In this document: positions 1 to 64,000 of the stretch, piece after piece
Numbering within the stretch: the first letter of the stretch is position 1
Layout of the letters: every line of letters starts with the position of its first letter
Source of the DNA: Bryoerythrophyllum caledonicum
Taxonomy: Eukaryota > Streptophyta > Bryopsida > Pottiales > Pottiaceae
Length of the DNA stretch: 64,000 bases
Direction of reading: 5' to 3'
Assembly: GCA_963971425.1 (NCBI GenBank)
Contig: OZ020515.1
Span: 32,933,856-32,997,855, forward strand
Program-made: the position numbers and the translations under genes
The notes under the pieces: generated by a model
What the model was told of the DNA's origin: nothing
Databases searched by the model: none
The model's input: the letters and a program-made list of their open reading frames with translations, nothing else

Positions 1-421
1 GTGTATTCCTTGAGGAATTGTCGTACGAACGGGAGCTCCCACCTAGAGGTCTGTTACGCTCAACCAACCAGACATTGTAAACGTCCCTAAGGCAATGATA
101 GAAGAGACTCACACCGTTTAAGAAGACTTGTTGAATAGGCCAGGTCTTAAACGAGTACCTCCACTCATCGGGAGCTTCGTCTAAAACAAAAGTACTGGAC
201 ACCTGTACTACAACATTCGAATCCCCAAGAGGACCAAAAGAACCTAAAAGTGCACTGGACCGGACATTGCGAACCAACCCCTCCGCAACGCGAACACCCG
301 AACCATTGTGAAACGAAACAGTCATCCCGACCCAGAGACGGCGAGGAATAACATCAAACTCAGGAAGGTCTGGATTCACGGGAGCGTCAAGATGAACATC
401 GTTGCCCTCCGAAGACGACAT
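1..421 (-). CDS. Partial hypothetical protein, open at the left edge
   Basis: On the minus strand an ATG at 421-419 opens a frame of 140 codons that runs off the window without a stop. The protein starts MSSSEGNDVHLDAPVNPDLP and later contains the aromatic stretch WRYSFKTWPIQQVF. I recognise no domain. Smooth amino-acid composition, the absence of stops and a reasonable start context (GGATGT) argue that it is real. A second ATG lies 8 bases upstream in another frame and gives only a short peptide. The region just upstream (603-966) carries the palindrome array also seen around the other host-like genes, so the gene probably belongs to the same genic island. It may be spliced, in which case the left part could be intronic. 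Confidence 0.5.
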   Translation of the reverse strand, partial: MSSSEGNDVHLDAPVNPDLPEFDVIPRRLWVGMTVSFHNGSGVRVAEGLVRNVRSSALLGSFGPLGDSNVVVQVSSTFVLDEAPDEWRYSFKTWPIQQVFLNGVSLFYHCLRDVYNVWLVERNRPLGGSSRSYDNSSRNT

Positions 422-602
422 CCTGCATTCCAATGAGATACATATTAAATAACCCTGACAAATAAAAATGGCTAAACGCCTTGTAGGAATAGACATTTAT
501 GAAGAAGCATAGGAAGAGGGTAATTGATCTCAAATCGAGGTAAGGTCTGGCGCTTGAAAAAAAACTATGATTCAAGTGAGCTGACATGGCAGACCAGGTA
601 AA

Positions 603-623
603 TTTAGCTCGACTCGAGGTAAA
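603..623. repeat. Palindromic element, single copy
   Basis: A 21-bp near-perfect palindrome (one arm mismatch: GAGGTAAA instead of GAGCTAAA) centred on 613. It belongs to the family described for 711-966. Confidence 0.8.
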
Positions 624-710
624 CTCATGCGGTATAAGATGACAAGTATAAAATTTCATGCAATTAGCTATAATCCGAATATGAAATTATCTCACCCTTG
701 ACAAAGACAA

Positions 711-966
711 CTAAGCCCGACCCGACCTAAATTTATGACTATCAGACTCATTGTCATTTTAACTCGAGTCAAGGTAAACAGAAATAGGACATCAGATATG
801 TCAGTTTAGCTCGAGTCGAGCTAAACTTTCCTTCAAAAGAAGGTAAGACAATTTAGCTTGACTCGAGCTAAACTATCGATAATAATATTTATCGACAGTT
901 TAGCTCGAGTCGAGCTAAATTGTACTAGGAAAGAAGGTAAGACAGTTTAGCTCGACTCGAGCTAAA
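711..966. repeat. Array of six palindromes with an exact 47-bp period
   Basis: Palindrome centres fall at 721, 768, 815, 862, 909 and 956, every interval being 47 bp. The unit is arm TTTAGCTCGA, one central C or G, then TCGAGCTAAA. The copies at 815, 909 and 956 are perfect, 862 has one change, and 721 and 768 are decayed (for example CCCGACCCG). The 26-bp spacers differ in sequence, although two share AAAGAAGGTAAGACA. Regular palindromes and spacers imitate a CRISPR array, but the same palindrome is scattered singly in introns and the genome is eukaryotic. The array lies upstream of the minus-strand gene at the left edge and could be in its promoter or 5' UTR. Confidence 0.85.
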
Positions 967-1600
967 CTGTCCTTCCGTGATTTCCGGCGTCTTTTTAGGG
1001 ATTCATATGGTAAAGCTCTTCAGCATATGAATCTGACTCTCTGTGTACTACAACCCAAATCTTCCCGTCAGTCGTCACGAAACTCGCAGTGATGCTTCAA
1101 AATCACAGTAGCAACTGGAACCACCGCAATAACCCTACACACTGTCACATCCTAATTGCTAGAGACTGTGCACAGAGAATGCAAGAAGTATACATTGTGT
1201 ACCTTATGAAGAAGACAACTGGTGTGTTATTGCCTCGCGCAAGCGCCCTGCTCAACCGTGCGTAACCTGTAGATGTTACCCTCCTCAACCTCCGACAGTT
1301 CTTCTACCTCCAAGCCTCTCCACAACAACCTTGCACAGCAACCAAAGTGAGAAGGAAAGAAATGAAGAAAGTTTTCGAGGATCGGCGAGGTCACTCACGG
1401 ACACACGACCGTTTCAGAATTGGCGGGAGGAAACTTCAGAATTGGCAGGGGGGCTTTTCCACAGCCCCTAAAAAGATGCAAATTCGAAATCTTAGCGGGA
1501 AACAGAATCAACTATTTCCTGGCTGACTAAAATAAGGAAGAGTACATACCTCGAATATACTCGCACATGCGAGTTATATACAAGGTTTTAGAGTAATGCT
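967..1600. other. Non-coding stretch upstream of the left-edge gene
   Basis: No convincing reading frame on either strand. It is of moderate GC content and could be promoter or 5' UTR of the minus-strand gene at 1-421. A short near-duplicate (CAGAATTGGCGGGAGG / CAGAATTGGCAGGGGG) lies around 1415-1455. Confidence 0.3.
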
Positions 1601-1606
1601 CAGGGT

Positions 1607-1712
1607 TTGGGTTAGGGTTAGGTTTAGGATTTAGGGTTAGGGTTTTTAGGGTTTGGGATTTAGGGTTTAGGGTTTGGTATTTAAGTTCAGGTTTTAGGGT
1701 TCAGGGTTTAGG
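1607..1712 (+). repeat. Interstitial degenerate telomere-like repeat
   Basis: About 105 bp of imperfect GGGTTTAG/GGGTTAG units, the plant-type telomere heptamer (TTTAGGG) with many variants. The units are too degenerate, and flanked by too much unique sequence, to be a chromosome end. Such tracts mark old double-strand-break repair or plant telo-box regulatory DNA. Confidence 0.8.
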
Positions 1713-1779
1713 GTCCTTCGTTTAGGTGTTATCTTCTGATGTCATTTCATTTCAATATAATAAAACTTTGAAGATTGAA

Positions 1780-3060
1780 GATATTTGCCAATTCAACTAA
1801 GGTATAGGGAAATCTAGAGAAGATATTGAGATGATTAGAAATAAATTGTATTACAATCCAAATAGGACAAATCTATTATGTTGAAATCAAAGACCTTAAC
1901 AAACAAGTAGCATTTTTTAAAAAAACATGTTATATGTGTACGTGTATTTTAAGCAAAAAAGTATGTATTCAAACATGCTTTGGACATCATTTCTTTGGGG
2001 TTTTAAAAATGTGCATCATGTTACTATTTTGTCATCAATTTAGAATGTGCATTCTTTGGCAAGAATCCCAAGTGTCTCCATGGTCTGGATTTGGAATTGA
2101 AATTGGTTACTAATATTTTGAATTAAAATATCTTATATTTGAGTTCACATTGCATTATCATGAGTTTAGGGTGTGGCAATCTAAGCATGACATGAAAGAT
2201 GGAAGAATTCTTGACCATACACAATTTATTTCATGTTTTGACGTGAAATTAAAGACTTTGTCATTTGTAACACATAGAGAGGAGAATAATATTAAAAGAT
2301 TTCAACAAGGAACGGAGAGACCTCCTCATGACAAAAAAAGGATAATCAAAATATAAAATATAACTAATACAAAGTGTATCACTTAGTGCATCAGGCATAA
2401 TTTAATGTTCGTAATGTAAGTAATTTTGAATTTATTTATACATGCAAAAAAGGAATAATTAGTTTTTGAGCACGTTCTAGTGGTCGCAAATTATATTTGA
2501 AATTCTCAAAATTTTGTAGAAGGATGATAAAAGTCATGAGGCATAATTATTAGTAATTTATTTTCTCAATGAACGTCTTCAATAAAAGTTATGCCAGCCA
2601 AAAGAGAAACTTCTCGATTGCCGGCACGTCGAGCAACCTAAAAAACGTTTTGCTATGACTCAGTATGGAATGTGATATTTTGAATACATAGAAGTAATAT
2701 TAGAACGAATGATATTGTGGAAAAACATGTTATTCTTCTAGTGAAAAATAAGATTACATCCCAATTCATACATTTTCACACATTGTCACATATTATTGAT
2801 TTAGGGTACCAAGAATACTTAGACTTCATATCCACTAAAGACTAGGGGATTGTCATATTTTTTTGCTTTTTAATATTACTATTGGAGATTTAGGTCCACA
2901 TATTTTGAAAATCCTTTTAAAATTCAAAAGATTACTATTTCACTTGTGAAATACTTAACCATAAAGAGAAGTACGGAGTTCAAAATGATTGTTTGTAGAA
3001 GTGGATATACACATTGCACATACATGAGCTCGGTTTTTAGCAAAGGTGTTTACCATCACT
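1780..3060. other. AT-rich intergenic DNA
   Basis: AT-rich sequence with only short, compositionally non-coding frames (for example 68 codons at 2150). I see no gene, terminal repeat or RNA gene in it. Confidence 0.4.
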
Positions 3061-3095
3061 TTGTGCAATGAACCAAAAAGAGTGTATGCACACAC

Positions 3096-3254
3096 TTTAG
3101 CTCCAGTAGCACTAACGTGTGCCTCATCACTGGGTGCAGTGAACTAAAAAGAAAATATGCACAGTTTAGCTCTACTAGTGCTAAATTGTGCACCATCACT
3201 AAATGGAGTAGATTAGAAAGCAAAAATGCACTATGTAGCTCCAGTATACAGAAG
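3096..3254. repeat. Three diverged palindromes with a 69-bp period
   Basis: Diverged members of the palindrome family start at 3096, 3165 and 3234, exactly 69 bp apart. The arms keep TTTAGCTC and GCTAAA but the inner bases vary (CTCCAGTAGCAC, CTCTACTAGTGC). The spacers share GAACTAAAAAGAAAATATGCACA. The same 69-bp unit recurs at 5850-5939. Confidence 0.65.
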
Positions 3255-3749
3255 ATGGCTTCTAGAGAAGTGGACACTAAATAGGAATCCATATAGTAAT
3301 TGTAAAATGAACAATAAGTGTAGTGTCAAAACTATACATCACCCAATGTCAACTACTACTCTAAATGTCAATCCTAGTAAATAGTGGAACATAAAGTTTT
3401 TTACTTGTGGACAATTAGTTTAGGAAACCATAATCATGGTTTGCTTACATCTTGAGCATCATAGTAAGGAAGGGTTGAGTGCATGTAGAAAAGCAAGAAT
3501 TTGCAAGAAAGAGCTTGGGAATAATCGGACGTAGGTATGGAGCAAACGAAAAATATCAAAAATTGGACAAAGTAGAATGTAAAATATGGAGGGAAAATGA
3601 AACTGCAAGTAGAAGATTGGAAATATAAGAACATTCTTCTGGAAACAAAAATGAGAAAAGAAAGGAATATTGGAAAAGGAAAAAACTTAAACATACAATA
3701 AATATAGAAATACAAGTAAAATACTCAATAGATATCCATCACATATTAT

Positions 3750-3987
3750 AACACCAACCTCATTTTATTGGGAGATTTCCAAGATTTTGAAAGTTATGAA
3801 CGGTTTTTCCAATACATTTTTTTGGTGCACATTCAGCTCAACTCAAGCTGAATATGTACCCATATTGTAGATATTGGACAAATTGCATTGTGCAAATTTA
3901 CTAAATATTTGCATATTTAGGTCATTCTCAAGCTTCAAATATTATTTTGGGAGGCTCCCAATCTTCCAATAAAATGAATATGGTGTT
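3750..3987. mobile_element. MITE-like element, 238 bp
   Basis: Imperfect terminal inverted repeats: the left end begins AACACCAACCTCATTTTATT and the right end is AATAAAATGAATATGGTGTT. Both ends are flanked by TTAT, consistent with a 4-bp target duplication. There is no coding capacity. A diverged palindrome of the TTTAGCTC family (3832-3852) lies inside it. A second right-end-like sequence (CCCAATATAATGAATATGGT) occurs at about 16308-16334 without a visible left partner. Assignment to a DNA-transposon superfamily is not possible from this. Confidence 0.5.
3832..3852. repeat. Diverged palindrome with compensated arms
   Basis: Arms TTCAGCTCAA and TCAAGCTGAA around a central C. The outer change (TTT to TTC) is matched by AAA to GAA on the other arm, keeping the pairing. 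Confidence 0.55.
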
Positions 3988-4613
3988 TTATGCATTCAAT
4001 GTGCATTACATATTCAGTAAATATTCATTAAATACTTATTGAATATTCAACTACACATTAATTTTACATTAGAAATTTATGCACTATTCATTATCTATTC
4101 ATTAACAGTGCATTAAATACTCTATAAATAATCATTAAATATACAAATATTAATTAAACTATCCTGAAATATACTTTTAAAACTTCAAACATTCATTAAG
4201 TAAAATTTAAATATTCTTTAATTGTGCATAGAAGTTTTAGATATACAAATATACATGAAGTATCCTATAAAAAATCATTACAAAGTCATTAGTTATTGGC
4301 TAATTATATGATTACACATTAAATATTCATTTGGATAATATTAAAAAATATTAAAAAAATGCAAGAGATGGGAATGAGAATAGTTGTGGATAAGACGATA
4401 AGAAATTGAGGTTGAAGATGAGACGAAGAATAAATGCATGGCGTTTGGTAGGCATAACATATTGAGCTTATTCAATTTATCAAGTATCAAAATTGTGTGC
4501 TAGGGAAGAGTTTTGATAGAAGGCTATTACAAAATGAACTGTAGCAGGTGAACAAATGAGGGATAATATTCATGACAATGGTGGCTAAAACTAGTTGCCA
4601 ACTTGTTGACTAA

Positions 4614-5382
4614 TCATACTACTAAAATCAAAATCCACGCAGTGAACCACGTAGTCAACCGTGCGGTGAACTACATAAACAGTGCAGTCAAACGCGCAGT
4701 TAATTGCGTAGTCAACCGTGCAGTGAACCATGTTACATTTTTATTATATATAGTTTGTATTATAAAAACTACATTACAAAGGTTGGACATATGCATTGCA
4801 AAGCAAGCGCCAATTGCTAGGAACGGTGCAGCCAACCGCACAGTGAATCATGTTACCTTTTCTTTAATATAGTTTGTAATATAAAACCACGCAATGAAGT
4901 TGGAGTTGTGATCTTGGAGGTTGGCATACAAAGTTGGAGTTGCAAAATTGCATATTCGAGTTGTGGAGATTGAAATTACAAGTTTTGAGGTGAGATTGCA
5001 AGTTTTGAGATTGTAATTGCAAATTGAGTTTGTGGGTGTATAAAATTGAGATTGTAATTGCAAGTTGAGTTTGTGGGTGTGTGAAATTTGCATTTGTGTG
5101 TTGCAATTTGTGCTTACCCAAAATAAATTTGAAAATCTTAATTACAAATTTGACGTTCATAACGTTTTTGAAATTCCATGTTAAAATGCAAAAAAATCTA
5201 AAACGTAATTAATTTTTTTCTATTCTATTCTATTACATTATTAAAATTCATGCATAGGTTTCAAAGATATATTTATATTTTATGTAGATTGTTGTTACCT
5301 TTCTTTTTTTAATATTTTGTGATTTAAAAACTACATGAAAATGGTTGAACTAATGCGTTGCAACGCAACCGCCAACTGCTAG
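4614..5382 (+). mobile_element. Non-autonomous Helitron, 769 bp
   Basis: The left end begins with TC (TCATACTACTAAAATC, close to plant Helitron 5' ends). The right end is CTAG, preceded by the perfect hairpin palindrome GCGTTGCAACGC about 10 bp upstream, which is the Helitron 3' signature. Insertion is between A (4613) and T (5383), with no target duplication. An internal copy of the 3' end (GCGCCAATTGCTAG, about 4810-4833) suggests a nested or recombinant terminus. A related copy lies inverted at 50610-51450. No Rep/helicase is encoded, so it depended on an autonomous element elsewhere. Short frames in it are low-complexity and not genes. Confidence 0.8.
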
Positions 5383-5398
5383 TAGTGTACTAGAAATA

Positions 5399-5782
5399 GA
5401 GAATCTCCACCGGGGCCGAGGGACCGGGATGCGAGAATAAACATGTAAAGCCCACTCCGTGAGGCCTAGGCTGGTGTACCGGCCCACTGGAGTGGCGGCG
5501 CCGGTTCTTCTAAACAATAAATTTACAGAAAGTACAGGGGAGACTAAAATTCCCCGGGAGCATGTGTTCAATCATGTAATTACACGAGGGAATTAAAAAA
5601 AATCAATAAAAACCCCAAAACAAATTAGCCTACTATGGCGTAAGTGTTGGGCGCTGGCGTTCCCTCACAGTGGCCAATTCGGGACGGTGCGGGGGGAAAA
5701 GGGTAAACCCCCCTCCCTTCATCTCAAACTTGGGCACCTTCCCGCTGGCGTGGAAAATTCCCCGTCAGGGGTGGAGATGCTC
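5399..5782. mobile_element. MITE-like element, 384 bp, TA-flanked
   Basis: Terminal inverted repeats GAGAATCTCCACC (left) and GGTGGAGATGCTC (right), 12 of 13 matching, flanked on both sides by TA. Ends of the GAGCATCTCCA type are common in plant Tourist/PIF-Harbinger-like MITEs. The interior is GC-rich with no gene. It lies 16 bp to the right of the Helitron end. Confidence 0.6.
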
Positions 5783-5849
5783 TAACTACTGGATTTGTAC
5801 CGTTAAAGTAAAAGCAAAATGAAGTGAAAAGTAAAGAAAAAATTCACAC

Positions 5850-5939
5850 TTTAGCTCTATTAGAGCTTAAGTGTGCACCATCAGGAAATGTAGGAAACTA
5901 AAAAGAAAATATGCACACTTTAGCTCCAATAGAGCTAAA
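5850..5939. repeat. Two palindromes 69 bp apart
   Basis: Copies start at 5850 and 5919. The first has inner bases CTCTATTAGAG, in which the usual CTCGA/TCGAG pair has become CTCTA/TAGAG, a compensated double change. The intervening sequence contains AACTAAAAAGAAAATATGCACA, as in the 3096-3254 array. Confidence 0.75.
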
Positions 5940-6689
5940 GTGTGCACCGACATTTATTTTATAATTATACAATTGCAAGATGTGGTCTTAACATACTTAA
6001 TGTCAGTTCGATTCTCAAAGTATATAATATCAAACTCATAAATAATCAAAACGTGAATTGAAAGTAATAGAATCTTAAAATCGTAGCTTTAAAACTCTCT
6101 TAAGTGTGCTTTACCTAATAATTGGTGTAGGAGGAACTTATATACATCGATGGTAATGAATTTACTCCTTCTCGAATGTAGAAATTGAAATCCAGTCAAG
6201 TGAAAGCCAGTTGATCCACTGAAAGCATGAAAGAAAACTAAACACTATAATCCTATTTGTAACAGTAAACACTATAATCGTTCACTTCCGTCCAATCCAA
6301 GTTTATTGAGAAAATGCCAATTTAGAAGTTTTAATTGAGATCATACGAATGAAATTGGAAATAATCACATTTCTTTTGCTACCTGTTCGTTGCCCCAGAA
6401 TATGCAAAATTGTAGTGTTGATGGCCAAGAAAAATTGTGTAGGAAATTTACGAGTACAGAAATACAACACGCGCGTAATATCTAGAACTTACAATAGAAA
6501 GATTAAAATGGCTTCTTGAAACTCCGGGTATCAATAATGAAGGTGAATAATTTGTGGTGCATCCATCTGTAATATCCGAGGGTCTCACCCGAATATCACG
6601 AAGGGTATCCCGAGGGTATGTCGGGAGCACCACACGGCCACAGGGTTTTGACCCTCACGGCTTTAGGTGCCCCCGAAGGTACCCTACGA

Positions 6690-7665
6690 AATCCTAGCAC
6701 TCGCTTTTTCTCTTCCTTTTTGTTGCTGTGAGTTTTGTGTGTGTCCGTCTACACGTTCTTGTTTTGTGAGGGTTGTGCGTTTATGCGTCGGTTCGTCGTG
6801 GTTTTGTGTGTGTTTGTCTAGGCGTTGTTGTTTTCTAAGGCGAGTTTGCTGTTTGTGTTGGTTTCGTAATGTTCACGGTCTGTTAAGTTTGTGTATATTG
6901 TACCGCTGCATTTAGGCTTTCGTGCATTTAGGCTTTCGTGGAGGTTAGGGTTTCCTGCAGATAGGGTTTGTAGGACGTGTGATTCTTTGTTGTGAGAGTT
7001 CGTGTCCACTGTAGCGCTGGAGTTTAGGGCTGTTTGTGTGAGATTGTGAGAGTTTTTGTGAGTTTGTGACAGTTTGTGAGTTTATGTGAGTTTCTAGGAG
7101 TTTCTGTGAGTGTGTGTGAGTTTCTTTGAGCACATACAGTCTGAAACGGCGGTGCTCGGAGGATTGACGTGAAGAAGGAACAAGACTTGCAGCTTTTTCA
7201 GTCGGATTTCTTAGTTTTAAAGGTGACTGCACTCATTCTGTCTTGCATTTCTTTTGATATTTGTGTAGTTTTGCTTTAGATATGATGTATTGAAACAATA
7301 TGATAGCATTGCTTTTGATGTATGTGTGAGAAGGTAGATGAGATTGTGTATTCAATGTGGTAGTTTGAATGTGGTGGTTTATGGTTATTTGTCGTGGTTT
7401 GTGCTAGTTTAAATGTGCTGGTTTGTGCTAGTTTAGATGTGCACATTGAATTCAATGTCGTGGTTTCAATTGCTAAATTCAATGTGCTGAATTCAATGTG
7501 TTAATTTCAATGTGCTCATTTCAAAGTGCTGATTTCATTGTGAATGATTTCAATGTGTTGGTTTCCATGTGCTACTTTGTTAGATTTTGTGTTTGTGGGT
7601 TTGTTATTGTTGTTGCAGGACTTCTAGTTCCAGCAGAATTTGTCTGGGATTCAGGTTCATAATCA
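6690..7665 (+). promoter_or_regulatory. Putative promoter, 5' UTR and UTR intron of the ParB/methylase-like gene
   Basis: A pyrimidine-rich stretch (CTCGCTTTTTCTCTTCC, about 6702-6718) looks like a transcription start environment, though no clear TATA box is seen. A likely UTR intron runs from about 7222 (AAAG|GTGACT) to 7619 (TTGTTGTTGCAG|GACTTC), placing the start codon in a short 57-nt exon. TG/GTGAG-rich low-complexity sequence occupies 7030-7130. Inferred from splice signals only. Confidence 0.4.
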
Positions 7666-10600
7666 ATGGCTGAAAGGTAAAATCCATGCTTCTCATCCAG
7701 GAGCCCTAAACCCTACGCCTTCAATATCATATAACGAAAGACGGATCTGCACAAACTGCAATAAATATGCTCTTCAATGAACACAGTTTAGCTCGAGTCG
7801 AGCTAAACTAGGACATCGATATTGCACTACTGTCCACACTTTAGCTCGACTCGAGCTAAATTGGGCCTCCACTGTGCAAAATGGGCCACACTTTAGCTCG
7901 ACTCGAGCTAAAGTGGGGCCACCACTAAGCAATATGGCCCACACTTTAGCTCGAGTCGAGCTGAAGTGAGATCCCCAGTGTGCTCTTGTGGCTGCATTTA
8001 CCTCGACTCGAGAAAAGTGCGCTCTCCAGTGCTCTTTTGGCTACATTTAAACTCGACTCGAGGTAAACCATGGCCAATGAAGCACTCTGGAGAGGGCACT
8101 TTAGCTCGACTCGAGCTAAAGTGTGGTCAATAGTGCACAATGGAGGCCGTCTAAAGCTTGAGTCGAACAAAAATGTTCGACTTAATACGTCTATGGTTGC
8201 GCCAAAGCCGACTGCAGGAACAATAATCATAATAACTACTCTCAAACTCTCGGTCTGAAAAATGTCATGTCCTTCCAGTAAAGCCAACACTCTTTACCTC
8301 GAATCGAGCTAAAGTGTATGACAATAAACTTAAACAACTCAAACACAACAACACTCGGACTTTAAACATTCCAAAGGTATAGTAAACCAATGATATCAAC
8401 GACCCAACTCATGTCCACTTCTCGTTATATTTTCACATGTGTGCAAGAGCTTCAGTCTCGCTTCAACCACTTGAGAACCTCAAAGAGTGAGGTTCATGAG
8501 TGATTTAAGCGTGAACTGAAGCTCTTTCACAGTTCTGAGAGTTAAACGAGAAGTAGCCATGATTTGAAAATAAATGTATAGGAAAGTCGTTTGAATGAAT
8601 ATTGTAAGTGTCAAAACTGTTCAGCTATGCATTCCATGCATGAGCAGTTTAGCTCGAGTCGAGCTAAAGATGAAGGTTAAACTTGAATACAACATTGATA
8701 CATTGGTGTAATTGCAGTCTCCTAACTCAACTCACGTCTACTTTTCGTTCACCTCTCATAAATCGTGCAAGAGCTTCAGTCCCGCTTTAACCACTTGAGA
8801 ACCTCTAAGAGTGAGGTTTGTGAGTGATTTAAGCGTGAACTGAAGCTCTTTCACAGTTCTGAGAGTTAAACGAGAAGTAGCCATGATTTGAAAATAAATG
8901 TATAGGAAAGTCGTTTGAATGAATATTGTAAGTGTCAAAACTGTTCAGCTATGCATTCCATGCATGAACAGTTTAGCTCGAGTCGAGCTAAAGATGAAGG
9001 TTAAACTTGAATACAACATTGATACATTGGTGTAACTGCAGTCTCCTAACTCAACTCACGTCTACTTTTCGTTCACCTCTCATAAATCGTGCAAGAGCTT
9101 CAGTCCCGCTTCAACCACTTGAGAACCTCTAAGAGTGAGGTTCGTGAGTGATTTAAGGGGAACTGAAGCTCTACCACAGTTCTGAGAGTTGAACGAGAAG
9201 TAGGCATGAGTTGATTGTAAGCGTCTAAGAGAACAGTCTAATTGACTAGATTTTGTTGCAGAGTATTATTAACATACTTGTATTTAGTTACACATTAGCT
9301 CGAGTCGAGCTAATGTGTGACCTCGCCGTCCTAATCGGATGATCATTAAAACAATCTAATATTTGTGCTCCGTTTCGTGTTTGTGCAGATCTGAGAGGGA
9401 CAGGATGGTATTTCAGCTGCAGCACTTCTTCCAGCCAAAGCCTGTCGACATTGACGATGACGATGGAGACGACAACAACCACTTAGATTGCTGGGAGCTC
9501 AAGGATCCTTTGATGACACTAAAGTGGACGCTGCTGTGGGCCCCCTACACAGAGAATCTAGTGTTTGGTCAGACCTTCGCTGGTGATATCCGTGAACCCC
9601 AGCACACCGACTTCAAGACCAAAATTATTGATGTAGTCCACGAAGATAACGATATAGTGAAGTTGTCGTGTGAGACAACCACTGAGTCTGTCGTTCCTTA
9701 TATATTCACTATTGTAGTGAACAATACTTCGTCTCCCTTCTCTATCTTCGACTTAGTCAGTTCTCTTAGGGGGTCACAGTTTGATGACATAGTGGCTCAG
9801 GTCGACCACGAAATCTCCCAAAAGAAATGGGAGACTAGTAGTGGTGAGCCGCTGAAAGCGAAGGCTGTAGCTAATAAACTCCGCGTCATTCTTTCCAGAA
9901 TGAGTACTTTTGCCGCTCTTGAGAAGGCAAAATTAATCGCATCTAGGCGCCCAATAGAACTTTCGGTAGTTTCTCGTGCCGTAACAGGTAGCCAGAATAT
10001 AAGTCAAGCATCGGTACCGGTAAGAACTCCAAGTGCAAGAGCAAGTCGAAGCACCGTGCGCAACACGCTGTCAGCGTCTCCCTTCAAGAAGCGCTCAGCT
10101 GCCAAGAAGCCGGAGACTTCTTCCAGGAAGAAGACGAAACTCGTTTCAGAGGAAGACTTGGCCAATTCGATGGCCTCTGCACTGTTGGAACTCCCTTTGG
10201 CGCTCGAATTCGGAGAGGTAACAGACTACACCAACGTCCAACAGATATATCAGAAATTCTAGACGGAGTCTCAGAGCTGTTTTTTCCAAGGAGACAGAGA
10301 GATGAAGATCGAGCTTGATGTGATGAGGCTGCATAATGCACCGCCGGAGTGGACGATCCGTGCATTCGAACCTCGGGGTATGGAGGAGTTGAAGCATTAC
10401 TACCTCGAAATGTCGGACAAGACGCAGAAGCAGACTCTCTACGTCATGCCCAAGCTCGATCATATGCCAACGAAGGTTGAGGAGCTCAGCGACTGCGACT
10501 TCTATATCATCAACGGCCAGCACAGCGTTGCTACATCAAAGTCGATGATAAACGGTACCGTACCGGAGGTTATGAGAAGGCACTTCCGAACATGGCAGTG

Positions 10601-13600
10601 TTACATTGTCTGGACGAAGGACCCTGAGAAGCTGAGGAAGATTTCCGCGTATTATAATCGCGTAAATCACTTGGTCCAATTCAAGCCGACGTGGGCAACA
10701 AATATCCTTGGCTCTCGCGCGTTGTGGATCCAAGCTGGAAGACCGATGCCGAAGCACTCGGCTGCAGGCATTCACGGGTCCCATAGATCAGGTCGGAGAA
10801 CGGCAGTGGAGATTGCCAATGACAAGAAGTTTGAGGTAATTAATCTTAACCACGGTCATGCACTTTAGCTCGACTCGAGGTAACTTCTGTGCTTGTCCTT
10901 CTTAGTATAGTTCTGTATACAGATTCAAGCACTTAGAGTGTACACTCTCCGGTTGCAAGTTAGCTCGACTCGAGTTAACCTGCATTTTTGGGTCCTGCTG
11001 GTTTGGTTTTTTTCCCTCTGTGGTTGTACGCTAAATCAACACTGCCAATATTCGGCGGCGCAAGGCGACCTCTTTAAGGTGGATTCAACAACGTCGCCCT
11101 TGTCAAAGTTTAAGGATGCCAAGTCCTGGGTGCCTGAGAAAGATGGGGTATTGACGCGCGAGTTCTTTAAGTTTTTCGGCAATATGACCGAGGCTGATTA
11201 CGCAACGCTGTGTAAGCATATTCTTAATCGATCAGGGCCATCGCGAAAACTACCTTATCCTAAGGTGGTTGTAAAGCAGCCGCAATCAGTGCTGGAGGAT
11301 TGCTACAGCGCCCGGGACTGGGTCGATCGAAGGAAGAGGAAGGAGGTCGCTCGGATGGAGCTTCAGTTAATCAGGCCGGAGCTCCCCTTCTTCAACAGCA
11401 CTAGGGCGTACACTCGTTCCAACTGGCGAAAGTTCAAGAAGGACTACAACGTCAGCAAGGCCTCAAGGCGTGCCCTCTTCGATTGGGGTCCACCGGATTC
11501 GTACTACGCAAACTCAAGGCAGACGCAATTTCGCAACTACAAATGTGAAGTTCTCTCTCCGTATGCGAAGGAGTTCTTCAGAGTCTTCCTCGATGTGCGA
11601 GCGCGGTTCGTTGCACCTCTGGGGGCCTTGCACTTTCGTCCATACAAGGCGGCAACCAACTTGCTCGGTGGATGGCCCTCGGATTCGTGGCGTAACTTGG
11701 GCTGCAACGTGAAGCTCGGCATCATCGACTTCCGTAATATCCCTGGGTTCGCAGGGAAGGCGACGTCATCATTGGAGAAGCCCTTCTTCGACGAGTTCAT
11801 GACAATGTTCGCATCGAAAGGGCAGCCTTCTCTCACCGGTCTTCCAGCGTGGCTCTTCATTTGCGGCGACGAGCAGTCACACCTTCAAGTGACAACGTTT
11901 GCTGAGGGCCCGTCGTTGTGCCATGCGTACGACGTCCTGCAGTCGAAGTATCTTCCTTCCGACAACGAGCGCTTGGGGGGATTCGCGCCGAAGACCAACA
12001 ACGCTCTCGACCCGGTTCGCCTCCTCTTTCTCTTCAAGAAAGAGCTTATGCAGATTCCGGCCGTGAAGAAGATCTACGCAACTCCGGAGCATGTGTTGCA
12101 CACCAAGCTACGCAAGTACAACGAGCTGGCGTACTCCATGAACATGAACGAGCCGAGAATGGAGTTCTTCATCAAGGTTCTGGAGCTGTTCTGCAAGAAA
12201 GGGGATTCTACTGTCCAGCTGTTTTGCGGGACAAAATTACTGACTGCGAGTGTGGTGAGTATCCTTGCAGTTTAGCTCGACTCGAGCTAAACTGTTGATC
12301 CCCTCTCTGACTGTGAATGTATTGTTTCAGAGAGGTCGTCTCTCATGCTTTTGTAGCGTGGCACTTTAGCTCGAGTCGAGCTAAAGTGCAGACTTATACT
12401 TATATGGTTTTCTAGCAGTCGTCAATCGCGTCATATTCTTCCAAGTTTTAATGGCTGCGTTTTCATATCAGTGTTCTTTTGTGCTCACTTTAGCTCAAAT
12501 CGATCTAAAGTGTAACTTGTTTAATCCATTGGTGTACAGATGTTGGATCTGGAGGCATTCTGCATATCCCACGACACCGATGAGCAGGACCTGGACAACG
12601 CCCAAGATGTAGCGTTGACGTTGGATCGGGCCGATTTCGTTATTGGTTCATATCACATCAACGCGGAGATCTTCCTTGAGCTTGGAGAGGCTGTTGCCAA
12701 GGGGAAGGGGAAAGTGATTATCGATCTCATCGATGAGGAGGAGGAGGATGTGGTCCCGAGCCCCATTGGTGTGTGCCCGAGCACCAGTACGGTCACACCT
12801 GATGCTGATTCCCATGAGGACTTCGATACCAACACTCCGGCGGAGCTTCATAGTGGCTCTCAGTCTGAAGCGGGAGAGACAATGGGTACCTCGCGGCAGC
12901 GGCTTGATTTCGTGGAGTTGGAATTGCTTGATATCTCCGAGAGGCCTCATTCAGCTCCGACCTTGGGTGGGTCATCCGCTCGCCCCGCAGCCAAGAAGAG
13001 AAAAGTTGCGAGCACGACCGGCCGCTCACCGTTGGCGATGGCGAGCAGTGCTCAGGATGACATCAGGTTTATCGCCCTCGAGAAGAAGCTCGAAGAGGAG
13101 GCCTCCCGGATGAGGTTGATGGAGCAGCGGCTGGCGGAGCGTGACGAGGAGTTCAGGGATATGCAGCGGAGGCGTGACGAGGAGATGAAGAGGGACCAGG
13201 ACCAGAGGCATAACGACATGATGCTGATGATGCCGAGATTCATGACGGCTACTATGCCTCCTGTCGCCACGACACAAACCGTAGTGAATTCTACGATCCC
13301 TCATCCTCCAATCTCAGGTGACGATGAGACTAGGAGTCTGCCTCGCGGTTCGCTTATGCCGTCTCCGGCGGGTTCCTCCCCCGTCTCCACGGGCGCTCAA
13401 TCGCTGCCTGATCCCCCGTCCCCGCCGACCCGCCCCTCTTCCTCCCCGAAGTCGCCCGCTCGGGACGATTCTGTCGTTGATGTCCCCAGCTCATCGTCAG
13501 GTTAGTGTAACATAGTTGCGAATGTATAGAGGTAGAACATTTTGTAAATGTCCAATTTTGTACTCCAATATTTTTGTTAATATTACAGTGCTCAATGAAC

Positions 13601-13992
13601 ACTTTAGCTCGACTCGAGCTAAACTGCTTGACATGTGACGACTCTGACATTGTATCAGTGTCCAATGTGCGCATGAGCTGATGGGTTGAAGTTGTTGAAT
13701 TTTTTCAGATCTTAGTTTTGGTGATGACGCGATTGCTCAACCAATCGTAGATGAGGTCGTCCAAACTGTAGTCCCAGTCGTAGAGGATGTCGTCCAATCT
13801 TCGGCCGTGCTCGTAGACGAGATCAATCGTGATTCTCCTGTCCAGGAGCCCGCTCTTCTTGTCTCGGAACCGTGCCCCCAAATGGTTCTGGAGCACTCGA
13901 GGGCCCTTGACACCGTGCAAGTTTCGTTGGAATCGATGGGGGTCCGAAACGAATTGCTCCAAGACGATGAAGTTCTCGAAGTGCTCTTCTAA
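7666..13992 (+). CDS. Multi-exon protein with ParB-like domain and degenerate adenine-type DNA methyltransferase-like region
   Basis: Proposed exons are 7666-7676, 9389-10217, 10275-10835, 11079-12254, 12540-13500 and 13709-13992. All junctions keep frame and give about 1273 aa. The first exon supplies MAE plus two bases of an Arg codon that exon 2 completes, then SERDRM. The exon 2 part ends with a basic, NLS-like stretch (KKPETSSRKKTKL). The next part (about residues 300-480) resembles the ParB/Srx fold: FEPRGMEELKHYY, then FYIINGQHSVATSK in the position of the ParB GxHR box, then AYYNRVNH. Exon 4 resembles beta-class N6/N4 DNA methylases, in which the catalytic motif precedes the FxGxG SAM motif: KLGIIDFRNIPGF stands where D/NPPY/W is expected, and STVQLFCGTKLLTAS resembles the SAM loop and runs over the exon 4/5 junction. 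ParB-methylase fusions are common in phages and bacteria. The loss of DPPY suggests no catalysis. The C-terminal third is acidic and low-complexity with a coiled coil rich in E, R and M (about 13070-13210). The 57-nt intron at 10218-10274 could instead be read-through with one in-frame TAG. Family assignment is inference. Confidence 0.55.
7787..8172. repeat. Intronic array of eight palindromes, mean period about 52.4 bp
   Basis: Within intron 1 (7677-9388) palindrome centres lie at 7797, 7850, 7902, 7955, 8007, 8057, 8110 and 8162, giving intervals 53, 52, 53, 52, 50, 53 and 52. Perfect or near-perfect copies are at 7797, 7850, 7902, 7955 and 8110, with decayed ones at 8007, 8057 and 8162. 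Flanking bases are also complementary (CAC...GTG at 7902). Two spacers are themselves inverted (GTGGGGCC...GGCCCACAC). Confidence 0.85.
8293..8313. repeat. Isolated intronic palindrome
   Basis: Arms TTTACCTCGA and TCGAGCTAAA around a central A at 8303, with one arm mismatch. It lies in intron 1 of the ParB/methylase-like gene. Confidence 0.7.
8440..8531 (+). ncRNA. Candidate hairpin RNA, copy 1
   Basis: A 92-nt foldback. AAGAGCTTCAGT (8445-8456) pairs with ACTGAAGCTCTT (8515-8526), CGCTT (8459-8463 region) with AAGCG, and AACCTCA (8476-8482) with TGAGGTT (8488-8494), leaving a 5-nt loop AAGAG. By hand I count more than 30 paired positions with few mismatches. An outer stem (CACTTCTCGTT with AACGAGAAGT) extends the foldback to about 170 nt. 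This is the size and shape of a plant pri-miRNA, but a foldback transposon would look the same. Expression is unknown. Confidence 0.35.
8764..8855 (+). ncRNA. Candidate hairpin RNA, copy 2
   Basis: Second copy of the foldback, offset 324 bp. The 12-bp basal stem is unchanged. One loop-side pair is lost (AACCTCT), and a G-C pair becomes G-T on the 3' arm. Confidence 0.3.
9088..9178 (+). ncRNA. Candidate hairpin RNA, copy 3 (diverged)
   Basis: Third copy, with a 1-nt deletion and changes in the lower 3' arm (AAGGGGAACTG, CTCTACCAC). The 11-bp core GAGCTTCAGT/ACTGAAGCTC remains. Confidence 0.25.
9294..9314. repeat. Intronic palindrome with compensated outer pair
   Basis: Centre 9304. Arms ATTAGCTCGA and TCGAGCTAAT, with the flanks ACAC...GTGT also complementary, giving a 29-bp perfect palindrome. 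The outermost T-A pair of the consensus is flipped to A-T on both arms. It lies in intron 1, 75 bp before exon 2. Confidence 0.8.
10864..10979. repeat. Two palindromes in intron 3
   Basis: Copies at 10864-10884 (GAGGTAAC right arm, imperfect) and 10959-10979 (GTTAGCTCGA / TCGAGTTAAC), both inside the proposed intron 10836-11078. If this intron were not spliced they would be translated, so their presence supports the intron. Confidence 0.75.
12271..12509. repeat. Three palindromes in intron 4
   Basis: Copies at 12271-12291 (flanks CAG...CTG), 12365-12385 (flanks GCAC...GTGC, a 29-bp perfect palindrome) and 12489-12509 (inner CTCAAATCGAT, decayed). All lie in the proposed intron 12255-12539, spaced 94 and 124 bp. 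Confidence 0.8.
13603..13623. repeat. Palindrome in intron 5
   Basis: A perfect copy (centre 13613, central C) within the proposed intron 13501-13708. All introns of the long gene except the 57-nt one contain at least one copy. Confidence 0.8.
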
Positions 13993-14093
13993 CACTATCC
14001 ACACTCTGCGCTTCCCCATGTTGCTTCCCCCCCGTTTGCTCTCTTCGTTCTACATTATGTTGACTTGTCGTTGTTAATGAATCTTTAGTAATA

Positions 14094-14918
14094 TTGTTCG
14101 TTGTCCTGGCGTTTCCGAACCAGGTCTGCGAGGCATCAATAAGTGGTGCCAGTAATTTAGAAGAAATACCTAGAGTCTATTCAGATTCCGAGGGCAGATG
14201 GTTGAATGTTGTGCTGGACCTAAATGGGATTCTATGCACTTGTAAGCCATCGTGGCAAGCCAGGAGATCCAGGGACTCTATCCCGTCCATTCACTCGGCC
14301 TCGCTGCCGGCCGAAGTAGGCCCTAAGCTTGTTCGGGTGCGCCCTGGTTGTGCTGAATTCCTTACGAAGTTGTCTAAGATTGCCACCATCACGATCTGTA
14401 GTTCAATGATGGAATCTACAACACGTGAGATATGTCAATATCTTTTTCAGCATAGTTTTGCGTATCCTCTCAGGATCTTTGGTCAGGAGAGTTGCGATAG
14501 GGTTCCTGAGCGTAGAGTCGGTATCATAACAATCTACATGAAGGAATTTGACACTCAGAAGGACATCTTCTTGAAGACCTTATCGAACGATTTCTTTAAT
14601 AGGTTGGGCCGTGAGTATACTCCGGCAAATACGCTTGTCATTGACGATAGCCCGATTAAGCACATGCTCAATTTGCCGGAGAACGTCCTTCTTCTTCCGT
14701 CCTGGTCGCACAACCATGATGGCGCGAGACATGATTCTGTACTGCTGGAGGAATTGCTACCATATCTCTCTGACCTTCATCAATATTCGGTTGGCCTAGC
14801 GCAGTACCGTGCTGAACATTCCTCGGGTCGGGAGATGTTCTATAATGATCAGAAGACGTGTGGTCAGTCTGCAAGTATTAGTAACGCAATTCAAGCCTAT
14901 CAGAATCTCCGTTCCTAA
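14094..14918 (+). CDS. FCP1/NIF-type HAD phosphatase-like protein, divergent
   Basis: A 274-aa frame. The motif VVLDLNGILC matches HAD motif I (DxDxT/V) in position, but the second Asp is Asn and Thr is absent. VRVRPGCAEFLTKLSKIATI followed by ICSSM fits the FCP1-homology region with motif II Ser, and NTLVIDDSPIKHM is motif III. These features define the NLI-interacting/FCP1-like (CTD phosphatase-like) family. The DLNG variant of motif I makes activity uncertain, because the third residue normally acts as general acid. The first eleven codons may be non-coding: a splice-acceptor-like CCGAACCAG precedes GTCTGCGAG at about 14125, so the real N-terminus could come from an upstream exon. It follows the ParB/methylase-like gene by 100 bp on the same strand; whether it is a separate gene or part of the same transcript is unresolved. 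Confidence 0.65.
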   Translation: MFVVLAFPNQVCEASISGASNLEEIPRVYSDSEGRWLNVVLDLNGILCTCKPSWQARRSRDSIPSIHSASLPAEVGPKLVRVRPGCAEFLTKLSKIATITICSSMMESTTREICQYLFQHSFAYPLRIFGQESCDRVPERRVGIITIYMKEFDTQKDIFLKTLSNDFFNRLGREYTPANTLVIDDSPIKHMLNLPENVLLLPSWSHNHDGARHDSVLLEELLPYLSDLHQYSVGLAQYRAEHSSGREMFYNDQKTCGQSASISNAIQAYQNLRS

Positions 14919-14950
14919 TGTGGTTGGAAACGCTTAGATCCTTAATACAC

Positions 14951-14971
14951 TTTAGGTCGAATAGAGCTAAA
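14951..14971. repeat. Diverged palindrome downstream of the phosphatase gene
   Basis: Arms TTTAGGTCGA and TAGAGCTAAA around a central A, 33 bp after the stop codon, probably in the 3' UTR. Confidence 0.6.
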
Positions 14972-15296
14972 TTGTTTCGTTTGACTGCAGCTCCATTTTG
15001 TAAATTTTGTTGGGCCGTGTTTTGTATATATTTTTTGATAATACAAGTGGTGATGTTTCTCCACTGAATTTATTGTGCGGATTGGATACCTACTGCAAGT
15101 GAAATGTCGTCCTTTTTTTAATGATTGGAATTTTTATCTATTGTTCTGAGGTATGTGAGTGTCACTTTTGTTGAAATTTCTACAGGGCTGTGATTGTCGG
15201 GCGTCCGTGGATTCCTTGTTGGGCCCACATGAGTTCGCCCTTTCCCTTCGGAGTAAAGGGCTTTTGTTGCACTCTGCTGCAACCGTGCACTCAACC

Positions 15297-16016
15297 ATGG
15301 ATTATTCGACCATGGCAGTGGACGTCGGAGTTGTTGAAAGCCCTATTGCGCGGGAGCCAATTCATGAAAGGAACAATTCACCTTCGCCGCAGTGGCCTCG
15401 TTCAGTTCCGGGGTCTCCGCGCCTAAACCTGGATAATTGTATTCCGGCAAAGGGTATTCTCTATGACGGTTTAAGGGATGCCACTCACCACCGCTCGCTC
15501 ACGGTGCGTGTTATACTGACCTCCAAGTTATTGCAGTATTGAGTCGTTCTTGCCTAGAGAGTCTTGGTTTGTTGTTGAGGTACCTTGCACTCTTGTAGTT
15601 TTGCTTCATTTGAGCTTGTTTTTGTTCATTGGATATTAAATGTGCTCTGATAATTTTCCCTTCTGCATTTTAGCTCCATTTGAGCTAAAGTGCACTAGGA
15701 TGGATCTTGATGATACAGTTTTTTTGTGTTGTCGTGTAGGTGTATTCGACCTAAAGTGTATTTGTTTGGATTGTTTGTGGCGCCTATTGTATAGGAACCA
15801 TCTGGTAAATGTCTTCGCCCCCGTATTCTCTCAAGAAATGCTGCTGGAATCAAATGCTCTCCTTCTGCTCCCACCCGCCGTCACTCGCTGCCCAAATCAA
15901 ACACGGACGAGGTGCGAAGGCGGGGTTTGCAGCGTCTTCTTGATAGTCCATTAATGCAAGAGAATGGCGCAACATGGACTCGGCAACGTCTGAGGGCTTT
16001 TCTGAAGACGGTATAG
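15297..16016 (+). CDS. Two-exon hypothetical protein, 142 aa
   Basis: Proposed exons are 15297-15503 and 15795-16016, joined in phase 0 (CTCACG|GTGCGT ... TTGTATAG|GAACCA). The ATG at 15297 has a good context (CAACCATGG). The frame is also open upstream to an acceptor-like TTTCTACAG at 15184, so an extra 5' exon is possible. The second exon reads EPSGKCLRPRILSR and ends RQRLRAFLKTV before TAG. The protein is rich in Ser, Pro and Arg. No domain is recognised. The intron carries a palindrome (15668-15688), like the introns of the neighbouring gene. Confidence 0.5.
15668..15688. repeat. Diverged palindrome in an intron, rightmost copy seen
   Basis: Arms TTTAGCTCCA and TTGAGCTAAA around a T. A further half-decayed copy may exist at about 15738-15758. 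I found no member of the family to the right of this point in the window. Confidence 0.65.
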
Positions 16017-16340
16017 AGGCTTATGGAGGGACTCCCTAGACTGTTTGATTAGTAATAGGGCGATTGTGTTTTGCGTCGAGGTAAATGAGTGTTGTGTGTG
16101 ACTTTTTTTCATGGAGTTTTGAATAAAGCTTGGATTAATAGTATATGCTTCCTTTATCGTTACCACTTTTTTGGACAATCAGCTGTTTTGGTCCATCCAT
16201 GGTAAAAAATACAGTATTCTTGATACATTGTCTTTATGCTTTGCACCTACAAATGTCTATATTTATTGATACTTCAACAACCATATTTCTCCATAGTCAT
16301 GGAAATTTCCCAATATAATGAATATGGTGTTGAACCATTG
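16017..16340. other. Intergenic spacer
   Basis: AT-rich sequence with no gene seen. Near its right end (16308-16334) is a sequence resembling the right end of the MITE at 3750-3987. Confidence 0.35.
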
Positions 16341-16356
16341 GCCGATGACCCCAATT

Positions 16357-17336
16357 GTACCATTGGCACCTTTCCAAAAGTGGGGAGTTGACTTCATTGG
16401 GCCGTTCCAGCCCCTCGGAAGTCAGAAGCACCGGTACATCATCTTGGCGACGGACTATGCCACAAAGTGAGTGGAGGCCAGAGCAACCCGGAAGAATGAC
16501 GTAGAGACTTCAGTGAGATTCCTGTTCGAGAGAATCATAATGAGGTTCAGACATCCACTAGAGTTGGTGAGTGACCGAGGGACCCACTTCTTGAATGAGG
16601 TAGTGGCAGACCTAACCGGAAGATACAACATTTGGCACCGGAAGATAACAGTCCAAAGGCTAACGGTTTGACGGAGCGTGCAAATGGCATTATCTGCAAG
16701 ATATTATCCAAGGTGGTCACTTCCCACAAGACAGACTGGGACAAGAAGCTCACATCAGCCGTCTATGCTTACAATACGGCGTACAAAAGCACTACCGCTA
16801 AGAGTCCTTTCTTTCTAGTGTATGGACAAGAGGCGTTACAAGCCGTCGAGACGGAAGTGGAGACCTTCCGGATCTTATCGTTTTGGCATGGAGACCGGAT
16901 ACCGGACATACATCAACGGCAGGAGGACATTGACAATCTTGAAGAGAGCCGGATGGATGCCCTCGAAAGGACCAAGGAAATTTATGGAAGACGAAAGGAA
17001 AAATACAACCGGAAGTTACCCACGATGAACGGAGTGGAGGAAGGCAGCTTAGTGTTGGTCTTCGACAGCCGTCATAAGGATTTTCTAGGTAAACTACATA
17101 CCGGCTAGATGGGACCCTTTCAAGTTTGTCAAATTTACCCCGACGGATCATTACAACTGGAAGATTTGGAGGGAAGACCTCTAGACACTAGAACTAATGG
17201 GTCAAGGGTGAAATTGTACAAATCGGAAAGCGTTCGCGAGGACGCTCACGAGTGTAAAAGGAATAATGTGGGAAGGCGTTCCCACACACATCCGGACCTT
17301 AACACTAAATCCGGAAGGAAACGAAGAAAAATTTAA
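16357..17336 (+). pseudogene. Ty3/gypsy integrase fragment
   Basis: Integrase catalytic core and C-terminal region. VPLAPFQKWGVDFIGPF carries the first catalytic Asp, LELVSDRGTHFLN the second, and after a frameshift near 16640 ANGLTERANGIICKILS carries the Glu. Two stops sit where Trp is expected: TGA in ATDYATK*VEARA (16468) and TAG in LHTG*MGPFQV (17106); both are TGG changed by one G-to-A transition. The zinc-binding N-terminus, RNase H and RT are missing, so the copy is 5'-truncated. Directly downstream begins the leader module of the gag family (17337), which may be this element's 3' end. Confidence 0.85.
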
Positions 17337-17885
17337 AAAATTAGGTAAATAGTTTAGCTAAAGCAGCATAAATAGTTTCCTAGAAGAAATAAGATTTCAA
17401 TGCTGAGCCGGAATCTTTAAAAGAGGCAGTTACAGCGTTTTCCCGGAAGTCCAGAATCCGGAGTACGGCGTCATCCGGATCCAGAACCGCCATTATGACG
17501 CGTAACGGTATCTGTACAAGTGCGTCAAATATATAACGCGACTGCCAGCCCTGAGCGCCAATCTTTTAGGGTTTCATGTGCTCATGGTTTCCTTCTCTTC
17601 TGCATTTTGTTCTCTTGTGATTTTGTAGTGCAGGATTAGTGTAGAGACGAGGGACTTAGTGAGGTCAGTGCATGTAGGGTTTCCAGTCACCATTGCGAGG
17701 CGCAAGTTCACAGAGAGGTGGGCCCGCATGGCGAGGAAGGAGAGCAAGGCTCCAGCAAGTGGAACCCTGCTGCTGCAGAAGGTGATGACGTCGGGGTGGC
17801 CAACCCTAGACAAGGACAGCAGGGTTTTGGAGAGCTACCTCGAGATGATGGGGTGCGAAGGTCTCTGTTGCACTTCGTAGAGATA
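17337..17885 (+). mobile_element. Leader module plus truncated gag-like ORF (plus orientation)
   Basis: It begins with AAAAAATTAGGTAAATAG, the same leader start seen on the minus strand at about 45780 and 38065. It contains a TATA-like CAAATATATAACGCG (about 17527) and an ATG at 17728 opening 51 codons that end ESYLEMMGCEGLCCTS. The MMGCEGL segment matches the gag copies nearby (KYMGCEGLLEV, KTMGCTGLLEV). It is cut off at TTCGTAGA and runs straight into the terminal block. The same junction (TTGCA-TTCGTAGAG then AGTATTCC) is reconstructed for the copy at 45 kb, so this is an inherited structure. Confidence 0.55.
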
Positions 17886-19120
17886 GTATTCCTCCGGAAT
17901 GCTCCCAATCGTCACTAAGAGCTTCCCAAAGTAACCGCTCCGGTTTCATTCCCACATAGACCTAAATATCTTCTTTCCAATACTCCGGATTACTAAGCTT
18001 AACAAAGCAATTCGGTTACGAGTTAGCTATAGTCTTTACTTACTTAGGTTAGATCCGGATCCTTCCGGAGTCCAGATTACTTACAATGGTTTCCAAAGAG
18101 TAGGTTTCGGAAATCTGGAGGGTAGTTTGATTTTTCTGTGTTGTTCCTCAAAGAGTCTCCTGGAGTTTTTAAGCGAGTGGCCGAAGTCCAGTGACCCTGT
18201 TTTGTATAAGTCGTTGGGTTTCCCACTGCCCTGTGACTTAAAGTGGCTAGGCACCCACTGTCTGGAACTTATAGTAACCGAACAATACTCTCCCTACTAT
18301 GCTAACTGGTAATTTGATTGCTGCTACCGGACGTCGGCTCTCACGACATCCGGAAGGCCTTTCGGATGCGGTCACACAGAGACTAATCCGGCTACAACGA
18401 CATTCCGGGGAGGGGTATGGTTGTAATTCTCCGTAGCAAAGATTCACCATTCGCTATGGTTATTCAATCTAGGTATTGGTATTAGGATTTTTCCTATCTT
18501 AGGGGAGAATTCCGGTATTGACCGGAATCCAGTTTAGCACGATTTCTTCCATAAACTAGAGATTACCAAGAACACCTCTACAGTTCATCTCTTCCCCTCC
18601 TGGCTACTTCCGGACCCTGGAGACTACCAAGAACACCTCTGCAATAGTTCTCTCCAGTTCTCCCGGGCGATCTCCTAACACTGCCCTCGATAACTTCCCC
18701 CTCCGGCAAAACAAGTGAATTACCCTATTCCGGAAGAATTTCTCACACAACCATACCCTCAAGAATGGATCCGTCACTCATAGGTTCCACATGTCACAAC
18801 AAAACACAAGGTAGCAAGTCTAGTGCCAAAGGGTAACGTATATTTCCGAGTGAAATGAACAAGATAAAAGGGTTTTGCCCACAACCCTACTACTAAGTAC
18901 TAACTAAGTCCTGACTAAACTTAGTCTTTCCTCCTACCTATCTACGGGAAATCCGCTAGATCTTATCTAAAAGATCCGAGAAATCCGAAAAAGTTCCAGA
19001 TCGGATCTCAGATCCATAAATCACGGAACAGTTCCGTCTCCGGAATTCCTACTTAATCTACAAAACTGGCTATTGATTCCGGCAACAGCCGGGTGCGCTT
19101 GGGGCCCCATCGTTAGTCGC
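17886..19120 (+). repeat. Terminal block of the gag-element family
   Basis: About 1.2 kb beginning AGTATTCCTCCGGAATGC and ending near the conserved motif GGGGCCCCATCGTTAGTCGC. Homologous blocks are at 40100-41301 (inverted), 41307-42567, 45829-46497 (inverted, short) and 60284-61555 (inverted). It is rich in CCGG and CCGGAA and non-coding. It could be an LTR: it starts and ends like TG...CA in some copies, but no element in the window carries it at both ends in direct orientation. Confidence 0.55.
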
Positions 19121-19180
19121 TGCTGATCCGGACTCTAACCCTGAGAAAAAAAGACAAAGAAATTCAAAACCTATCTAATC

Positions 19181-21113
19181 CTAAGTTGGAGCTCTTGGGC
19201 CCCAGTTTCTCCTACTCCGGCGGGAGGGAGAGATCTCTACCGGAACGCGTGCCTTGCCCTTTGCCTTCTTTGACGTTGCCGGCGAAAGGATGGTCCTTCG
19301 GGTCGATGGTCCGGCTGCTGGAGGAACAACCGCCACCGGAGTCCTGGTGTCCGGCGGTGGAGGGGGCTGTTGCGGTGATCCTTCCGGAATCAGAGGAACT
19401 GGTATTGCCACCGCGGTAGCTGTTCCGGCCTCCTGTACTAGGTCTCGATAGCTTTCGGATGGACTCCTAGGTCCGTCTGCCAGTCTCCGAGACACGGACC
19501 TTGGTGCAGTTGGAGGGTCGCCTTCCGTCGGAGGATCCGGCAGCCGCATGTTGGGTGGCGACAAGAGATCCGGAAGCTTCTTCAAAATCTCACTCGTACT
19601 CGGATTGGGGAGCACGATACCTTCCATCGGTGTCCGTGGTGACGGAGTGTCCAAGGTCTCCGGGTTCGCGGAGGTCCCCGGAGCTGGAGTGGTCGCAGGC
19701 GGCCGGGATTCTGGAGGGGCGGTAGTCCGTCCTGGGGTTGGGGTTCCCCCTGGTGCCGGCACTACGGGGCCTTCTGGAAGTACCTAGGTGACTTTGTCGA
19801 TGCGCAGTCGCATCTGCTCCCATGTTCGGCCCATCTTCTCCGCCTGGTCTAGCAGGAACCGGATGATGTTGGCCCTGCTGACCTTCTTCTTCTTCTCCAC
19901 CAGTTCGGTGAAGAGTCGGCTCTGGTTGACCGTGTCCATCGGGAATTACAGGGCTGCCCGGACCTCCGTCAAGGCGGCTGCGAAAGCATTAGCCTTCTCC
20001 TCGGCCAGTTTTCGGGCCGTCACTGCCAGAGCGGCCTCCGCGAGGTACCGCTTCATCTTCTTCTCCATGTCATTGTAGGCTTTGTACATGCTGGAGATGT
20101 GCGTATGCAGTGCCTTCGAGTCTGTCTCTCCGTTCCGGAGTTCCTCCACCCAGTTGATGGCGTCCTCCAGCCGATCGACGTCCACGCTCCGGAAGATCTG
20201 CTCCACGCTAGTGGTGATGACAAAGTTGGTCTCCTTAAGGAGGCCAACCCTCCAGCCGATCTCTCGGATTAGCTCGTCCATTTGCTTGAGCTGTCCCTTG
20301 GAGTCATCCTTGTCCACCTTCCTCCTCTTCCGGCTGGTTCCTTCTGATGGTCCGGACTCATCTTCTCCGGAAGATGCGGAGGAGCTGTCGATGCCCGGAC
20401 TCTCCCCCTCGGGCTCCTTCCCCGAGGTCTCTTAGGAGTCTTCCGGCCTTCTGGAGTGCTCGTGGTTGCTGCTCCCGGCGCGGTCTCCTTTCCTCTGGAC
20501 TCCTCTTCTTCCGACTCGTCCGCTCCATACCTCTGGAAGTTAAGCACTTCGTCGTAGTGCCGAACTTCCGCCTGAGTGAGTTGCTAATGGTGCGCATAAA
20601 GATGCACCACATACGAGGCCAGCGGTGTTGCCGATTTCTTCACCTTCTGGAGATTGTCGACCAACCGGCTGATTAGGTTGGTCATCAACGTTCCCCAGTC
20701 GGCGACAATCTTTCTCCGGAGTGCTCCGAGGAAAGTGCGGGCCCACTTCGCCACCACCCGTCTCGGCTTTTCCGGATGGAAGATAGGGTTTAAAAACCTT
20801 AGCACGAGCAGGGCATCCTAGTGCCGAAGGTCTTGGAGGTTGTAGCCATCCTTTGGCTCTGTTGGTCCTCCAAACTCCTCCACCAAAAACTCGTCCCGCC
20901 GTTCCACCACCTTGGTGCGGCCAGCCCGGAAATCGTAGGCCTGAGACGACTCCGGGACTCTCCAGACTTCCGGATGGGCTCTCATCAGCCCCTTGTACTT
21001 TTCGTCCGGCGTCCCGACAAGCTCCCGGACGTAGACCTCCTCCCGGATGCTCCTTGGAACCTCGAGCAAACCCTCACAACCCATATACTTGAGGCTGTTC
21101 TTCAGCATACCGA
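19181..21113 (-). pseudogene. Gag-like protein, copy D, C-terminal part (interrupted by CACTA element)
   Basis: The minus-strand gag-like frame continues from 37607-37472 across the CACTA insertion. Recognisable segments in order are LKYMGCEGLLEV, RAHPEVW, FLNPIFHPEKPRRVVAKWA, a charged stretch, a coiled-coil-like region (YNDMEKKMKRYLAE) and a Pro/Ser/Thr-rich tail ending SPSRRSRRNWGPRAPT at 19181. Several stops and at least two frame changes break it. The order (globular part, acidic hinge, coiled coil, Pro-rich tail) is shared with the other copies. I infer a gag/capsid-like role from its position in repeated elements; no zinc knuckle is seen, so a non-gag function is possible. Confidence 0.55.
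21111..21113. other. CACTA target-site duplication, left (CGA)
   Basis: CGA immediately before CACTACA, matched by CGA at 37472-37474. Three base pairs is the duplication size of CACTA elements. Confidence 0.9.
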
Positions 21114-21139
21114 CACTACAAGAAAACCAGCCCAATGTG
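21114..21139 (+). repeat. CACTA left terminal inverted repeat
   Basis: 26 bp, identical to the reverse complement of 37446-37471. Confidence 0.95.
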
Positions 21140-21480
21140 ACTGGATGTGACTAAGCGTATATGACTGCGTAGTCACCTCAGTCATTGGTTTAGTCTAAAA
21201 TCAGTCCTAAGAGGGTCCAGTCATCCACTAGTCATATATGTAGTCATATTTTTGAGGACCTGGGTGGGAACGGCTACGGGAACGGGACATATGTTCTCCT
21301 ACTCGGTTCCCAGAGTCATGCTCTGAGTGCTTACTATGTATAGTCATAGTAATGTAGTCATATGGTAAGGGTAATTGGTTTATGTATGACTTATTGTAGT
21401 AAGAAAGTTGGTTTGGATGACTACACGTAGTCATGTAGTAAATAACCTGACTAGTAGTAGTCATATATGTCAATCAGATG
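21140..21480. repeat. Left subterminal repeats of the CACTA element
   Basis: More than ten AGTCA/TGACT cores in 340 bp, several in the form TAGTCATATATG or its complement, in both orientations. Similar density occurs at 36740-37445. Probable transposase-binding sites by analogy with En/Spm. Confidence 0.7.
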
Positions 21481-22291
21481 ATTTTGAAGTCCTCTACTCG
21501 TTGGCTCAATAGGTGAGTGCTGTGAAATTGGAGTAGGTCCATAATCTCCACATACATAATAACTTCCCTGTCCAATACTACTATGTTTGCGCGCAAACAT
21601 TCTAGGATGTCATTTTAGGGCACCATTCTAGAAACACTTTTAAATACACCTTCAAAAATTAGTAACAAAATAGCAAGAGAGTCCAAAAATCATGATTCCA
21701 CTTGCTCTATCTTCCCACTTGCTTTCTAGATGCACGAAATTGCCTTGTAGGCTTAACTTTCATACAGATTTTCCATGCTCACAAAAAAGCCGTTATTGAT
21801 CACATTCCCATATTTTTTTGAGACGTCAAAGTGACTGCAAAATAATGTAGTCATGTGGACGGTTTTCTTTACTAAAATTAGTAATGAATACAAAATCACA
21901 TAGTCATGTAGACTATTTCCTTTACTTATATTAGTAATGATTTGCATGTTAGCAACACCTATAAATACAACTTCAAACAATAATCGACTACTTGCAGAAG
22001 AGTCCAAAACTCTTGATTAGCACGTGCTCTATCTTTCCACTTATTTTCATGATGCACAAACTTTTTTGAGATGTCAAAGTGATTGCAAAATACTGTAGTC
22101 ATGTGCACAGTTTTCTTTACTCATACTGGTAATGATTGCAACATTACATAGTCAACTGGACAGTTTTCTTTACTTATATTGGTAATGAACTGCCTTTCTC
22201 CATACAACGTCAAATTGTTAACTGTGCAATCTCTATGACTACTCCTTAGCTATACCAAAATTCTATAGGTAGTAGTTGGGCTCCTACACTC

Positions 22292-22993
22292 CTACTGTGG
22301 TGACTCATCATTGTAGTCCGCCTCTATATCCTCCATTTGCAGAGCAAGCTGCACCTCATTGCTAGACAGCTCCCTAGAACTTGATAAAACAGGTGGCATT
22401 GTTGCGGTATCGTCAGTGACATTCTGTGCCATCAATCCCTGAATTTCAGCATCGTCCCGTACGCTTAGGCAATGTAGATCTAGTCTTCCCTCAGCCATGG
22501 AGGTCACTCTCACACTTCGTGCCTCCTTGCGTAATACAACCTTCCACCCAGGATGTGCCACATCGTCAACAAAGAAGACTTGTTGAGCATGAAGAGGAAA
22601 CGCAAACGAATCTGATGAGTACGGAATGGTACGGTCTATGTTCACGAGAGTGAAACCGTACTTATCTCTCTTCATAGTTGCTCGTGGCCCAATCTATGTA
22701 GCTTGGACCCACTTACAATACAGTAGCAGTAACTCAAACTTCCCATAGTCAACACCAATAATCTCTTCGACCCACCCCACCTACTCCACGTTCGCGAGCC
22801 TATGGTTCTTGTCCTTTCTGCTGGCACGGCAAGATTGTGAGAATGTTGCAGCTACTCCGTTGTCGCACGTTGACAAGTCTACCTCTGCTCCGCGCACACG
22901 TATATGGTTCCCGTATGCATACATGCTGCGATACGATTTTGCCTCACATGAGGTGGTAGGACAAGGCCTACTTACAGTCAACCTTCTTTTCAA
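22292..22993 (-). pseudogene. TNP2 transposase C-terminal region (DUF4216-like)
   Basis: Minus-strand frames contain YAYGNHIRVRGAEVD, NVEYVGWVEEIIGVDYGKFE, then after an in-frame stop (CKWVQAT*IGPRAT) KRDKYGFTLVNIDR and QAQQVF-like AQQVFFVDDVAHPGWKVV. This order is the DUF4216 signature found at the C-terminus of CACTA TNP2 proteins. It is separated from the catalytic part by only about 20 bp although hundreds of residues normally lie between them. Confidence 0.8.
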
Positions 22994-23011
22994 GCATGTT
23001 ACTAGATTCAG

Positions 23012-24511
23012 TCAACAATTTTGAAAGTAGTTACTAGAACCAGTGAATGCGTTTAGTACCTGCCAATACGGCACCAGGTACAGAGCTGAGAGCCGCTTCA
23101 CTCCGGTCTGGTGAATGGGCTCTCTTTCTCCTCCACCTCTTCTTCCCTCTAACTCCTGCAGGAAGGATACTCTCTCCTGTGCATAGCCCTTGATGTCGCA
23201 TCCTGTTAGAATTGGAGGGGGCGGTCGGTGCTCCTGTTGACCATCAAATGCTTGCTTGAGCCTACGATAGGGATGCCATCTATTGAGATACCGGCGGTGA
23301 CCCACATATATATTCTTTCCTAAAGCCTTTGACCGCCGAGTTGTAACATCTGGCCCACACTCCGTACACGCTCTATACCCTTTTGTGACTTGGCCAGATG
23401 TTAGTCCGTACGCAGGGAAGTCGTGAATGCACCAAAGAAGTAGAGCCCGTAGTTTAAAATGTTGTCTACAAGGCTCCTCAGACACATCTATCGCTGGTAC
23501 CCCTTTCCAGAGTTCCAAGAGCTCTTCAATCAGTGGAGTAAGGTACACATCGATGTTCTCCGATGTCACACTCTCTTTCCCTAGAATCAACAATGCAAGC
23601 ATGATAAAAAATGGCTTTGTCACTAGCCATGCAGGCAAATTATAGTTCACCAAGAGAACTGGCCATGTCGAGTGACTAAGCGACTGGTTTCTGAACGGAT
23701 TCACTTCGTCCAGAGCCATCCCCAAGCGTATGTTCCGGTGCTCAGCTGTAAAGTTAGCATCCAATGACTCAATGTGCTTCCAGGCCTTCGAATGGGGGAC
23801 GCAATCCACGTTACTCCCCTCCTTCTTCTGATTGGCATGCCATTTGTTAAGTTCCGCCAGTCTTCTACACCGGTACATGCGCTTCAGATGGGGAATCAAC
23901 GGAAAATGGCGTAGAATTTTGGAGGGGATTCGGCTGGACTCCGACTTGTATCTCGGGGCGTTGCACTTTGGACAGGACTTCGCATCCTCCAACTCATTCA
24001 TGAACAGATAGCATCCATTGCGGCATGCATGTATAATATTATAAGACAGTCCCAACTTCACCACATACTTCCGGGCTTCATAGTGAGAACAGGGTAGGTA
24101 ATTGTCGCTTGGAAGGAGAATATGCAACAGTTGAAGTAGTTCGTCAGCAAATGCATTCCATACTCCAAACACCGCAAAACAATTGAGTAGCAGGAGAGTT
24201 GAGACCAACTGACTTGTTGTGGCACCTGCAAAAAGAGGAGTTCGGGCATGCTCCAGTAACTCCTCCATTACATCTGCCGTGCAATCCCCTTCCTCCCACG
24301 GGATTGCTTCATCCTCCTCAACATCGTCTGTTGGAGTACAATCCTCATGGTCTTCGTCCTTGAGGTTATCGTATCTAGAGAGGCACTCCATGATCATTCT
24401 TATTGCGTCCATGCCCCCATTGTCGTCCTCAAGCTGAAGAGGGCTTTCCCTGACTTCCTCTTCGACAATGTCGTTTTCCGCATCCACGAGACCCGCCTGA
24501 GCATAGCGCAC
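23012..24511 (-). pseudogene. CACTA TNP2 transposase, Transposase_21 domain (C-terminally deleted)
   Basis: A 499-codon frame with hallmarks of Transposase_21: YEARKYVVKLGLSYNIIHAC, CYLFMNELEDAKSCPKC, LIPHLKRMYRC, a long IRLGMALDEVNPF, LLLWCIHDFPAYGLTSG and YRACTECG. It ends PYWQVLNAFTGSSN with a stop; the conserved continuation after PYW, with the rest of the catalytic domain and the following domain, is missing. It acts in the nucleus as a cut-and-paste transposase in intact elements. This copy is very likely inactive. It joins the upstream exon at 24591-24788 by an intron whose acceptor I could not place in frame. Confidence 0.85.
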
Positions 24512-24590
24512 TCTTGGAATTAATCATTGAAAGTATTTTAGCAATGGACATCAAATGACTTGCTTATTACATCTTATAGTTTAGGCATAC

Positions 24591-24788
24591 CAAAATAGGC
24601 ACAGTGAATTGAGGGTCTCTTCCAATGGTCCTAAGATGCTTTCGAATGGTTGCCCTATTGATGCAATTACCTCCCATGCAATTTCTGCATGGGCAACGGT
24701 AACTGGTTAGCCCTAGTCTATCTGCTTCTCTCTCCTCCAATTCCCAGAGGTCGAGGTCGCTTGCCCCCCTGGCACCACGGCTAGCCAT
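24591..24788 (-). pseudogene. TNP2 first exon (transposase-associated domain)
   Basis: Starts at ATG 24788. LTSYRCPCRNCMGGN and RATIRKHLRTIGRDPQF match the zinc-binding transposase-associated domain at the N-terminus of plant CACTA transposases. It ends at a donor site CCTATTTTG|GTATGC. Confidence 0.75.
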
Positions 24789-24799
24789 TTGCCAATGTA

Positions 24800-27700
24800 A
24801 AGCGGTCAATGGCACCTGCTCCTATACACACACCACGCAAAATTGATCATATGAACTCAGTACCTTCATCAATATTGCAATCAAAGTTGAATTTGCCATC
24901 AAAGTTTAAACTCCGTCACTGCCGTCAGTCACATGAACCAAATTACTGACTACTAAAGTCGCCATATGATGAAGTTTTGTGACTTCGTGCCGTCACATAA
25001 ACCAAACTTATGACTAACCTTGGTCAGATTGTCCTTCACCAGGCGTTGCAATCTCTTGAGCAGCTAGAAGCAACGACTGTGCAGCAGCCCGAGCATCACG
25101 AAACATCCACTGATTGAAGAGAAGAAATTCAAAGAGCAAAACTCAAAACCAAATCATACAATTTGAAACGGATCAAATCCTCTCAAAGCTAAAATTAACT
25201 ATCACAGGAGAAGGTATCACAAGAACCCAGAATCACATGTAAACGCATATGTAACAAACTAAAGAAAACATCACTTTACAGTCTAACTACTTTTTCTCAG
25301 TGGATCATTTTGCACACTTCAATCGAAGATGCCCATGCTGAAACTTCAGCCATTATTGAGCACCTTAATTGACAAAAGAAACTAACTTAATCAATCAACC
25401 GTAGTTTGTTGCCACGCATTAAACCAACACTTGTATCTGAACAAAATGAATGCGTTCTTCAGCAAGGAGTAAACAGTAATAGTAATCACGCACAGCCTAA
25501 ACTAGAAAGGATCAGGTACTCTATTGCATCCACTGATGTATAGAACGAAGACTCAAAGCTTGAAGCTATCAGTGAAGCTGTCAGTGACTCAGAGTAGGTA
25601 CGAATATGAATTCTGAAAAGTCATCACGTAGCACAAACCTTCTGTTAGAGCCTTGAATTTGAAGCCGGGGCTTCAACACATCCATGGGCATTGTCAAAAA
25701 CGCACTTAGACCTGCAGAGTGTAGGAATGACAATCTTGAATAATAATCTCAAATTTGGCGACATGTCTCAAATAAGATAACATCAGACAACTCCTTCATC
25801 GAAACCTACACTCAACTAGATTTTATCTAATTGGATCAAATCACAGTAATATGACCTGGTCACTGCTGAAATTCTAAGAAGGCAAGTGCACCTTGTTGTA
25901 TAATCTTCTCTACCATTCAACCAACTTCTCTAAATCCTACAGGCAATCCTGATAGTGCAGTCTCAACACTTCAAGAATGGCATCACACTACCTTAATAAA
26001 AATAGAATCACACTTGAATCTACCATGCAGGTTGATATGCTCTGTGACTGCCTCCAGTCACATGCACCAAAGAGCTAACTATTGAACACGTTACGTGTTC
26101 AAGGATTCTCACTCTTTATTGTCACATGAACCAAAATCATGACTAACCTTGGTCAACAGAAAGCATTGGATTGAGTATTTTAGTGCACAGGCAATCCTGA
26201 ATTTCTAAGAGTACGCGTTCATAAATGATCACCTCGTCCAGACTGAAAACAACACTCATGTTTCCAAGCTCTTTAGGTGTCGTTCCAGTTAAGTCAGGTA
26301 TCAACTAACTCCCTGCAGTGCCCAGCAAAGAGAAATTTATATCAGAAGCAAAAATCTCAAATGCTAACATTCAAAATCTTGCAAGAGGAAGCTTCTCTAC
26401 AGCATTGGTGCTGAAATTCTATTCTAAAGGGTACCTCTCATTGAGAATGATGTTCTGTTAATCAAAAGCTTCCTTCAGATTGTGATTGGCCAAAAAGCCC
26501 GCCTTTGCAATCCGCATTTGCCTCTGGAAATGGATACCGTCACCTGCAGCCTTGGTGAAAAACAACAACATCAAGTAAGCCCTTAAGGACCTGGGACTCA
26601 TTCAAAACTCATAAATCTATCACATTCTAAACCATAACGGATCAAGGAAACCGTACAAGCAATCCACGCAATCGAATCAAAACTTGGAAATTGACTGGGG
26701 ATTAAAAAATCGGATTCTTCAAATCAAGTTCATGAGCAATGAATCCATTTTCTGACTGGAAGCAGTCATTGTTGAGTCGATGTTCACCAATTACGAGTAA
26801 GCAAGCTAAAGATGACTAAGCTTACAAATGAGATTGCCTTCAGTCACAAACTACTCCCACTGCACAATGGATGACATTTGCGACCCTACCACACCACGCT
26901 CGTTACAGATCCCTAAAATGAATGCAGCAAAGTGTTTGGCAGCATTTTAGCGTAGTGGTGCTACTCTCTATCAAACTCGCATTAACCCCTAAAGTCGAAA
27001 GCCCTCAAAACTGCCAAAAACCCTTGAAACTGCCCTCTTTCAATGCAAGGTGAAAATTTTGAACTTTTGACAAATTTTCGAGTATAAAACCGTAAGATCT
27101 AGTACCTAACTTGTACATGTACATGCATACCGAATCTTAGATTCAAATTCGTCACCATTTGTGAGATCGTATTGTTCAAAGTTTAAAAAAATAAAATTTC
27201 CTTGTTGTAGAATGGAAAATTAATGTTTTGGGGGCCAAAAAAACCATTTTTGAAAGGAAATTTGGCATGAGGCTCTTCAAATTCTTGTTTCTATGTGAGT
27301 AAGGAATATGTCCAGTTAATTTTTACCCTCATAGGACCTATAAAACCTAAAGAAATGCTTAATTTTTCACATGGAGGTATGCTGAAATACAAATACAAAT
27401 GCTCGTTTTCAACAATTAAAAAGGCATGTAAAAAATTATTGGATTAAAAATCCAAACGGTGAGATCATGCTTTACTACCTCTTTTACATGTAAGAAATAA
27501 AAAATTCGAAAAAAAGTAAAATCTCAGTTTTTGGTGAATTTTTGAAGTTAATGCGATCTAATTGATTTTGGGCAGATTTTGAGAATGAATGAGCATATAC
27601 CGCAGTTTTGGGCAGATTTCAGCATGCCCTAACAGTGTTTCCAAACTTTGACCGTGAATATCTCCTAAAGTATGAGGAATTTTGAAGCATGAATGGTGTC

Positions 27701-27900
27701 ATTTTAAAGGTATGGCAAAACTCTACAACCTTCCAAAAGTTGAACTTCATAAGATCTAAATTTAGTAACTGAGAGTCTGACCAGAGTCAGATCGACCACA
27801 TTCTGGTCGATTTCGACTTTAGGGGTTAAGTTTTCGAGTTGACGGTGGCGGCGGAATCGTACCTCAGTTTTCCAAAATGGCGATGGCAAGGGCGAACGCA
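24800..27900. other. Divergent intergenic region of the CACTA element
   Basis: Three kilobases between the two diverging transposon genes. No coding frame of note. AGTCA and GTCACATGAACCAAA motifs recur (for example 24928, 25005, 26055, 26120). The two promoters presumably lie here. Confidence 0.5.
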
Positions 27901-27937
27901 CAGCTCCCACGCATCACTGCTGCTGCTGCCTCGAGCG

Positions 27938-28730
27938 ATGGCGACGCCCACGAACGCCGCTGAAGCGCCTTCGGCGACTGACGGCGACACCTCCTCCGGC
28001 GAGCAGGTTTCCCACGCATTTGAAGGCTCCGAACGGGAGGAAGGGATTACGAGAGACGAGGAGGCCAAAGTGCCTGAGTACGAGAGGCTGCGGCCGGAGA
28101 ACTTGCGCAAGAACTCCCTCAAGCTACACGAGCTCGGAGTCTTGCTGCTGGCAGCATCTTTGAGAAAGTCGACAACCACCGAAGCATGGGGAGGAGAGGG
28201 GAAGACCGCGTCGAAGAGCACTCGCAGCGCCGGCGCCAGCAGCCTTGAAAACTGCCCCGGGTACAAAACCCTAAACCCTAACTCTGTCCATTGAATGCAC
28301 TGGCCGTCGACGATTGGTTAGCGTACCTCCCCCTTGCAATCGCGTACAAAACCCTACAACCATCCGACCTGCAGCCATTCCAGGTGCTTCGCAATCGCGG
28401 TCCTCCTAACCTCCGCAATTTGTTCTGACTTCTTGATTGCTTGAACTGCAGCGAAGGTGGGGAACTGGTGCGTCGGAGTTCGCGACTTAAACAACCGCCA
28501 CCAAAAGCTGGAAGGTCATGCAAGCCGGGGAAGAAGCCGAAAGACGCGCTCTGAAAGGAATCAAAGGAAACCGTGAGGAGTGTGAAGAGCAGCCCCGACG
28601 AGTGGCACAGCGAAGAGGAGAAAAAGGAGAGCACTGACATCGAGAATGATGACGAGCGACGTGGCAATGGCGATGATGAGGTCTCGCCAGTAGGAGTGCA
28701 AAAACCCCATCGAGGCAAGCAAAAATTTTA
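27938..28730 (+). pseudogene. TNP1/TNPA-like gene, exons 1-2
   Basis: Exon 1 starts at ATG 27938 (MATPTNAAEAPS) and contains EYERLRPENLRKNSLKLHEL and VLLLAASLRKS, a helix typical of plant En/Spm TNP1-type proteins. The donor is at 28261 (CCCCGG|GTACAA) and the acceptor at 28451 (CTGCAG|CGAAGG). The join keeps frame and continues into GGELVRRSSRLKQPPPK, a basic motif common in such proteins, then KPGKKPKDAL with an in-frame TGA (probably from CGA) and an acidic tail. The exon ends at a donor-like TTTTAG|GTGAGT where the frame also reads TAG, so its exact end is unclear. Confidence 0.6.
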
Positions 28731-28739
28731 GGTGAGTGT

Positions 28740-30340
28740 AACTGCAGTCATGTTTCCAACCTTGAAACTGCAGTCATGTTTCCAAGGTCTGTGGTTCCTA
28801 AACCCTAGGATCTTGCGTGAACTTGCTAAAACTTGCGTGAAACATGCTGAAACTTGCGTGAACTTGCTAAGACTAGCGTGAAACTTGTTGAGACTTACGT
28901 GAAAGCTGCTAAAACTTGCTGGAACCTGCCAGAACTTGCTGAATCTTGCTAGAACTTGCCTAAAACACAAGCTGTAGACTTTCTGGATCATCAGTTATGT
29001 GTTTGCTAAAGCATAGTTCCACAGATTAATCTCTCTGATTTGATTACACTAGTAACAGGATATAGTGTTCACAGAAGCGAAGCTTGCAAAAGTCTAGACT
29101 TTTTCTATCAAAGACATTGAGACTTTAGGCATTACCTCTGATTCTACAATATTCTCATTGCCAACGGAAGACTCTGATTGTGAACAGTGTACGGTATTTG
29201 CTGAATGGAGCAGACTCACGAAAGGTCACTGGATGGATGCTGTAGAACACAAGCAAACTTGGTGACTTCTCTTAGTCACATGAACAAGAATTCTGACCAC
29301 AAAACTAGTATGAAGCTCAAGTTTTTTTACTGATGTTGTTTTCTGCTTCTTGGCTTCTTACATAACTCCATTTCGTTTGTATTGTTTGTGATTCATTTTT
29401 GTGGAACGTAGCCCTGATCGTGATTAATTTTTTTGGAACTGTAGTCATTGTTGGAACTTCAAGACATCTTAAGTAGCATGTTTGCTTCATTATGCTTGAA
29501 ATCACATTGGGATGATAGATGTAAGACAGATGCTGGTTTCTGCTTCCAATTCTTGTTACATGACTCCTTGATGTTCTTACTGTTCGTGATTCATTTTTCT
29601 GGAACGTAGCCTTGTTCGTGATTCTTGTTTTCTAGAACTGTAGTCATGGTTGAAACTTAGCTCTACTTCAGCAGCATGTTTGCTTCATTCTGTTTGCTAT
29701 ATTCTGAATCTGTGCCTAAAATTCTGTGTTTGCTTGCTTGAAAATGCAGTCATGTTTGCTTCCTTGAAACTGCAGCCATGGTAGGTGTTTGATTGTGTGG
29801 TATGGATTTTGTATTTGCTTGCCTTGAAACTGTAGTCATGTTTCCAAGGTCTATGACTACTCATAGTCACATGAATGAGAATTCTGACTACCAAACCCGT
29901 ATCATGCTCAAGATGTATGACTGATTTGTTGGTTTTTGCTTGGTGGCTTGTTACATGACTCCTTTTCTGTAGATTTCATTGGTTGCCTCAGTTTGCTTCA
30001 TTTGCATTGGAGTGATTGATTGCTCAAGTCTGCCAGCGATATGTGTTGAAGTTTTATGTTGAACTTTTGTGTCGAATGATTCTCCATTTCACTTGTGGTG
30101 CTAATTAATAGATTTTCATGCAAACCATTTGTGATAATCGAGTAGTTGATTTTGTAGGCTCATTGAGTGCTTGGAACTAGTTTGACAATGAATTTATTGA
30201 TTGCGTTCAGTCACATGAACTGAATAGATGACTATCAAACTCCGTATGTGTTTAGGATTTGTGGCTGGTCCTAGTCACATGCACTGCGATAATGACTAAC
30301 CTTAACATTGACCGTGATTACCGTTGAACGCATTGTGCAG
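28740..30340. other. Intron-like AGTCA-rich sequence of the TNPA-like gene
   Basis: Contains repeated AACTTGCTGAAACTTGCGTGAA-type words (28810-28960) and repeated CTGCAGTCATGTTTCC / TGTAGTCATGTTTCC segments (28743, 28768, 29747, 29826). No gene seen. Confidence 0.45.
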
Positions 30341-30919
30341 GGCAGAGCACCGACAACCGAGCCATCTGTGTGGGAGGTGCGTAAGCGAGGTCCAACGGGT
30401 TTTGGAATTCCCAAACCCAGGTCAACAAGCCTACGTCCGCAGCAAGCAGCCCAACCGCAACAAAGAAAACGTCTCAAGATGTCAGAGGATTCACTATCAG
30501 GGGAGGCCTTCGGCTACTGCAATGATGTTGCAGCTGAGATTCATCCTGACCAGGGAGGCAGCACACCTCCTTCACGTGGCCTGCCTACAGCCGTTCCTCG
30601 CCATGGGTCCATTACCAGCTTGGACCTCGAAATTGCAGAAAGGCACCTGCAAGTACTGCAATGGAGGCGAGCGATGGAGTTGCAGGAGCCCGGGGTGAAC
30701 TCCTCCACATATTCTCCATCAAAGATGACTGAGAGCTTTGGTCAACCCTCATATTCCAGAGACCAGAAGTCCAGACGACGGGTTGCTTTGAAGCAACAAC
30801 AAGCTCAGGAGGTCACAGTTTTGCATGCAGGAGGGCCCAGAAAACACCTTGTGAAGGTGGATCTGAGAGGACATCCGCAAGGACAGAATCAATCGCTGTG
30901 GCTAACTTGTCTTTGAGGT
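30341..30919 (+). pseudogene. TNPA-like gene, middle exon(s), uncertain frame
   Basis: After an acceptor (CATTGTGCAG|GGCAGAG) two overlapping open frames run for about 110-190 codons. One has CX2C pairs (LCGRCVSE, CKYCNGGERWSC), the other is basic (RRRVALKQQQAQE). A frameshift probably separates originally joined parts. I cannot decide which is right. Confidence 0.35.
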
Positions 30920-32046
30920 CATGCGCAGGATATAGATTTCAGCGAAGACAACTACAAGAATCTCAACACTTCTATGCTCTTTGCTGTCAAGGAACGAGTG
31001 GACAATACTTTTGAGTACCATGGGGGCCTTGGCAAGGTGACAGAGGAGGCTTTCCACAGCATTTTGAAGGGCCAGTTGTGAGCCGCAAAAACGGCTCACG
31101 GTGATGAATGGACCTCACGTCGGGTCCATTAAGGCTAATGAGTGGTGAAAATGGGTTATCCCATGGACTAGCTCGTGGTTTTTTGATTAAAATGCCCAAG
31201 TGGCCTTTCCCCTCACTAAAAGAGGAGCCATTTAGGGGCAATCGCGGAATTTATGTAGTTAGCCAAAAAGGAAGAAAAAAAAAGGGAATAAACCAGAAAA
31301 AAAAACAAAGAGAGAAGGGAAAAAAGACAAAAGAAAATTAGAAAAGAATTAAAATGAGTAGTGGTGGAGAAGAATTTACCTCCTATCGAGTTGTAGACCG
31401 TATTCGGTCACGATGAAGAAATCACGAAACCATAAAAATGGGAGAAGAAGAAGGAGGATGGTGAGGAGAAAAGAAAAAAGAATGGGGCGTTAAAAGCCCT
31501 TAAAAAAATAGTCAAAAGGGTCCAAAAATAAGTGGAAAAGAATCCTCATCAATCACTAAGTAAATTAGGAATTACCCCAAGCAAGGGGAATTCAATTTAG
31601 GTAGGTTAAATTAGATTTTTGCACCTTTGAAAATTAGCTAATAGCTCACTTATTGAGATCATGCACACACATGTGGCATGGAGTCAAAGTTTAGATTTAG
31701 ATATTCCTTGGTTAGTGGGACACCCACTTGTGTTAAATGCAAGGGTGGCTAGTGATTTATTAACTTTTTAGTTACAAGTTGTTTAGTGTGACCATTAATG
31801 TGCCCACCCAAAATGGCGGCTGTGAACGACGAAGGGAACGACCTTGGGAACAAAGAAGGGAGCAAGGGCCTTAGGGTCACCCCCTTGGAGGGCGCTCATT
31901 CGAAGTGTGGGAGGTAGGAGTTAGAGAGGTGTGTGGTAGGAGCTAGAAAACCGAGAGAGGTGTGTGGAAGTGAGAGAGAGGTAGGATTCCAAATTTCCCC
32001 CTCCTATGGGCTGGAATGTGATTCAATCGTTACGAAAATTAGAGAG

Positions 32047-33060
32047 TAGATAGATTAGAACGTTGGCTTTCCAACAAGCTCAAGAACGTGTGGATCGAAG
32101 CTGTGACAACGAAGATACGGGCGGCGGAGCGAGGACGACCAGCTGGAGGATCGGTGGCGGATCTCATACGGCCTCAGGTTTTCCCTTGTCAGTAGCGAAG
32201 TTCTTGTCTAATCAAGCTAAGATTTCAGGACTAGATAGATTAGAGTCTTGGCTTTCCAACAAGATCAAGAACGTACGGATCGGAGCTCTGACGACGAAGA
32301 TACAAGCTGGGGAGCGAGGACGACCAGCTGGAGGAGCGGCGGCGGATCTCACTTGGCCTCCTCAGATTTTCCTTGTCAGTCGCAGAGTTCTTGTCCGATC
32401 AAGCTAAGAGTTTAGGACTAGATAGATTAGAGCGTTAGCTTTTCAACAAGATCAAGAACGTACGGATTGGAGCTGCGACGACGAAGATACGGGCGGTGGA
32501 GCAAGGACGACCAGCTGGAGGATCGGTGGCGGATCTCATACGGCCTCAGATTTTCCCTCGTCAGTAGCGGAGTTCTTGTCCAATCAAGCTAAGATTTTAA
32601 GACTAGATAGATTAGAGCGTTGGCTTTTCAACAAGATCAAGAACGTACGGATTGGAGCTGTGACAACAAAGATACGGGCGGCGGAGCAAGGACGACCAGC
32701 TGGAGGATCGGTGGCGGATCTCATACGGCCTCAGGTTTTCCCTCGTCTGTAGAGGAGTTCTTGTCCAATCGCGCTAAGATTTTAGGACTAGATAGATTAG
32801 AGCGTTGGCTTTCCAACAAGATTAAAAACGTACGGATCGAAGTTGTGACGACGAAGATACGAGCTGCAGAGCGAGGATGACCAGCTGGAGGAGCGGCGGC
32901 GGATCTCACTTGGCCTCCTCAGATTTCCCTTTGTCTGTCGCAGAGTTCTTGTCTGATCAAGCTAAGATTTTAGGACTAGATAGATTAAAGCGTTGGCTTT
33001 CCAACAAGATCAAGAACATATGGATCGGAGTTGTGACGACGAAGATACGGGCTGTGGAGT
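32047..33060 (+). repeat. Tandem repeat, 185-188-bp unit, about 5.5 copies
   Basis: The word TAGATAGATTAGA recurs at 32047, 32232, 32419, 32604, 32789 and 32977. Each unit includes TTGGCTTTCCAACAAGAT, GACGACGAAGATACG and GACCAGCTGGAGGA. Two alternative versions of the second half alternate (GGATCGGTGGCGGATC and GGAGCGGCGGCGGATC), suggesting higher-order duplication. Open frames of 86-114 codons pass through because the unit is near a multiple of three. Confidence 0.9.
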
Positions 33061-33814
33061 GAAGAGCACCAAGAAGAGGAGGACGACCACAGCACAAGAA
33101 CGACCACGAACACGGCAGAGGGTGAATTGAGCTAGATAAGGGAGCCTTCTTCCTCTCCCAATTGATTCATTATCTTCTTGATTGCATGTGGAGAAGGAAC
33201 CCTAAATTTTCTAGTTACAAAAAATCACGCGGAAGCGCTGCCAAATTTTCACTAGGATTAGCGTTTGCTATCAACTCAACCAAACAATCGGTTTAATCTA
33301 CAATAGTAAGTGAAGGCAGCGGGAGGCTCATGCATGGTATAGTGTTTGAGTAGGGCCACTTGTGTGAATGCATGTGGTATACACGTGAATTGTGGTGCAC
33401 AATTTTGAATAAACATGTATGTTAAGTGTGCACTGCTGGTCGTTGGCTGTGAGTCCCGGATTGAGTCAACCGGTTAATTGAAGGCTGCCATCGTGTTAAG
33501 CAAGAAAAAATACTAAGATTACAAAAAACAAACGTAAAAAATCGGAGTCATAATCACGAAGATAATGAAGAATTAAACTTTTAACATAAAAAGAGGAGCC
33601 TGTCTGCTCGTTGCTGCTGTCAGGGTCACACTTGGGCCTGGAATTGGTGGTTAAGGTGCTAATCAAGTTCACAAGGCGAAATTGAACCTAATGGAGCTTT
33701 AAAACATTGGAAACGGAGCTGTGAGGCGGAATTTACGCTTGTCTAAAGGTTGGATTCAACCTAAGGCTGAATTCAGCCATCACATCACTAATTATTAATG
33801 AACCCTCTTAAGTG

Positions 33815-33935
33815 ACCACGCCTTGGGTCATCATGCTTGTATGAATGGTTAAGTATGTTTGCACAAGGGGCTGCATCCCATATGTAGGATCTTGTGTTCA
33901 AGATAAGCCACCCCATTAGGGGGCGGTTTATTTGG
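33815..33935 (+). repeat. tRNA-like segment (possible SINE-type pol III promoter)
   Basis: ATGGTTAAGTATG resembles an A box and TGTGTTCAAGATAAG resembles a B box about 50 bp later, followed by CCACCCCATTAGGGGGCGG. It is too diverged from a tRNA to be a tRNA gene. Confidence 0.3.
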
Positions 33936-34753
33936 CTCACACCAGTTGAAGGTGAAGAGATATTAGTTGAAGAAAAGAATGCAAGAAGAGAAGGACAAGC
34001 CAAAGCACATTTGGCATGACCATTGGGTAAAGTTATCAAAACTCATCTTGGAGGAGAAAAAACAGCATGAAGTAGAGAAGCTGCGATACAGCCGAGCCCA
34101 AGTGAGGAAGCCGTCTTCAGCCGGGCGCAACGAAGAATATGTTCGAGCTAATTTGGTTAGTTTTCACTCTATGTTTTTATGTCTTTCATGACAATCATTC
34201 CAAGCTTTGTAGACTGCCAGCAAAGTCAGATGATCACTGGTACTTGGAGAAACTTGCATCTATTCAGATTTAGTTTTGTCAGAAGTCCATTACAGCTCCT
34301 GATCTCAAAGGTTGTATAACTTTGCCATAGCGCAAATCAGGCCTTAAAGGGACTAGGTGCAGTCATCAAAACCGAGTTTGTGCTTGTTTTTAGTCATCTC
34401 GTTCAAATTCGTGACTGTACAGTCATCGAAACCAAGTTTGCGCTTGTTCTCAGTCATCTCGTTCAAATTTGTGACTCTGTTTAGTCATAGAGATGTCCGA
34501 CCAGGTTAACCCATCGTTTTTTGAGGACAGTTGACGGCAGCAGCTCATTCCTCAGCCCGCGAGACTGTGTTGAAGTTGGTCACATTTTCCAAGTCCAGTC
34601 CTTCCTGCACGTCTTGCTCGTTGCCTTGCAGAAGCCCGTGAAGTTTTGGTGATAACCCGACAACGTAGTAGATTCCTGCAATCGTGAGAGAAGCCTCATC
34701 AATTAGCACTAATCATGCAGCACTAACTAGGGAATGTAACATCTCCTGTGCAG

Positions 34754-35071
34754 GCCATTGAGCTGGAGAGAAGCCCAACTAGGGGTGAAATTGAAAGGGA
34801 GCTTGCACGGGTCAAATATGCCCCTCGAAGACTCATTCCGGGAAAGGAAACCTCCCCGAGTAGCCGAGTGTCTGATGCACAGCCAGAGCACGATAGTGAT
34901 TGGCGGAGATCCATTGAGAAGAACATTGAACGCATCATGCAGCACCTGCAGATTCCCGTTGTTACCCCCACGAAGGCAGCAAGTGAAAAGAGCAGCTCCA
35001 GCTCAGAGTCCACCCGCCCCGACACTTCACAAAAGGCAGATGACATTCACGAAAGTATCCTGGCACTACAG
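34754..35071 (+). pseudogene. TNPA-like gene, downstream exon
   Basis: Acceptor TCCTGTGCAG|GCCATT, donor CACTACAG|GTACGA. It reads AIELERSPTRGEIERELAR and later SIEKNIERIMQHLQIP, a helical, charged segment that may be a dimerisation coiled coil, then a Ser-rich tail. Open throughout. Confidence 0.55.
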
Positions 35072-35418
35072 GTACGAATAGCATTTTGATGTGTGTTGTG
35101 CCTTGGTTCTTGCAACATTCAATGTGCCTAGGATTTTGTGACTGTTTGTAGTCATTGATATGGAAAGAGTGACCAGGCTTTACTAGATGCAGTCATGAAT
35201 CTAGAAAACGTGATCAATATTAGTAATGAAGTTAGAATATGTGACTTCTCACAGTCACCAGTTTTGAATATATTACTATTCATAGTCATAGAATTTGAAT
35301 AAGTGACTAGAATGGTAAAGAAGGTGTGGCATTGTTAAACGGAATCACCAACATTGCTCATGATTGAAAGCAATGACTGAGAGGATCCCTATTGACATGT
35401 TGCCTCTTTACTTAATAG

Positions 35419-36023
35419 GGATTGCAGGAAGTAGGAGAGTGCGAATTGCAGCCTGCAGATCCGGATAAGGTAGTGGAGATTCCTGTAGTAGGTGATGTGA
35501 AGGACTCACAGACAGCGGGAACTTTGAACAACCCTGCAGGAGGCACTCCAGATTGTGGTGCAGTGACCGTGGCAGAGGCAGGAGGACGTGCCGCAGTTGT
35601 GTACTCAACTCGAAATTTGAGGGCTTCTAAGCCTACAAAGGAGGACACTCGCACCCAGAAGAAAATGCATTTGACAGAGGTTGAGAAGTTGAAGAAAAAC
35701 CACGATGACACAAAGAAGCAAAGGGCAATCCGGGGGAGCAAAGAGAAAGCTGAAAAGAGCAAGGAAGGCAACATTGAGAATCAGCAGAATGCAAAAGGGA
35801 AGAGGAAGAGAAACATGAACGCACAGGGGAGTGAACATGTATGTGTAGTCAACCTTGTATTTTCACATTTTTATTTCTGAAAGCACCAATTCAGTCCCAG
35901 CTGATCCCTGTTTTGTGTATTTTTTTACTTTTACAGGTTGTACAAGAAACCTCCGACCCCGAGTTGAAGAAGGGTGATCCTGTGAGATCGAAGAAAAACG
36001 TGAACGCACCAATGAGCTCAGCT
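35419..36023 (+). pseudogene. TNPA-like gene, two further exons
   Basis: Exon 35419-35838 (TTAATAG|GGATTG ... GAACAT|GTATGT) reads a Lys/Glu-rich segment with KKMHLTEVEKLKKNHDDTKK and KGKRKRNMNAQ (NLS-like). Exon 35937-36023 (TTTTACAG|GTTGTA ... TCAGCT|GTAAGT) reads VVQETSDPELKKGDPVRSKK and is a near-copy of the start of the next exon. Confidence 0.5.
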
Positions 36024-36318
36024 GTAAGTGCCATGAGCTACATCTTAGAATGTTGTGTCTTAGTTCTGTACAAATTCAGTATGCCAAGTTTGTGACTGTT
36101 TTTAGTCATTCATATGGAACGAGTGACCATGCTGGACTAGAGACAGTCATGAAGTTGGAATATATGACTGAGATTAGTAATGACGTTAGAATACGTGACT
36201 TCTCACAGTCATTGAATTTAAATAAGTGTCATGAGCCTTGGAGAAGTACATCTTTGTATCAAGGCAGCAATTCAGTCCCAACTAATCCTTGTATTGTGTG
36301 TATTTTTTTTTAATATAG

Positions 36319-36639
36319 GCTGTACAAGAAGGGGAGGACCTGGAGTTCAAGAAGGGTGACCCTGTGAGACTCAAGGGACTTGAAGAAGGGGAGGAGGATA
36401 AAGTTGTGGCATTCGGGAAAGTGCAGAATGTAGCTGGGGCTTTTCTACACGGAAAAACCATAATTGTAGGTACAGTGTCTGTAGAAGTGCTATAAAGCCT
36501 AGATGACGACTACAGTTTATTTGCTCCCGTAGATCTAGATGATCCTCCTGTGACCTTGGTAGGACAAGCAGTAGGGTACTTTGTACTGTGGCCCACGGAG
36601 TTCATGGACATTGATCTGTCCTTCTCCCAAGCAGTTTAG
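36319..36639 (+). pseudogene. TNPA-like gene, last exon (TNP1/En/Spm C-terminal domain)
   Basis: Acceptor TTTAATATAG|GCTGTA. It reads KKGDPVRLKGLEEG, VVAFGKVQNVAG and ends VGQAVGYFVLWPTEFMDID then TAG at 36637. The pattern GDxVxL...VAxGxV...G...V.V..AVGxxVxWP is that of the C-terminal domain of plant TNP1/PTTA-type CACTA proteins. One in-frame TAA (VEVL*SLDDDY, 36492) breaks it. Confidence 0.65.
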
Positions 36640-36739
36640 GCTGATCCCCTTCCAGTTGGAGTGCATCTTGTTTGAACACAAATTTTCTGTTTCAATGAAA
36701 TGTGTGAAAATCACTTGCATGACCTGACGCAGTGCTCAC

Positions 36740-37445
36740 AACCGCACGTTTGACTTGTAATAGTCAGCAGATCTCATTATCACCCTAATCTAAAACTGAA
36801 ATCTATGACTACACACAGTAAGAATGGCAGATTCGACTCCATGGCATATCTTTGCATTAGACTACAGACAGTCAAGTTCTAGTCAGATGCTTCCGATTTA
36901 ATATTGAAATTTCTCTCCCAGTAGTGAATGAAACTAGTATACTATGACTCCATGCAGTCATCAGATTATATGAGTGACTATGTGTAGTGAAGCATATTTG
37001 ACTTTACAGCGTCGTATTAGCTCACGTGAGTATGATGCAATACAGTCACAACCACATCACCTTACGTAGTAATCAAACCACTGCTATATTCTCAAAATAC
37101 CTCACTACAATTAGTCATGTCCATCTCATGATTTCAGCATTGGAGACTATGTATAGTCACTTCGATGTGGCTATACAGAGTCGTATTATCCCATTCATTC
37201 AGTCACTATTTACATATGGATGACTACGTGTAGTCATACATATATGACTATATAGACTCATATGGATCCAAGTCCCACTGCAGGTCCCGTTTTGAGGTCC
37301 CAAACACTGTGGAAACGCAGTATTGGGAACCAGAAGTGTCCGATATGACCCCTAGTCTGATTGCCCGAAGCAACTAAGTCAAAATGACTAGAAACAGTGC
37401 TAGTCACATTTTGGTTTATGCCCAACTGTAGTTATAAAACCTAGA
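36740..37445. repeat. Right subterminal repeats of the CACTA element
   Basis: Dense AGTCA/TGACT cores, including TGACTACGTGTAGTCA and ATATATGACTATATAG near 37220-37260, mirroring the left end. Confidence 0.7.
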
Positions 37446-37474
37446 CACATTGGGCTGGTTTTCTTGTAGTGCGA
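37446..37474 (-). repeat. CACTA right terminal inverted repeat and CGA duplication
   Basis: 37446-37471 is the reverse complement of the left 26-bp end; CGA follows at 37472-37474. Confidence 0.95.
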
Positions 37475-37607
37475 GTTCCTCCGGGTCTTCTCGGATTTCC
37501 GGTAGAACGCGGGTTAAGGGGGCCAGTGCAATTGCCGGCTCCTCGTCTCTCCGGCCGCGCCCGTCTCTGTCCGTCCACTTCTTCTTGGCCATCGGCACAG
37601 ACTTCAT
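37475..37607 (-). pseudogene. Gag-like protein copy D, N-terminal part
   Basis: Starts MKSVPMAKKKWTDRDGRG (second Met also possible) and reads through LTRVLPEIREDPEEL, where the CACTA element enters. It continues at 21113 with the segment before KYMGCEGLLEV. Its leader (about 37610-38100, minus strand) is homologous to that of the copy at 45.3 kb. Confidence 0.6.
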
Positions 37608-38130
37608 GGAATTAGACTATTACCTCACTATCTCTCGGGGTTGTCCCTACACGCACCGTCCTCACAAAAGCCCTCCCTAATGGACACACGTCCGTTCTAA
37701 CTGTCTGATTCTCCAAACCCTAACAGCAAGCGGTTCGGAAAATCGTAAGAGCGAGAGAGAAAGCGAGAGCAAAAAGAAAGAACAAGCCGAGGCACGGGAA
37801 CACAAAGTGAGAAGAAAGAGTATCCCTCCAAACCCCAACTTTAAGTAGTCGGACCGTTAGTACGGTATCATGATGACGGTTGACGGTGACAGTTCCGGCC
37901 GACAGTTCTGGATAACTACCTGACCCGGAATCCCGGTATTTGCTCCGGTTCCGTATTTGATAGTTTTAGGCTTAATAAGGGTTTGCAGACCGTCTCCTCC
38001 AACTTTATTCTTTCATCAAGACTATATGATGTTCCTTAGACCAAACTAGCGTAACTACTTAACTAATTATTTTGTTTTGGCCGGAATATAAGGGTAACTT
38101 CCGGCACCATGTGGGAACGGAGTCCCACAG
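37608..38130 (-). promoter_or_regulatory. Leader of gag copy D with element-end motif
   Basis: Ends (in gene orientation, begins) at TGTGGGACTCCGTTCCCACA, a 7-bp-stem hairpin, followed by TGGTGCCGGAAGTTACCC, which could be a primer-binding site. The same arrangement occurs at 45829-45848 and, altered, at 45087-45113. Leader and ACGG-rich spacer up to the ATG contain no gene. Confidence 0.45.
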
Positions 38131-40086
38131 TCTCCTTGGGGTACCCTGGGCTTTCCAGAGCAAGGCCATGGTGGCGGAGCTCCTGGGTAAGCTAATGAGC
38201 CAGTACGAGGGGCGCATTCGGGCGCATCCGGATGTCTGGACCACGTCAATCTATAGCGACACCTATGGTCTCCAGCCAGGGACGATCAAGGTGGTCGAGC
38301 GCGACGACAACATCTTGAAGAGGGAGTTCCTGTCAAAATAAAACCCTAAAGACGAGTACGTAATCAGCGACTTCGTCGATCCGGATGCAAGGTTATTAAT
38401 GGCATTCTTTAACCCTATATTCCACCCAGAGAAATCTAAACGGATAGTGGCCAAGCAAGCTAGCCTCGTACTGGGATTGATGAGAGGGAAGCTATCCGAA
38501 GATTGGGGAGCCATTATGGATGAGCAGATAGACCGCATGGTCAACAACCTGCCAAAAGCCTGGAAAACCCCAACAGCCCTCTCAACCTACGTAGCCCACA
38601 TGTACGCAAAGCAGAAGATGCTGAGTCCAGAGGAGCACGACGAGTACGACAACCTACGGAGCATTCAGTCATACGGAGGAATGGAAGCGGAAGAGGAGCA
38701 GGAAGTTTCAGAGGGCTCTGAGACGGAGAAGTCGTCGTCCCTTCTTCTCATCAGGAGATCCCAGAAGCGAAGTCGTTCAGTTCAGAAGACACCGGAAGCC
38801 GCCGGACCCAGCCAGCCTCCGGCATCCGTAGAGACTTAGAGTCATACCGAGGCACGACCACCCGAAGAAGCTGAATACAAACGATTCAAGACCGGGTCAG
38901 AACTGGGGTCGAATTGGGCCCCAAATATCATTGGCGACATTCCGGTGGATGTTTTCGAACTCTGCAAGCATATCGTCTGACGCACCAGGATCCAGGAAGG
39001 AGAAATCCAGGCACGGCATGCCATGATCCTGGCCATCATGGAAGAGGTAGGTACGGAGAACTCTGATGACCTCATTCCGTGACTCACGCGGATAAAGGCT
39101 AAGGAGAGCTCGATCAAGAAGCTCGAGCAGGAAAACGCCAACTTCACCCAGACCAACATCCGGCTCTGGAAGCAGGTGCACTAGGCGGAGGCCGTGTGAG
39201 ATGTAGTCCAACAAGCGAGAGTGGCGGCGGAAGCAAAGGTCTGGGCAACCACTCAAACCTTGACGAAGATTCGCACAGCTCTAGATTTTCCAGTAGACAC
39301 CGTCAACAAGGCTCTTCTCTACACTGAGAGTTTAGAGAAGAACGAGAAGCTCAACAGGGGACAGATCATCTGGTTTCTCCTGGACCACGGCCGAAAGATG
39401 AAGGGCACCTAGAGCAAGATGCAAGAGCTTGTGAAGAATCTGACTGCCGCAGCCCAACCGACACCAAAGGTTCCGATTCCGGAAGCAGCACTTAAGGCTC
39501 CAGACACAGCAGGTCCATCCGGAACCACTGCAGGGCCATTTGGATCTCCATCCGGATCGGTAGCCGGATCTCCGTCGAGACCTACAGCGGGCTCTTTACC
39601 CAGACCTACAGCCAGCACACCACGGATCCCTACCAAAGGCTTCAACGACCTCGTAGGGACTTCGGATTTCAACTCTCCAATGAGTTGGAATGGAGTGTCC
39701 TTCCCGAGCACCGAGAGTATACAGAAGTGACAGGAGATCCCTTGTAGATTTCGCCGTTGCCTTTCCGGATTCTGTCAGAGTCTCCCTCTCCGGTTCAACC
39801 GATGACGGCCCTTTTACCTGGGAGCTCTGCATTGATACCCATGGACGTCAGCCCCAACAGAAGCTTCCGAGACCTTCCAAATCTTCAAGTCCGGATAGCT
39901 GCTCCACCCGCCGGGACAGCAATAGCAAGAGATCCGGAAACGCCTTCCGGACCAATGGAGCAGGAGCCTGCCTCCGTCCCAGAACAGCAAGCTACCATTC
40001 CCGTATGTCCGAAAGCCAGCGCAGCACCAGCAGAGGTAACCCCTACGCGCCGAAGCAGTAGGAAGAAGAATCAGGTTACACCATAG
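38131..40086 (+). pseudogene. Gag-like protein copy C, 5'-truncated, many stops
   Basis: The frame begins inside the conserved region (LLGVPWAF, RIRAHPDVW), continues FFNPIFHPEKSKRIVAKQA, SPEEHDEYDNLRSIQSYGG, a coiled-coil region, LDFPVDTVNKALLYTESLEK and GQIIWFLLDHGRKMKGT, and ends in a Pro-rich tail with RRSSRKKNQVTP at 40086. In-frame stops at 38339, 38837, 38978, 39080, 39182, 39197 and 39410 include changes readable as TGG-to-TAG, CAG-to-TAG and CGA-to-TGA when compared with copies A and B. No start codon is present because its left part is replaced by the end of copy D. Confidence 0.6.
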
Positions 40087-40099
40087 ATAGGTCTTCTAG

Positions 40100-41301
40100 T
40101 CCTTTTAGTTTGATAGCGACTAACAATGGGGCTCAGGGTTGCATTCGGCTATTACACCATAGGCCAAAGAAAACCCTAAACTAGGTTTTTAGTTAGATCC
40201 GAGCAAATCGGATCTGAGATCCGGAAATTCCGAATCTGAGTTTTGAACTCCGGATTTCTAGGGATAAGATCCCTTTTACTTTTAGGATAGGATTTTCCGG
40301 ATTTCCAGCAGATAGGATAGGATTTTAGGTTCAGGAGTTAGTGGTTACTTAATAGATGAGCCTTAGTCGGCTCATTGTCTTGTTTTCTCTTTCATAAAGA
40401 GCATTTTTTGTTAGTATACTTTCTCTTCTTGAATCTATGGTAATGGAGTACCATTTTGTGGAGAGGGAATAAGATCCATTGTGGTTGATGCGTAGTGAAC
40501 TTAGTTCTTATGTGTGAAGTGTTGCAAGGGTTGCACCTAGTACAACCGGTTGGGGCTTGCTTTGGGAGATCGCTCGGAAGAGCTGAAGAAGAGGTAAGGT
40601 AGAGTCTGACGATCCACAGGGACCGGAAGTAGCCTGGAGGGGGAAGGAGGGTACTGCAGGGATAAGCCTGGTAGCTCCCAGGGCACGGAGAATCCGTGTG
40701 AACTCGGATTCCAGTTGCGGCCGGAATTTCCCCTTATGATAGAGGAAAAAGACTGAGGTGTATGTCTAGGAGGGAGTCTATGTGCAAATCTACCACACTC
40801 ATCCAATAGAACCACTGAGCATCAATCGGATTGTTGTTGTAGACCGGAAGAACCTTTGAGTGGTTGTATCCGGAAGGCCTTCCGGAAGATGTGAGAATGC
40901 AAATCCGGCAACAACAATCCAACTACCGGTTAGCGAAGTAGGAAGAGTGGGTGTCTAGCCACTTCAAGTCACAAGACAGTGGGGAATCCGGCCACTTACA
41001 CAAAATAGGACAGTGGTACCCGGCCACTCGGTTAAAATCTCCGGAAGAAAACTCCGTCTCAAACTGTCCGGAAATCTGGAAGGATCCGGAAGTTGAAAGA
41101 AGCGACATCCGGAATCCGGAAGGATCTGGATGAGTAGGTCGAGGGATGAATAGGAACGCTAATCGATAGAAAATAGAATGGTAGTAGTTAGTTGTACTTA
41201 TCATTTGAGAAAGGAACAATAGGTCTCAATGGGAACGAATTTAGAGCGGATACTCTGGATACATTTAGCTCCAATTACGTGCTATCCAGAGGAATACTCA
41301 C
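40100..41301 (-). repeat. Terminal block downstream of gag copy C
   Basis: Homologous to 17886-19120 in opposite orientation. It starts at the conserved motif AACAATGGGGCTCAGGGTTG (40123-40142) and ends GAGGAATACTCAC (41289-41301). It meets copy B tail to tail. Confidence 0.55.
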
Positions 41302-41306
41302 TCTAC

Positions 41307-44300
41307 TGTCATAGTTTGCAGAGTCAGTATTCCTCCGGAATGCACTCAATCGTTACTAAGTACTTCCAAAGTAAACCACTCCGGTTTCGTTCCCACAGAG
41401 ATCTATTTTTCCTTTCAAATTATCCAAAACTATTGATCACCTAGGTTAGTTATTCTATTCCGTAAAGGAACCGGATCCTTAAACCGTAAACCGGTTTACG
41501 AAACTTATCCAGAATGTACCGGAACTAGTTCCCGGAAGTTATGTACAGTTGTTTCCGGAAATGATTTCCGAAAAAAACAGGTGGGTAGTTTGATTTACCT
41601 CTGTTTCCCTTCAGAGCGGCTTCCGGAAGGTTTAAGCGAGTGACCGGAAGGCCACTGATCCTATTTTGTGTAAGTGGCCGGATTCCCCACTGCCTTGTGA
41701 CTTTAAGTGGCTAGACACCCACTGCCCCGGATTTTATAGTGCCCGGACAATCACTCTCCTCCTTATCTACTAACCGGTGATGTGGTGTTGATTCTAGACT
41801 TAACTCTCACGACATCTGAAAGGCCTTCCGGATGCGGTCACACAAAGATAAGTCCGGACTACAATGACGTTCCGGTAGCACTCTCGTAGCACTCTGAAGA
41901 TAGTGTTATTGTTTTACTTGGGAGGACTCCTAGGCTCACATAGCACGTTTTTCCTATCGTGGGGGTAAACTCCGGTTTTGGAGACCGGAATCCGGGTTCA
42001 CACGAGATATTCCGTGCCCTAGAGACTACCAGGAACACCTCTGCAATATATCTCTTCCCCTCCTGGTTCTTTCGGACTCTGGAGACTACCAGGAACGCCT
42101 CTGCACTCTCCTCCAGTTATTCCGGACACTCCCCTACTGGGAATCTAAACCGGCTCACTCCTTAGTTCATCAAAACATCCTTCTCTTCACAGAAATCTAC
42201 GTAAAACGTACTACGACAATAGACCTTGCTCCTTACAAGAGAACACCATATGTCGCACAAAACTAGGTAGCAAATCTAGTGATAGCTCCGGAATATATTC
42301 AAACATAAGGAAAACAAGATTTTGAGTTGAGAAAACTCATTATACTAACTACTAAGAAATCAACTTGATCTTCACACTACCTTATCTGCAAAAAATCCGG
42401 AAAATCTAATCTAGAAAATCTTATCCCAAAAGGTCCGGGATTTCAAACCTGAGATCCGAAAATTGTGGATCTCAGATTCGATTTTTCCGCCGGCCATAAT
42501 TCTAAGTTTCCGGTTTGACAGACAGCTCGGTAGTCGAGTGTAATTTGGAGCCCCATCGTTAATCGCTGCGACAAGTCTGATGACCGGAACTAACTAACCT
42601 CTAATTAAACTAACTACGAAGTCCTCTTGTTCTGTCCACTCCATCGCATCAGAGATGCTCCCACGGTCTGTTTTCTGCCACCTACCTTGTCCGGAGTTGG
42701 ATCCGGTACGGCTCCACTTCCGGAAGTTGGTGCTTCCGGCTCTCGTTGTTCGGTGAAAGCCGCCCCCTGCGTGCCCTTGTCTGTTGTACCGGTGGTAGTC
42801 CCCTCTACTGTCTTGGGGCTCGCGGCAACATTCGGATAGCCTCGGGACAGGGGAGAAGTAGTCTTATGGCGACCAGAGACGGCTCTTGGAACAATGCTGA
42901 AGGAAGAGGGGTCTTCCTAGACATCACTGGACTGTTGGGAGGGCCCCTGCCCTGTGGTCCGGGAGGATTCGTTTCCGGAGTTGCTACCGGCTCCTCCATA
43001 GGTTCCTTACCCTTCCCGGAGGGTTCCGGTGCCTGCTGTGATGGTCCGGTCGCCTCCGGGGAAGATGTAAGGTCGATGGTGGGGTTGGCCGCCGCCGGCT
43101 TCTCCGAAATGACGGAACTGGCTGCGTTGTTCGCCAGTAGTTGCATCTATCCCCATGCCTTCTCCATCTTCCGGCCGTGATCGAGAAGAAAACGGATGAT
43201 ATGGCCCCGGTTTACCTCACCTTCTTTCTCCAGATACTCGGTGAAGAGAAGGCTCCGGTTGACAGTGTCAACTGGAAAACTTAGAGCTGCTCGGACTTCA
43301 CCCAGGGCTTGAGCTGAGGCAACCGCCTTGTCTTCCGCTATCTTCCGGAGTACTTGGACCTCCTCCAAGGCTGCGTCCGCCTATGACAGTTCCTGCTGCA
43401 TTTTTGACCGGGCTTGAAGAAGGGTTCGTTGTTGTGCTTCCATCTGCTCCAGCCGGAAATCGCTCTCCCCAAGGGTCTTCAATCGAGGCAGGATCTCCTC
43501 CGAATTCTCAATCCGGAGCTCCCCCATAACGGCGTATATTAGGGCGGTGCTATCATTCAGGTGTTGGTTGATCCGGGTGGCTCTCCATGCGACATGTTGG
43601 AGTAGCTCCATGATGTCATCCTTGTTACTTCCGGTGAGTGTTGGCAGATCCGGAGTTGGACATCGCCCTGGCCGCTTCAAAGGCCCCGCCCCAGCATCAT
43701 CTTCAGCTTCCGGAGCGTGGTCCAGACGGGCGGATGGGGAACGCGCCGGTGGGGATTCCGGTTGGACCGAACGACTCTTCTTCCGCGACTGGGGTGTTTG
43801 CGCCGGAGCGGTCTCTGTGTCTTCATCCTCCTCCTCCTTACATCAGCCTCAACCCCTCCGTACCTTTGAATGGTGAATAGGGCCTCGTACTCGTCATGCT
43901 CCTCCGGTTTAAGTAACTCGTGCCGGTGGTAGAGGTGAGTCAGGTACGCCGGCAGCGGGGACCCTGCCTTCCGGTTCCGGTGAAGATTCTTGATCAGTCG
44001 CTCCACCAAGTCTTGCATGAAAGAGCCCCAATCGACCGTGATCTTCTCCCGCATGGCTCCCAAGAACGTTGCCGCCCACTTCAGTACCAAGCGTTTGGGT
44101 TTCTCCGGGTGAAAAATAGGGTTTAGAAACCCTATTACAATCCGGGCTCTTGGGTCAGCCAGGTCGTCGATGGAATACCCTTCTTTTGGATCAGCTGGCC
44201 CCCGGAACTCTTTATCCGTGAGCTCGTCCTTCCGCTCCGCCACCTTGATGACCCCATCGGCAAAAGCATACGTCCGCTTCCAGTCTGTCCGTGTCCATTT

Positions 44301-45113
44301 CTCCGGGTGCGCTCGTATACTACCGTCGTACTGGTTATCCGGAGCTCCGGTCAGCTCCGTCACGACCTTCTCGTCTTTCGTTCTCCATGCTGCGGCTATC
44401 AGACCGGAGTTCCCCATGATGTCCAGGAAGTGGAACAACGTATGAAGATCACGGTCCGCCGTGGGGTACTCCGGTATCACCCTCACGATGGGTGGTCCTC
44501 CGGTGGCAGTGCTCTTCACCTTCTCCTGTTTCCCTGCCCGTTCACCGGCCATGGTGCTCTTCCCGTCGAACCTGCACGCACTGACCTCACAAGGACTCTC
44601 CACTACTGCCGGATGCTTGACGAGCAACCGGTTTAAGAAACCAGCAGAAGGAAGCAGGAGAAAAAGGAATCGAAAAAATGCGGGGGAAGGTAAGAAGAGG
44701 AAGAAGAAGATAACTGATTTTGGAAGTTCCGTCGGTTGCTCTTTTAACAACGGCCCTAAGGTACGGGATTCTCCAACGGTAGTGACGTCATTATCTCAGT
44801 TTATTTTAACGGCTCTGATGTCACCATCCCCATTATGACGGTTTGTGTAACGGGTATCTACTGATTCTTTCTCCCGGTTGTAGGTTCTTCCGGGTAGCTC
44901 ACCTCATGACCGGGTCCGGCCGTGACCAGCCATCCGGATTACGCACTTTGATAGAGCTTTGAAGGACTTAACCGGTCCGACCATTTCCTTATCTTCTAAT
45001 TTCTGATTCCGTACTACATTACTTACTTCTACTCATCTTTTACCACTAATTTTTTTTATTTAAACCCTTTTTTTACGGTTAACTTCCGGAAATCGATGGG
45101 ACGGCTTCCCACA
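41307..45113 (-). mobile_element. Complete 3.8-kb gag-family element, copy B, with 5-bp target duplication
   Basis: Flanked by TCTAC at 41302-41306 and 45114-45118. Termini on the plus strand are TGTCATAGTTTGC and CGGCTTCCCACA, so TG...CA as in LTR elements. No direct terminal repeats are present: the terminal block (41307-42567) occurs at one end only, with the leader (44560-45113) at the other. The gag-like ORF is on the minus strand. The element lies inside the older copy E, between its truncated gag and its terminal block. Confidence 0.7.
42805..44552 (-). pseudogene. Gag-like protein, copy B
   Basis: Best-preserved N-terminus of the family. MAGERAGKQEKVK at 44552, then RVIPEYPTADRDLHTLFHFL, YDGSIRAHPEKW, FLNPIFHPEKPKRLVLKWAA, FLGAMREKITVDWG, PEEHDEYEALFTIQRYGG. 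A frameshift at about 43850 and a stop at 43381 follow, then SAQALGEVRAALSFPVDTVN, a TAG after MEKAWG, and QLLANNAASSV into a Pro/Ser-rich tail. Role inferred as structural (gag-like). No protease, RT or integrase follows, so the element is non-autonomous. Confidence 0.6.
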
Positions 45114-45118
45114 TCTAC

Positions 45119-45341
45119 GAACTGCAACAACCTCCTCCCGGATGCCCCATGCGACTTCGAGCAAGCCGGTGCAGCCCATGGTCTTCAAGCTCTCCTTGAG
45201 CAAGTTGTACTGGTCTAGGTCCGTAGGGATCTCTGGAAGAACCCGTGTCAAAGGGGGAAGTACCGCAACCCGCTCTTCGTCCCTCCGTCCACGCCCATCT
45301 CTATCCGTCCTCTTCTTCTTTGCCATAGGGACCGTCTTCAT
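45119..45341 (-). pseudogene. Gag-like protein, copy E, N-terminal remnant
   Basis: MKTVPMAKKKRTDRDGRG at 45341, through LKTMGCTGLLEVAWGIREEV, ending where element B inserted (GCAGTTCGTAGA). With B removed the sequence runs into GTGAGTATTCC of the terminal block at 41301, exactly as at 17885/17886. Confidence 0.6.
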
Positions 45342-45828
45342 GAGGCCTGCCTACTTCCTCACGTTCTCTATAGGTTGTCCCTGCCTCACCGACCTCTCAA
45401 AAACCCTCTCTAACGGACAGACGTCCATTCTAACCGTCTATCTACAAACTTCAACGGCCAGCGGTTAGGTAAACGCGAGGGTGAGAGAGAGAAAGAGCGT
45501 TGGAGCGAAACCGCAACATGCGAAGAAGAATGGGTTTCTCCTCGCGCCACAGCCTTTTGTAGTCCGGCCGTTAGTACAGCTCATGATGACACCTGATGGT
45601 GACAGTTCTGGATGACAGTTCCGGAGGACAGACTATCCCGGAATTCCGTTAAGTACTCCGGCCCTGCATTTTGCAACTTTAGGCTCAATTAGGGTTTGCA
45701 ACCGGGTCCATCCGTCTTTATTCTTACAAATTGACTATAGGTTTTATTCTAGCACGAACTATCGTAACTATTTAACTAATTTTTTTGTTTTTGTCGGATT
45801 TTTAGGTTAACTTCCGGCACCATGTGGG
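45342..45828 (-). promoter_or_regulatory. Leader of gag copy E
   Basis: Homologous to 37608-38090. It contains AAAAAAATTAGTTAAATAG and an ACTACAAAAGG TATA-like box (about 45555), and begins in gene orientation with TGGTGCCGGAAGTTAACC, a possible primer-binding site directly after the block end. Confidence 0.4.
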
Positions 45829-46497
45829 GACGGAGTCCCACAATTCCGGTTGAGGTAGGAATCTCCTCCTTTGGTAGGGAAAAAGCTTGATGTGTATGTC
45901 TAGGAGATTCACTTGCAAGCTGTAAAACTCACTTAGTAGAACCACTGTAGTACTGACCGGAATGTCATTGTAGTCCGGATTTACATAAGCGTGACCGCGT
46001 TCGGATGGCCATCCGGATGTTGTGAGAGTGTGGGTCCGACAAACAACAATCATCTACCGGTTAGCGGATTAGGGAGAGTGAGTGTCTAGCCACTTTAAGT
46101 TACGAGGCAGTGGATGTTAAGCAACTTTTAGCCACAAGACAGTGGGGAATCCGGGCACTTATACAAAATAGGATCAGTGGCCTTCCGGTCACTCGTTTAA
46201 ACTGTCCAGAAGACTCTCTGAGAAGGAACAGAGATAAATCAAATCTCTTTCAGCTTTCCGGAAATTAGTTCCGGAAGCTATTGTAAGACCTCTAGAATCC
46301 GAAAGGATCCGGATCTTTAGCAAAAGAATGAATAGGAAAGCTAACCTGCAGAGTAGTGTTTGGTAGTTTAGTTTTGTCTATCTTTTAGAGAAAGAACAAT
46401 AGGTCTCTTTGGAAACGACACCGAAGCGGTTTACTTTGGTTGTACTTAATGACAATTGAGTGCTAACCGGAGGAATATTGACCCGACGACTTGCAAC
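45829..46497 (-). repeat. LTR-like terminal block, short form
   Basis: 669 bp. In minus orientation it runs TGCAAGTCGTCGGGTCAATA ... GGACTCCGTCCCCACA, so TG...CA, immediately followed by TGGTGCCGG. This is the one place where block, candidate primer-binding site and gag are in the order expected of a 5' LTR. It abuts the broken copia element at 46501. Confidence 0.5.
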
Positions 46498-46500
46498 GTG

Positions 46501-48003
46501 ATTCATCTTTGCCAAGGGTCAAGCCACTTATGATGCTTTGAAGAAAATGTACACAACTCACATTCAAATGACAAAATCGACGATGCCAAAGCTCCATGGC
46601 GCCATTTTTGCTTGATGACTGTGCCAAAGTGGCCGCATTCGCCTCCTACACCTTGGTGAAGGCCGCTTCCTTTAGGTTGTCTTCACGAGGTGCTACGGCA
46701 AGAACGTCTCCATTTAGTGCCTTTATTGAGCACCCGTCTACATTGGATTGCACTTTCATACCGCTTGACACAAGCTTGCTCACCGAGAGCAAGCTTGCTT
46801 GCAACTTGGGCACATGGAGGATGTCCTCCATAGTCATCCTCTTCGAACGCCTCCAAACGAGCACTTTGACAGCAATGGCACAGACAACAATGGCATCCAC
46901 AACACTATCATTATCCAAATGCACGATGCGTAATAGAATTACCTCATACATATGAAATGCCATCTGATGTGGTGTCATGTGTTTTGTGGTGCCCGAATTC
47001 AAAATCCACTTATAAATGGACTTGGAATGAGGTCCACCTTTAGTTGCAAATACGTAGTCATTGTCCTCTTTGGCATGGTTGGTATTCTCCTTCTCATTTG
47101 CTTGGTTTGCATTGTCCCGCTCCCCTTTCTTCGGCTTGAAGCAATTTTGTGCAAAATGGCCCGGTTTGTCACAATTGTTATTGGAACATATTCATAACAT
47201 ATGCATCCCTTTGAGTGTTTTTAACATCCAAAACACCCAAGAATTCACTCGTAGATCGTTCCAAGGATTCTGGTGAAATTAGCCAATTTGTAGGACAATC
47301 CGATCATTCTCTCCTATCTTTTCTTCCTCTTATTCTTCTCATAATCAACCGCAATCCTCTCACCCATCTCTTCTAGCTAATCAAATTGTACTTCCTCCTT
47401 TCTTATTTCTGGAGATGATTTCCGGATCCGGAAGGATCTAACCACAGTGATTCAGCTCTAGTTTTCCCTAATGATATTTGCTATCAGAAGACACGTCCTA
47501 GTAGGAGAGCAACAGTGTTCAAAACTCTCTTCTCGTAGATTAGAGAAGCAAAATATTCCACTAGAAGTGAACGAGTTGATTTGGAAGTGCCTTCACTTGG
47601 TTGATGTGGATCAACAAGTCATCACCTTCTTACATCTTGATTGTGAAGAACTTGTGATGAATGATGAGGATATTGGACAAGCTCTTTGTTTTGTGGATGT
47701 TGCATAAAGTCTTTTATGCTTCCGCCGATCCTTGGCAACTCTTGATATGAGCAAGTTGGTTGTCCACCTTTAGTTGTCCACGATGACGAACATGGCCTTC
47801 TTCACACGCCGATTGTAGTTTATTATGACCTTTGGATCATCGTTGGAGGATAGAGGTTCTTTGGAGTCCTCAACAATCTCCCAAAGGTCCATGGACTCCA
47901 ACACCATCTCCATCTTGAACTTCCAAACGTTAAAGTTGTCCTCCTTGAACTTGTCAATGGCCCTAGCACTCTCATTCTTAAATGTAGCCATGTTGACACT
48001 CAA
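46501..48003 (-). pseudogene. Ty1/copia gag-protease fragment
   Basis: In order on the minus strand: gag (FKEDNFNVWKFKMEMVLESM), zinc-knuckle remnant NCDKPGHFAQNCFKPKK, protease WILNSGTTKHMTPHQMAF (active-site Asp of DSG replaced by Asn), then ILHVPKLQASLLSVSKLVSS and the GAG-pre-integrase motif ELWHRRFCHLNVS. It stops at 46501, where the LTR-like block begins, so integrase, RT and RNase H are missing. Several stops and frameshifts occur in between. Confidence 0.8.
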
Positions 48004-48700
48004 ATGGCCAAGATCAGCCCTTTTATGCTACTAATGTACACTAACGCACCTCAATCACTCAATTGAGCCTCTTCAAGGCTCCATGGTGCACATATGCACC
48101 TCAAACTTTCAAATCAACCCCTTTTAAGGCTATAATGGACAATTAAGCACCTTACACACTCAAATCAGCCCCTTCAAGGTTGTAATGTGCAAGTTCAATA
48201 AAATGAGTCACTACTAAGCGCAAATATGTAAAGATACAACTCAAACATTCATATCAAGTTTGTCTAGACTCAAATGAACACCTTTGCGCCTCTGTCAAAC
48301 AAATTAGCTCCTTCTTTGCTCATACAAGCAAATAAGGACTTCAATGACCTCAATAAGCTTCACGTAAACTACAATGTGCAACTAAGCACGTCAATCACTC
48401 AAAACAACATCATTTGAGAGCAAACAAGCACATCCACCATGAATGAACACTTAAAAGGTTCAAAAGCTTGAATGTGGACAACCGTTGCTCTTGCAACTCC
48501 TTGTACCTTCCCAATCGCCTCAAATGCTCCAACTAAGCCTTTATGCACTCCAATGCTCAAATTGACACCTTGTGCACCTCCAATGCTTCAAATGAAACTT
48601 TGTGCACCTCCAATGATCAAAATATGCCCTCGTGCACCTCCACAACTGAAAATCAGCCCTCAAGCTCCTCAAGCACTCAAAACCTTTGAATATCTCCTAG
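48004..48700. other. Copia 5' region, no gene
   Basis: A run of loosely repeated words such as CTCAAATCAGCCCCTTCAAGG and GCACCTCCAATGCTCAAA (48050-48690). Low complexity with no coding frame of note. Confidence 0.4.
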
Positions 48701-48703
48701 ACC

Positions 48704-48729
48704 ATAGAACTAGATATTGATAACTAGTA
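48704..48729 (+). repeat. 26-bp inverted repeat, left arm
   Basis: ATAGAACTAGATATTGAT... to 48729 is the exact reverse complement of 49493-49518. The arms bound 815 bp. Confidence 0.85.
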
Positions 48730-49492
48730 TTGCAACAAAACTCTACACTTGCAACTCACATGAGTGGGCCTATAATCTATTGAAGTAATAAGAAGTAGAG
48801 AGATAGTTGCACAAGCAAAGAAACATACAAAGAAGTACAAACAATGCTTGGAGTGAGATGTAAATTCCTTCTTTCAAAAGTCTTTACTTACAGTAGAACT
48901 TCGTGGCAAGCTTTTTCAATACATTGGACACATGGCGATCCGACATCACGTGTCCATCCACATGCCCCTTGCTAACTAATGCATGGGACACAGTGCGCAT
49001 AGATTTCATGCAACCATCCATGTATCCTTGCTTATTCCATGGACGACACATAGGTTGGTCCTACCTCTTTGACCATGTCTCATGTTAATTCACCTCCCTC
49101 CGTTTTCTCCCCTTTTACTTTCCTTCTATATATATCTGAATACATAACTATTTACACCATCGTAATAACTACAAGCAACTCTAAACTCCAACATTTGAGA
49201 CTTTGAAGAATTCTTGGAGCAAAGACCAAATTAGATTCTTTCACATAAGGAGCATTGAAGCACTTCAAAAGGTAGTTTTATCTTCACTTTTAGAAGATTT
49301 TCCTCCATCCACTGTAGGTTTTTTCTTTTAGTTAGCTTAGTTAGAGGAATCTCGTCAAAGTACTATAAAATAAATTATTTTTTTCAATTAATTTAGTTGA
49401 ATACTGGTTTATATCTTTTTTGATTTCAACCTTTATCTTTATATGCGTAAAATTTTATTTTGAAATCTTACAAGTGTTATTTCAATAATTGT
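48730..49492. other. Interior between 26-bp inverted repeats
   Basis: AT-rich; contains TATATATATCTG (about 49128-49139), a good TATA box on the plus strand, downstream of CTCCCTCCGTTTTCTCC. No gene. No target duplication is visible outside the arms. Confidence 0.4.
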
Positions 49493-49518
49493 TACTAGTT
49501 ATCAATATCTAGTTCTAT
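49493..49518 (-). repeat. 26-bp inverted repeat, right arm
   Basis: Perfect partner of 48704-48729. Confidence 0.85.
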
Positions 49519-49735
49519 AAGTGTCAATTGTTCCAACTCTATATGTGTTATAGTGTTTTTGCTCCCGACCTGTATCATATATAGAGTTCCAATTGTATAT
49601 CGGTATAAAATTTAAGACTTGTGTATTGCAAAAATTCAACACAAAGAGAAGTCTATGTTTGTTGATCTTTTAAACTCAAGCAAGGAGAAAACCTTTATTC
49701 TTCAATTCAAACATTATAATCTTTTGATTTGTGGA

Positions 49736-49800
49736 CACTACGGGAAATCGGCCTATAAATGACTACAGCACAAATGACTAGCCAGAAAACAATTACTACA
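49736..49800 (+). mobile_element. CACTA-type terminus, partner not found
   Basis: CACTACGGGAAATCGGCCT is a typical plant CACTA end, followed by ATGACTACAG / ATGACTAG subterminal words. No inverted partner (…TTCCCGTAGTG) was found in the window, so the element is truncated or extends in a form I could not recognise. Confidence 0.5.
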
Positions 49801-50029
49801 GAATTACTCAGGATCTGCAGACGATGCTTGGATCTAGCTAATTAGTTGCCCTAGTCATTTTACAGTAATTTAAGTTTTTGCGAGTAGAGAGGTGATGAAA
49901 ACCATGTGACGGCCAACATTGTTCATATCGTCATCCCAGTGTTTTCATCCATGCTTCATCTGGTAGTGTTGACGTGGCAAGAAGGTGAGTGACCAGGGTT
50001 GTGCCTTAGTGATTCATTAGTGGTACGTT

Positions 50030-51770
50030 TGAAAAGAATTACTCTCTCACTAGAAAATACTTAGCTACAGTAATAATGTTAGAACTCAAAAATAACTCAT
50101 GGGTATTTTTAGAAAATTGCTGAAGTAGATGGACATTGTCTACTTCTTTTGGACATTGCTGATGTGGCAAATAGGTGATGACTTGGATTGTATTCCAGTA
50201 CTTCCTCAGTAATACATTTGACACAAATTACTATGTCGCTGGAATATAACTTGGCACAATTATATATTGTACAATTCAAAAGCAACTCATGGGTATTGTA
50301 AAATAACTCATGGATATTTAAAAAAAGTCCTAGACCTGTATGATGTCTACTTCCATTTGACACTAGTGATGTGGGAAGTAGGTGGTGACTTGGATTGTAT
50401 TCCAATAATTCCTTGGTAATACATTTCGCACAAATCACTGCATCATCGGGAAATAACTCGGCACAGTAATATATTTTATAACTGAAAAATTACTAGTGGA
50501 TAATTTTTATAAACTGCTCACGTGGATGAATGCCCATTTCCATTTGACATTTCTGATGTAGCAATTAGGGGTGATTTGGATTGTATGCTAGTAATTCTTT
50601 AGTGATACACTAGCAGTTGGCGCTTGCTTTGCAACGCATTTGTTCAACCATTTTAATGTAGTTTTTATATCACAAAATATAAAAAAGAAAGGTGACAACA
50701 ATCTACATAAAATATAAATATGTCTTTGAAACCTATGCATGAATTTTAATAATGTAATAGAATGAAATTTATTAAAAAAATTAGGTTTTAGATTTTTTGC
50801 ATTTTAACATGGGATTTCAAAAATGTTATGAACGTCAAATTTGTAATCAAGAGTTTCAAATTTATTTTGGATAAGCTCAAATTGCAACACACAAATGCAA
50901 ATTTCACACACCCACAAACTCAACTTGCAATTACAATGTCAATTTCACACACCCCCAAACTCAATTTGCAATTACAATCTCAAAACTTACAATCTCACCT
51001 CAAAACTTGTAATTTCAATCTCCACAACTCGAATATGCAATTTTGCAACTCCAACTTTGTATGCCAACCTCCAAGATCACAACTCCAACTTCACAACTTT
51101 TTCACTCCAAGTTTACAACTCATAATTTACAATTCAATCTTTTAGTGTTTAGCTGAAAAAAAATTTGAATGTCAAATTTGTAATCAAGAGCACAAATTGC
51201 AACACACAAATGCAAATTTGTTGCATCCAAAAACTCAAGCTAATGCTTTGCAATGCAGTAGTCCAACCATTTTAATGTAGTTTTTATATTACAAACTGTA
51301 TTAAAAAAAAAGCTAACATGATTCACTGCGCGGTTGGTTGGACAATGAACTACGTGGTTGACTGCACCGTTCCTATAGTTCACCACACAGTTGACTGCGC
51401 GATTGATCGTTGCGTGGTTCAATGCGCGGATTATGATTTTAGTAGTATGATTTGAGACATATTACTGCGTCACTAGATAATTACTCAACACATTAATATA
51501 TTTTATAACTTTCAATTAAAACGTTAACACTTTAGACATTTTGCTGATGTGGATGGATGCATGGTTTTTTCAGATACTAATGACTTGGATTATGTCTAAG
51601 TCATTCATTAGTGATACATATAAAAGAATTATTGTGTCACTAAAAAATAACTAGGTCTAGTAATATATTTATAATTAAAAAGTTACTCGTGTATATTTTT
51701 TCTAGTTGTTGACGTAGATGGATGTCTATTTTTGTTTGACATTGATGATGTGTCAAATAGGTTAGTGTCA
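50030..51770 (+). repeat. Tandem array of about 170-205-bp units, split by a Helitron
   Basis: Units begin near 50036, 50226, 50432, 51455 and 51625 with AATTACT...GTC-CT-GAAAATA and contain ACTCATGGGTATTTTT, GCTGATGTGG and ACTTGGATTGTATTCCAGTA. Without the 841-bp Helitron the intervals are about 190, 206, 182 and 170. The array probably belongs to the CACTA-type element whose end is at 49736. Confidence 0.8.
50610..51450 (-). mobile_element. Non-autonomous Helitron, 841 bp, minus orientation
   Basis: In minus orientation it starts TCATACTACTAAAATC (51450) and ends CCAACTGCTAG (50610), with a GCGTTGCAAAGC hairpin (imperfect) before the CTAG. Flanks are A and T. Joining 50609 to 51451 restores GATACATTTGAGACATATTACT, which matches the other tandem units (AATACATTTGACACAAATTACT), so the boundaries are confirmed by an internal empty site. 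Related to 4614-5382 over most of its length. Confidence 0.9.
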
Positions 51771-51779
51771 AATTTGAAT

Positions 51780-52199
51780 GAAATATTTGAATGTTTGCCC
51801 ACAAAATTGAATTATTAAACTTTGTGGAAGCAATCAATGAAAAATGTATGCCAAAGAATGACAAGAGGAAAATATGCATACTATGTTATGATTATTGAAA
51901 GATTTCAAGTAGAAAAATAGAAATAGGGAGAGTTAAAGGATTAAGTAAGAGTTAGACTATGGAGAAATACAAGTGAAATATGAAATAGGTAGAAAAGTAG
52001 ATAAAGAAGGAATAGGAGTATGCAACTAGGTAGAAAAAAGAAAACCGGGATGGAAAATGCCCAACCAGATGAATGTTAGATTTAGGGTGACAAAAGGTGG
52101 CGGCCAGGGTTTGAGGGAGTGGCTTGCGAAGGCTTCCCTCCTCCCTCTCTCACTCCCTCTCTCTCTTCCAAGATGTGTGTAGAGTATGTGAAAGATGTC
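51780..52199. other. Spacer left of the methyltransferase retroelement
   Basis: AT-rich then CT-rich (CTCCCTCTCTCACTCCC, 52140-52170). No gene seen. Confidence 0.35.
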
Positions 52200-52427
52200 G
52201 TGCACAACCGCATCGTGCCAAGATAACATCGTGCTAATCAGGTGAGAACGCACAGTCAGAGACAACTCGAGAGTAACGGTGACATAACCACCACCGTTAC
52301 CTCTATTAAACAATAACATAATGCACACTTATACACTTTCAGCAATCGAGACTTGGGGAAAAGAAATAAATGACCCATGACCTCGTACACCAAGAAGTAG
52401 TAAACCGTCTCCAAGTACCCCTTTACT
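52200..52427 (+). repeat. 228-bp direct repeat, copy 1
   Basis: Runs from GTGCACAACCGCATCGTG to ACCCCTTTACT; nearly identical (a handful of differences) to 52802-53029. Confidence 0.85.
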
Positions 52428-52801
52428 AACAAACAAGTAGAAAATACTCATAAACTACACATAGTAAAGCCAATGCCATTCTTAAAGAATGGTCGCATAA
52501 TAACAATGAAGTTTAAGAAGTGCACGCACGCACGCACTCTCACTCCATCACATGGGAGACTCAACTTGAGAAAGGTGAGTCTCCCCACACTACACGTGGA
52601 GGTCATTTGGACTCCAAGTCCCAAATGAGGTGCCGAAAGACACCACCAAGGCCCTAAAAGTCAAAGAACACTAATACTAACTCTAATTAATAACTAAAGC
52701 TAGCATCTAGGTCTTCCTTGGGCCGTTTAACCTCCTAGTTGGTTTACAACGCGTACACCAACCTCCACAAACCCTCCAACGCGTCGAACCTGACAGCTGA
52801 C

Positions 52802-53029
52802 GTGCACAACCGCATCGTGTCAAGATAGCATCGTGCTAATCAGGTGAGAACGCACAGTCAGAGACAACTCGAGAGTAACGGTGACATAACCACCACCATT
52901 ACCTCTATTAAACAATAACATAATGCACACTTACACACTTTCAGCAATCGAGACTTGGGGAAAAGAAATAAATGACCCATGACCTCGTACACCAAGAAGT
53001 AGTAAGCGGTCTCTAAGTACCCCTTTACT
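52802..53029 (+). repeat. 228-bp direct repeat, copy 2
   Basis: Start-to-start distance 602 bp. The intervening 374 bp includes a GCAC microsatellite (about 52521-52536) and no gene. Possible short LTR pair of a TRIM-like element or a duplication within the 3' untranslated part of the gypsy element. Confidence 0.8.
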
Positions 53030-53186
53030 CGCCCCCTTCGCCCGTGCTGAAGCCCGTTTCACACCGGCGAACCACACAATTTACATATAAACTGAATGAT
53101 AACCGTGAATGAAAACCTCTCAAAACCATAGAACCAATGTGATCCACATGAAAAGACGCTAAAAGACTTAACAAACAGAGGGCTAG

Positions 53187-53220
53187 GCCGGGTGCAAGTG
53201 GAGCCCCATCGTTAATCGCC
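53187..53220 (-). other. Conserved element-end motif next to gypsy pol
   Basis: GCCGGGTGCA, then TGGAGCCCCATCGTTAATCG (plus strand), 40 bp beyond the pol stop codon. The same motif stands beside the gag ORF ends at 19088-19120, 40116-40150, 42534-42567 and 60284-60317. It may be the polypurine tract/LTR junction or, on the other strand, a primer-binding site (TGG start). Confidence 0.5.
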
Positions 53221-53261
53221 TCTAATATATTTTTAATGCTAGACTTTGTCTACTCAGACCC

Positions 53262-55316
53262 TCAACGTGCTAAACACTCAGGACAAGACCATTGATCCAC
53301 TGGTACCTCCAAAAGAGGTGGAGTTAAGCATTCTAAATGCCACCCCATAGAACATAAGTCACAAATAACCATAGTGGCTGCCTGTTTGGCACTACCACAC
53401 AACCGACAACGTAATCCAACAGAGATGTGAGAGAGACCAGGGTGTATTGTCCCATCAATGTGTAGTAAGTGGCAAGGTGCACAATTACGTGTGTGATCCT
53501 TCCACTTCTTGCCATCACAATCCTCCAACACTAACACCCTTGAGTCCTTCACCTCACCAACTCTCAAGATTATCCTTCCTGCTGTCTCATCCAAGGTGGT
53601 GGGCGCTGCTTGCTGCAAATACACATAATCTCCAGGTGTGAAACGCCGCACTTGCGGTCGATAACCACCTCCCCGTATTGTAGCATAGCGCAACGTATCT
53701 TGATGTTGAACAATGGAGAGGTTCTCCAATGCCATAGGCATCACCCTTTTGAACAACTCTGCACGTTGCTCACACACTAGAGCCCACGTGTCTGGATTGT
53801 CCATGTTAGCCAACACGGTGTCAGCATCTGCTTGAATGGCTTTCGGTAAAACCGGGTGCCTTCCAAACAATAGATAGTAAGGTGAAAAAGATGCCAAGGA
53901 CGCTTGTTTGCTGAACCTATAGCCCATTGCTATCCACGGTAGCTGCAAATCCCAATCCTGGTGATGTCCTTTCTTCAAGCTGTACTTCCGGAGCCCCCTC
54001 TTGACGGTTTGCACCATGTGTTCCGCCAATCCATCTGCTTCGGGGTGATCTTTCGAAGTAGTGCGATGATCAATCATCGCTTGCTTACACAGTGTCTGAA
54101 ACTCATCCAAGAATTCTCTCCCTTGGTCAGAAAGTACCTCTGCTGGAGCTCCAAAGCGACTCAGAACACGGTCAAGGAACGAATAAGCGGCCCCCTCACT
54201 GAACTTATCAGGCAATGCCACTAACTCTATCCATTTCGAGAAATGCTCGATGATTACCAACACATACTTGTTGTGTCGAGGTGTCACTGGCAATGGACCT
54301 GCAAAATCCAAGCTCCATCTATATCCTAAGCCCATAATTGGCAAAGGTTGTAACTGAGGCATTGGAGCGTTAAAAGACGCTCGAGCCTGGTCACACACCA
54401 TACACCGGGCCACCAAAGTTTGCACTTGGGACTGCATTCCACGCCACCAATAGTGAATCTCAAGTAGACTATAAGTCCTCCGCACTTCAAAGTGTCCAAG
54501 GTCCTTATGTGGGTCCTTAATCAGTTTCACTCTCTCTATTGGAGCTGGCACTACCTTCTTAGAACCATCTGGCCACAATCTCACAAGATGAGTCCTCTCC
54601 CACACTAACCTCTTAGCTCGTTGTAGAACCCTATCTCTCTCTTTATGAGACCATGAAGCCACTGCTTCTCCATCCTTCAAAAACTGCATCACATTCGTGT
54701 CTTCATGGATATCTCTGGCGCCCCCAGACTCTTCACCTCCATCCTCATCTACTGTGGCCACAGTAGCTTCCCCGGTGGTGTCTGCATTCATTGCTAACAT
54801 CCCTAGAAAGACCGAACAATGCCACCCTGGCAATGGGTCGGTTTCACCCTCAGTATGCCACCTAGCCCCTATATCATCCTCTTGGTTTGGAATTGGATTG
54901 CGGCTAAGGCCGTCATCATCCATATTTACCAAACCTACCCTATGAACTACCTTGAAGTCATACTCCATCAACATTAAGGCCCACCATGCTAATTTTCCTG
55001 TCAATTTATCAGACTCCATCAACCATTTCAAAGGCTGATGATCTGTAACTAACAGAAATTCATTACCATAAAGATAACACCGAAAATGAGCAATTGCCCA
55101 TATCGCAGTCAAACATTCCCCCTCATACGAGCTATACTGAGCCTCAACATTGTTGTTGGACCGGCAAGCATACGCAATCACAAATTCCTTGCCATCATCA
55201 TCCATTTGCGTCAATACTGCACCAATTCCCAACGAGCTCCAATCTGTGTGTAGCTGGTACGTCCTTTCTGCTATAGGCCTCCGAAGTATTGGTACTGATG
55301 CCAAACGGTCTTTCAA
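53262..55316 (-). pseudogene. RNase H - integrase - PHD finger part of gypsy polyprotein
   Basis: 684 codons open. RNase H: TDWSSLGIGAVLTQMD, YEGECLTAIWAI and LVTDHQPLKWL supply the D-E-D residues. Integrase: a zinc-binding region (DLGHFEVRRTYSLLEIHYWW, ARCMVCDQAR), then WSLDFAGPLPVT, VLSDQGREFLDEF and DHPEADGLAEHMVQT carry D, D and E. A chromatin-binding module follows: CRLCGSAKQAATMVICDLC, MGWHLECLTPPL, WSCPECL forms a complete C4HC3 PHD finger ending eight residues before the stop or less. Known PHD fingers bind histone H3 tails; here it may steer integration. Upstream, the RT/RNase H connection (55317-55510) has a frameshift and a TAA. Confidence 0.9.
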
Positions 55317-55510
55317 TTGTTGAAAAGCCGCCTCTTGCTCATCTCCCCAGATCCAAGGTTAATCATTCCTTGTCAACATGGTTAATGGCTTGGCAATAGC
55401 ACTGAAAGTTTTGACAAACTTTCTACAATAGTTATACAACCCGAGAAATGCTCTCAATCTACTAACATCTCGTGGTCTAGGAATAGACATCACTACTTTT
55501 ATTTTGCTAG

Positions 55511-56380
55511 CTACCATACACCTAATCCACTTGGATAAATCATGTGGCCTAAATACTCAATGTGATCAAAGTAGAATTTGCACTTACCAGGGTGCAACTT
55601 TAATCCATGAAGCCTCAATCTAGCAAAAACCTCCATCAAGTATAGTCTATGTTGTTTTCGATTCCTGCTAAAGACAATGATGTCATCAATATAGCACCTC
55701 ACGAAATCCAACCCCGAGAATACTCTGTCCATAACCCTTTGAAATTCTACTGGAGCATTCTTCAATCCAAACGGTAGAAACTTCCATTGAAACAACAGGT
55801 CCTTCCCATCTCTGTCAATGCCCCCGAACGCGATTTTATCCTTGTCTTCCTCTCTCAATCCAATTTGGTGGTATCCAGAGCGTAAATCCAACGTACTAAA
55901 TACCTTGGCATGGCCAATGGCCTCAAAGTTCTCCTCTGGAGTTGGCATGGTATAACGGTCCGACTTAGTGAATTTATTAATTCTCCTATAGTCACCACAC
56001 ATCTTTTTCTCAGTCCAATTACCATAAATGTCCTTCTTGGATGGCATAACCGTTGCTGATGCATACTCACAATCTGGAGGAGCCAACTCCACCAACCCTG
56101 TAGCCATCAATTCTTCTGTGCAAGTACGAATCATCTTTCGTTCCATGTCCCTATACTTGTATCGCTTTCGATAAATTGGTGCTTCGTCGGTTAAGTTATT
56201 ACGCACTTCTTGCCCCTTCAACACTCCCAAATCATGTAAACTGAAAGCAAAACAATCTAAATACTCCTTCAAGAACTCATGTTCCTCCACCTCCACTGCT
56301 CTATCCGCCAGGCCTACTGTTGGTTTCCAAGTGTCTTTAGTCACCACCTCCTTTGGTTCCTTTGGAGCAGGATTTTTCAC
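55511..56380 (-). pseudogene. Gypsy reverse transcriptase
   Basis: Ty3-type RT: KMCGDYRRINKFT, STLDLRSGYHQI, FLPFGLKNAPVEFQ and the catalytic YIDDIIVFSRN, then HLGH-like IEYLGHMIYPSG. The frame is lost at GLGVW* (55511), where a one-base shift precedes the RNase H frame. All catalytic residues remain. The segment before RT (EYLDCFAFSLHDLGVLKGQE) is the usual pre-RT stretch. Confidence 0.9.
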
Positions 56381-56389
56381 CCTTGGTTG

Positions 56390-57763
56390 CTATTGAATCC
56401 CATGTGAAGGAGACTCCTCTCCTTCCTCCCCAATAACACTCCCAAGTCCTTCTAGTTGACCCAGTTTGTCAATTTCTTCCATGTGAAGAGCTGTGTGTTC
56501 TTCCAAGAAGATCTTCTCCACAACATCCTCCAAATCCATCCTCTGGTGAGCCAATCTGCTCCCTTCACTCCAGTTCTCCCCTCCATAGTGAAGATCTGTT
56601 GCCTTGGTGGTCGCAAAAATATCTGCGGTATTCCACATGTTCCATGGATGATGTGCAAAGGCCCTCTCGCCCCTTACCACCTTGCTTATCACCCTGACAG
56701 ATGCAAGTGGTTCTCCTGCCGCCCGCAACTCATAATAACCCATGTAACTAGTCAAACTAGAAGCTAAACGCTTCTGTTCAGCAACCACTAACGATACAAT
56801 CCAAGTCAGGCAATTTAAATCCATTGCTTGACCAAGTAAAAATCGTCTCTGTGGTTCTGAAATCCCAGGCAAATCGGTGGTGCCAGTGGAAAAGCCCATG
56901 GCTCTCTCCCTCTTATCTGCATTGGGCTCTACCATCTCTTAAGACAATGAATCCCAAACCAGTCCAGGTCCATTATCCTTGAAAGCATAAGACCGTGCAA
57001 AACTAACCAACATGGGTAAGGCCCTACGTGGTTCCCCCTTGCGGTTAACCACCGCTAATGGTGACTGGTCATCGTGATACACGCGTCGTGGTGTCCTGTG
57101 AGGATCCAAAATGTCACTCACATATCCATTTGGGCGTTTAATGCGACCCACCGCGGATTGTAGCAACTCTGCTGGTGCCATGTTTGTCCACCACAAGCGT
57201 GGTCTATGTGCCCTAGATCCTATTGCAGCCGCATCAATTAACACTGGCAAACCCAAAGTTTGATGGATTCTATGCATACTCTCGAGTGTCCTGGACCTCG
57301 AACTGCTCACAACGGGCACGTTCTTTACAATATAACCAGGAGGTTGCCTCTGATAAGTCTGAAGCAACCGAAGCACTCAAATCATATCAAAGAACCTAGA
57401 AGAACGGGAGTCCTTTAACCCATTCAGATTGTCTGCCATAGATATGCCTTGGCAAGGCCATCCTGCAATGACAAGGTCCACATGACTTACACGGTGAATG
57501 TCATCGTCTGACAACAAAGAAATATCACCTACAAATGAAGAGAAGGAGGTTTTGATGGCACTAGTGGCCAACAATTCTGGAAATTGTGTCCTCAGCCTCC
57601 GTGAGTGGCGTTTGGCCACATGCCTCGCTGCTTCATCCACATCCATGTAAATGTAGCGCTTAACTTTGATCCTAGCTTGTAAAACAGCTGCCAACCCTGT
57701 ACCAATTCCTCCAAATAGCTCCAATGTGGGAAGTCGTTCCACAGGTTTATGGATGTTTATCAT
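56390..57763 (-). pseudogene. Cytosine-5 DNA methyltransferase (DNMT3-like) domain in gypsy pol
   Basis: Motif I TLELFGGIGTGLAAVLQA, a following acidic YIYMDVDEAA, motif IV DLVIAGWPCQGIS with the catalytic Cys, motif VI GYIVKNVPVV (ENV expected; Glu replaced by Lys), motif VIII SRAHRPRLWWTN (RxR), and the C-terminal ERAMGFSTGTT and LLGQAMDL, which resemble motifs IX-X of DNMT3-type enzymes. Two stops interrupt it (after RFFDMI at 57377-57379, after WDSLS at 56939-56941), and a TAG ends the linker at 56390. The frame is shared with RT downstream. It would methylate cytosine in DNA using SAM. Because of E-to-K in motif VI and the stops this copy is inactive. Such fusions are reported in charophyte and dinoflagellate retrotransposons. 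Confidence 0.9.
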
Positions 57764-58296
57764 AAAATCTGGCTTAAATTAAAAAAATAGAGATGATAAA
57801 ATAAGTAAAATTGAGTTAGGTAGTACGGAATCAAAAACTAGAAAATAGGATGAGCGCCGGATCAGCTAAGTCCTTAAAAGGTCTAACAAAGTGCATAATC
57901 TGGACGGCCGGTCACATGTGAACCCGGGTATAATCTAGAGAACCCGGAAGAACCTTGAACCGGGAGAAGAAATCAGGATATACCTACTACGGAACCTATC
58001 ATAATGGCGATAGTGACGTCAGAGCCGTTAAAAAGCTTTGATGGTGACGTCACTACCGTTGGAGAAATCCCGTACTTTGGGACCATTATAAAAAGGCCAA
58101 CCGACGAAGCGTACCAAAACAGTTTTTTCTTCTCCCTCCATTTCTTCTTCTCTTCCTCCGGACTGTTCTCAACCCCTGTTTCTTAGTCCTTCTACGCGTT
58201 TCTCAGCCGGTTGCTCCTCAAGCATCCGGTAGTAGTAGAGAGTTCTTGTGAGGTCAGTGCGTGTAGGTACAACCGGAGGACTAACGAAAGAGCGCC

Positions 58297-60227
58297 ATGG
58301 CCGGCGGTCGATCTGGGAAACAGGAGAAGGTGAATGAGAGTAATACCGGAGTACCCGGCAGCCGACCGAGACATGCATACCTTGTTCCACTTTCTGGACA
58401 TCATGGGGTGCTCCGGCCTGGGGAATTAAAGATGAGAAGGTCGTGACGGAGCTCATAGGCGCACCCGACAACCAGTATGACGGTAGTATACGCACACACC
58501 CGGAGAAGTGGACCCGGGCGGAGTGGAAGCGGACCTACGTCTTCGTTGATGGAGACATCAAGGTGAAGGAGCGGAAAGATGAGCTCACGGACGGCGAGTT
58601 CCGGGGACCGGCTAATCCGAAGGAGGGATACTCCATCGCCGACCTAACTGACCCACGAGCTCAGATCGTAATAGGGTTTCTAAACCCTATTTTTCACCCG
58701 GAGAAACCCAAGCGTTTAGTATTGAAGTGGGCAGCGACGTTTTTAGGAGCTATGCGCGAGAAGATCACCGTCGACTGGGGGTCCCTCATGCAAGATTTGG
58801 TGGAGCGATTGATCAAGAACCTCCACCGGAACCAGAAGGCGGGGTCGCCGCTTCCGGCGTACCTGACCCACCTCTACAACCATCATAAGCTGCTTAAATC
58901 GGAAGAACACGATGAATACGAAGCCTTACTGACCATTCAGAGGTACGGAGGGATGGAGGCTGATGAGCAGGGTGATGAAGACGAAGAAACGGAGACAGCT
59001 CCGGCGCCAACAACCCAGACTCGGAAAAGGAGTCGCTCAGCCCAACCGGAATCACCACCGGTGCGCTCTCCATCCACCTGTCTAGACCCGGCTCCCGAAG
59101 GGGACGATGAAGATGGAGCGGGGCCGTCAAAGCGGCCAAAGCGATGCCCGACCCCAGATCTCCCGACACTCACCGGGAGGCACAAGGAGGACATCATGGA
59201 GCTGCTCCAACACGTTGCATGGAGAGCTTCCCGGATCAACCAACACCTGAACGACAACACCTCCAAGATATACACCATCATGGGGGAGCTCCGGCTTGAA
59301 AATTCGGAGGAAATCCTGCCCCGATTGAAGAGCCTTGGGGAAACTGACTTCCGGTTGGAGCAGATGGAAGCCCAGCACCGGACCCTTCTGCAAGCCCGGG
59401 CGAAGATGCAGCAGGACTTGTCGAAGGTAGATGCCATGCTCGAAGAAGCCCAAGTATTCCGGAAGGCAGCAGAAGCGAAGGCAGCCGCATCAGCTCAAGC
59501 CCTTGGCGAGGTGCGGGAAGCGTTGAGTTTTCCGGTTGACATTGTCAACCGAAGCATTCTCTTCACGGAGTACCTCGAGAAGGGAGGTGAAGCAAACCAG
59601 GGTCAGGTCATCCGTTTCCTTCTGAACCACGCCCGGAAGATGGAGAAGACGTGGGGGCAGATGTAGTTACTGGCGGACAACGCAGCCAGCACCGTCATCT
59701 CTGAGAAACCGGCGGAGCCGACCCCCACCATCGATCTTACCTCGTCCCCGGAGGCAACCGGACCTTCACAACAGGCACATGAACCCTCCGGGCAGGGTAA
59801 GGGACCGATGGAGGAGACGGTGGTCACTCCGGACACAACCCCGCCCGGACAGAGTGGCAGGGCGCCTCCCAACAGTCCGGAGACAGTCAAGAAGACCCAC
59901 CTCCCTTCAGTACTATTTCAGGATTCTCCTTCCAGCTTCCGGATCCCTCTTTCGCCACCAACCTCCAGTCAACGGAAGACGACATCTCCCCTTTCTCGAG
60001 GTCATCCGGGTACTGCCACTAGTCCCAAGGCAGCACATGGGACTTCCCCCGGCACAGCAGAGAAGGCGACAGAGGTGGCAGCTGCAACCGATCAACCTGA
60101 CTCTGAAGCTCCCGCCTCCGGAAGTGGACCAATATCGGATCCCATTCCAGATAAGGTAAGTGGCAGGAAGCAGACCGTGGAAGCGTCTCCGATGCGCCGG
60201 AGTGGACGGAACAAGAAGACTCCTTAG
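58297..60227 (+). pseudogene. Gag-like protein, copy A
   Basis: MAGGRSGKQEKVN at 58297, then two frameshifts (about 58340 and 58425). From 58443 it is open for 407 codons: YDGSIRTHPEKW, FLNPIFHPEKPKRLVLKWAA, MREKITVDWGSLMQDLVERL, LTIQRYGGMEADE, an acidic and basic hinge with KRSRSAQPE, WRASRINQHLNDN, MEAQHRTLLQARAKMQQDLS (coiled coil) and SFPVDIVNRSILFTEYLEK. After TAG (WGQM*LLADNAAS) the frame continues to a Pro/Ser-rich tail ending RRSGRNKKTP at 60227. It has the same domain order as copies B-D. No zinc knuckle and no enzymatic motif. Confidence 0.6.
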
Positions 60228-60283
60228 TTAGATTATTAGTTTCATTAGAAGATTTGTTAGTACCGGTCATCAAACTTGTAGTA

Positions 60284-61555
60284 GCGGTTAACGATGGGGC
60301 TCCAGATTGCACCCGGCTACCTACCTGTCTGTCCAAACCGGAAACTTAGAATTGTTGACCGGCGGAAAAATCGGATCTGAGATCCATAATTTTTGGACCT
60401 CAGGTTTGAAATCTCGGATCTTTAGGGACAAGATTTTCTAGGTTAGATTTTCCGGATTTCTTGCAGATAAGGTAGTGCGTGGATCCGGTTGATTTTCTAG
60501 TACATATGTTAATGAGTTTTCTTAATTCAGGATCTTGCTTTTCCTTATGTTTGAATATATTCCGGAGCTATCACTAGATTTGCTACCTAGTTTGTGCGAC
60601 ATATGATGTTCTCTTGTAAGGTACAAGGTGTGTTGCTGTAGTATGTCTTACGTAGATTTCTGTGAAGAGAAGGATGTTTTGATGAACTAAGGAGTGAGCC
60701 GGTTTAGATTTCCAGTAGGGGAGTGTCCGGAATAACTGGAGGAGATTGCAAAGGCATTCCTGGTCACCTCCAGAGTCCGGAAGAACCAGGAGGGGAAGAG
60801 ATATACTGCAGAGGTGTTCTTGGTAGTCTCTAGGGCACGGAATATCCCGTGTGAACCCGGATTCCGGTCCCCAAAACCGGAGTTTACCCCCACGATAGGA
60901 AAAACCTGCTATGTGAGTCTAGAAGGAGTCCTCCCAAGTAAAACAATATCACTATCTTCAGAGTGCTACAAGAGTGCTACCGGAACGTCGTTGTAGTCCG
61001 GACTTATCTTTGTGTGACCGCATCTGGAAGGCCTTCCGGATGTCGTGAGAGTTAAGTCTAGAATCGACACCACATCACCGGTTAGTAGATTAGGAAGAGA
61101 GTGATTGTCCGGGCACTATAAAATCCAGGGCATTGGGTGTCTAGCCACTTAAAGTCACAAGGCAATGGGGAATCCGGCCACTTACACAAAATAGGATCAG
61201 TGGCCTTCCGGTCACTCGCTTAAACATTCCGGAAGTTGCTCTGAGAGGAAACAGAGGTAAATCAAACTACCCACCTGGTTTGCCGGAAATCATTTCCGGA
61301 AACAACTGTACATAACTTCCGGAAACTAGTTCCGGTACATTCTGGATAAGTTTCTGAAACTGGTTTACGGTTTAAGGATCCGGTTCCTTTACGGAATAGA
61401 ATAACTAACCTAGGTGATCGATAACTTAAAGGTTTTGGATAATTTGAAAGGATAAATAGATCTCTGTGGGAACAAAACCGGAGTGGTTTACTTTGGACGT
61501 ACTTAGTGACGATTGAGTGCATTCCGGAGGAATACTGACTCTGCAAACTACGACA
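60284..61555 (-). repeat. Terminal block of copy A
   Basis: Begins with the conserved motif GTTAACGATGGGGCTCC and ends GAGGAATACTGACTCTGC...GACA. Very similar to 41307-42567 inverted (shared GGAGACTACCAGGAACACCTCTG words and TATTTTGTGTAAGTGGCCGG). Confidence 0.7.
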
Positions 61556-61557
61556 TC

Positions 61558-61800
61558 CTACAACACGATGCCATCTGTTGGTGCCTTCCTGTGGATGGTA
61601 GCAGTGTCTAATGGAGGCCCTATGTCTTGGTCAAGCCCAGGCTCCTTTTGCATCTGTGGTAGCATGGAATGTTGCCATGCTTCTTCCACTACTAACTCCG
61701 CGGCCTTCCTCAACTGGGTGGTGTTACTCCACGCCGCCTCAATCCCAGGTTTGTATCCTTCTTCCTCTCCACCACTCGTGTTGCCCACATAGACATCCAC
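61558..61800 (-). pseudogene. Linker between protease and methyltransferase, gypsy polyprotein
   Basis: Open 80-codon frame in the same phase as the protease. EEEGYKPGIEAAWSNTTQLR and VEEAWQHSMLPQMQKEP show no recognised domain. It ends (IVL, TAG) at the insertion point of copy A. Confidence 0.5.
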
Positions 61801-61986
61801 CTTGTCTGAAGTGTGGTGTACACTAGAAAGATCCTCACAACCTGCCTGAAATCATGAAGGTTTCACATTCATATCTCCAGAGAAGGCAAACACGTCAGCA
61901 ACGTTATCAGTAAGAACTCGAACAAATCGAGCTGGCAGTTGAGCCTTCCGCCCATCTCCTACTTGCCAGCCTGGTCTGTAGCTTGC

Positions 61987-62733
61987 TCACTCCTCCCAGA
62001 AATCCAAGGTGAATCCCATTGGATATAGCACCGCCGAGCCCACCAAGACATCAAATGACTTGGCCTCCGTGACTATTGCCTTCACTTTCATGGAACTAGC
62101 ATCTGCCACATTACTGTGATTGAGTTGTAACACTAACCCAGCCCTTGTGATCCATGTAGCGTGCTCTCTACCCCCCATAGATGTGCTAATGGTCCAGGGA
62201 CACTTCTCCAAAGTATCCCCATTTAAACCCAACCCTTCAATAGCTGACGCTCCTAGCATCAGAGGTTGAGCTCTTGAATCCAGAAGCACACGACGAGGTA
62301 CAAAAACCTTCCCGTTAGGCCCAACGAGTTGGAAAATACCTTGGGAATTATCAACCACTACCACACCAGGGGTAATGGATGATCTCTCAATCGCAGGTCT
62401 AGCGGCCATTGTCTTCACATGCATGGCTGCTGAAAGCAACCCCTCCACGTTGTCACTCTAGCTCTCCTCTGCCTAGATTATCTCCATCTTCAATACATTA
62501 ACCCCCGTGGAGTTATCCAACTCACACATTGATGCTACACTCTTGAAAACCTTTGCCACACTAAAGCCATCTTGTGACCACATGTTAGCAGAAAATAAAG
62601 AGGCTTCCCACACAGAAGTTGCTGCCTCCATAAGTGCTCCAAAACCTCCTGTAAGTCCTCCCGCTCGTGGTAAGGCTCGTGTGGGTGTTGCCACTGGCCG
62701 TAGTGGAAGCACCATGGACGACGTGGGCACCAT
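61987..62733 (-). pseudogene. Retroviral-type aspartic protease-like region
   Basis: PRRVLLDSRAQPLMLGASAI has the position of the D-S/T-G active site; Gly is replaced by Arg (GGA to AGA). A hydrophobic strand follows (GLVLQLNHS, VLVGSAVLYPMGF). The upstream in-frame part (62473-62733) starts MVPTSSMVLPLRPV and has two stops before EGLLSAAMHVKTMAAR. Belongs to the DNMT gypsy element. Confidence 0.6.
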
Positions 62734-62759
62734 TCTTCTAACGTGACGGATTGAGGCAA

Positions 62760-63190
62760 CCTAGCAGCCTAGCTTGTCGATTATCCTTTCCATGGTGAGG
62801 ATCCAGAGTTGGAGTAGCTCCACGTGGAATATCCTTAGAAATTGGCGTATGGCTCCGTGTGAGAGCATAGGCCTCCTATGTACCATCCTTGATGGCAAGT
62901 GCCATGCCACTCAACATAAAGTCTCCAAATTCATCATCCATGGAGCTAAAGCCGCCCTACCGTAGTACGTGTTGGCAAGTATTCACATCTTAACACAAAG
63001 ATACTCTAAGGTATTCGTTCCCACAGAGAATCACCAAGAACTACAATGACTAACAACAGTCCTAAAACTATACAATGCTAAACATACCACAATAGATACA
63101 TTCTAAGAAAGAAAGAAATGTTAGACCATACGGTTTAGTCTTATCTACAACCACCCTTCCCCTTTACCGTAGGGGAAGGGCTTTGCTCCT
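62760..63190. other. Right flank of the gypsy element
   Basis: No gene. TGTTGGCAAGTATTCACATC (from about 62968) and TTCGTTCCCACAGAGAATC (63016) resemble the beginning of the terminal blocks, so another LTR-like block may start here and run out of the window. Confidence 0.35.
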
Positions 63191-63194
63191 TGGG

Positions 63195-63405
63195 CGGAAA
63201 CCCACGGCGGAAACCCACGGCGGACACCCACGGCGGAAACCCACGGCGGACACCCACGGCGGATACCCACAGCGGACACCCACGGCGGACACCCACGGCA
63301 GGTACCCACGGCGGACACCCACGGCGGACACCCACGGCGGACACCCACGATGGACACCCACGGCGGATACCTACGGCGGACACCCACGGCGGACACCCAC
63401 TTAGT
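63195..63405 (+). repeat. 12-bp minisatellite, about 17 copies
   Basis: Unit CGGACACCCACG with variants (CGGAAACCCACG, CGGATACCCACG, CAGGTACCCACG). Open frames on both strands through it (poly-WVSAVGVRRGCP-like) are a by-product of the 12-bp unit. Confidence 0.95.
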
Positions 63406-63439
63406 CCTTGTGGAGGAACAACTATACACCCATGTACAC

Positions 63440-64000
63440 TATGGACATCCGGAGATCATAAGCATCCGAAGGGGGGGTATATCACCACGGACGATTGCTC
63501 CGTGGACTCGTAGAGATTTTGGGGGTTTGACACAAGTAACATCTTTCCTTCCTTCCTCCTATTCTATCAACTCCTACTTCTAACTTGGGATGGTTGGGGT
63601 TTCACTGTATTTCACCCATTAGGAGGGGGTAAGGCCCTTGGCCTCTAGGACTTGTGTAATTCTTGTGGCGGCCACGTAATTTTACCTACCTACCATCTGA
63701 ATTAGTAGTCCTTCCTTTACCTCGAAATGGCTAAAAGAGCTTTATCTAGGGGGTCCACATAGACATCCGCACAAGGGACCATAGACTCTACTCCTTTCCT
63801 TCACAGGACGACGTCCTTCCTCCCTCACCTCCAACAAACATCCGCACAAAGGGGGGTTAGTTAGTTTTCCGTCCTTTCCTCAAGGTAACCCGAGCTGTTA
63901 GAGTAGGTCCTAGTTATATCCACATAGACATCCGCACAAGGGATCTAACCAAGTCCTATTCAATCCTTAACACATGGTTTTTGGGTCAGTCCTTACCAAT
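63440..64000. other. Right-edge non-coding sequence with a dispersed word
   Basis: ACATCCGCACAAGGG-type words recur at about 63760, 63840 and 63928, twice within CCACATAGACATCCGCACA. No gene recognised. Confidence 0.4.

Follow-up and report, generated by a model that had tools for sequence, protein, structure and literature searches.

We have found that a family of short palindromes in the moss Bryoerythrophyllum caledonicum belongs to a Sola1-like DNA transposon and its miniature derivatives. The palindromes sit in introns, upstream of a gene for a DUF7869 protein, and in intergenic and subterminal DNA. From one element family to another their arms change as a set; the arms are also kept more than their surroundings, in letters as well as in symmetry. 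The palindromes may serve as targets for a dimeric DNA-binding protein that the transposon itself encodes, most likely ORF2, a ParB-methyltransferase-like accessory protein; we hold this reading to be about evenly poised between right and wrong.

The transposon and its relatives

The window is the whole stretch of 64,000 nucleotides that was analysed; negative coordinates lie to its left. Judging by DNA similarity to other copies, its palindrome-bearing "genic part" is the right 16.3 kb of a DNA transposon. The first-pass annotation had assigned the palindromes to ordinary genes and kept them apart from transposons; both statements were wrong, as the host stretch is itself the Sola1-like transposon, extending left of the window to -3395. 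Features, with strand where one applies, are as follows.

1..16331: part within the window of the 19,727-bp transposon, -3395..16331 (-3395 being position 6605 of L005)
1..422, minus strand: 5' end of the DUF7869 gene (PF25273, E 1.2e-40), from frame and likely start
524..966: palindrome group 1 with eight sites, six at 47-bp spacing, roughly 100 bp upstream of where DUF7869 probably starts
3096..3185: palindrome pair, 69-bp spacing, core types CTCCA and CTCTA
3750..3987: nested MITE with related TIRs, TSD TTAT and one TTCAGC-type palindrome (3832-3852); among the aligned copies only c469 shares it
5850..5939: palindrome pair, 69-bp spacing, core types CTCTA and CTCCA
7666..13992, plus strand: accessory gene ORF2, five exons in our reading of splice sites and frames; window copy decayed, 5' edge of exon 3 not placed
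7787..9314: palindromes of intron 1 (7677-9388), an array of about 52-bp spacing at 7787-8172, then 8293, 8648, 8972 and 9294
10864..10979: palindrome pair in intron 2
12271..12509: three palindromes within intron 3 (12255-12539)
13603..13623: palindrome lying in intron 4 (13501-13708)
14094..14918, plus strand: element-borne NIF-type (CTD-phosphatase-like) gene (PF03031, E 1.9e-17)
14951..15755: three palindromes on the right-end side (14951, 15669, 15735)
16303..16331, minus strand: right TIR, 29 bp, two mismatches to AACACCATATTCGTTATATTGGGAGATTT
16332..16335: 4-bp target-site duplication (TSD) GAAC, right-hand copy

Nine of the ten palindrome clusters that were opened have DNA similarity to the element, mostly 72-96% by block; five of the nine share its left end, five its right end, and one (c1362) neither. 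The left TIR at -3395 is exactly AACACCATATTCGTTATATTGGGAGATTT. With up to three mismatches allowed, TIR ends number 1249 + 1242 = 2491 genome-wide, and the reversed control gave 0. Joining the flanks over the GAAC duplication yields a single frame that is open across the junction. TSDs of 4 bp were present at 6/7 full-length TIR pairs and at two of the three both-ended copies (GAAC in the window, TAGG in c1315; c766 is without one).

The label Sola1-like was set by published features and not by a reference transposase. In the available portions of PMC10741241 and PMC9033089, Sola elements have a DDD transposase, 4-bp TSDs and TIRs of 11-1124 bp, in some cases exceed 15 kb, and occur in Physcomitrella; the present element is similar, with 29-bp TIRs inside that range, a 4-bp TSD and a length of 19.7 kb. 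Sola1-1_Ec32 of Ectocarpus (21.5 kb) carries a ParB and methyltransferase gene on the opposite strand, according to the accessible part of PMC12477816, and the ParB-methyltransferase-like protein here is also encoded on the opposite strand. As to differences, the main text of PMC12477816 nowhere uses "palindrom" or "subterminal" (0 occurrences), and the phosphatase present here is absent from the accessible part of its description. No report of palindromes in Sola or moss elements was found among the literature matches listed.

A second family, B, has proteins 28-66% identical to those of family A and carries mainly TTCAGC...GCTGAA in the same introns, with mixed arms at 2/23, 6/21 and 4/18 sites of its copies. 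Identity between the families is 28-52% for ORF2, 66% over residues 1-360 for the DUF7869 protein, and 42-43% for the NIF-type gene. Miniature elements of 163 and 237 bp retain TIRs and one palindrome, and 12/13 miniature elements have a 4-bp TSD; at 7/20 sampled palindrome sites there is no such TIR within 300 bp on either side. Two simpler identities were rejected: a host-gene regulatory motif, as the tenth opened cluster is a family B relative and the other nine are element copies, and the ends of a known MITE, as the palindromes are internal and the TIR sequence is different. The first-pass annotation had allowed for ends of a known transposon family; the motif is indeed transposon-borne, on a Sola1-like element, but it is internal and subterminal and does not form the ends.

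Number, placement and symmetry of the palindromes

Within window positions 1-16331, 34 sites match TTTAGCTCGA-N-TCGAGCTAAA with at most five mismatches, 12 of them exactly (12, 4, 6, 5, 2 and 5 sites with 0, 1, 2, 3, 4 and 5 mismatches). The remaining 47.7 kb (16332-64000) contains a single match, with five mismatches, at 40188, and none with fewer than five, while first-order Markov resampling of the 16.3 kb, repeated 20 times, gave a mean of 0.1 matches, all with five mismatches. Three further copies lie left of the window, in the part of the element reaching -3395, and 3707 exact palindromes occur genome-wide. From their coordinates, 18 of the 34 window sites fall in arrays spaced about 47, 52 or 69 bp; introns 1-4 of ORF2 likewise contain 18 of the 34. 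Under our exon model (5,092 bp coding in view), 0/34 overlap coding sequence. The earlier count of about 33 copies between 0.6 and 15.7 kb, its limits, and the placement in introns and gene flanks are borne out.

Complementarity between arms was compared with 1000 shuffles at 214 distinct sites of families A and B, which are related copies and not independent. The six outer flank pairs were complementary in 791/1284 cells (shuffles 533 ± 17) and the outer arm in 582/642 (529 ± 4). The inner arm was complementary in 1352/1498 cells (1329 ± 4), a figure that is biased because sites were chosen via their inner core. None of the 1000 shuffles reached these values, and the paired arm changes described in the first pass are thus real. 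Within family A alone, two flank positions compensate at rates hardly above chance: -13 in 3/37 cases against 2.4 by chance, and -12 in 1/10 against 0.3. Divergence between copies is 5.4% in the palindrome arms, 17.8% in the flanks and 24% at the central base, ratios that are not independent tests because the compared copies are related. The 17 sites used were hand-chosen as single-copy and well aligned; array, weak and copy-specific sites were omitted (524, 711, 758, 3096, 3832, 8152, 8648 and 15735 among them).

Proteins encoded by the element

The DUF7869 protein is the probable transposase. The remainder of its gene lies left of the window (L005:7593-9926), and an in-frame stop breaks the window copy. 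An invariant D occurs in the blocks MHDKMDH, QMDN and GHTH..(D)A of 29 DUF7869 sequences, and we infer that these residues form the DDD triad. A PDB sequence search with the DUF7869 profile gave no convincing match (best E 0.18), an IMG/VR peptide-pattern search returned no DUF7869 relatives, and a literature search found no paper on DUF7869.

Structure predictions were made on the two halves of ORF2, using homologues P0199 and P0150. The predicted folds identify exon 2 as a ParB-like half, with the ParB-N (CTPase) fold of the ParB/KorB family, and exon 3 as a methyltransferase-like half, with the fold of beta-class amino DNA methyltransferases. The model of the N-half is of moderate quality (mean pLDDT 73, pTM 0.43), and Foldseek gave it no match at E ≤0.001 (best 3.0e-3). 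For a helix-turn-helix there are weak sequence hints (E 0.078 and 0.71), and none appears among the fold matches listed for ORF2. The candidate motif IV strand, with D and R invariant or nearly so, makes catalysis doubtful, because the strand that we take as putative methyltransferase motif IV reads IDFR and not DPPY. PDB sequence searches yielded no match for the N-half and no convincing one for the C-half (best E 0.36), and Pfam searches of ORF2 exons and homologues gave none above the curated cut-off.

A palindrome is read through after exon 2 in 15/45 ORF2 homologues and after exon 3 in 16/77, counted as sequences and not as independent species; the weakest form, a four-letter LDSS or LESS at the chain end, accounts for 10 of 35 read-through matches. 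Among the 120 DUF7869 homologues listed (of 204), read-through was seen in 1 against 0.44 in shuffles, which is no signal.

Candidate binders and the origin of the symmetry

According to the reading we prefer, ORF2 dimers would bind TTTAGCT-7 bp-AGCTAAA in family A or TTCAGCT-7 bp-AGCTGAA in family B. Bound dimers would load at the arrays and then spread, as ParB and KorB do, and ORF2 may put a mark on the DNA of its own element, either through amino-methylation or by holding off host silencing. Such marking would in turn control transposase expression and the mobilisation of full and miniature copies. More tentatively, we suggest a eukaryotic ParB-parS-like system in a transposon, in which a ParB-methyltransferase clamp loads at the palindromes, whether in introns, in gene flanks or in miniature copies, spreads along the element and marks it as self, with site and protein coevolving and insulating coexisting families.

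The palindrome arrays resemble parS and operator arrays and the VANC motifs of VANDAL transposons. VANDAL elements are MULE elements. The available part of PMC5735166 describes, for VANC21/VANDAL21 of Arabidopsis, a short tandem motif in introns and in intergenic and terminal non-coding parts, its forms being family-specific and coevolving with the element's protein; here, too, family-specific motif arrays lie in the element's non-coding DNA. Unlike the present motif, the VANDAL21 motif YAGTATTAY forms one-orientation arrays and is never called palindromic (0 occurrences) in that part of PMC5735166, where VANC, unlike ORF2, is not described as a ParB or a methyltransferase. In the KorB operator OB a gap of 1 bp separates TTTAGC from GCTAAA, and in the KorA operator OA the two overlap, whereas they are 9 bp apart here; the letters shared with OB may be chance, because the spacing differs and family B has TTCAGC. 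To our knowledge, KorB is without a methyltransferase half.

The DUF7869 protein could be the binder instead of ORF2. We think it unlikely, but worth serious consideration, that the palindromes are DUF7869 transposase sites serving end assembly, as with hAT subterminal repeats, and promoter autoregulation. Consistent with this, one palindrome is retained together with the TIRs in the 163-bp and 237-bp miniature elements, group 1 lies close upstream of the likely DUF7869 start, and a half-site AGCTAAAGTGCAC is present some 63 bp from the left element end. The Hermes (hAT) transposase binds, through its BED domains, subterminal repeats of which one pair is quasi-palindromic (PMC10368747, in the part available). 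The Hermes repeats are concentrated near the tips, where each end has five in its outermost 55 bp, whereas the palindromes spread over introns and gene flanks; in the full element the distance from an end to the nearest palindromes is 314 bp on the left and about 576-642 bp on the right, and over half of those in the window are inside ORF2 introns. Moreover, the sites changed between families, yet the DUF7869 protein differs less than ORF2 does.

Template switching inside a palindrome, known for hairpins (PMC8794818, in the portion available), could correct arm from arm and invert the centre, leaving symmetry without function. In copy c1315 the palindrome that c1251 has at -2751 is inverted exactly, its flanks keeping their orientation, and where centres differ the change is mostly a flip to the complement (210 C/G and 15 A/T of 270 differing pairs at sites with ≥5 copies; 73/110 at single-copy sites). 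Most centre flips, however, keep the arm and flank asymmetries (kept 81, swapped 8). Template switching preserves symmetry, not letters, and the letters recur at some 30 sites in each element, also in family B (except one pair) and in exon-3 homologues 35-63% identical; as a full explanation it is improbable. The arm-to-arm conversion proposed in the first pass may help to make paired changes, but alone it would not keep the letters across sites and families.

A host transcription or silencing factor site, acquired by the elements to drive expression, seems to us similarly improbable. Two-fold sites with one central base resemble many dimer sites, which counts in its favour, as do the arrays, which one gene has upstream and another in its intron 1. 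Against it, families that share one genome have arms that differ as a set, and the opened palindrome clusters are all element-borne, which would not be expected of a fixed host factor. Least probable are RNA hairpins controlling splicing, stability or small-RNA output of element transcripts from introns and leaders: palindromes are placed in introns, several near 5' splice sites, as in homologues, but others are found upstream, in subterminal DNA and in miniature elements that have no genes, Rfam has no match at gathering score across 1-16400, and the sense strand has no G-U-keeping bias (of 45 distinct departures, 9 are wobble-making transitions and 12 are other transitions, which are small numbers). 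The maintained symmetry proposed in the first-pass annotation is supported, and a dimer site fits best of its three options; the G-U comparison does not favour a hairpin.

ParB-methyltransferase proteins of algal transposons have been proposed to bind and modify their own element, in the available part of PMC12477816, and in the accessible portions of the literature we found no published target for such accessory proteins of transposons. A candidate for such a target is offered by the palindromes: the site is precisely defined, 21-35 bp long, and occurs naturally as TTTAGC and as TTCAGC in families with diverged proteins. Motif-protein coevolution would thereby gain a second example besides VANC/VANDAL, and one could ask directly whether a ParB-like protein serves eukaryotic transposons in escaping or imposing silencing.

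Extent and setting of the element

The first-pass annotation had counted about 33 palindromes, each a 10-bp arm, one central base and the reverse-complement arm, in the first 15.7 kb, with paired changes in the arms. The count was borne out, with 34 sites (12 exact) at ≤5 mismatches in 1-16331 against an expected 0.1. Their reported absence from the transposons that follow holds but for a single site (5 mismatches) beyond 16331; the palindrome-bearing stretch is itself a transposon, a 19,727-bp Sola1-like element at -3395..16331 (negative coordinates lie left of the window). Coding sequence in view, under our exon model, is free of the 34 sites, and 18 form arrays with a spacing of about 47, 52 or 69 bp. 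The exact palindrome occurs 3707 times across the 437-Mb genome (backward control, 0) and, among the matches listed, these occurrences cluster.

Nine of ten fetched clusters align with the palindrome-bearing stretch. A common left end (-3395) is reached by five and a common right end (16331) by five; cluster c1362 attains neither, and the remainder end with the fetched sequence or are truncated. The termini are 29-bp inverted repeats (TIRs), AACACCATATTCGTTATATTGGGAGATTT, and with ≤3 mismatches allowed there are 1249 such ends on one strand and 1242 on the other, a count that also covers miniature elements. Target duplications of 4 bp accompany 6/7 sampled full-length TIR pairs and 12/13 miniature elements; the window copy (GAAC) and c1315 have one and c766 does not.

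When the flanks of the window copy are joined, an open frame of more than 90 codons spans the junction, which we take from its motifs to be a Gypsy-type integrase. The element sits nested in an apparent Ty3/Gypsy pol gene (16336-17108 and 5834-6604 of fetched locus L005); a Pfam scan of one right-flank ORF, 16632-17108, returned no match. Homologues of DUF7869, the probable transposase, come from the mosses Ceratodon and Physcomitrium where an organism is given (among 120 of 204 matches listed), which makes a moss the probable source of the genome.

Within the element are degenerate telomere-like TTTAGGG repeats (1602-1714) and about 770 bp (4614-5383) missing from other aligned copies, whose 41-bp repeats are found again in inverted orientation at 50876-50983. 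Elsewhere, the window holds a 185/372-bp tandem repeat (32039-33059) and 16 copies of the 13-bp repeat GGCGGACACCCAC (63193-63400).

Constraint and paired changes

Judged from sequence, the palindromes are constrained, since their arms diverge less than flanks and exon 3 third codon positions. At 17 hand-chosen sites, compared over up to ten related copies from a single genome, 5.4% of arm positions differ between copies, against 17.8% in flanks and 18.3% at third codon positions, and arms diverge less than flanks at 16/17 sites. The outer heptamers TTTAGCT/AGCTAAA are 4.3% divergent versus 7.9% for the core CGA.TCG, and the central base is the most variable position (23.7%).

Central-base differences are mainly complement flips (225/270 differing pairs at sites with five or more copies; 73/110 centre differences at single-copy sites), and both C and G occur at the centre in 6/16 single-copy sites. 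At 12271-12291 and similar sites, C<->G flips between copies are commoner than other changes. At -2751, one copy bears the exact inversion of another copy's palindrome within uninverted flanks. Template switching, which PMC8794818 describes in hairpins, could supply flips and inversions that selection on the site would then retain. It would be only part of the story, because most flips come without swapped arm or flank asymmetries (81 kept, 8 swapped).

Families, miniature elements and age

A second family, B, has the gene order of the window element (family A) with proteins 28-66% identical, and its sites lie in introns 2 and 3, upstream of DUF7869 and in a ~52-bp-spaced array past exon 2. 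On sequence comparison, the palindromes differ between families as a set. Positions 3 and 19 are T.A in 28/32 sites of the window element; family B arms read TTCAGC...GCTGAA, with C.G there in 19/23 sites and, in two further copies, 13/21 and 12/18. Mixed arms (C.A or T.G) account for 2/23, 6/21 and 4/18 sites in the three B copies. Both families carry a NIF-type (CTD-phosphatase-like) gene (14094-14918 in the window copy), 42-43% identical between them.

The palindromes go with mobility. Exact family B sites number 674 genome-wide, and 20 were sampled that had no other listed exact site inside 1 kb: 13/20 lie within 163- or 237-bp miniature elements bearing the element's TIRs, and 7/20 have no such TIR in 300 bp either side. 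Arms can extend to 17 bp in a miniature element.

Miniature elements (about 150-240 bp) with superfamily TIRs and a single palindrome
3750-3987: window
2923-3074 of L005 (window -7077..-6926): palindrome centre lost
84-246 of L020: fetched locus
L039-L058: 13 of these fetched loci

The palindromes also appear to be old, because homologues of ORF2, the opposite-strand accessory protein, translate them past 5' splice sites (SSTRA, LARVEL, LDSS-stop and similar), evidently having been predicted without splicing. Read-through occurs in 16/77 homologues after exon 3 and 15/45 after exon 2 (shuffles, about 0.15); each of the 35 matches lies in the final quarter of its protein chain, and exon 3 identity is 35-63% where the motif is found. 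Two homologues filed under uncultured cyanobacteria, P0143 and P0201, carry sequence of this transposon with a read-through palindrome, and are probably moss DNA in bacterial bins.

A candidate reader of the palindromes

Because letters and symmetry are kept, sites are scattered through non-coding DNA, and each family has its own version of the set, an element-encoded dimer coevolving with its two-fold symmetric site may be the reader. ORF2, with five exons by our reading and ParB-like and methyltransferase-like predicted folds, is the best candidate, since ParB proteins load at palindromes and ORF2 diverges more between families than DUF7869 over the part compared. ParB proteins are dimers that recognise palindromes, load there and then spread.

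DUF7869 itself is the main rival as palindrome binder, and the single palindrome retained in gene-less miniature elements favours it. The core GA-N-TC matches the CcrM target, which would account for the free central base, but conservation of the core G is lower than at most other positions in the arms. RNA pairing is not the conserved property, G-U-leaving changes being no commoner than other transitions (9 versus 12, a small sample).

The loading at a palindrome and the spreading that an ORF2 dimer would show are described for KorB in PMC11790492. The KorB operator oligonucleotide there has an outer half-site identical to that of the palindrome, treated here as a curiosity since the spacing differs. 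A close likeness to the palindromes, in placement and in family-wise change, is offered by VANC/VANDAL as described in PMC5735166; here too, the element-encoded dimer would coevolve with its sites.
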